DNA of 31,815 nucleotides from a virus, in the IMG/VR virus record IMGVR_UViG_3300008117_000187, positions 1 through 31,815 of that record. One strand, given 5' to 3'. Shown one piece after another: positions 1-31,815 of this stretch. Every line of letters begins with the position of its first letter. Position 1 is the first letter of the stretch. Below the pieces are notes generated by a model. It was not told the DNA's origin, made no database searches, and saw only the letters and a program-made list of their open reading frames with translations. Made by a program: the position numbers and the translations under genes.

Positions 1-44
1 CGCAGTAAGGTCCACTGTGTGGGGTTGTGCTAAAGTTTTTTTAT

Positions 45-710
45 ATGGAAAAAATATCTCTAATTAAAAAAGTTTTGGTGAGCTTCGAACAAAGCTCTAC
101 TTCTATAAAATATGATAAGCTATATTTTTGGAATGACGGGCCCAATAAAATTAAACAAATTACTGTTTCATTTGGTATTACCGAATGGGGTAATTTAAAG
201 AAGTTAGTTGAATCGTATGTAAAGAAAAAAGGACCCGTAAAAGGATTGGAAGCTTACCTTCCAAAGATAGGTAAAGAATCTTTAGTAAATGATAAAGTAT
301 TCGTGGATCTGCTTAAAGAATCGTGCAAAGATAATGTAATGGCAATGTGTCAAGAAGAAGCCTTTAATGAAATGTATATAAATCCTGCTTTAGCCTGGTG
401 TAAGAAAGGCGGATTAGTATTACCACTATCACAATTAGTCATTGCAGATTCTTTTTTACATTCTGGTTCTATATTACCTTTTTTGAGAAATAGGTTTGCA
501 GAAACATTGCCATCGGCAGGTGGTGATGAAAAAGCTTGGGTAACAGCTTATACAAAAACCCGAAGAGACTGGTTAAAAAACCATACAGATAAAATTTTAA
601 ATAATACAGTATATAGGGCCAATTTATTTTTATCTTTAATAGATAAGAACGATTGGAATCTTGATTCAGATAAAATCAATGCTAACGGGGTGATTATTGT
701 TAATGGATAG
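45..710 (+). CDS. GH46 chitosanase-like endolysin
   Basis: Probable phage endolysin that cuts a glycan backbone at lysis. The 221-aa protein matches the glycoside hydrolase family 46 (chitosanase) pattern over its length. It has a Phe-Glu-Gln-Ser-Ser-Thr segment (Glu15, the expected catalytic acid) and a following Asn-Asp-Gly (Asp31, a candidate second carboxylate). It also has LEAYLPKIG, an MYINPALAWCKKGGL helix pair, a GGDEKAWVTAY motif and a C-terminal NTVYRANLFLSLI segment before NDW. All were recognised by eye. I chose ATG at 45; an in-frame GTG at 27 would add six residues (LKFFY-like) with no family support. No signal peptide is visible, so it needs the holin encoded 17 nt downstream. 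The family's usual substrate is chitosan. For a phage the target is more likely peptidoglycan, because GH46 shares the lysozyme fold, but this is inference. Confidence in the family is good; the substrate is uncertain. Confidence 0.75.
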   Translation: MEKISLIKKVLVSFEQSSTSIKYDKLYFWNDGPNKIKQITVSFGITEWGNLKKLVESYVKKKGPVKGLEAYLPKIGKESLVNDKVFVDLLKESCKDNVMAMCQEEAFNEMYINPALAWCKKGGLVLPLSQLVIADSFLHSGSILPFLRNRFAETLPSAGGDEKAWVTAYTKTRRDWLKNHTDKILNNTVYRANLFLSLIDKNDWNLDSDKINANGVIIVNG

Positions 711-727
711 GTTAAATTATTAATGTT

Positions 728-898
728 ATGAATCCATTAGTAACAAGTGTCATTCGACACGCATTAACGGCTAGCGGCGGTGCCTTGGTAGTTCAAGGTA
801 CTTCTCAAGGTTCTGATACAGAAACAGTAGCTGGTGCTATTGTAACCATCTTAGGATTTGTTTGGTCGTTACTCAAAAATAAGAAGTCTCAAGATTAA
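728..898 (+). CDS. Small holin, Pam3-gp28-like
   Basis: A 56-aa protein starting MNPLVTSVIRHALTASGG, with a hydrophobic segment AGAIVTILGFVWSLL and a charged tail KNKKSQD. This layout (short N-terminal amphipathic HALTA-GG helix, small loop, one C-terminal membrane helix ending W-S-L-L then lysines) matches the Pam3-gp28 family of putative phage holins. It lies 17 nt after the endolysin gene on the same strand and is followed by a strong terminator, which makes a compact lysis cassette. A holin's role is to permeabilise the inner membrane so that the endolysin reaches the wall. The family assignment is from memory of the sequence pattern and the function is inferred from family and context. 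Confidence 0.72.
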   Translation: MNPLVTSVIRHALTASGGALVVQGTSQGSDTETVAGAIVTILGFVWSLLKNKKSQD

Positions 899-931
899 TA
901 AATTAAATAATAAAAAATACATATTAAGTGT

Positions 932-959
932 AATACCACCCTCGAGGTGGTATTTTTTT
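932..959 (+). terminator. Rho-independent terminator after lysis cassette
   Basis: Perfect 9-bp inverted repeat AATACCACC (932-940) and GGTGGTATT (946-954), with a 5-nt loop CTCGA. It runs into a T-tract through 959. It ends the endolysin-holin unit just before the promoter-like box of the next gene. Confidence 0.88.
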
Positions 960-962
960 GCC

Positions 963-968
963 TAAATA
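963..968 (+). promoter_or_regulatory. Late-promoter-like TAAATA box
   Basis: Sequence CTAAATA, with TAAATA ending exactly 5 nt before ATG 974. It is one of ten genes here with the same hexamer and spacing, and resembles the T4 late promoter TATAAATA. Confidence 0.6.
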
Positions 969-973
969 TTAGT

Positions 974-1453
974 ATGGCTTTAATTGATGAGCTATACGAG
1001 TCTAGTGAATGTGAGAAAATAAAGTTACTGTATTCTGCTGATCCATCTTCTAGAGATGCTATTATGCATGCTATAGGTTATAAAATAGTCGATTCCGAGC
1101 GCATATTGCTATCAAATCCTTTAGATATACTTTCCCTCATATGTTGTACCGCATCATTCGCAAATACAAAGGAAGAATGTCAAACAGTAGCTATTATAAT
1201 TCATAAAGGATTAACCTATGATAATCCATTACCCTACTTAATGGATGATTTCGGATTTAAATTAGCAGAAAAAACTTTGACAGCGTTATCTTTTTTTAGA
1301 TTAGCAATGGAAAGAAGAACAAAATATCATGGCGCGCCTTCTCCGGATTTTTATCGTTCAGCTTCTATCCTTCTGTTTAAAAAGAATAACCATCTAGATA
1401 TAGCAGAACACCACTTAAAATGGGAAAATTTCTTGAACGAAATGTTTTTATAG
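974..1453 (+). CDS. Uncharacterised phage protein (159 aa)
   Basis: I do not recognise this protein. It starts MALIDELYESSECEKIKLL and is mixed alpha-helical. It has a cysteine pair in LICCTASF, a possible amphipathic helix KTLTALSFFRLAMERR, and a lysine/histidine-rich C-terminus. An in-frame GTG at 947 lies inside the terminator hairpin, so ATG 974, 5 nt after a TAAATA box, is the better start. It sits alone behind its own promoter-like box and terminates convergently with the minus-strand gene, overlapping it by 6 nt. There is no signal peptide or membrane segment. The reading frame and promoter support a real gene; function is unknown. Confidence 0.7.
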   Translation: MALIDELYESSECEKIKLLYSADPSSRDAIMHAIGYKIVDSERILLSNPLDILSLICCTASFANTKEECQTVAIIIHKGLTYDNPLPYLMDDFGFKLAEKTLTALSFFRLAMERRTKYHGAPSPDFYRSASILLFKKNNHLDIAEHHLKWENFLNEMFL

Positions 1454-1651
1454 TCCGTACTTTATTTTAGCCATCATCCATCTCTTTTCATTTATAATGC
1501 GAAAAGAATAAACATCTGTATCTTCTCCGATTAATTCTAAGCCCATTTCTTCATCTAATTCAAAAGCCCATTGGCCCCAATCTTCTCTATTATCTGGAGT
1601 GTTGAAAAGTATTTTACTATACAAGTCAGCATCAATGAAAACTGTTTTCAT
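1448..1651 (-). CDS. Small phage protein, paralogue of its upstream neighbour
   Basis: A 67-aa acidic protein beginning MKTVFIDADLYSK. An upstream in-frame ATG at 1690 would add 13 residues (NLDSCYLKSNTD-like) and deepen the overlap with the previous gene to 59 nt, so I prefer 1651, which leaves a 20-nt overlap. Its C-terminal block (DVYSFRIINEKRWMMAKIKY) closely resembles the end of the preceding protein (DVYYIEDESRFMLSKIKYG). The two look like tandem paralogues. Function is unknown. It is probably expressed with the metallophosphatase unit upstream. Confidence 0.6.
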   Translation of the reverse strand: MKTVFIDADLYSKILFNTPDNREDWGQWAFELDEEMGLELIGEDTDVYSFRIINEKRWMMAKIKYGL

Positions 1652-1880
1652 ATCCGTATTTGATTTTAGATAGCATGAATCTAGATTCATCTTCTATATA
1701 ATAAACATCATCGAAAAACATTCTCCACTTAAATTTTAATCCCAAATCATTATGTATTTTTTTATCTATCAATTGCTGATTGTGTTTAGATAAATTATAA
1801 AAATTATTGGTATAATGCTTTCTTATATCATGCATGCATTTATGCGATATTGAAATCTCTTTTAAAGAATTACCTTTCAT
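1632..1880 (-). CDS. Small phage protein with IKYG C-terminal motif
   Basis: An 82-aa protein of unknown function, rich in Lys, His and Asn in its N-terminal half (HKCMHDIRKHYTNNFYNL). It ends with DVYYIEDESRFMLSKIKYG, a block shared with the next gene and loosely with the end of the 119-aa protein at 9095-9454. Its ATG overlaps the metallophosphatase stop as ATGA (1877-1880), so translation is likely coupled to that gene. Confidence 0.6.
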   Translation of the reverse strand: MKGNSLKEISISHKCMHDIRKHYTNNFYNLSKHNQQLIDKKIHNDLGLKFKWRMFFDDVYYIEDESRFMLSKIKYGYENSFH

Positions 1881-2596
1881 GAGATATTAATAGTAATTAA
1901 ATCATTTTTCGTAAAAATCAATAATTCATTATTTGATTTATATGCATCTACATTAATGCAAGAAGAATTAATATCTTCATCCTCAATGATTATAATACTC
2001 TTTTGTGGCGTATGCCCCATTATCTGAGTTACATTAGGAATAAACTCCCTATTATTCCAATCATTCCAAAGTAATCCTCCTTTTTTATATAATCCGCCCC
2101 GGAACATATCTGCAGCCCATAGAGGTAGGATATTATCTAAAGGTCCTGTCATTATATACTTATCACATTTTTCAATGGTTTTGTAAACATTATCTACTGT
2201 TAAACCTTCAATGGGATGTGCAAACCAGTTAGAAGTAATACCAGCATGCGAAAACCAGTAATGATCAACATGATGAAAAAATTTAAATTTTTCCCAGTCA
2301 GACTTTTTTAAAATTTTATTAATTGCTTCGTGTTTATGTTCATTGAATCCTGAACAATAAAACAAAAATGGTAATGTCATGTATTGAAAATCATGATTAC
2401 CAATTAAAAATGTATATTTTGGATTGTCTAAATTTTCCCCGAGCCATTCTGCTACCCTCATATTAGAGTAAGCATCATCGCCAAAATCATCAAAATAATC
2501 ACCCGTGAAGATGACATTTCCTTTCCATGTCTCCAAAAACCCTAATAACGGATATAGCTTAGTATGAATATCACCTACTACTAGAGTTTGTTCCAT
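1877..2596 (-). CDS. Calcineurin-like metallophosphatase (PPP/lambda phosphatase type)
   Basis: A 239-aa metal-dependent phosphoesterase. All core motifs of the calcineurin-like superfamily are visible in order: GDIH (8-11), GDYFDD (32-37), GNHD (66-69), SHAG (116-119) and GHT (194-196). These residues bind a di-metal centre that hydrolyses phosphoester bonds. Length and motif spacing fit the lambda-phosphatase/PP2A-type Ser/Thr phosphatases often carried by large phages. The true substrate (phosphoprotein, 2',3'-cyclic phosphate or nucleotide) cannot be read from the sequence. A TAAATA box ends 5 nt before the ATG, and the gene leads a unit with the two small paralogues at 1448-1880. Confidence 0.88.
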   Translation of the reverse strand: MEQTLVVGDIHTKLYPLLGFLETWKGNVIFTGDYFDDFGDDAYSNMRVAEWLGENLDNPKYTFLIGNHDFQYMTLPFLFYCSGFNEHKHEAINKILKKSDWEKFKFFHHVDHYWFSHAGITSNWFAHPIEGLTVDNVYKTIEKCDKYIMTGPLDNILPLWAADMFRGGLYKKGGLLWNDWNNREFIPNVTQIMGHTPQKSIIIIEDEDINSSCINVDAYKSNNELLIFTKNDLITINIS

Positions 2597-2601
2597 AATA
2601 T

Positions 2602-2607
2602 TATTTA
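2602..2607 (-). promoter_or_regulatory. Late-promoter-like TAAATA box
   Basis: Reads TTTAAATA on the minus strand. TAAATA lies 5 nt before the metallophosphatase ATG and overlaps the end of the TilS-like gene. Confidence 0.55.
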
Positions 2608-3345
2608 AATCCCATTTTTGATTTTTTCAATCAAATCCTTATTAAGTTGATCTTTCAAACGTTCTCCCATATTACGAATTAACATCTTATTCAAAACAAT
2701 ATCATGCTGTCTTAAAGTAGGAACAATGAGATTTCGAATCATGTTTCGTCTAGAACCTTTAACAATTTTATTTGTTTCATCTTCTTCCACATATTTCATC
2801 AAATCATGTTTCTCAGCATATTCGATAAATTTTTTCTTTCTATTAAAAAGAAAAGGATGTGCTACAATAGAAGTACCAGCATGTAGATAACAATTCATAA
2901 CTGTTGCGAAAGGAATCGGCAAATAATCAGCATGCCCTTCAAATACATTACGAAGATATGATTCTACTACATCATCAGAATGGTGGGCTGTAATAGCAAT
3001 AGTATTATAAGAACGAATATAAGTAAATCTCATTCTTCTCAAATCACCTTCTCTTTTTGCGAAATCTTTTTCTATGTGTGTAGCTTTGTCTATATGTAAT
3101 TTAATATCAAAATCTTTACAAAAAGATACCACCTTCTTTTCCATTCTATTATTTTGTGGCCTCAATTTATGATTAAAATGATATACCATTACATCATCTT
3201 TTCGAACTTTATTAATAAAGTAATGTGCCATCACAATGGAATCAACTCCGCCCGATACCATCAATGTATATTTTGAATTAGGTGCTTTTTGATTTTTAAA
3301 CAGATGTTCTGCGTGTTGCAGAATTTCTTTTCGCACTTGAATCAT
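2605..3345 (-). CDS. tilS-like: TilS-like tRNA(Ile)-lysidine synthase (PP-loop ATPase)
   Basis: A 246-aa N-type ATP pyrophosphatase. The PP-loop signature SGGVDS is at 31-36, followed by FNHKLRP (57-63), AHHSDDVVESYL (120-131), HPFLFNRKKKFIEYA and EDETN...RRNMIRNLIVP (about 188-209). This order, especially HH-x-DD and the RN-x-IR motif, is that of TilS. TilS puts lysidine on C34 of tRNA-Ile(CAU), converting it from Met to Ile decoding. The protein has only the catalytic region and lacks the C-terminal domains of long TilS forms. No tRNA-Ile(CAU) was seen in this window, so the substrate would be host tRNA or a phage tRNA elsewhere. The first 50 nt overlap the upstream gene. The next Met (residue 29) is too close to the PP-loop, so ATG 3345 is kept. 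Confidence 0.8.
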   Translation of the reverse strand: MIQVRKEILQHAEHLFKNQKAPNSKYTLMVSGGVDSIVMAHYFINKVRKDDVMVYHFNHKLRPQNNRMEKKVVSFCKDFDIKLHIDKATHIEKDFAKREGDLRRMRFTYIRSYNTIAITAHHSDDVVESYLRNVFEGHADYLPIPFATVMNCYLHAGTSIVAHPFLFNRKKKFIEYAEKHDLMKYVEEDETNKIVKGSRRNMIRNLIVPTLRQHDIVLNKMLIRNMGERLKDQLNKDLIEKIKNGI

Positions 3346-3781
3346 GATTTATTTTAATGGGTGGCGTTTGGTCTTTCTCGAAATAAAAGAATTTTTTTTC
3401 TTCATTAAATCTTAAACGATAGGTGATATTATCACCTTCAAATAGTAAGGTACCGCCAATTCTACCTTCTTTTTGTGAGAAGAAGAATCCAAATCCTGCT
3501 TTATCTTCTTTATCAAAGATACCTATTACTTTAATGGATTCACCTTCTGTGACTTCTATTTTTGTAACTCTTCCTACAACTACCTTATCGGCTAGTTTAA
3601 ATGATACTAAATCACCCGGATTTAGTTTTGCAATTAAATCAATATTAACATTTCCTAAATTATCAGTTCCCGGCTTTACTTGATCTAACGACAAAGAAGA
3701 TGATGATTCTTTTTCTTTTATTTTTAATCCGCCATAAACGGGTAAAGATAAAAGACCAAGTAAAGCGAGGATCTTGATCAT
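3296..3781 (-). CDS. Small secreted protein with host-like beta domain
   Basis: A 161-aa protein. The N-terminus MIKILALLGLLSLPVYG is a clear Sec signal peptide. The mature part appears to be a beta-rich domain: LNPGDLVSFKLADKVVVGRV, then GFFFSQKEGRIGGTLLF, then NITYRLRF. This resembles the N-terminal beta domain of secreted verrucomicrobial/planctomycete proteins (G-R-V, FFF, G-x-I, Y-R-L pattern), a loose impression from memory. The last 17 residues are read through the start of the TilS-like gene (50-nt overlap). The natural domain may end near KDQTPPIK. A TAAATA box is 5 nt before the ATG. Probably exported to the periplasm or surface of the host; function unknown. Confidence 0.65.
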   Translation of the reverse strand: MIKILALLGLLSLPVYGGLKIKEKESSSSLSLDQVKPGTDNLGNVNIDLIAKLNPGDLVSFKLADKVVVGRVTKIEVTEGESIKVIGIFDKEDKAGFGFFFSQKEGRIGGTLLFEGDNITYRLRFNEEKKFFYFEKDQTPPIKINHDSSAKRNSATRRTSV

Positions 3782-3786
3782 ATATT

Positions 3787-3792
3787 TATTTA
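3787..3792 (-). promoter_or_regulatory. Late-promoter-like TAAATA box
   Basis: Reads CTAAATA on the minus strand, 5 nt before the ATG of the secreted 161-aa protein. Confidence 0.6.
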
Positions 3793-4029
3793 GACTTTTG
3801 CAATAAGAGTATTTGGATTTTCTGGCGTTACAATACCATGAGCATTGTAAATGGTCGTGGGTGTTGGAGAACCGAAATTCTCTTGAATAGTGCCATATGA
3901 ATCAATGGGATTAGTAGGCTTGTCAATTACTGTATTAGCTGCTTTTAATGTTTCTAAGATTGGTCTGAGATAAATTGAGTCGATTTGCATGACAATTAAT
4001 AATAACGATAAACCGAATAGTATCAACAT
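3790..4029 (-). CDS. Small single-span membrane protein
   Basis: A 79-aa protein with an N-terminal hydrophobic segment MLILFGLSLLLIVMQI. The tail is polar and rich in Pro, Thr and Asn (SPTPTTIYNAHGIVTPENP). The segment could be a membrane anchor or an uncleaved signal peptide. It overlaps the preceding gene by 7 nt, so it is part of the 4885 to 3790 unit. I do not recognise a family. The layout would fit a small envelope-targeted phage peptide, but that is inference only. Confidence 0.6.
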   Translation of the reverse strand: MLILFGLSLLLIVMQIDSIYLRPILETLKAANTVIDKPTNPIDSYGTIQENFGSPTPTTIYNAHGIVTPENPNTLIAKV

Positions 4030-4298
4030 TTTATTTTTTTGATTTTTAATTTTAATGGCGTGGTACCTTTTATAATTCGATGATATTTCTTTTTCTCAAT
4101 AAAGAATGTTCCTTTTATTTCTTTTGGCAATTCATTATCAAATTGTACTAACCAATCATTATCATTTAATGATTCGACGATACGATCTTCTTCATCATAA
4201 TGCCACTGTAATTCATCAGTAGCTACTTCGGGCGAAAATTCTCTTATATAAGTATTATTACTTATTTCTGTTTGTGTAAATGGAAAATCATTTACCAT
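4023..4298 (-). CDS. Cupin-like small phage protein
   Basis: A 91-aa protein with the pattern IREFSPEV, LQWHYDEEDR, VQFDNELP and YHRIIKGT. This matches a family of short cupin-like proteins I associate with T4-like cyanophages, where the order is usually W-H-x-D, D-R, Q-x-D-x-x-LP, then H-R-x-I-KG. The His and Asp/Glu residues could bind a metal, but no activity is established. It overlaps the upstream 197-aa gene by 7 nt and the downstream membrane peptide by 7 nt. Family memory is moderate; the gene itself is secure. Confidence 0.68.
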   Translation of the reverse strand: MVNDFPFTQTEISNNTYIREFSPEVATDELQWHYDEEDRIVESLNDNDWLVQFDNELPKEIKGTFFIEKKKYHRIIKGTTPLKLKIKKIKC

Positions 4299-4885
4299 AC
4301 ACGACTAGATTTTAATCCCAAAGCTTTTCTATATCTAGAAATATTACAGGACCAATAACCAGCAGTAGTACGATCTTTCTTCTGATCACATTTATGTCTT
4401 GCTCTAAAGGATTTAGCTCTAGCTTTACTAGAATTCCTTACACGCATATTAGGATCTCCAAATGTTACCTTTTTAACTCTGCCGCCTGATGTCTTTACAT
4501 ATACAGCAAATTTCTTAGGTCCGCCGGGGGTTCTAAATGGTGAATTCAAACGATGCTTTTTGCCTTTAGATTTTTCTTCTAACATGAGATCTTCTTCTAA
4601 AGGTAATGGCGCATCTAAGTATATCTCTCTTCCTTCAATAAGAACTACTTCGCCAATGTCAGTTCCTATTAGTTCTGCATCTTCATCATTTAAAGCTAGA
4701 AGATCTCTTTCATAAAGATCTCTAGCTTCTTCTATTAAAGCAATCCAAGCATCTGAATATATTCTATAAACATTTTCATATAAAGAAATATTATTTTCTA
4801 AATGGTATTTCAATCCTTCACTTATTTCTGTCTCGCCTAAGAGAGAAATGTTTTTTTCTGAATAACAAAATTCTTTAAAGTTCAT
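4292..4885 (-). CDS. Phage protein with basic DUF5872-like C-terminal domain
   Basis: A 197-aa two-part protein. Residues 1-105 are acidic and helical (EEARDLYERDLLALNDED; APLPLEEDLMLEEKSKGK). Residues 110-197 form a strongly basic conserved domain: RLNSPFRTPGGPKKFAVYVK, VTFGDPNM, then RARHKCDQKKDRTTAGYWSC. The C-terminal domain is one I know from many T4-like and other large phages (I believe DUF5872), where it often appears alone or fused to virion-assembly proteins. The two Cys and several His could bind zinc. Biochemical role unknown. The start is supported by a CATAAATA box whose TAAATA ends 5 nt before the ATG. Confidence 0.75.
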   Translation of the reverse strand: MNFKEFCYSEKNISLLGETEISEGLKYHLENNISLYENVYRIYSDAWIALIEEARDLYERDLLALNDEDAELIGTDIGEVVLIEGREIYLDAPLPLEEDLMLEEKSKGKKHRLNSPFRTPGGPKKFAVYVKTSGGRVKKVTFGDPNMRVRNSSKARAKSFRARHKCDQKKDRTTAGYWSCNISRYRKALGLKSSRVW

Positions 4886-4889
4886 AAAC

Positions 4890-5069
4890 TTATTTATGTA
4901 TATGCATAAATCTCAATTTGGTTAAATGTAAACTAAAATTATTTGTCAATGTAAACATTTTATTTACAAATTTGTATGAACCGAATTTTGTACATACATA
5001 ATCATTAAAAATCTTATCAAGAATAAAATTAGTAATTTTTTCTAGAAAATACAATAATAAAAATTTCAT
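4890..5069 (-). CDS. Small ORF, third of an overlapping trio
   Basis: A 59-aa ORF: MKFLLLYFLEKITNFILDK, then FNDYVCTKFGSYKFVNKMF and a basic tail LHLTKLRFMHIHK. Its ATG overlaps the stop of the previous ORF as ATGA. The N-terminal half is hydrophobic/amphipathic and could be membrane-associated. The exact coupling to a recognisable phage gene upstream, and an open frame filling the whole gap, favour a real gene. The AT-rich composition makes chance possible. No function known. Confidence 0.45.
   Translation of the reverse strand: MKFLLLYFLEKITNFILDKIFNDYVCTKFGSYKFVNKMFTLTNNFSLHLTKLRFMHIHK
4891..4896 (-). promoter_or_regulatory. Late-promoter-like TAAATA box
   Basis: Reads CATAAATA on the minus strand, TAAATA 5 nt before the ATG of the 197-aa gene. 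It overlaps the 3' end of the small ORF at 4890-5069. Confidence 0.6.
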
Positions 5070-5230
5070 TTAATCCAACCTTTTAAGATATTAGCAACAA
5101 TAAAAAAATTAGTAATAATATAAACCAATACAATGGATGTTCTGATTAGAGCAACCTTGTCAGAAGTTGCTCTATCCTCATGTGCTTTTTCACCTAGTGC
5201 TTTAACCCAAAGATACCAGAATGTTTTCAT
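5066..5230 (-). CDS. Small conserved T4-like phage membrane protein
   Basis: A 54-aa protein: MKTFWYLWVKALGEKAHEDR, then SDKVALIRT and a membrane helix SIVLVYIITNFFIVANIL. The combination FWYLWxKALGxKA...D-x-VALIRT...YxITNxFIVA is one I recognise from small conserved proteins of T4-like cyanophages, function unknown. It has one transmembrane helix with an N-terminal cytoplasmic-type segment. Start and stop overlap both neighbours by 4 nt as ATGA. It supports a T4-like phage origin for the DNA directly downstream of the PSCyt gene. Confidence 0.72.
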   Translation of the reverse strand: MKTFWYLWVKALGEKAHEDRATSDKVALIRTSIVLVYIITNFFIVANILKGWIK

Positions 5231-5400
5231 TTTGATTGATGTTCTAACTTTATTAAATGTAATGCATAGGCATGCTGTATATTACAAAGATAATTTCCCA
5301 ATTTTTCATTGTTGAAAATTTTAATACAGATTATATATGAAGAGTGGTATAAAGTTTTAACTATTAACCACCCCACTTTTATATATAAAAGCTTTAACAT
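5227..5400 (-). CDS. Small ORF after the PSCyt gene
   Basis: A 57-aa ORF: MLKLLYIKVGWLIVKTLYHS, then SYIICIKIFNNEKLGN and a His/Lys/Leu-rich tail. The ATG overlaps the stop of the PSCyt gene as TAATG, and its stop overlaps the next start as ATGA. Reinitiation at TAATG would place it in the same transcript. The N-terminal half is hydrophobic. No family was recognised. Composition is less convincing than for the 54-aa neighbour, so it may be a chance frame. Confidence 0.38.
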   Translation of the reverse strand: MLKLLYIKVGWLIVKTLYHSSYIICIKIFNNEKLGNYLCNIQHAYALHLIKLEHQSK

Positions 5401-8378
5401 TAATTAAAGTATACAAACTCATTAGACATAATCAATGCTTGTATATAGGCTTCCCAAGGTGTCAAAGCTTTTCTCTCTACAGGCTTACCGACATTCTTTA
5501 GAATGCCCATGTTACTATTGCTTACAACTGTGGTCTCCAATGGATCTTCAGTACTGGATGCTGTTTTAGTTTTTACCGGTAGTGGTTTATAATGCTTGTT
5601 AGCTTCATTCAAAAACTCTTTAGCTAAAGAAGGCTCTTGACCTCTTGGATAACGTTGAAATAAAACAGCATAAACCACTTTAATTTTTTCGTCATCGTCT
5701 TTAGCATTTTGAAAATCTTTTCTTTCTGTGACAGCTCTAGCCGCATCAACAACCATTGGAGAGTTCAAGAAGAACAGAGCTTGTTGCGGAACGATAGATG
5801 AAGCTCTTTTTGAATTAGTCATTTCAGGATCAGAAAAATCAAACTGCATCATTAAATCCGACACTGCAGAACGGTCTACATATCCATAAATTGAACGACG
5901 ATAGGAATAAGGTTCATCTGTAATATTAACAGGTTTACCTCCAACTGTTCTGTCCATCTTTCCTGTAATTTGTACTAAAGAATCTCTGATGGATTCAAAA
6001 TCCATACGTCGAACTGGGTAGTGCCAGAAGTATTTGTTTTCTCCATCCTTAACTGCAAATGCGGGATTAGGAGCAGATGATTGACGATATGTTGCAGATT
6101 TCATAATGAACTTATGAAGCTTCTTTAACGACCAACCGTTCTCTATAAACCAGATAGAAAGATAATCAAGAAGTTCTTGATTGCTTGGTTTTGAAGCCAT
6201 ATTACCTAAATCATCTGGACTCTTAACTAAACCTTCTCCAAAATGCCACATCCAAACTCTGTTAACAATTGTTCTGGCTGTCATTGGATTGTCCTTAGAA
6301 GCAATTGCTTCTGCAAGTTCTAAACGACCAGAACCTTGTTTAAATATTTCATTCTCATGATTCAAGAAAGTTAAGAAGCGTCTTGGAACTAAATCTCCTT
6401 GTTTAGACTTTTCTCCACGAATATAGATTTTAGAATCTATTGGTTTGTCTTTGTCTTTAACGATCATTGCACCTCCTGGAGCTCCTTTATGTGAAATTTT
6501 TAACGAGTTAATTTTATTAACTGCTGTGCTTTGTAAAAAATTTCTAGGCAATGGAGGAAGTTTTGCTGTTGGATTTCTCATCATTCCTCCTCCAAACACT
6601 TGTAGGAATTGATCATTAGTCCAAATTTCAGAAGCAGGAATTACGGGATAAATTGCTGTAATAAGTTCTGCCGTGTTTTTGTCTTTATATTCAGTAAAGT
6701 CTTTCTTTGCAGCTTGATCATAGTAATCATTAATCTGAGTTGGGGAAACAGAATTGAATAACGTTTCATACAATCCAGCTACATCTTTAAGTGTCTTTGG
6801 AGTAGCTGGACTAAACTGAACTCTTAATGATTGATTCCATTCTGGTTTATCTTTAATCTCTGCAAACTTTTCTGCAATTTTATCTTCTGGAGTTTTAGAA
6901 AGAATTGAGAATACCCCAAGTACTGGATGCTTATCATTAAGTTTTACAGCACGAGCAGGAAAGTCATCATCTTCTCTGTTCTGATTGAATCCGTACTCTT
7001 TTAATGCATCAAACCTCTCTGCTCCTTTCTTTGTAGAAATCATCATATAAGCAGTCACTTTTTCGTTAAACTCTTTGATCTTTTTTCTCAAATAATTGTA
7101 GTAAGTGTCTCTACTCTCCTTTTCAAACCCTTCTACCTTTTTCAAAAAGTCTTCTTCATATTTTGAACCTACGTTTGCTACTAAAGGAACCTCTGTTGGT
7201 TCATAGATTGAGTTAAAAACTCCGTGCATAGAGTAATAATCAGCAGTAGGAATTGGATCAAACTTGTGGTCATGACAACGAGCACAAGCTACAGTTAATC
7301 CCATGAATGCCTTGAATGTAGTATCGATGCGTTCATCAATCACATCATCAGCATTGTTAAAACGTTTACCAACCGTGAGGAAGCCCAAAGCTGCCAGTCT
7401 TGGATCACTGGTGCCAATATCAGGAAGTTGGTCTGCAGCTAATTGTTCAATAATAAACTTATTGAATGGTTTATCTTGATTGAAGGAATCAATAACATAG
7501 TCTCTATATGTCCAAGCATACTCATAACGATACTCAGCGTTGCGGGCATTGCCCTCTCTGTTCCCAGTTGTGTCAGAGTATCTTGCTGTATTAAGCCAGT
7601 GCCTTCCCCAGCGCTCACCGTAATGTGGTGAAGCAAGAAGCTGATCGATCCATTGATCAATGAGGTATTCAATCGTGCCTGGTTGTTTTCTAAGAATAGC
7701 ATCTCTGTATTGCATTGAGAATTGCTTCATAGATTCTGCTGTTGGAGCAAAACCAACTAAGTCTAAGAACATTCTACGAAGAAGAGCTTCAGGCTCTGCA
7801 TATGTAGATGGAGTCAAACCAGTCTTGTCATTAATCATTTTCCATACAATCCAAGAATCAATTTCGTTTCTAGCCCAGTTATTAAAATCAATTTTAGATG
7901 TTCTTGAAAGTACACCAATCATTGGAGCTTCTGGCTTATAATAAATTGGCAAGAAAGACCAATTCATCTTTGCTTGCTCTGTCATTCCAGACAGTTTTTT
8001 AACTTCTCCTCCAGCTCTTGGATCTGGAGCTCCCATAGCAATCCACTGCTTAAATAAGCCAATTTGTTCGTCTGTTAACTTACCACCCTTTTTCTTTGGA
8101 GGCATCTGAAGATCATCATCTGTATATTCAATAGCCTTAATGAATAAACTCTCTCCAGGCTTTCCTGGTACGATAGACTTACCTCCTTGACCTCCATCTT
8201 CCCACCCTTTCTTTGTATCAAGAGTTAATCCTCCTTTGGATACTCCCTTTTCAGAACTATGGCACTCGATGCATTTCTCAGCAAGAAGTGGTCGGATGTT
8301 CTTTTCAAAGAAACTAATTCCTTCGTCTCCATAAGAAATGGACGCAATTGCTAATAATGTTAATAGGATCTTCTTCAT
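5400..8378 (-). CDS. PSCyt1-DUF1549-DUF1553 cytochrome-type protein
   Basis: A 992-aa exported protein of a family typical of Planctomycetes and Verrucomicrobia. It starts with a Sec signal peptide (MKKILLTLLAIASISYG). A PSCyt1 cytochrome-c-like domain follows, with a haem motif CIECH (36-40) and a possible axial Met in QMPP (Met92). The DUF1549 region (about 160-390) has a second C-x-x-C-H in CARCHDHKFDPIP near residue 364. A variable linker leads to the DUF1553 region (about 680-980), with ARTIVNRVWMWHFGEGLV and YRQSSAPNP. It is full length and undisrupted. The likely setting is periplasmic or surface redox chemistry, possibly with polysaccharide breakdown; the exact reaction of this family is unknown. 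In hosts it is normally encoded beside a DUF1501 gene. Here ThyX and another gene separate it from one, and the order is reversed. A TAAATA box 5 nt before ATG overlaps the thyX stop. Confidence 0.93.
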   Translation of the reverse strand: MKKILLTLLAIASISYGDEGISFFEKNIRPLLAEKCIECHSSEKGVSKGGLTLDTKKGWEDGGQGGKSIVPGKPGESLFIKAIEYTDDDLQMPPKKKGGKLTDEQIGLFKQWIAMGAPDPRAGGEVKKLSGMTEQAKMNWSFLPIYYKPEAPMIGVLSRTSKIDFNNWARNEIDSWIVWKMINDKTGLTPSTYAEPEALLRRMFLDLVGFAPTAESMKQFSMQYRDAILRKQPGTIEYLIDQWIDQLLASPHYGERWGRHWLNTARYSDTTGNREGNARNAEYRYEYAWTYRDYVIDSFNQDKPFNKFIIEQLAADQLPDIGTSDPRLAALGFLTVGKRFNNADDVIDERIDTTFKAFMGLTVACARCHDHKFDPIPTADYYSMHGVFNSIYEPTEVPLVANVGSKYEEDFLKKVEGFEKESRDTYYNYLRKKIKEFNEKVTAYMMISTKKGAERFDALKEYGFNQNREDDDFPARAVKLNDKHPVLGVFSILSKTPEDKIAEKFAEIKDKPEWNQSLRVQFSPATPKTLKDVAGLYETLFNSVSPTQINDYYDQAAKKDFTEYKDKNTAELITAIYPVIPASEIWTNDQFLQVFGGGMMRNPTAKLPPLPRNFLQSTAVNKINSLKISHKGAPGGAMIVKDKDKPIDSKIYIRGEKSKQGDLVPRRFLTFLNHENEIFKQGSGRLELAEAIASKDNPMTARTIVNRVWMWHFGEGLVKSPDDLGNMASKPSNQELLDYLSIWFIENGWSLKKLHKFIMKSATYRQSSAPNPAFAVKDGENKYFWHYPVRRMDFESIRDSLVQITGKMDRTVGGKPVNITDEPYSYRRSIYGYVDRSAVSDLMMQFDFSDPEMTNSKRASSIVPQQALFFLNSPMVVDAARAVTERKDFQNAKDDDEKIKVVYAVLFQRYPRGQEPSLAKEFLNEANKHYKPLPVKTKTASSTEDPLETTVVSNSNMGILKNVGKPVERKALTPWEAYIQALIMSNEFVYFN

Positions 8379-8382
8379 ACGT

Positions 8383-9093
8383 TTATTTATTTTTTGTTAG
8401 AGCTTTCCACGACACTGGAAATTTGCTTGATACTAGTTGGTTGATTTGTTCTGCTACTAATCTCGTTTCTGCTTGAGTATCTTTCTTAAGTCGCAATCCA
8501 CAAACCCTAGCAAACGCATATAGAGAACCCGTCCAATACCACTCCGTGTACATATTTTGTGGCAGAACCATTCTAGCTTGTTCTGCACAAACTCCTTGCT
8601 CCAACATAGCTGTATATAGATTGAGACAAATTGATGCAACGCTTTTAACTGTACAATTTTCAGCAAAGGTTAAATCTACAAATTCATCTTCCATTGAACC
8701 TTGTTTCTTGTCTGGATTTTTCTTACGCCATTTTTCAGGAAAATAAAATTCTGGTTCATTGTCTACGTACCGTCTGGAAATTTCATTCCAAACTAAACCT
8801 ACTTGATGTTTACCTAACTGTCTTGCAACAAATATGGGAGCTTTAATTCTGAACTGTAATTGAGGATGAGCAAAAGGTGACCAGTGATTGTGTTCTGCTA
8901 AGAAGTTAATTAACTTCTCATCTCCTTTTTTAAGGACTTCAATAGGACGCTGAGCGATAGTTCTTGAATCTGGAAATATTTCATCTTCATAACCCACTAC
9001 ATCCCATGTAGATTCTTTATCAAAAGATACTCGAGCTGCGTTTACAACCGTAAGGTCTGTTCCTAATGAGTCAATTAAAGTAACCTTCATCAT
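8383..9093 (-). CDS. thyX: Flavin-dependent thymidylate synthase ThyX
   Basis: A 236-aa FAD enzyme that methylates dUMP to dTMP using methylene-tetrahydrofolate and NAD(P)H. It supplies thymidine for phage DNA synthesis. Family landmarks: NAARVSF near the N-terminus, HNHWSPFAHPQLQFRIKAP (68-86), and the signature region RQLGKHQVGLVWNEISRRYV (91-110). Also seen are AEQARMVLPQNMYTEWYWTG and a C-terminal CGLRLKKDTQAETR. The canonical RHR of the RHR-x(7-8)-S motif is Lys-His-Gln (95-97) here, with Ser106 at x8 spacing. Adjacent ATGs at 9093 and 9090 are both possible, and AGG precedes the first. It is 1 nt from the upstream gene and 4 nt from the PSCyt gene. Confidence 0.93.
   Translation of the reverse strand: MMKVTLIDSLGTDLTVVNAARVSFDKESTWDVVGYEDEIFPDSRTIAQRPIEVLKKGDEKLINFLAEHNHWSPFAHPQLQFRIKAPIFVARQLGKHQVGLVWNEISRRYVDNEPEFYFPEKWRKKNPDKKQGSMEDEFVDLTFAENCTVKSVASICLNLYTAMLEQGVCAEQARMVLPQNMYTEWYWTGSLYAFARVCGLRLKKDTQAETRLVAEQINQLVSSKFPVSWKALTKNK
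8384..8389 (-). promoter_or_regulatory. Late-promoter-like TAAATA box
   Basis: Reads AATAAATA on the minus strand, TAAATA 5 nt before the ATG of the PSCyt gene. It overlaps the last codons and stop of thyX. Confidence 0.6.
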
Positions 9094-9094
9094 C

Positions 9095-9454
9095 CTATTT
9101 TGACATAGGATTGAAATAAATCAAACCAGGATACTTAATCGAAAATAAAAGAAATTTTTGTTTATCCGTTATTTTATAATAATGAACCGCGCGATTTTCA
9201 CCTGGATGCACCCTTTTACTGGTAAAGACTAATCCATACTTTTCGGGATGTACTCTGCAAGTATATATGCTCGATGATGTATATTTTTTACTATTTCGTA
9301 TGCCTCTACCGTTCCAATAATGTGGTAAAAAAATTGATTCCCCTTGTGTAAAATAATTGCCTTCGAAATCATAATACCCACTACTGATCAATCGTTCACC
9401 TTGGATATATGCTTCATAAGCAGACTTCTTCCATCTAAGGATTACTCTCTTCAT
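9095..9454 (-). CDS. Uncharacterised phage protein (119 aa)
   Basis: Not recognised. It is a basic, aromatic-rich soluble protein: MKRVILRWKKSAYEAYIQG, FLPHYWNGRGIRNSKK, YTCRVHPEKYGLVFTSKR. The end, HYYKITDKQKFLLFSIKYPG, resembles the C-terminal blocks of the two small paralogues at 1448-1880 (x-Y-x-I-x-[DE]-x-x-[RK]-[FW]-x-x-x-x-IKY-G). It may therefore belong to the same small phage family. It is immediately followed by thyX (1-nt gap). Upstream is the GC-rich spacer at 9466-9556; there is no TAAATA box, so it may be read through from DUF1501 #1. Confidence 0.65.
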   Translation of the reverse strand: MKRVILRWKKSAYEAYIQGERLISSGYYDFEGNYFTQGESIFLPHYWNGRGIRNSKKYTSSSIYTCRVHPEKYGLVFTSKRVHPGENRAVHYYKITDKQKFLLFSIKYPGLIYFNPMSK

Positions 9455-9465
9455 AAGGTAATTAT

Positions 9466-9556
9466 AAAGGGTTTCGGACGGTTTTTGTCAGAGTGATTAA
9501 GGAGCCTCGGACACAGTGCTCCACCGTGACACTCAAGTGCACGTGACCAGCGTGAA
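9466..9556. other. GC-rich, hairpin-prone intergenic segment
   Basis: A roughly 90-nt non-coding spacer that is clearly richer in G+C than its surroundings. It contains several overlapping inverted repeats: GGAGC (9501-9505) with GCTCC (9518-9522); CACAGTG (9512-9518) with CACCGTG (9522-9528), one mismatch; GAGTG with CACTC. It also has the palindrome CACGTG, the direct repeat CGTGAC, and TCGGAC twice. It lies between DUF1501 #1 and the 119-aa gene. It could be a structured 3' UTR, a processing or termination element, a small RNA, or a remnant carried in with the DUF1501 gene. It does not fold as a tRNA by eye. Confidence 0.4.
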
Positions 9557-9559
9557 TTC

Positions 9560-10924
9560 TTATGCAATGATTTCCTTGATGATCTCTCCGTAATTATCGG
9601 TCAAACGGAAGTCCCTACCATTATATCGATATGTCAATTGCGTATGGTCGAATCCAAGCAACCTTAAGACCGTTGCATGGAAATCATGTACTGTAACAGG
9701 ATCTTCTGCTACATTCTTACCAATCTCATCCGACTTACCATAACGAATACCTCCTTTTACGCCGCCGCCTGCCATCCACATAGAAAATGCTTTGCTATGA
9801 TGATCTCTACCAGAACGTTCATTTACACGACCAGGGGTAGTTACTGTTCTACCAAATTCTCCGCCCCAAATAATGAGAGTAGAATCTAAGAGACCTCTTT
9901 GTTTCAAATCTTTAATAAGAGCAGCTGCTGGTGTATCTATAGCACCACCCACTCTGGTTACATTTGTTTTTACATCAGTATGATGATCCCATCCTCCAGC
10001 TTCAATTTGAACGAAGCGTACACCCCTTTCAACCAATCTACGTGCAACTAATAGTTTAGCTCCTAATTCTGTATTTCCATACATTTCTCTGGTTGAATCA
10101 GATTCTTTTTTAATATCAAAAGCATCTGTTGCTGCTGCTTGCATTCTAAATGCTAATTCAAATGATTCAATGCGTGCTTCAAGTTGTTCGTCTTTTTGAA
10201 CTCTTTGTTCATGCATTAAATTCAATTTCTTCGAAAGATCAATTTGATTCTTTTGTGAATCATTTGTTGTGAATTCAGAAAAGAGATTTGGTAATACTTT
10301 ATTCGGCGCAGCATTACGATTGAAGTTTGCTACTGAACCTTGGAATAAAGAAGGTAGGAAAGAAGATTGTCGCCATTCAGCGGCGCCGCCTAAAGTGATA
10401 AATCCGGGTAAGCTTTGATTCTCTGTCCCCAATCCATAAAGGGTCCAAGAACCCAAAGAAGGCTTAGGAAGAACTAATGATCCCGTATGAATCAATTTAG
10501 CAGCAGGACCATGTGCAGGTACATCTGTTGTTACAGAATTGATAAGGCACATTTCATCTGCAACTGTTTGCAGCTGAGGAAATGCATCAGAAATATGAAT
10601 TCCTGACTTACCTGATGGTGTAAAGTTAAATGGAGTATAAAAAATCTCTCTTTGGCCACCATCTGAAGAAGTGCCATCAAACTTTTTCATTTCTGGCTTA
10701 TAATCAAAAGTATCCAGGTGAGAAGGTGCACCGCCAGCAAAAATATGAATAACAGCTTTAGCCTTACCCTGTAAAGGAGCTTTACGTGGCTTAAGGGGGC
10801 TTTCTGCTGCCTGAAGATCTTGGAGGATTGTAGCCAATGCTACACCACCAACACCAAAACTGGTTTTTGTTAGGAACTCTCTTCTTGAAGAGACATCAAA
10901 TCGTGTATTGCAAAGGTAATCCAT
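9560..10924 (-). CDS. DUF1501 protein #1, Tat-exported (sulfatase-like fold)
   Basis: A 454-aa protein of the DUF1501 family, related to the alkaline-phosphatase/sulfatase fold and typical of Planctomycetes and Verrucomicrobia. A Tat signal is evident: SRREFLTKTSFGVGG (13-27), followed by a hydrophobic stretch ending in AA-E. Family motifs are intact: IHIFAGGAPSHLDTFDYKP (59-77), AGGWDHH (309-315), GGEFGRT (354-360), GRDHH (372-376) and HDFHATVLRLLG. The Asp and His residues are the expected metal/active-site set. The C-terminus YRYNGRDFRLTD...EIIKEIIA is the normal family end, so the gene is complete. Host genomes usually pair it with a PSCyt1/DUF1549/DUF1553 gene; that partner is at 5400-8378. 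It is preceded by the best T4-late-like box (TATAAATA), 7 nt from the ATG. Catalytic activity is unproven for the family. Confidence 0.92.
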   Translation of the reverse strand: MDYLCNTRFDVSSRREFLTKTSFGVGGVALATILQDLQAAESPLKPRKAPLQGKAKAVIHIFAGGAPSHLDTFDYKPEMKKFDGTSSDGGQREIFYTPFNFTPSGKSGIHISDAFPQLQTVADEMCLINSVTTDVPAHGPAAKLIHTGSLVLPKPSLGSWTLYGLGTENQSLPGFITLGGAAEWRQSSFLPSLFQGSVANFNRNAAPNKVLPNLFSEFTTNDSQKNQIDLSKKLNLMHEQRVQKDEQLEARIESFELAFRMQAAATDAFDIKKESDSTREMYGNTELGAKLLVARRLVERGVRFVQIEAGGWDHHTDVKTNVTRVGGAIDTPAAALIKDLKQRGLLDSTLIIWGGEFGRTVTTPGRVNERSGRDHHSKAFSMWMAGGGVKGGIRYGKSDEIGKNVAEDPVTVHDFHATVLRLLGFDHTQLTYRYNGRDFRLTDNYGEIIKEIIA

Positions 10925-10931
10925 ACACTAT

Positions 10932-10939
10932 TATTTATA
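10932..10939 (-). promoter_or_regulatory. Exact T4-type late promoter octamer TATAAATA
   Basis: The only exact TATAAATA I found among the boxes. It ends 7 nt before the ATG of DUF1501 #1; the other boxes mostly have 5 nt. Confidence 0.65.
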
Positions 10940-10951
10940 CATTTTGATATA

Positions 10952-11422
10952 TCAAAATCCACTACGTGTTGTGGATTTTCGGAAAGCAGCAAGTGATTCT
11001 CTTCTTTCAATATATTTTTTACTATTACGACGTATGGGTTTAAGACCGGTGCCTCTAGCCATAATGTCCGTTGCAATATCAAAAGCTGTGTTATTTACTG
11101 CTCTTCCATCTGATAAGCTATTTTTTATGGATTTGAGAAAATTAACACCTCTTTTTGTACCTAGCAATTCGCACATAAAGATATGTTTGTTAATCTCTGT
11201 TATCAATTCAACATTCTTCTCAGCCAGTGTTGCTAGATGTTGATCGATCTCTTCAATAATATTTTTATTTTGTTTTAAATATTCACTAACCTCATCCAAT
11301 GGATGGACCCTCTTTGTTTTAGTTGGTTTTTCATAACTAGCTATCCATTTAATATAATATGGATCTAGTAATTTTACTTCGTCAACAGTTTTGCCGCAAT
11401 ATTTGCCATAGTTTAAAACCAT
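10952..11422 (-). CDS. Protein with ExoX-C-like N-terminal domain
   Basis: A 156-aa protein. Residues 1-33 (LNYGKYCGKTVDEVKLLDPY followed by YIKWI) match the short domain found at the C-terminus of exodeoxyribonuclease X-like proteins and in related small phage proteins (pattern FGKYKGK, then DP-x-Y-L-x-W). The rest is helical and basic (EYLKQNKNIIEEIDQHL; RRNSKKYIERRESLAAFRK), with no nuclease motifs seen. A nucleic-acid or protein-binding role is plausible but not shown. A related box TTAAAATA lies 4 nt before the ATG. Confidence 0.65.
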   Translation of the reverse strand: MVLNYGKYCGKTVDEVKLLDPYYIKWIASYEKPTKTKRVHPLDEVSEYLKQNKNIIEEIDQHLATLAEKNVELITEINKHIFMCELLGTKRGVNFLKSIKNSLSDGRAVNNTAFDIATDIMARGTGLKPIRRNSKKYIERRESLAAFRKSTTRSGF

Positions 11423-11444
11423 GACTTATTTTAAGGGGTATCGT

Positions 11445-11663
11445 TTAATCTTCTAACTTTTCAGTAAAATTAAAATCATATCTGAATGATTTTACTTCAT
11501 GACCTGTATATTCTTTGATATGCCCTAAAAATTCTGATTCGATATATTCTTTGCTGATATTTTCTTCAACTCCAAAAATAAGTGAAGCAGGTCTTTCATC
11601 AATTACACCTTCCGCAACTGGTTCTACATATTCTATCTCCGTGATGTTTACAATGTGTGGCAT
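11445..11663 (-). CDS. Small acidic protein
   Basis: A 72-aa acidic protein: MPHIVNITEIEYVEPVAEG, DERPASLIFGVEENISKEYI, then HIKEYTGHEVKSFRYDFNF. It reads like a compact alpha/beta domain with strong coding composition. Not recognised. The gene upstream overlaps its first 65 nt in another frame. No membrane segment or signal peptide. Confidence 0.6.
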   Translation of the reverse strand: MPHIVNITEIEYVEPVAEGVIDERPASLIFGVEENISKEYIESEFLGHIKEYTGHEVKSFRYDFNFTEKLED

Positions 11664-11781
11664 ATTTTTTGATTTCTAATTTAAATTTTTCTAGTTCTTT
11701 TTCAAGAACTTCTTTCTGAAATTTCAAAGAAATTACTTCTTGTTCTAAGATAGAAACCTTCATTTGAAGATCTTCAGACAT
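11599..11781 (-). CDS. Short coiled-coil protein
   Basis: A 60-aa ORF: SEDLQMKVSILEQEVISLKF followed by QKEVLEKELEKFKLEIKK shows heptad-like spacing over about residues 3-42. After KK the frame continues 18 residues (His/Cys-rich, CKHHGDRICRTSCGRC) into the next gene's coding region. That tail looks like read-through in an alternate frame. A TAAATA box is 5 nt before the ATG, which supports expression. Function unknown. Confidence 0.5.
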   Translation of the reverse strand: MSEDLQMKVSILEQEVISLKFQKEVLEKELEKFKLEIKKYATHCKHHGDRICRTSCGRCN

Positions 11782-11786
11782 GAAAA

Positions 11787-11792
11787 TATTTA
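11787..11792 (-). promoter_or_regulatory. Late-promoter-like TAAATA box
   Basis: Reads CTAAATA on the minus strand, 5 nt before the ATG at 11781. The sequence around it closely matches the boxes at 963 and 15936. Confidence 0.6.
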
Positions 11793-11793
11793 G

Positions 11794-12681
11794 TCAAAAA
11801 ATATAATGTTTTTGTCTAATATCTAAAATAGCTAGATTTTTTTGTTTGGCTTCAATTTCCAAATCCATATCAGAGTATCTAGGTAATTCTTTAATGTAGT
11901 CTGAATGTGATCTATCTAATGAATGATCTCTACCTTCACTATAGTGGAATAAAGGTTTTACTCCATATCTAGCCCATGAACTAACACACGCTTCATGAGC
12001 TTTCCATTCCGGCTCTCCTTCATTATTAATTAATCTATGATGATAGTCTAAAGTAACAGGGGTATTGGGAAATGCTCTATGAATCTTTTGCCATGTCCAA
12101 TAACTTTTATCTTCATTTTCAAATACTAGTCTAGTTCGAACTTTTATCGATAATTTATCTATATTTAAAAGCGCTGCATTGATAGCTTCCTGAGATCTTT
12201 TTCCATTAGACAGATGAATGTTGATGGGATATTGAAAGTTCTCCGGAATTCCTAAATTTGACATGATAGCTCCGTGCATTTCAAGATTAATTAATGAAGA
12301 AGAAGATATTTTTTTATCCGGATTAGTAATAATACAAAATTGTGAAGGATGCATTGACAATCTACCACCCAAAGAAATATATTCATTAATTTTATTTCTT
12401 GACATTAACCAATATACTTTATTATCGATATAATCATTAAAGAAATCAGAATAAGGTTCTAGATCAGCTAAAGGAAATAAAGAAGATGAAATTCTATAAT
12501 GCCAAATATTATTATTAATACAATAATCTACTACTTTGCATAATTCATTTAAATTATGATCATAGATATTTTTTAATTTATTGTATATTTTATCATTATT
12601 CTTTTTAGCCCATGTAACTGTGGTAGACTTAAATTCACTAGCTTCGTTACCCAATAATAAACAACATAATCCTAATCTCAT
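11794..12681 (-). CDS. uvsE: UV damage endonuclease UvdE/UvsE
   Basis: A 295-aa TIM-barrel endonuclease that nicks DNA 5' of UV photoproducts (cyclobutane dimers and 6-4 products) to start alternative excision repair. Family motifs in order: MRLGLCCLLLG at the start, WHYRISSSLFPL (60-71), GGRLSMHPSQFCII (104-117), INIHLSNGKRSQ, RLVFENEDKSYW, VTLDYHH, FHYSEGRDHS and DMDLEIEAKQKNLAIL at the end. These include the expected metal-binding His, Glu and Asp residues. Length is normal. The start overlaps the lipoprotein stop as ATGA (12678-12681), so it is the last gene of the DUF1501 #2 operon. A second UV-repair gene lies at 19262. Confidence 0.92.
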   Translation of the reverse strand: MRLGLCCLLLGNEASEFKSTTVTWAKKNNDKIYNKLKNIYDHNLNELCKVVDYCINNNIWHYRISSSLFPLADLEPYSDFFNDYIDNKVYWLMSRNKINEYISLGGRLSMHPSQFCIITNPDKKISSSSLINLEMHGAIMSNLGIPENFQYPINIHLSNGKRSQEAINAALLNIDKLSIKVRTRLVFENEDKSYWTWQKIHRAFPNTPVTLDYHHRLINNEGEPEWKAHEACVSSWARYGVKPLFHYSEGRDHSLDRSHSDYIKELPRYSDMDLEIEAKQKNLAILDIRQKHYIF

Positions 12682-13430
12682 AAACTATTAATATTCCATT
12701 TTAAAACATGATCCGGCCTCTGATAACCATACTTATAATGGAGGGTTTCATGATCTTTAATACCCCTTTCTTCATAAATTTCTTTTGCAAGATCCATTAA
12801 GCAATCTTCAGTAGGAACGTATGTTGATAAATGACTGCAAGCTGATTGTACTAATTGCCAATATTTCCAACCAGCTGGTGTTTTAATATCCAACACCTGT
12901 GGATATTTATTATAAATTCTCCAGATATTTTTTTCATTGAAATGGCCTTTAAATTTTTCCACATATTTAAAGTCTTTAACAACATCGAATTTGTTGATAT
13001 TGGGATAAAGAATTGGTTCGCCGTTAGGTTGCCAGAAAGGATATGATACCTTTTCTGACTGCAATGTTTTATCATTTAAATATTCATCATTTACTGGTAA
13101 TAGGCTGTCATGTTTCTTAACAGCATTATCTTCAGCAATATTTAAAATATTAAATAATTGATTTTTTAATTTTGCTTCTTCCTTATCTAATTCTCTAATT
13201 TTTAAGTAAGTATTCTCTCTAGCATTCGGTGATTGAATTTCTCTATAGAGTTTTTCGAATAATGCTTTTTCTTCTTTGATTTTTTGAATACGAAATTCAA
13301 AGGCTTCTTTTTTTGTTAGAAGTGTTGGTGTATATTCAAGAATTACATCATTGGGGATAAAAACCTTTTCTTCTGGTTTGCATGCAATCAGGAAGATGGC
13401 AACGAGAGGAATAATTTTACTTAGTTTCAT
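12678..13430 (-). CDS. Lipoprotein, 250 aa
   Basis: A lipoprotein by its N-terminus MKLSKIIPLVAIFLIAC, with lipobox L-I-A-C and Cys17 as the lipidation site. Residues 38-100 are a charged helical or coiled-coil segment (FRIQKIKEEKALFEKLYREI). The C-terminal half is globular and Trp/Tyr-rich (YPFWQPNGEPILYPNINKF; TPAGWKYWQLVQSACSHL), with a possible disulfide pair in SACSHL...TEDCL. I do not recognise a family. It overlaps the first lipoprotein gene by 14 nt and uvsE by 4 nt, so translation is coupled. Roles in host-surface remodelling, superinfection exclusion or lysis are possible but unproven. Confidence 0.68.
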   Translation of the reverse strand: MKLSKIIPLVAIFLIACKPEEKVFIPNDVILEYTPTLLTKKEAFEFRIQKIKEEKALFEKLYREIQSPNARENTYLKIRELDKEEAKLKNQLFNILNIAEDNAVKKHDSLLPVNDEYLNDKTLQSEKVSYPFWQPNGEPILYPNINKFDVVKDFKYVEKFKGHFNEKNIWRIYNKYPQVLDIKTPAGWKYWQLVQSACSHLSTYVPTEDCLMDLAKEIYEERGIKDHETLHYKYGYQRPDHVLKWNINSL

Positions 13431-13986
13431 TTTGGATCATTCTTTCTTCATTAAGAGATACTTGTAATAGAGCTTCAGATCTACTAGCTTTCTCTCTTAA
13501 GGATTCAACAAGATTATCGATGGTTTCTTTTCGCTTCTCATATGCAGATACTGTAGGTAGATCTGTAGTAGTCTTAGCCATGGCAGTATTGATATATGTT
13601 TCGTCTTTAATCAAACGAATCTCTTCTCTTTTCCTTTCTAGAACTTCATAGAAGTCATTTAGCTCTCTTTCCGCTTTTGGAATCCTATCATGAAGCATAG
13701 CTAGCTTTTGATCTAAGAAAGACGATCTGGTAATCTTGCCGTCTGCCATGGCTTGATCTGATTGCTTCTGAAAAAGAATTTCCATAGTACGAAGTCTTAC
13801 TAACCTTTCTTTTAAGACACCATATTGCCTACGATAAAATTCAATAGCAGCTTCTCCTTCACCAACTTGCTGCAGCAATTTATCTTCTTGTTTATCTCTA
13901 AAAACAGTGAGAGCCACATCTGTTTTCTCTGTGCAAGAGATAAGTGTGGCTCCTACTAGGACTGAACAAATGAGGATCTTTTTCAT
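13417..13986 (-). CDS. Coiled-coil lipoprotein, 189 aa
   Basis: N-terminus MKKILICSVLVGATLISC ends in lipobox L-I-S-C (Cys18). The remainder is almost entirely charged helix: EFYRRQYGVLKERLVRLRTM, then SFLDQKLAMLHDRIPKAERE, then VLERKREEIRLIKDETYI, suggesting a long coiled coil in the periplasm. A GGGG ribosome-binding-like tract precedes the ATG, unusual in this window. It could act as a scaffold or outer-membrane spanin-like element, though its size and distance from the holin argue against a classic spanin. It may be host-derived. It is the third gene of the DUF1501 #2 unit. Confidence 0.68.
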   Translation of the reverse strand: MKKILICSVLVGATLISCTEKTDVALTVFRDKQEDKLLQQVGEGEAAIEFYRRQYGVLKERLVRLRTMEILFQKQSDQAMADGKITRSSFLDQKLAMLHDRIPKAERELNDFYEVLERKREEIRLIKDETYINTAMAKTTTDLPTVSAYEKRKETIDNLVESLREKASRSEALLQVSLNEERMIQNETK

Positions 13987-14008
13987 ATCCCCATTTTAAA
14001 TGGTTTCC

Positions 14009-14629
14009 TTAATCAATCAAATTAGATTCTTCAAAAGCATCTTCAACTTCGCTAGTAGCTTCTTCCATTTCGGCTTTGATTTTGCTTTTAAGATTAAGAA
14101 GCTTACTTTCAAAGTCTCCTAACTTTTGTTTCAATGAAAGAATTTCTTCTTGCTTTGTATTAAGTTGTGAATTTAAATCAGCTACAATAGTATTTTGTTC
14201 TGTAATTTTAATTTGCAAATCATTAACAGAACCTTGAATAGATGCTAATTCGGCATTTTTTGATTCTACTGTATTAGAGAGATCTGCAATAGATGAATCT
14301 TTAGATTCTAATTGTGATTGGAAAAAATCCCTTTCACCGCGCACAGCTTCTAAAACGGAACGCATAGCATCCAATTCTGCGGTTGAATTTGAAGAATTAG
14401 ATACAAACATATCATAGTTTTGCTGCACAGAAGTTAATTGATTTTGCAAATCACTTACTCTGCCCCATGCCATATCCTTTTCGTTTACCATGTTTTGGTA
14501 ATCTTGAGGATTTACATAGTTCCAAGTACTAGTCTGTGCTTCACTAAGATAATTGTTTAATTGTGATAACTCATTATTTTTATCATTAATGAGTTCTTGA
14601 ATAATTTGTGTTACTCTATATTGATCCAT
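14009..14629 (-). CDS. Coiled-coil protein, 206 aa
   Basis: Not assigned to a family. Residues 1-80 are Gln/Asn-rich helix. Residues 85-190 are a long, regular coiled coil (GERDFFQSQLESKDSSIADL; EEILSLKQKLGDFESKLLNL). The C-terminus is acidic (EEATSEVEDAFEESNLID). There is no signal peptide, so it is cytoplasmic or a virion component. It starts 4 nt after the DUF1501 #2 stop, which ties it to that operon. The layout would suit a scaffold, tape-measure-like accessory or fibre-assembly chaperone; none is shown. Confidence 0.68.
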   Translation of the reverse strand: MDQYRVTQIIQELINDKNNELSQLNNYLSEAQTSTWNYVNPQDYQNMVNEKDMAWGRVSDLQNQLTSVQQNYDMFVSNSSNSTAELDAMRSVLEAVRGERDFFQSQLESKDSSIADLSNTVESKNAELASIQGSVNDLQIKITEQNTIVADLNSQLNTKQEEILSLKQKLGDFESKLLNLKSKIKAEMEEATSEVEDAFEESNLID

Positions 14630-14633
14630 AAAA

Positions 14634-15899
14634 TTAAGCTAATAAGTCTTGTTCGACAGTTCCATTATAAACAATAGATACAGGTCTATTTCCATCCGAC
14701 ATCAAATGTTTAGTTGGGTCGATACCAATTTGATTATAGATAGTAGCGGCCATATTTTCAACGGTCAACGGTTTTTCTTCTGGTTCGGCGCCTGTAGCAT
14801 TAGATGCTCCATGAATATAACCTTCCTTAAATCCACCACCAGCGAAGGCTACTGAGAATACTCTTGGCCAATGGTCTCTGCCGGCATCTTTATTAATCTT
14901 GGGTGTTCTACCGAATTCAGAAGATACCATTACGATTGTATCATTAAGCATTCCCCTTTGTTCTAGATCTTTAATTAACGCAGCATATGCTTGATCGAAT
15001 GCTGGTAATTGATTTTTAATATTAGCACCGATAGCAGCATGATGATCCCAACCACCATAAACAACAGAAACGAATCTTACTCCAGCTTCTACTAATCTTC
15101 TTGCCATTAAGAATCTTTGACCTGCTTGTGTTTGACCATAAGCATTACGAATATGTTCTGGTTCTTTAGAAAGTTCAAATGCTTCTCTGGCTTGTTGGGA
15201 AGAAACAAGATCATACGCTTGTTGATAAAACTTGTTCATGGATGCAATAGCATCAGCACCTTCGATGGAACGGAAATGATTATCTACTGTTTCTAGAATG
15301 CTACGACGACGATTGAATCTAGCTTCATCTACACCTGCATTCATTTTTAAATCTCTAACAGCAAAATCTTTTGATGCAGGATCTGACCCCAATGAGAAAG
15401 GACCAAAGGCTTTTGAAAGGTATCCGGTTCCGGCGTCTTCAGAATTCATATTTGGAACACAGACATAAGGAGGCAGGTAATTTCTACTTCCGAATTCATG
15501 CGCTACAACAGAACCAAATGAAGGGTACTTAATAGCTGGTGAAGGGCGATATCCCGTAAACATGTTATGGGTACCTCTCTCATGGGCTGCTTCACCGTGT
15601 GTCATAGAACGAACAACTGTGATCTTATTGGCAATCTTAGCTGTTTCTTTCATATACTCAGAGAAGTGTACACCAGGAATACTTGTTTGAACAGATCCTA
15701 ATGGACCTCTGAATTCAATAGGTGCATGGATTTTTGGATCCCATGTTTCTTGTGCAGCAGCACCGCCAGGCAAGTAAATGTGAATAATTGACTGAGCTTT
15801 AGCAGAAATCTTAGACTCAGATTGAGCTCTAAGAACATCACCGGTTGTTAGGCCCAACCCTCCGAAGAGGCCAGCATAGAGGAAATCTCTTCTATTCAT
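14634..15899 (-). CDS. DUF1501 protein #2, Tat-exported (sulfatase-like fold)
   Basis: A 421-aa DUF1501 protein of a different subgroup from #1. It starts at ATG 15899 with a Tat motif NRRDFLYAGLFGG (2-14). An upstream TTG frame start at 15914 falls inside the promoter box and is rejected. Motifs: IHIYLPGGAAAQETWDPK (39-56), THGEAAHERGTHNMFTGYRP (100-119), YGGWDHH (281-287), SSEFGRTP (327-333) and GRDHWPRVF (340-348). The usual Asp in GGPSQxDTFD is Glu-Thr-Trp-Asp here, common in this subgroup. It leads an apparent five-gene operon: coiled-coil protein, two lipoproteins, UvdE. Two other exported proteins in the same unit suggest a job at the host envelope. A TAAATA box is 5 nt before the ATG. 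Confidence 0.91.
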   Translation of the reverse strand: MNRRDFLYAGLFGGLGLTTGDVLRAQSESKISAKAQSIIHIYLPGGAAAQETWDPKIHAPIEFRGPLGSVQTSIPGVHFSEYMKETAKIANKITVVRSMTHGEAAHERGTHNMFTGYRPSPAIKYPSFGSVVAHEFGSRNYLPPYVCVPNMNSEDAGTGYLSKAFGPFSLGSDPASKDFAVRDLKMNAGVDEARFNRRRSILETVDNHFRSIEGADAIASMNKFYQQAYDLVSSQQAREAFELSKEPEHIRNAYGQTQAGQRFLMARRLVEAGVRFVSVVYGGWDHHAAIGANIKNQLPAFDQAYAALIKDLEQRGMLNDTIVMVSSEFGRTPKINKDAGRDHWPRVFSVAFAGGGFKEGYIHGASNATGAEPEEKPLTVENMAATIYNQIGIDPTKHLMSDGNRPVSIVYNGTVEQDLLA

Positions 15900-15904
15900 A
15901 TTAT

Positions 15905-15910
15905 TATTTA
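15905..15910 (-). promoter_or_regulatory. Late-promoter-like TAAATA box (DUF1501 #2)
   Basis: Reads GATAAATA on the minus strand, TAAATA 5 nt before ATG 15899. It forms a divergent pair with the plus-strand box at 15936. Confidence 0.6.
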
Positions 15911-15935
15911 TCAATTATTTGGAAACTATTTCACC

Positions 15936-15941
15936 TAAATA
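15936..15941 (+). promoter_or_regulatory. Late-promoter-like TAAATA box
   Basis: Reads CTAAATA, 5 nt before ATG 15947. It is the divergent partner of the box at 15905-15910. Confidence 0.6.
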
Positions 15942-15946
15942 TTTTT

Positions 15947-16129
15947 ATGGCTTTTGTATGGCAAATTAAAAGGCGTTTAGCAGGAGATCCTGGACCACCT
16001 ACTGTTTTAGATCCGGGTGAATTAGCTTTTAATGAAGTAGATAACACTCTTTATATAGGAACAGAAATTCAAGATCTTTCTGGTACTAGTACAGAAACAT
16101 TATCTACTTCAGCTATTCCAGTTCTCTAA
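15947..16129 (+). CDS. Mini tail-fibre N-terminal module (60 aa)
   Basis: A 60-aa protein: MAFVWQIKRRLAGDPGPP, then LDPGELAFNEVDNTLYIGTE and a short Ser/Thr tail. The IKxKR...GELAFNExxxxLYxG pattern is the short module found at the N-terminus of many phage tail-fibre and tropism proteins (similar to Mtd N-terminal domains). Here nothing follows it, so it is a stand-alone module. A longer version is at 22103-22630. The ATG is chosen because a TAAATA box lies 5 nt upstream; the longer open frame upstream has no support. It converges with the VWA gene, overlapping stops by 4 nt. Likely virion-associated, by inference. Confidence 0.7.
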   Translation: MAFVWQIKRRLAGDPGPPTVLDPGELAFNEVDNTLYIGTEIQDLSGTSTETLSTSAIPVL

Positions 16130-17358
16130 TCCATCCGGATGGTTAATCCGAATGGAGCTGTGTCTTTATTGTTGCCTCTAACCACAAAAATGGTATCACA
16201 ATAGGTTGGATCACCAAATCCATTACCTGGATACAAATCTGTGAAATTAATATAAAGCTTTGCGTCAATAGAATTATCTTTCATATATTCATATGATGCA
16301 TTGAAATCAGTACCGCCACCGCCCTTTACCCCATAAGTAGAAATATCTCTACCTTCATCAGCTCGGAAGACTTCGGGATTATATACAACCGTATCATAAC
16401 TCCATACATGAATTTGATAATCACTATACTGTGACATAATACCATAAATCTCACTCAAGAATGCTTTTAAATCATCTTCATTAATAGACCCAGAAGCATC
16501 AATACCCACACAAATGTCTAGAGTTTCATCTCTCTTCATACCAGGTAATTTAAATGGTGTAGACATACCTTTCTTGGAAGGCGAAAGGAATGAATAATCA
16601 GAACGAATAGTACTTTGAATTTGATTACGAAGAATCTCTCTCCAATTCATTTTAGGTGAAGATAGCCCTTCAATAATACGACCCATTCCTTTTGGAATGT
16701 TACCAGCACAATTCTGGGCAGCAGCCATCAGCTGTGATTTGATTTCATCACGAAGCTTCTGCTTTTCTTCTTCTGACATACCTTCCATATTAGGACGCTT
16801 ACCTTTACCCTTACCATCTTTCTCATCATCATCCTTACCACCAGAAAGATGTTCATCTAGAAGCTTATCTACCATCTCATCTAACGTCATTCCTGCAAAT
16901 GTATTATTCTTATCCAATTCTTCTTTGATCTTATCATAGATTTGCTCAGCAGATAGATCTCTGAATTGTTGGTCTAAGAGAGTACCGGGAATTTGCTTTC
17001 CAATATTATTATCAGAAAGAATTAGATTAATAGCAAAGTCTGCAGCAACATTCCAAAGCTTAGGTTCTCTATTTCCTCTACGAATATGATGCTCAAAACA
17101 ATTATGAAGCACTTCATGTGCATAAAGAAACACCGTCTCTTGTGTAGAGAGTGCATGAATGAATGCTGGATTATAAAAGAAATTACGACCATCTGTTGCA
17201 GCTGTATCACACCAATCTTCTGCACGAGTACGTTTGAGGTGTGGTACCATTTGACCAAAGAAAGGATGCTTAATTAGCAACGAAACAGCAGCCTTGACCA
17301 ATTTTTCCTCAACAGCTGGAATATTAATATTTTCAATCTTTTCGAGCTTCTTTTTCAT
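16126..17358 (-). CDS. VWA-like protein with metallopeptidase-type N-domain (DUF2201-like)
   Basis: A 410-aa two-domain protein. The N-terminal part carries HEVLHNCFEHH (81-91), an HExxH zinc-peptidase-like motif as in the DUF2201 putative metallopeptidase domain. A charged Gly/Lys/Asp linker follows (about 172-200: GGKDDDEKDGKGKGKRP). The C-terminal VWA-like domain has DASGS (287-291, MIDAS) and GGGGTDF (346-352). Such proteins are encoded beside MoxR AAA+ ATPases in bacteria and many large phages, and the pair is thought to act as a chaperone-like remodelling system. The partner MoxR gene is directly upstream, but a strong terminator lies between them. A related box ATAAAATA lies 6 nt before the ATG. 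The substrate is unknown. Confidence 0.86.
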   Translation of the reverse strand: MKKKLEKIENINIPAVEEKLVKAAVSLLIKHPFFGQMVPHLKRTRAEDWCDTAATDGRNFFYNPAFIHALSTQETVFLYAHEVLHNCFEHHIRRGNREPKLWNVAADFAINLILSDNNIGKQIPGTLLDQQFRDLSAEQIYDKIKEELDKNNTFAGMTLDEMVDKLLDEHLSGGKDDDEKDGKGKGKRPNMEGMSEEEKQKLRDEIKSQLMAAAQNCAGNIPKGMGRIIEGLSSPKMNWREILRNQIQSTIRSDYSFLSPSKKGMSTPFKLPGMKRDETLDICVGIDASGSINEDDLKAFLSEIYGIMSQYSDYQIHVWSYDTVVYNPEVFRADEGRDISTYGVKGGGGTDFNASYEYMKDNSIDAKLYINFTDLYPGNGFGDPTYCDTIFVVRGNNKDTAPFGLTIRMD

Positions 17359-17387
17359 ATGAATTATTTTATGGGGTTTCTAAAAGA

Positions 17388-17430
17388 AATGAGAGCTATC
17401 CATACACCCGTACAGATAGCTCTCATTTTT
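17388..17430. terminator. Strong bidirectional terminator between MoxR and VWA genes
   Basis: Perfect 13-bp inverted repeat AATGAGAGCTATC (17388-17400) and GATAGCTCTCATT (17415-17427), with a 14-nt loop. T-runs follow on the plus strand, and a T-rich stretch follows on the minus strand. It should stop minus-strand transcripts leaving the MoxR gene before the VWA gene. Confidence 0.88.
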
Positions 17431-17440
17431 AGGCTACTTA

Positions 17441-18532
17441 TCAATCATTACTATCAAAAACATACTTACCGTACTTATTAAAGAAATCATCAAACGAGGT
17501 TAGCTTCTTTGGATCAATATCCAATTCATAATTAGTCAAAGCTACCTTAGCACCCATGATAACCAATTCTGTAGGAAAATTATCCATCATGAAACGGAAG
17601 TAGCGATCAGCATAATCATGCCATTTCTTCGTCTTAGCATTTGCCAATTCTTTCAATTCATAACAGAGAGAAACCGTTAGAGAATACATTGCAGATACCT
17701 CACGACTTTCTTTGTTCTTAAGCTCTGTTACTTTACCTTCAAGAATATCAATTGCCTTAGGTAACTTACCGCAAAGCTTACGATGTGCTACGAACTTCAA
17801 AGCCAATCCATCCCCAATAGCTCCCGATACGAGATCTGTCAAAGAATTAACATCTTCATCTTCATCCCAGAGAAGATCAGATACGAAATTCCAGGTACGC
17901 GGACATGCAAAAGAACGAGATGGAGACTGCGGATCAAAATTGAAAAGATCTTGCTTTGCAAATGAAATATAACCAATAACGTCAGGGTGAACATTATGAT
18001 TCACCGCCCAATCTACCCAGTCATCATTAGACACTGTCATTTCGAGATGAATAAACCGTGAAGCCAATGGAGCTGGCATCTTATAGGTAACGCCGCGATC
18101 ACCTTCACGATTACCAGCAGCTACAATGTCTACACCATCTGGCAAACGATACTTACCTACACGGCGATTCAAGATCAACTGATAAGCTGCAGCTTGAACA
18201 GCAGGAGGTGCTGAAACAATTTCATCCAAGAAGACGATTGCTTTACTATTTGGATCATGCGGCAATTCACTTGGAGGTGCCCAATTCATAGTGCCGTCTT
18301 TTTCATTAAGATAAGGCATTCCCTTAATATCCGTAGGATCCCAGAGAGCCAAACGAATGTCGATCACTTCGCGGCCTTGTTCTGCACCGATTTGTGCAAC
18401 GACGTCACTCTTACCGATTCCAGGAGGACCCCAGAGCATGATTGGGCGACGCTTAGACATAGCACGCTTAATTGCTTTGGTTGCTGATTTCGGACTGATG
18501 GTTCTGATTGTGGTATTTGATGTAGTAGCCAT
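17441..18532 (-). CDS. MoxR-family AAA+ ATPase
   Basis: A 363-aa ATPase. Walker A WGPPGIGKS (34-42), Walker B IVFLDE (99-104), sensor-1 AAGN (138-141), and an arginine-finger-type LASRF are all present, with the usual MoxR order (WDPTDIKGMPY after Walker A; helical lid with CPRTW). MoxR ATPases remodel or activate partners through VWA-domain proteins; the likely partner is the next gene, 16126-17358. The region looks richer in G+C than the fibre genes, judged by eye. There is no TAAATA box before its ATG (18532), so it is probably transcribed with the 229-aa gene 41 nt upstream. Confidence 0.92.
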   Translation of the reverse strand: MATTSNTTIRTISPKSATKAIKRAMSKRRPIMLWGPPGIGKSDVVAQIGAEQGREVIDIRLALWDPTDIKGMPYLNEKDGTMNWAPPSELPHDPNSKAIVFLDEIVSAPPAVQAAAYQLILNRRVGKYRLPDGVDIVAAGNREGDRGVTYKMPAPLASRFIHLEMTVSNDDWVDWAVNHNVHPDVIGYISFAKQDLFNFDPQSPSRSFACPRTWNFVSDLLWDEDEDVNSLTDLVSGAIGDGLALKFVAHRKLCGKLPKAIDILEGKVTELKNKESREVSAMYSLTVSLCYELKELANAKTKKWHDYADRYFRFMMDNFPTELVIMGAKVALTNYELDIDPKKLTSFDDFFNKYGKYVFDSND

Positions 18533-18573
18533 ATGTTTTAATTGATGGTTAAATTTTAAGGGGTTTCTGATGC

Positions 18574-19263
18574 TTATCTGATGTGTGAATATTTTTTAAG
18601 TTCTTTTACGATTTCTTCTTTTCCATTCCAATGGAAACTTTTAACAAAACGACGAATCAATTTAAGATTAGTAATAATAATGCTCCTAGTTACAAAACGA
18701 GAGATCATCTCTAGATTGGTTTTAATGTCAATGGCGGTTTCATTATTGAATTCAGGTGCTGGTAGAGGTAATTGTGTAGTAGTAGTGCCCAACCCTTTAT
18801 CAAAATAAAAATTTAAAATATCCTTTCGTTTTGTATATCGTTTATATGTGTTTCCAGTTTTTACATATAAGCCTTTATACTCTGTATTATGCCTGAAAAG
18901 ATGGCAACCCCAATAACCCATTTTTTTATTAATATTATAATAAGAAGAACGCCAGCTTAGAGTAACATTCCAATCTGGTCCAAACACATCACTCTTTATT
19001 GGAGTACTGCAATGAAACCCATCATTCAAAATAGAAAAATACTCAGCATTTTTTGATTTTATCAAATCAAAAATAATATTGAAGTTATGTTTTTCATCTT
19101 GATCAATTTCTTTATTCAAAGTAAATGTTACTAATTTAAGTTCTTCCCAATGAGCTTTATCATATTTTGCGCGCCGGCTAAGTTCATTGAGCTTATCAAT
19201 TTTATCAACTCTAAACATGTTTTTAATATATTGGGTTTCGAAACCCTTGAACTTATTAATCAT
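18574..19263 (-). CDS. Uncharacterised phage protein (229 aa)
   Basis: Not recognised. It is a basic, Lys/Asn-rich soluble protein: MINKFKGFETQYIKNMFRVD, a central WNVTLSWRSSYYNINKKMGY segment, GCHLFRHNTEYKGLYVK, and a helical C-terminus (LKLIRRFVKSFHWNGKEE). The ATG (19261-19263) overlaps the start codon of the divergent glycosylase gene by 2 nt, so its upstream signals must lie inside that gene. An AAGGGAG tract sits about 13 nt before the start. A later Met (residue 16) is an alternative start. Confidence 0.62.
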   Translation of the reverse strand: MINKFKGFETQYIKNMFRVDKIDKLNELSRRAKYDKAHWEELKLVTFTLNKEIDQDEKHNFNIIFDLIKSKNAEYFSILNDGFHCSTPIKSDVFGPDWNVTLSWRSSYYNINKKMGYWGCHLFRHNTEYKGLYVKTGNTYKRYTKRKDILNFYFDKGLGTTTTQLPLPAPEFNNETAIDIKTNLEMISRFVTRSIIITNLKLIRRFVKSFHWNGKEEIVKELKKYSHIR

Positions 19264-19717
19264 GCAAACATTTCTCCCTTATCCTGATTATGAAAAATCT
19301 TTAAGAGTCTTGGATTATAGAAGACTCGGAAAACAAAGAGCTGAGGTTTTAGGTATTTTGAGATCATTCCAAATGAAGCCTGATCAAGATAAGACATTGG
19401 GGTTTAGAGATCCATGTAAATGGATGTGGTGGGGACACTTTAATCAGTTAGTAGAATATGGAATTGTTTCTTGCCAGGAATGGAAACGTAGAGGTTATAA
19501 AGATAACACGGAAGACCAAATTGCTTTTTATAAGGATTTCTTCTCTTCTAATAATGAATTGCCTTTTTGGTTTGGAGACGAAAAGATTCATTACACCCAT
19601 CAATGTGTTCTAAAGAAAAAGGATCCAGTATTTTATGGAGATGTTTTTCCAAACGCTGATCCAGAAGTTGGTTATATCTGGCCAGATTGCAGGCATATGA
19701 TAAAATGGAGTAAATAA
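19262..19717 (+). CDS. Pyrimidine dimer DNA glycosylase (MSMEG_6728/DenV-like)
   Basis: A 151-aa protein of the pyrimidine-dimer glycosylase/endonuclease V-type family. Such enzymes cut the glycosyl bond at UV dimers and nick the strand. Recognisable segments: MQTFLPYPDYEKSLRVLDYR, then RLGKQRAEVLGILRSF (family RLGKQR motif), CKWMWWGHFNQLVEYG, EWKRRGYKDN, PFWFGDEKIHYTHQCVLKKK (P-x-W-x-G-D-x-x-x-H-x-x-H), DPVFYGDVFP and YIWP. ATG 19262 was chosen because the family begins MQTFLPYPD; an upstream in-frame start at 19187 would add 25 residues overlapping the divergent gene. With UvdE at 11794 this gives the phage two independent UV-lesion enzymes. Confidence 0.82.
   Translation: MQTFLPYPDYEKSLRVLDYRRLGKQRAEVLGILRSFQMKPDQDKTLGFRDPCKWMWWGHFNQLVEYGIVSCQEWKRRGYKDNTEDQIAFYKDFFSSNNELPFWFGDEKIHYTHQCVLKKKDPVFYGDVFPNADPEVGYIWPDCRHMIKWSK
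19711..19716 (+). promoter_or_regulatory. Late-promoter-like TAAATA box
   Basis: TAAATA made of the stop codon TAA of the glycosylase gene plus ATA, 5 nt before ATG 19722. Confidence 0.5.
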
Positions 19718-19721
19718 CAAC

Positions 19722-20189
19722 ATGAGTTCTTTTAAACAATTTTACACAGAGACTGTTAATAAATTTAATACTGAATGGCAAGATGCCAGAACAGATGCCA
19801 AGAAAATCAAAGATGTTGATGATAAAATTGCATTTGTAAAAAAGTTTATTAACGATAGCCCCACTAAGGCTAATTTAGGAAGAGTATTAAACTGGGCAAG
19901 AATGACAAAATTAGGTTATTCTACCTCTCCTGAAAAGCAGTCCAAGTTTGATGATTTTATTGATTACCTACAAAACAATGAAGAAAAATATTCCGGAGAA
20001 GATAAAGATGTTGATCTTTATGATATTTCAGAAGAGCGTTTTAAGAAAATTTATAAAGATTTGATTAATAGAAGAAATGATTTCCAACACGGCGGAAAGA
20101 GACCAGAAACCATGATAGCTTATCTAGCTAAGATGAAATCTGTAGCTAAGGAACGTGATATTGAATTACCTACAGATAAACAAGATTAA
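19722..20189 (+). CDS. Uncharacterised phage protein with SFKQF N-terminus (155 aa)
   Basis: Helical, highly charged protein: MSSFKQFYTETVNKFNTEWQ, DVDDKIAFVKKFINDSPTK, RRNDFQHGGKRPETMIAYL. The N-terminal SFKQFYTE resembles the short M-x-SFKQF-x-E starts common on T4-like structural and accessory proteins, where it may be a targeting peptide (family memory, weak). It converges with the repeat-fibre gene, overlapping stops by 4 nt. Function unknown. The start sits 5 nt after a TAAATA box formed partly by the previous stop codon. Confidence 0.65.
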   Translation: MSSFKQFYTETVNKFNTEWQDARTDAKKIKDVDDKIAFVKKFINDSPTKANLGRVLNWARMTKLGYSTSPEKQSKFDDFIDYLQNNEEKYSGEDKDVDLYDISEERFKKIYKDLINRRNDFQHGGKRPETMIAYLAKMKSVAKERDIELPTDKQD

Positions 20190-22030
20190 TAAGTAACGGC
20201 AATTCTTCCTTCAAATATTCTTGATACAATATCGCCCGCAGTTTCATCTGCATCTGATGCTGTTTGTTTGGGTGGATATAATACTATGTTATAAGAAACA
20301 TTAGGATTAAATACATCATCATAAACATACATTTCACCTCTAACGGTTACCATAACTGGTGTACTACCATACATGAATGATTTCAATTCATATGTAAACA
20401 TATGAATTATTGTGCCATTATTCTGAAAAATTGTTGTATTTGGCCATCCACCAGAATCTATATAATTTAATTCCAGAGTAAAACTTTGACCTAAATTTTT
20501 ATATTGAGTTGTATCATTTCTAAAAGTAGGGAGACTATACCATGGTGCTGCATATCTAAATTGTGATTCTGTAATATTCCAACTTGTAATAGTACCATTG
20601 CCATTTTGATTGTCACCACATTCAGGATGTATTTGCCTGAAATCACCCGCTGAAAGTATCGAAACTGACTGGTCTTGTGGTCCGTTAGCATATGTATTAC
20701 CTCCGTCAGTTTGAGTATTAATAACGTAGTTGGTATTAGACGCGGGGGTTTGTTGTCTTTGCGTTATAGTGCCATCTGATACAGCCACAATTGTACCTCC
20801 GGTTACCATACCAGTATTCGGATCCGTGGTGCCGGTACCTGCTTGAACTCCTGTAACTACATTCACACTTGTAACTCTAACATTGCCTAATCGACCTCTT
20901 ATTGTTCCGTCAGCACGGACTCCTTGTATGGATATTGAAGGTGAAAAATTTGATCTTGCGTTTGCTGGAGTGCCTGTGTAATTCCAACTAATTACACCTA
21001 TATTATTTAAAAACATCTTTCTATATAAAACCGGCGATCCTAAATAGGGAGTCGACCAATCAGCATGACCCGCATTGCCTCGTGCAGCGTCAGCTATTTT
21101 AATTATTTTTTTCCATGGAGTTACTCCTGTTATAGTAATGGGATTAAAGACAGAACCAGCAGAATTAAATGTGGATAATTTACCGGTATTGGTAGCACCG
21201 TACCACCTAGGATCAAAACTAGATTGATATCTACCCAAACCTACTGAAACTGCTTGATACGGTTCCCACTTAGTTGTATTTCCATTGTATCGCAATAATG
21301 CGCCGTCCACAGCACCATCACCCGGCAATAAATCTTGTGGTTTGATAAATGGCGTATTATTTGTATTTGTTATAGAATTTGTAACAGTAATATTAGTTGC
21401 ATTAACAGATGTAGCTGTTACTGTTCCATTAGGTACATTAAGATTTCCATTATTAACAGTTAACCCATTATTAGATATCAAAGAATTTCCCGTTATTGTT
21501 CCATTAGGCACATTCAACGAACCATTATTAACGGTAACTCCATTATTGGATACCAAAGAATTTCCCGTTATTGTTCCATTAGGAACACTAATGTTTCCAT
21601 TATTAACGGTAACTCCATTATTAGATACCAAAGAATTTGCGTTAATTGCATCGGCATTTACCAAGGAACCTCCGGTTAAATCTAAATTTCCATTATTAAC
21701 AGTTAAACCATTATTAGATATCAAAGAATTTCCAGTCACTGTTCCGTTAGGTACATTGAGGTTTCCATTTGCGACATTTAACCCCGTTTCTGCTGTGACG
21801 TGTCTGAATGACGCATATGCATTTAATCCTGAAATATCACCTTCAAAAGAAATGCCTTTATCTGTAGATATGTCACCGGATGCGTGAATATTATTTCCAG
21901 ATCTAATATTATCTGTAGTAGTAATCTTCCCGTATACTGAAAGTCCTGTATCTATAGGAATGTTATCACCACCGATTACAATATTAGGAGAAGTAAATCT
22001 TTGTTGTTGTGTTACCTTTTCAATTCCCAT
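20186..22030 (-). CDS. Tail fibre with 25-residue repeats (614 aa)
   Basis: A 614-aa fibre-like protein starting MGIEKVTQQQRF at ATG 22030. A longer TTG start at 22048 lies on the promoter box and is rejected. Residues about 85-215 contain near-identical 25-residue repeats (SNNGVTVNNGNISVPNGTIT followed by GNSLV), a shaft-like beta-repeat. A knob-like region of unknown fold follows (about 240-614: IKPQDLLPGDGAVDGALLRY; YGATNTGKLSTFN). No signal peptide. Low-charge, Asn/Gly/Thr-rich composition is typical of trimeric tail fibres. The C-terminal half is the likely receptor-binding part. A TAAATA box 5 nt before ATG indicates late expression. Confidence 0.8.
   Translation of the reverse strand: MGIEKVTQQQRFTSPNIVIGGDNIPIDTGLSVYGKITTTDNIRSGNNIHASGDISTDKGISFEGDISGLNAYASFRHVTAETGLNVANGNLNVPNGTVTGNSLISNNGLTVNNGNLDLTGGSLVNADAINANSLVSNNGVTVNNGNISVPNGTITGNSLVSNNGVTVNNGSLNVPNGTITGNSLISNNGLTVNNGNLNVPNGTVTATSVNATNITVTNSITNTNNTPFIKPQDLLPGDGAVDGALLRYNGNTTKWEPYQAVSVGLGRYQSSFDPRWYGATNTGKLSTFNSAGSVFNPITITGVTPWKKIIKIADAARGNAGHADWSTPYLGSPVLYRKMFLNNIGVISWNYTGTPANARSNFSPSISIQGVRADGTIRGRLGNVRVTSVNVVTGVQAGTGTTDPNTGMVTGGTIVAVSDGTITQRQQTPASNTNYVINTQTDGGNTYANGPQDQSVSILSAGDFRQIHPECGDNQNGNGTITSWNITESQFRYAAPWYSLPTFRNDTTQYKNLGQSFTLELNYIDSGGWPNTTIFQNNGTIIHMFTYELKSFMYGSTPVMVTVRGEMYVYDDVFNPNVSYNIVLYPPKQTASDADETAGDIVSRIFEGRIAVTY
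21450..21767 (-). repeat. 75-bp in-frame repeats in fibre gene
   Basis: Repeat copies begin at about 21450, 21525, 21600 and 21693 (spacing 75, 75 and 93 nt). Each encodes the 25-residue SNNG(V/L)TVNNG...NGT(I/V)TGNSL unit; the last interval carries an 18-nt insertion. Copy number may vary between related phages by recombination. Confidence 0.85.
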
Positions 22031-22035
22031 ATTTT

Positions 22036-22041
22036 TATTTA
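22036..22041 (-). promoter_or_regulatory. Late-promoter-like TAAATA box (fibre)
   Basis: Reads AATAAATA on the minus strand, 5 nt before ATG 22030. It shares a short intergenic region with the divergent box at 22085. Confidence 0.6.
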
Positions 22042-22084
22042 TTAACAAAGCTTTGCATATGCTTTTATTTTTTTAATAGTTGCA

Positions 22085-22090
22085 TAAATA
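22085..22090 (+). promoter_or_regulatory. Late-promoter-like CATAAATA box
   Basis: CATAAATA (22083-22090) lies 12 nt before ATG 22103 and directly before the alternative GTG at 22091. Confidence 0.55.
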
Positions 22091-22102
22091 GTGATACTGA
22101 CC

Positions 22103-22630
22103 ATGCCAGAGTATAGTACGATAAAAATAAAACGAAGAAGGGTAGGATCTGCGGGGGCCCCCTCTAGTTTAAAAAATGGCGAACTGGCCTTCAATGAAAT
22201 AAATGACGTTCTTTACTATGGTAGTGGTGAAAATGGGAACGGAGATGCCACGAATATTATTCCAATAGGTGGTAGAGAATATTATACCATATCATATGAT
22301 ATAAACACTCCAGAGTCTTTAGTGGGAGGAGAAGATGTTAATTATTTTACTGTTCCATTTAATTTGAATGTAGTAGCTTGGACTTTATTAGCTACCGTTA
22401 CTGGTTCTGTTCTATTAGATATACAAACTTGTGATTATGACAATTATCCCAATATGATATCTATATGTAACAACAATAAACCATTTATATCTAATGATAT
22501 AAAGAATAGAGACTTAGATGTTTTGGATTGGGAAGAATATCTTCAAAAAGATAATATATTAATAATAAAAGCACTGTCAGCGGAAAATATTGACCGCGTG
22601 ACAGTGCTTTTAAAATGTGAGAGGGTGTAG
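22103..22630 (+). CDS. Tail-fibre/tropism-like protein with GELAFNE module (175 aa)
   Basis: N-terminus IKIKRRRVGSAGAPSSL, then KNGELAFNEINDVLYYGSGE, then IIPIGG. This is the same Mtd-N/tail-fibre entry module as the 60-aa protein at 15947. The remaining 120 residues form a beta-rich domain (YFTVPFNLNVVAWTLLATVT; VLLDIQTCDYDNYPNM), perhaps a small attachment or carbohydrate-binding domain. The start is ATG 22103; GTG 22091 would add four residues. The 3' end carries a strong hairpin terminator inside the coding sequence and overlaps the convergent minus-strand gene by 88 nt. Confidence 0.72.
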   Translation: MPEYSTIKIKRRRVGSAGAPSSLKNGELAFNEINDVLYYGSGENGNGDATNIIPIGGREYYTISYDINTPESLVGGEDVNYFTVPFNLNVVAWTLLATVTGSVLLDIQTCDYDNYPNMISICNNNKPFISNDIKNRDLDVLDWEEYLQKDNILIIKALSAENIDRVTVLLKCERV

Positions 22631-22827
22631 AACCCGATCATAACAACGAAGGTATTCAAATAACCTTCTTGTGATTGGCACGATTCAAGATTATATAAAT
22701 AACCAACAGGTGCGCCCATGGACCAAAATTCTTGGTTTCCCATATCTTCACACAATTGTCCTATATCAACCGAACCTTCGCCTTCTTGCCAATAATTTAA
22801 ATTTCCGTCTATATTTGTGTTTGCCAT
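22543..22827 (-). CDS. Small protein downstream of giant fibre (94 aa)
   Basis: A 94-aa ORF: MANTNIDGNLNYWQEGEGSV, DIGQLCEDMGNQEFWSMGAP, YNLESCQSQEGYLNTFVVMI. The N-terminal 65 residues look like genuine coding sequence. The last 30 run antisense through the end of the convergent gene, over the hairpin. A possible membrane or buried segment is LNTFVVMIGFYTL. It starts 6 nt after the giant fibre's stop, with TAAAATA just before the ATG. Possibly a fibre-assembly or virion accessory; not recognised. Confidence 0.6.
   Translation of the reverse strand: MANTNIDGNLNYWQEGEGSVDIGQLCEDMGNQEFWSMGAPVGYLYNLESCQSQEGYLNTFVVMIGFYTLSHFKSTVTRSIFSADSAFIINILSF
22567..22611. terminator. Bidirectional terminator inside convergent coding ends
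   Basis: AAAAGCACTGTCA (22567-22579) pairs perfectly with TGACAGTGCTTTT (22599-22611). An inner stem GCGG (22580-22583) / CCGC (22594-22597) and one bulged G extend it. A-run on one side and T-run on the other let it stop transcripts in both directions. It lies within the coding ends of both convergent genes. Confidence 0.85.
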
Positions 22828-22833
22828 AATATT

Positions 22834-25800
22834 TTAGTTGTTAATTAATTTCCAATCATCTACGTAGATAGACCCGATGGTGCCATCACAATCTACATAA
22901 AATTCCATTATGCCATTTCCCTGCACAACTGGAGTTGTTGCGGTTACCGCAGTGTAAGTTGTTGTCTTGGGTATTGTATATAAAATATGATCTTGTGGAA
23001 TTCCTATCGATGAATTTTTCTTAATAATCAATCTCGGATTATTTCCATTATAATCATTTGATACAGCTACATTTAATTTCACTGTTACATCATTTCCATC
23101 ATTAATAGATACAAATTTACTACCAGATTTAAATTTATCAGTCGCAGAATATGGCGTTAATTTCTCAGCAACATTTCCTGCTGATAAAGTTGTATCAGTG
23201 CTTCGTTTTCCTAATCTTGTATATGATTCATGATTACCAACTACACCATTTTTATTCATGAATACTACACCCGCTGTTTTAATATTTCTAACAGGTAAAC
23301 ATGATAGATTTTGTACACCCGCACTTGTAATGGATGTATTTGTAAATTGATAAGACCCTAACACATAACCGCTCAAAGAAATGGAATATCCTGTAGTTAC
23401 ATTAGAAATAGTTGAATTATCGAAATTAAAATTTGAAAATTCTGTATCTCTAATATATAAGGGTATGCCAGTATAATTATTTGTTAATAAAGTACTTTTA
23501 TCTAAAAATACTTTATTGAAATTTACTGGATTGTAACTCTTAGATGAATGTATAATTATATTTGGATTATTATTACCCATCAATGATGTTAATCCATTTA
23601 TCTTAGTGAACCCCGAACCCAATTTAAATTGAGCATTGTTATTAGTACTATTTGCAATATAAACTCCGGATAAAATAGTTGTCATATTATTAATAATAAA
23701 TCCTATTGTTTTATTACCTTCAATATACAAATCTTTTGCAGTTACAGACATTGATTCTCTGTAATCATTATTTGTACTGCTAATAGAAATACCGAAGGTA
23801 GTGTTATTAACACTGCTTATATTAGAGATAGTAGTATTTTCAATATTGGTATTTGATCCATCTACAAACATGCCGCCCGCAGTATTGTAATAATTTTCTA
23901 TATTGTTTATATTAGTAGTACCTGTTTTTATTGTTCGTTTATATAATAAAACAGTATCACTATCAACTGTGAATGGAGTAATGGGTATTGTAATATTATT
24001 TTGCGAAGCATATACAGCCGATCTTAATACACGGAACCCATATACTGATTTTGATATTGAATCTAATGTCGAAGATCCAATAGCAATCCCTGCCACGGTA
24101 CCATCAAATTCAAAGTTAGACGAATATGTGCCTAATCTTTCACCGTTAAAATATAATGAAATAACACCGTCTTCTCTGCACACTGCAATATGATGCCATA
24201 TACTAAGAGGTGCATATGGTACAGTAACAGTAATTTTAGCGGTATTCGTACTTTCATTAGTATAGAATTTCAATACTCTAGTATTGACCACATAAGTTAA
24301 TTTTATTGAGCCAATACCTTCAACTCCGGGATTAGTAACAAACAATCTAGATTCTTGTGTACTTGCTGCATTGAACTTAAAGAATCCTTCTATTGTAAAA
24401 TCATCTTCAAATAAATAGCTAGAATTTTTATTCCACGAAATAGATTTTGTATACGATCCTGTGCATGTTTCTTCGGGGAAAGAATCGGCAAATGGCGTAT
24501 CGAATGAAACCGTATTATTTGTTGCTTCATCATTTACAACAGTATCATTATTTGTTAAGTCTATATTTTCGCCTTTGCTAGGCGTAGCAAAATATAAACC
24601 GTGTGAAGTGTTCAGCCAATTTTTTATGCCGTTTACATATCCATCTACGTTATCTATGAATGTACCTCTACTACCATTTGCTATAGCAATGTTATTAGAC
24701 ATTACAACATCAGCATTTAATGAAATATTTTCAAAACGCAATCCATTTAACCCCGAACGCAATAGCAAGTTATTGGAAATATTAGAATTATATAATGATT
24801 TATTAATACAAAGTGCATCACCAGAATGATTATAGAAGGTATTATTTAATAAATTTAAATTATAGCATTTATCGAATAAATTATTTCCATTCACATTAGT
24901 GCTGCCTGTTCCATCTATATAGCACCCAGATAATAAAGCATATCCATCTTGATTAACATTGAATATTAATGATTCTGTAGTTACACCATCCATACCGAGA
25001 TTTTCAAATTCAGTATCACAAATATAGCTATTTGATGATTTATCGAATTGTATCCAACCACGGCGTGAAGAATTTAATCCTTTAATTGATATATTTCTTG
25101 ATGCATTTACTACTGTAGGTATACCATCATAATTTTGGTGAATATAAACTGATGCAGATGTTGTAGATAATCTATTATTAACTGTTGATCTTGCTGTTAA
25201 TTCATCGAATTGTGCAGCAGCTGCAGATGTTGGTAACAATAATAAACTATCACCAGATAACCAATTAACAGGAGTTTCATTAAATGTGAATACAGTAGAG
25301 CTAGCTGCGTGTGATCCAGTTAGAGTAACATATCCTGTCTTTTGAAGACCTGCTACCTGTAAGCTACCACCATGCATAACATGTATTTTTGATTCGACAA
25401 GATTTACTGTTTTTTTGTAACCAAAACCGGCAGACAATACAAATTTACCACCCGCACCAATCTTCAATCCATTATTTGTAATGTTGATATTTGAATTGGT
25501 ATTTGAAGGCGATGTAAGTACTCCGCCATTTTGTATAGATATATTATTTAAAAGAGTATCACTTAAGCTGTTATTAACAGTCAATTGTGTTTTTTCATTC
25601 CCATTCAAATATCCTGTTATAACAGTCTTTTCAATAGGACCTGGTTTATAATATAAAGTATCTTTTGCATTATTATAGAGAAATACCGTATCTGCTGTTG
25701 CTGATAATGTGGATGGTACTACTACTGTAGTAGTATTGAAATTTCCGTCATATAATGCGCGACCATCTATAATTCTTGTATTATATATATCTCCATAAAA

Positions 25801-28800
25801 AACAGCTTGCGCACCAAAGGCATCATCAACTCCTAAAGCACCAATAAGCATTGCGGTAGTTGATAATGGATTCATTTGCACATCAATATTAGCGGTAGAT
25901 GCAGTTGTGCGCGTACCATTTACATACATTGATAAATTATTATTTTTCTTACATACAGCTACGTGTGACCACGCACTTAATGATCCCGCCGCAGACAAAT
26001 TTATACCATTAGGTAATAATGAATTGCGCAATTTATAAGCACCATCGCTATAACATAAAGACAAATCATTAATTGATAGTATTGTTCTTTCAGTAAGACC
26101 AAATATTACCGTATTTTCTTTTGCGGAAGTAAGTGGATATACATATGTTTCTATGGTCCAATCTCCTTTGCTTTGGAAGTTTGTTAAAGGTGCCCTCAGG
26201 AAACGATTACCGGGTATAAACAATGAAGCGGTAGTGCCGGGAGCACTGCGTGATGGCAGTCGCGAAGAAGTCAAAGCATAAAAATTGGTTAAATTACCAG
26301 TTTTTGAATATTCAGTTATGCTAGATAATTTCTCTGCTGCAGATGTTATAATATGGCTATTTACTGGTGCGATAATATTGTTCAGCTTCAAAAACAATGA
26401 TACGTTGCCCATATTATTAACACCCGTGCCACCATCTTGTGTTAATGTAGCCGCTGCACTAGGCAATGCATAATTGCTAGTATGAACACATTCTCCGTTA
26501 ATAATTCTGATTGATGTTAATTTGCCATCATATCTACCTTTATTTCTAGAAGCATCACCATATATGCCTACGAAGGCACCATTTACAATACCATCATTGT
26601 AATTTACACTGTTAATAGCCGATGCATCAAATACCCCATCTCTATAAACAGAAAGTGTTGATCCTTTTCTTCCTATACCTACATGATGCCATATACCATC
26701 AGCATAATCAAAATTTGTTGAAAGAATATTAGTATTAGAAAATAATTGCAATTTTCTATCATTTCCTGTAGCATTAATGCATACATGTAATGCGCTCACA
26801 GAACTGACACTGCCTAGTGTAATGATTCTTCTGCTTAATGTATCATGACCAAATTTGCTACTTTTCATCCAAAAATCAATCCAAAAATCATTTGAAAAAT
26901 CTAAACTTAGGCTAGCAGGTAGCTGTAAGTAATTGTTATTTTTTCTGCCATTAAATATCAAAGTATTTTCTTTATAATTTGTTGATGCATTTACGGTATC
27001 ATCTAAAGATACTGCAAATGAATTTCCTTCTAATAAAATATTATTATTAGCAGATGCATCATATATTCCAGCTTTAATGCCATTAATTAATAAATTTGGA
27101 CTCACTGTTAACAATGTAGCACCGAACCCAGTTGCACCATTATCTGTCAACGTTAGTGCTGAACTGGATGGTATAAAAAATTCATTATACAAACATTCAC
27201 CTTTAGTTATTCTCACATCGGACATATATCCTTTGCAGTTATTCTCACCTAATTTAATACTATTATTATCATTAAACAAATTCAAACCCACATAAGACAA
27301 TGTTCTGGCTGTTTTTCCATTAATAAATAATCTATAATTATTTGATGATCTTGTAAGTGCAATATGATTCCATTGATTTGTGAATGATCCCGTTCCGTTT
27401 AATGTTACGTCAGCAATATTATTATTGCCCAATTCAGCTCTTATTTCATTAGAATTAATAAAACTAAATTTTATACCGTCGGCTAAAGTATCTGTACCCT
27501 GCCATGTCAATAATGGCGTGTCACCAGTTGGATCACCTACTGCATAATACCAAAATTCAACGGTAAAATCACTACTTCCGAATGTATATTCGTCATTTTT
27601 TTCACTAACAGTAATTAAATCCCCTGTGCCATCAAAATATATACTTCCACCGTGAGAATATTTATTATATATTTCTTCGGGCGAAAATGGACTAAACTCT
27701 GCTGAAGGTGCTTGTGTAATAGATGCACCATTTAATAAATTAGGATATGATATGTCTGTAGCTGGGTTAGTAGATTTATCATCAGCTTCTAGAAGCAAAA
27801 CATTCTCGATCAATGGATATTCGGTTGGTGTATTTCCATAAAGTGCACCACCGTTGCCATTGACTGTTAATGTGGATGTTGGCGGGGTAAAATCATTGAC
27901 ATAAAGTGCTTGATTTTTTGTAATACGCAAATCAGATATATAACCATCGAATACATTTATGGGCGTTGAAAAATCAGCACCAATTCGCATCGTGCCGCCT
28001 GTATATGTTTGATAAAATGATGTTTGTTTTAATATACCATCAACGTACAAATATACATTGAACATATTCATAACTACTGCAATATGATGCCAATTATTAT
28101 CCAATTGTGTATCAGATATTATTAAATCACCGAACACGGGTATACCATTTTGCAAATTCAAATTAAAATAGCTATTAGCTATATTAAATATAGGTTGTTT
28201 AGCTAAATTTTTATTATTTGTTTTAACCCAGCATTCAATAGTAAATCCCAACCACGTCTGCGGATTAAAATCATTAGTATTTTCAAATTCAATGTAATCT
28301 GCATATACATTTTTATGGTTTATATAATTAGGTGAAAATGCATATGAATATTTTTTGGTATCTATCAATGATCGCTGTGTTGCAACAGATGATTTATTAG
28401 ATATGGGCCCGGGAAAGGTTGAATATATTGTCCTATTATACGAACTTTCATCCTTAAACTGGCTATGAGTCGAATCGAGACTAGATGCATCAACATTACC
28501 ATCAATACAAAATACTGCATCTTTCAAATAATAATCTCTAGCAGTGATAGAAAAATTAGATGTATAAACAGCTTTATTTAATAATGTCACATTATCAATG
28601 TGACCATAAAAATGCCCGTTGCCGTCATTTCCTATATAAATTGGTTGACTGTCCGAAAAAATAGGACTAGCTAAATTTACAGAAGATAATAATACTCCAT
28701 TGACATAAGCTTTTAATGTATTATCAACTGAGACAAACGCCATGTCATATATATGTGTTGATCTACCCCCCCAAAGCCCCATATCATCATTTCTTATCAT

Positions 28801-30861
28801 GAAAATACTATTCCAAGTAGTTCCATTTGTTGAATATCTAAAAGTAACACCTCTAGAGGCTGCTGCTATAGCAGTTCTTCCGTCATATTCTAATCTAAAT
28901 GATCCTACGGCGGAACCAAAGCTTTTTGAAACTATAGCTCCACGCCCAAAATACATGTCACTAAATATTTGAAATCTACAGCGTAATGTAAATTCTGAAG
29001 AATTGAAATTTGTATTTAATATTGATATACTGTCATTTACGCCGTTAAAGTAAATTACTTTATCATCTTCCCATTTGCCTACTACATAAGCTGGGGGTGT
29101 ATTTGACACTATTTTTGGCGCGCCACCTATTATCAAATCATTATTTCCGGATCTATCAAATATTTGTTTGTTTTTATTATTGAAATGCAATAATAATTGT
29201 GTGCCTGATATAGCTGATAATGGAATATCAGCTTCCGGTCTTGTAAAATCACCAGTATATACTGCTGTATTAGTAATTCTGAAATTTTTTAATGATAATC
29301 CATCTAAATTTTCATTCAATAAAAAACTCGAACCTATATACTGCCTATTACCAAAACTAAATGTTGTTGCAGCGGTACCATAAGAACCTTGCAAAATTCC
29401 ATCTAGATATAATTTAATGGGTTGGCCGGCTTCCCTCACAAGCGCACAATGATACCACACACCCGGCACAATAACTGAACCTATAATACGTTGTGAACCA
29501 TTATCCTGATAGGATATTTTATCATTTGCATTATTTATATATAAAACAGCACCGGGGTCACTAACTGATCCCCTGCAATCTAAAATAATAAAATTAGATA
29601 CATTATTACTATCAGTTTTGAACCATGTTTCTACAGTAAAACTATTTAATCCTGGGCTAGCTAATGAAATTTGTGGATATATAGCCCCCGATGATCTAAA
29701 ATATCCGCAATTTGTATATGTAGTAAATGGTGATACTGGAGCAGCATTAATCAATGTGCTATTAACAAATTTTCTGCGTATGCCATTTAAATAATTTTCG
29801 CCACATAAAATTAGGAACTCTACATTTGATTCTATTGGCAACGTAGAAGGATTTGCACCACCGTTTGTTGTTTTTGATGTTAAATTATTTGGTTTTGTAA
29901 AATTTTGGGTATAGAGTGCTTGTTTTTTTGTAATGCGGAAGTTATAGAGATAACCATGCATATAGTTGCTAGTTACAGTACGGTCTCTGCCCAAAAATAA
30001 TGTATTTTTTGAAAAATTGAAATTATTTGCAATATTGATATCATTACTTTTTATACCATCAACATATACATTTATTTTATTGCTAGTACGTGTGACCGCG
30101 ATATGAGTCCATGTATTTTGTGGTACAGGTAAATTACTGGTTACTCCTGAAATAGAAACAAAATTACTACTTAAAACATCTATATTTAAATTCGCTAATG
30201 ATACGATTCGATGATTTCTTACTTCGGATAAATAGCACCAAAAATCAATGGTAAAATCATTTGTAGATAAATTAAATGCTTCATTTGTATCATTTAATAG
30301 ATATCCTCCATTATTAAAATAAATTGACCAGGTGTTTGTATTATAAGGATTAAAGGATCCCTGTGTTACATTGCCCGTAACTAAAATATCTGAATTGGAT
30401 GCAAAATCAACAATAGTTTCATCTAATTGAGGCAAACCATAAAAAAACAATTCATCATTATTGCTTGCTGATAATCTCAAATAGTATTGACTCCCATTAG
30501 AAGTAGATACTGCATTATCAAATTTTAATGTCTGCCAAATTTCAGATATATCTCCATTAATACCACCAGAATTATCACCAGCAGGAAAATTACTTACAGG
30601 TACAACTAAAGAACCCAATTCTATATTATAAGAATCATATAATTTGCACGAAAATTTTCCGGTTGCATTTTGTGATCTAGATTGTATATTAAAAGATACT
30701 CCCCATATAGTCGAACCATCACCAATAAAATTATTGATATCAATGGGCGTCGTACCAATATTCAAAACATTTGTTTGTGATGTTATATCAGTATTGGTTA
30801 TAGTTCGGGCGAAAATATTATCGGTTAAATTACCACTAGCAATTGTAAAAAGTGTTGACAT
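22834..30861 (-). CDS. Giant LamG/G8/beta-helix adhesin or tail fibre (2675 aa)
   Basis: A 2675-aa Asn/Ser/Thr-rich beta protein. Eight LamG/concanavalin-A-like domains are visible at about 195-325, 400-545, 610-775, 865-995, 1090-1235, 1315-1465, 1560-1710 and 2145-2290. Each has a (F)T-(I/V)-(E/D)-x-W-like strand, W-x-H-x-A-V/L-x-R/K, Y-V-D/N-G and a closing R-I-T-x-x-x-x-Y-x-x-x-F motif. A G8-like segment (about 1750-1930, with NWLSGDSLLLLP and NISIKGL) leads into a right-handed beta-helix (about 1940-2095). A second beta-helix-like stretch is at 2315-2530. A C-terminal beta module (2560-2675) is shared with the next fibre. No signal peptide; it is probably a virion glycan-binding fibre. 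A TAAATA box is 7 nt before the ATG. Confidence 0.87.
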   Translation of the reverse strand: MSTLFTIASGNLTDNIFARTITNTDITSQTNVLNIGTTPIDINNFIGDGSTIWGVSFNIQSRSQNATGKFSCKLYDSYNIELGSLVVPVSNFPAGDNSGGINGDISEIWQTLKFDNAVSTSNGSQYYLRLSASNNDELFFYGLPQLDETIVDFASNSDILVTGNVTQGSFNPYNTNTWSIYFNNGGYLLNDTNEAFNLSTNDFTIDFWCYLSEVRNHRIVSLANLNIDVLSSNFVSISGVTSNLPVPQNTWTHIAVTRTSNKINVYVDGIKSNDINIANNFNFSKNTLFLGRDRTVTSNYMHGYLYNFRITKKQALYTQNFTKPNNLTSKTTNGGANPSTLPIESNVEFLILCGENYLNGIRRKFVNSTLINAAPVSPFTTYTNCGYFRSSGAIYPQISLASPGLNSFTVETWFKTDSNNVSNFIILDCRGSVSDPGAVLYINNANDKISYQDNGSQRIIGSVIVPGVWYHCALVREAGQPIKLYLDGILQGSYGTAATTFSFGNRQYIGSSFLLNENLDGLSLKNFRITNTAVYTGDFTRPEADIPLSAISGTQLLLHFNNKNKQIFDRSGNNDLIIGGAPKIVSNTPPAYVVGKWEDDKVIYFNGVNDSISILNTNFNSSEFTLRCRFQIFSDMYFGRGAIVSKSFGSAVGSFRLEYDGRTAIAAASRGVTFRYSTNGTTWNSIFMIRNDDMGLWGGRSTHIYDMAFVSVDNTLKAYVNGVLLSSVNLASPIFSDSQPIYIGNDGNGHFYGHIDNVTLLNKAVYTSNFSITARDYYLKDAVFCIDGNVDASSLDSTHSQFKDESSYNRTIYSTFPGPISNKSSVATQRSLIDTKKYSYAFSPNYINHKNVYADYIEFENTNDFNPQTWLGFTIECWVKTNNKNLAKQPIFNIANSYFNLNLQNGIPVFGDLIISDTQLDNNWHHIAVVMNMFNVYLYVDGILKQTSFYQTYTGGTMRIGADFSTPINVFDGYISDLRITKNQALYVNDFTPPTSTLTVNGNGGALYGNTPTEYPLIENVLLLEADDKSTNPATDISYPNLLNGASITQAPSAEFSPFSPEEIYNKYSHGGSIYFDGTGDLITVSEKNDEYTFGSSDFTVEFWYYAVGDPTGDTPLLTWQGTDTLADGIKFSFINSNEIRAELGNNNIADVTLNGTGSFTNQWNHIALTRSSNNYRLFINGKTARTLSYVGLNLFNDNNSIKLGENNCKGYMSDVRITKGECLYNEFFIPSSSALTLTDNGATGFGATLLTVSPNLLINGIKAGIYDASANNNILLEGNSFAVSLDDTVNASTNYKENTLIFNGRKNNNYLQLPASLSLDFSNDFWIDFWMKSSKFGHDTLSRRIITLGSVSSVSALHVCINATGNDRKLQLFSNTNILSTNFDYADGIWHHVGIGRKGSTLSVYRDGVFDASAINSVNYNDGIVNGAFVGIYGDASRNKGRYDGKLTSIRIINGECVHTSNYALPSAAATLTQDGGTGVNNMGNVSLFLKLNNIIAPVNSHIITSAAEKLSSITEYSKTGNLTNFYALTSSRLPSRSAPGTTASLFIPGNRFLRAPLTNFQSKGDWTIETYVYPLTSAKENTVIFGLTERTILSINDLSLCYSDGAYKLRNSLLPNGINLSAAGSLSAWSHVAVCKKNNNLSMYVNGTRTTASTANIDVQMNPLSTTAMLIGALGVDDAFGAQAVFYGDIYNTRIIDGRALYDGNFNTTTVVVPSTLSATADTVFLYNNAKDTLYYKPGPIEKTVITGYLNGNEKTQLTVNNSLSDTLLNNISIQNGGVLTSPSNTNSNINITNNGLKIGAGGKFVLSAGFGYKKTVNLVESKIHVMHGGSLQVAGLQKTGYVTLTGSHAASSTVFTFNETPVNWLSGDSLLLLPTSAAAAQFDELTARSTVNNRLSTTSASVYIHQNYDGIPTVVNASRNISIKGLNSSRRGWIQFDKSSNSYICDTEFENLGMDGVTTESLIFNVNQDGYALLSGCYIDGTGSTNVNGNNLFDKCYNLNLLNNTFYNHSGDALCINKSLYNSNISNNLLLRSGLNGLRFENISLNADVVMSNNIAIANGSRGTFIDNVDGYVNGIKNWLNTSHGLYFATPSKGENIDLTNNDTVVNDEATNNTVSFDTPFADSFPEETCTGSYTKSISWNKNSSYLFEDDFTIEGFFKFNAASTQESRLFVTNPGVEGIGSIKLTYVVNTRVLKFYTNESTNTAKITVTVPYAPLSIWHHIAVCREDGVISLYFNGERLGTYSSNFEFDGTVAGIAIGSSTLDSISKSVYGFRVLRSAVYASQNNITIPITPFTVDSDTVLLYKRTIKTGTTNINNIENYYNTAGGMFVDGSNTNIENTTISNISSVNNTTFGISISSTNNDYRESMSVTAKDLYIEGNKTIGFIINNMTTILSGVYIANSTNNNAQFKLGSGFTKINGLTSLMGNNNPNIIIHSSKSYNPVNFNKVFLDKSTLLTNNYTGIPLYIRDTEFSNFNFDNSTISNVTTGYSISLSGYVLGSYQFTNTSITSAGVQNLSCLPVRNIKTAGVVFMNKNGVVGNHESYTRLGKRSTDTTLSAGNVAEKLTPYSATDKFKSGSKFVSINDGNDVTVKLNVAVSNDYNGNNPRLIIKKNSSIGIPQDHILYTIPKTTTYTAVTATTPVVQGNGIMEFYVDCDGTIGSIYVDDWKLINN

Positions 30862-30868
30862 ATTATTT

Positions 30869-30874
30869 TATTTA
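30869..30874 (-). promoter_or_regulatory. Late-promoter-like TAAATA box (giant fibre)
   Basis: Reads TTTAAATA on the minus strand, 7 nt before ATG 30861, as at DUF1501 #1. It lies in the 16-nt gap after the preceding fibre gene. Confidence 0.55.
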
Positions 30875-30877
30875 AAA

Positions 30878-31815
30878 TTAAATTGTTGAAGTTTGCCATT
30901 TGGCTATGTGTATCTGATTACCAGAACCAATCAGTTCGACAAAAGATTCTAGGTATGCTTTTTGTTGCCATGTAGAAGTATTTTGATTTGACAACGATAA
31001 TGTAATAGTACTCCAATTACCATTTGTATTAGGCAACTGTCCTACTACTACTTCCTCATTTATTCCTAATAATGAATTTTTATCTACTTTTAATGAAGCA
31101 CCACCAGTATATGATTGGGGTGTTTTATAAGTCAATGAAATTCCTCTTATAAAAGAACTAGGTGAAACGGGTATCATTTTCAATGAGCTTCTTACAGGAT
31201 ATTGATTTGAAATTGATTCGAGCTTTTCCGTTGCAACATTTAAGTATGTTGTAGATGTATCCAACGAAACTTTACCACCTCTAGTCCATCGATAATGTTC
31301 ATTTGAATTGTTATTAGCATATTGTATAGCAAATCCAGATTCTTTATAATTATATGGTTGATAACCCACTATAGTCTCTGCATTTACTACCTCATTAATA
31401 AAATTGCATTTATTGAAGACATATGAACCTTCTACGTAATCTACATTATATCCCAAAACTAGAGGATTTCCTAAAGTAGATAAATCAGAATCATTGATTT
31501 CTAATTTTTCAAATGTTGAATTTGAAATATCTATCAAACTAGATGATAGAGTATTATTTGAAACAAATTTCAATCTATTTAAACTTAATGGATAATAGGA
31601 TTTAGCATTTTTTATTTCAATAAATGCTTTAGGCATATTGCTATATTCGCCTATCATTTGCCCATTCAAATTAAATAATGTACCTGCATCTGTTTCAAAA
31701 GGTGTTAATGAGGGGGTGAATTTTTTATTATATTTCACACCGTATGCTATTTTAGTACAACCTACATATCCGCATAAGGATTCACCAAATGTTGTTCTGG
31801 TAAACGGCCTAGCAC
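30878..31815 (-). CDS. Fibre protein, 5' end beyond the window
   Basis: C-terminal part of a fibre-like protein. The frame stays open from 30878 to the right edge. Its first visible residues read ARPFTRTTFGESLCGYVGCT, then KIAYGVKYNKKF, so the GTG at 31738 is internal and the start is off-window. Asn/Ser-rich beta segments follow (NRLKFVSNNTLSSSLIDISN; STFEKLEIND), possibly beta-helix. The C-terminal module HYRWTRGGKVSLDTSTTY, then SLKVDKNSLLGINEEVVV is homologous to the end of the 2675-aa protein. The gene is directly upstream of the giant fibre on the same strand, 16 nt apart. Probably another virion fibre. Confidence 0.75.
   Translation of the reverse strand, partial: ARPFTRTTFGESLCGYVGCTKIAYGVKYNKKFTPSLTPFETDAGTLFNLNGQMIGEYSNMPKAFIEIKNAKSYYPLSLNRLKFVSNNTLSSSLIDISNSTFEKLEINDSDLSTLGNPLVLGYNVDYVEGSYVFNKCNFINEVVNAETIVGYQPYNYKESGFAIQYANNNSNEHYRWTRGGKVSLDTSTTYLNVATEKLESISNQYPVRSSLKMIPVSPSSFIRGISLTYKTPQSYTGGASLKVDKNSLLGINEEVVVGQLPNTNGNWSTITLSLSNQNTSTWQQKAYLESFVELIGSGNQIHIAKWQTSTI

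Follow-up and report, generated by a model that had tools for sequence, protein, structure and literature searches.

The first two genes of the window, by which we mean the whole 31,815-base virus record analysed here (a fragment by class), are in our judgement probably a canonical holin-endolysin pair, in which the endolysin would be a holin-dependent peptidoglycan glycosidase with the fold of glycoside hydrolase family 46 (GH46). The positions of these genes and of the other features discussed below are collected in Table 1.

Table 1. Features of the window, with positions counted from its first base.
Feature	Position	Strand	Remark
GH46-fold endolysin gene (predicted)	45..710	+	ATG 45, stop 710, 221 aa; PF01374 1.2e-14
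Codon of Glu15, proposed general acid	87..89	+	aligned with E19 site of 7c6c/7c6d
Codon of Asp31, proposed general base	135..137	+	aligned with Asp40 of N174
Hairpin following the base (Pro33-Thr40), lengthened	141..166	+	gap of 3-4 residues required in HMMER alignments
Holin (predicted), 56 aa	728..898	+	PF23987 5e-15
Intrinsic terminator closing the two-gene unit	932..954	+	9-bp stem, 5-nt loop, T run
ORF159, conserved 159-aa gene past the terminator	974..1453	+	viral homologues; no Pfam/PHROG match
PSCyt1/DUF1549/DUF1553 protein, 992 aa	5400-8378	-	
DUF1501 proteins (two)	9560-10924, 14634-15914	-	
ThyX, UV endonuclease UvdE, DUF2201 metallopeptidase/VWA + MoxR-like ATPase, pyrimidine dimer glycosylase	8383-9093, 11794-12681, 16126-18532, 19187-19717		
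2675-aa repetitive protein	22834-30861	-	LamG-like repeats by eye

A sequence-only reading of this DNA had described a GH46 gene paired with a Pam3-gp28-like holin gene and closed by a perfect terminator, and its coordinates and labels proved right, as PF01374, PF23987, the terminator and a gene order conserved in two other viral contigs (L002 and L003) bear out. The 221-aa protein scores 54.9 bits against PF01374, above the curated cut-off of 27, with residues 11-207 aligned to positions 3-207 of the 210 in the profile, and no signal peptide or transmembrane segment is apparent in it. The holin gene starts 17 bases further downstream; its 56-aa product has a single hydrophobic segment near the C-terminus and scores 55.7 bits (cut-off 27) against PF23987 (Phage_holin_10, 'Bacteriophage holin Pam3 gp28 family'), covering profile positions 1-51 of 52, and it also matches phrog_37382 at 3.5e-10, a PHROG of unknown function. 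Within positions 1-1700 there are three terminator-like sites against 0.7 expected, and the site behind the holin gene is the only one on the + strand, with a fold of -11.7 kcal/mol (z -2.65; 2 of 200 shuffles were equally good). The two genes would be expressed as a unit. The order GH46-holin-terminator-ORF159 is common to the window, L002 and L003, so that in three contigs a holin gene lies directly 3' of the GH46 gene under a shared terminator; identities to the window are 94% and 85% for the GH46 protein and 96% and 95% for the holin in L002 and L003, respectively, and the terminator stem is the same in both, with a different loop. When the holin was used as a query, L002 and L003 were the sole other viral contigs found, and the phage records gave no convincing match (best E 2).

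ORF159 is probably a neighbour typical of the lineage and not part of the lysis unit. It has homologues in five other viral loci (97, 96, 62, 56 and 56% identity), one of which, in L064, adjoins GH46 on the opposite side, and its structure model is poor (pLDDT 57.7). On the other flank, about 40 bases 5' of the GH46 start (window 4-44) are near-identical in the three contigs despite indels there in L003; this stretch contains a short inverted repeat (CCAC..GTGG) and is perhaps a late promoter or operator.

An AlphaFold model of the 221-aa protein, built from 25 viral sequences, has a mean pLDDT of 94.1 and a pTM of 0.88, and its predicted architecture is the two-domain alpha-helical fold of GH46. 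In a Foldseek search against the PDB the top 13 chains, each with E<=0.001, were all chitosanases, the best being 6lwu (1.2e-10; TM 0.83 by query length). VIA-align placed GH46 structures at Z 21-23 (22.8 for 6lwu and 21.1 for the N174 chitosanase 1chk), followed by the GH80 structure 5b4s (Z 12.6), the effector-immunity complex 4nso (Z 11.8), the P1 endolysin Lyz (Z 7.5) and T4 lysozymes (about 6-7). The carboxylate pair proposed earlier, Glu15 and Asp31, is present: Glu15 aligns with the residue replaced in the E19A mutant 7c6d (glutamate to alanine), while the partner of Asp31 is Asp40 of N174 in 1chk (residue numbering from an excerpt of PMC3848431), and neither varies in any of the 25 rows of our alignment A4. 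In the model, Glu15 is part of helix 3-16, and Asp31 falls in the stretch that separates strand 26-29 from strand 38-41; by alignment these two residues are the putative catalytic pair.

The protein belongs to a phage-rich branch of GH46 that degenerate-pattern scans found at no fewer than 58 viral loci, forming 41 clusters at 85% identity; this count and a former one of 27 are lower bounds, each scan having used two short degenerate patterns. In the GH46 tree the window protein groups with L091-L093 (100/99), apart from a rhizobial clade. Such endolysins had been called uncommon among characterised phages, which agrees with the 10 GH46 (PF01374) entries filed as phage lytic proteins in PhaLP (excerpt of PMC8310338) and with tblastn searches of four branch members against 50,697 phage records, which gave no significant match (one query at E<=10, where two matches at E 4 and 9 are put down to chance, and three at 1e-3, with none). 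The rarity does not extend to metagenomic viruses, however, given the 58 loci. A comparison of the GH46 alignment A1 with genome contigs yielded 63 pattern stretches and no relative among them.

The putative acid glutamate and base aspartate are kept in 57 of the 57 viral loci that reach those columns, the 58th row (L117) being cut short, and Gln38, Thr40, Asp135, Ser140, Gly141, Trp165, Arg173 and Arg191 are invariant in all 58. At the place of chitosanase Arg42 the window protein has Pro33, and the 58 viral rows read P 34, N 17, K 4, D 1, S 1 and gap 1, with no arginine as aligned, in an alignment that is uncertain at this column and next to a branch hairpin 3-4 residues longer. The GH46/80 chitosanase signature, used here as a pattern that includes Arg42, is matched by none of the 63 sequences; three of four typed fragments of solved chitosanases match the same pattern, and the fourth is an E-to-A catalytic mutant. 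At position 37, 50 of the 58 viral loci have K or R, a residue that might stand in for Arg42 in space. In N174, Arg42 is described as conserved in all characterised chitosanases and as belonging to the PROSITE signature; activity fell drastically with every one of the 19 replacements (excerpts of PMC3848431). The branch, as aligned, is without a residue that chitosanases need and, judged from these positions, probably cuts the bacterial cell wall instead of chitosan. The clade that includes the window protein has probably given up chitosan as a substrate, so that the earlier label 'chitosanase-like' stands for the fold and probably not for the substrate.

A related reading, that the protein is an endolysin for a host-specific amino-sugar polymer (e.g., a de-N-acetylated or otherwise unusual wall glycan) and not for ordinary peptidoglycan, appears unlikely to us. 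It would suit the chitosan-type fold and the conservation of several acidic and basic positions in the cleft, among them R148 in 40 of the 58 viral loci and R173 and R191 throughout, but the Asp57-type position, which we take to be an amino-sugar contact of chitosanases, is Asn in 53 of the 58, which argues against keeping that contact.

The DUF1501 and PSCyt1/DUF1549/DUF1553 genes of the window make a host in the PVC phyla likely, plausibly a planctomycete or verrucomicrobium; they are hallmark genes of Planctomycetota and Verrucomicrobiota, here inside a phage. The contigs of L002 and L003 hold two and three DUF1501 genes, respectively, and one PSD1 gene each, and DUF1501 is also found in two more of 22 GH46 contigs tested. 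Within a pattern-limited sample, the 992-aa protein has its best cellular matches mostly in Verrucomicrobiales. In a DUF1549/DUF1553 tree of pattern-picked sequences (38 of the 42 genome loci; the other four, which were shorter, were left out), the phage copies stand beside a Verrucomicrobiota clade (96/92), with long branches flagged as unsafe. Neither the 992-aa protein nor the first DUF1501 protein has a match in the 50,697 phage records, and a search of the open-licence literature on DUF1501 with planctomycete phage or viral auxiliary metabolism found no paper; possibly these genes are more surprising than the lysis cassette. The repair genes (the four intervals between 8383 and 19717 in Table 1) suit a sunlit habitat, and the 2675-aa repetitive protein is probably a tail fibre or adhesin.

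GH46 is classed as a chitosanase family, and the protein could accordingly be a true chitosanase serving as an auxiliary metabolic or capsule-degrading enzyme apart from lysis, a reading that we hold to be distinctly improbable. Viral precedents are on its side, namely GH46 in chloroviruses and a functional GH75 in a soil phage (excerpt of PMC9485262), as is the absence of a recognised lysis neighbour for many relatives. Against it stand the missing signature and Arg42-type arginine, the holin gene next to GH46 in the three cassette contigs, and a survey of 582 sampled genomes from the likely host phyla, in which none of the 288 Verrucomicrobiota and none of the 294 Planctomycetota had PF01374, so that acquisition of the gene from such a host for work on chitosan is unlikely. 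PF01374 was likewise absent from nine further genomes reached through the loci, two of which also belong to the phylum samples; Bacillus subtilis was the positive control.

The nearest cellular relatives found, at 38-41% identity, lie on plasmids. The window protein matches seven plasmid records at 38-40% identity, six of them spanning 80% of its length, and we viewed five such loci (L057-L061, on rhizobial and Microvirga plasmids), two of which come from the same strain. An L,D-transpeptidase gene adjoins the GH46 relative in four of the five, from three distinct plasmids, and the Microvirga locus has a hypothetical protein gene in its place; this neighbourhood counts in favour of the peptidoglycan reading. 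Mostly, the GH46 gene stands beside L,D-transpeptidase, caspase-family and DUF3616 genes, and in L060 a Rap1a/Tai immunity gene follows at a distance of a few kb; the region may be an antibacterial or wall-remodelling island. No Pfam peptidoglycan-binding domain was found in the rhizobial relatives, though one record's product name calls the protein peptidoglycan-binding. By eye, the C-terminal part of two of them recalls an HxxGxxxD/HxH peptidase; Pfam was unhelpful and the PDB gave just a 24-residue match (E 1.3) to a muramoyl-pentapeptide carboxypeptidase, and with matches so poor this likeness was not used as evidence.

Gene neighbourhoods across the branch give mixed evidence, and a lysis role is therefore well supported for the window's clade and just suggested for the branch as a whole. 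The PF23987 holin occurs in two of 27 GH46 records, both from the window's own clade, and in none of 22 other GH46 records at E<=10 (15 of these are also among the 27). Of the 117 neighbour ORFs listed, 66 were scanned with PHROG and Pfam, and few lysis families turned up among them. An Rz-like spanin (3.4e-4) adjoins GH46 at L086, and weak holin matches lie near it at L083 and L085 (0.002 and 0.008); a neighbour at L144 that is similar to the L086 spanin was not recognised as one. The 414-aa GH46 protein encoded by positions 4974-6218 of L080 has hydrophobic segments at its C-terminus and may be a fusion of endolysin and holin. One lineage has its GH46 gene beside an IMP dehydrogenase/GMP reductase gene. 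Small membrane-protein neighbours on the same strand and within two genes were not significantly enriched (p 0.16): 15 of the 40 cluster representatives had one, and so did 35 of the 127 control positions, which were crude ones from mechanical ORFs; the match counted at L093 is the ORF159 homologue and probably not a membrane protein. Because this test was not significant, we do not claim that the whole branch sits in lysis cassettes.

L132 already has an amidase endolysin of its own, an Amidase_3 gene (3.1e-51) two ORFs downstream of the GH46 gene, and GH46 may be a second lysin at that locus. For the window, it seems very improbable that the GH46 protein is a second or accessory lysin, or a wall enzyme carried by the virion or its tail, and that another part of the genome encodes the main endolysin: the three cassette records are all fragments (31.8, 46.2 and 20.2 kb), L132 shows such a pairing and some GH46 relatives adjoin tail or fibre-like genes, but in the window clade GH46 has a holin as its partner and a terminator ends the pair, and no second wall hydrolase is among the window proteins scanned.

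As the endolysin of a canonical holin-endolysin pair, the role that we infer for it, the GH46 protein would accumulate in the cytoplasm, having no export signal, until the 56-aa holin permeabilises the inner membrane late in infection. Once at the wall, the enzyme would hydrolyse peptidoglycan in its glycan strands, presumably by the inverting mechanism known from the lysozyme superfamily, with Glu15 as acid, Asp31 as base and a water molecule probably positioned by Thr40. More broadly, we consider it an even question whether a large branch of GH46 in which phages dominate, found in dozens of uncultivated viruses and in none of the phage records searched, moved from chitosan to peptidoglycan by losing the base-serving arginine and lengthening the hairpin around the invariant Gln-x-Thr, and so forms a new class of glycan-cutting endolysin, with one lineage directed against Planctomycetota/Verrucomicrobiota.

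With GH46 treated as a chitosanase family, annotation pipelines label such phage genes chitosanases or carbon-cycling auxiliary genes, and csn is listed as an auxiliary carbon-cycling gene for Lake Baikal viruses (excerpt of PMC8066274). If the branch cuts peptidoglycan, these annotations are wrong for such phage genes, and wall studies would gain a new lysin class, the walls of the PVC phyla included.

Among known systems, the GH46 chitosanases (6lwu, 7c6c, 1chk) share with the window protein the same fold over 210-215 residues, the Glu/Asp dyad and the PF01374 match. At 19-24% identity to them, the window protein differs in being without the DGR arginine, in its hairpin longer by 3-4 residues, in having Asn for Asp57, and in that no signature match and no secretion signal were seen. 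The predicted protein A0A6J7XBS0 ('Glycoside hydrolase, family 46', uncultured Caudovirales phage) has 221 aa, 41% identity and a TM of 0.95. The PhaLP entries are, like the window's, phage PF01374 proteins, and the window holin resembles the Pam3 gp28 family in its profile match. The structure 4nso, which we take to be the complex of the VgrG3 C-terminal domain, has a like fold with an rmsd of 4.0 over 186 residues at its Z of 11.8 and 9% identity to the window protein; VgrG3 is a secreted antibacterial effector, unlike a phage endolysin. VgrG3 is reported to act on the glycan of peptidoglycan, which sets a precedent for such activity in a domain of chitosanase type (excerpts of PMC12663445 and PMC6099711). 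T4 lysozyme and P1 Lyz, both GH24 endolysins, have the lysozyme superfamily core and the holin-endolysin logic in common with the window, at Z values (about 6-7.5) of a level that can be mere arrangement. The open-licence literature on 'hydrolase family 46' and phage held no title on an endolysin. Since GH46 is filed as lytic in PhaLP and named in an uncultured phage, the kind of enzyme is already known; the new part is a distinct branch with a lost arginine.
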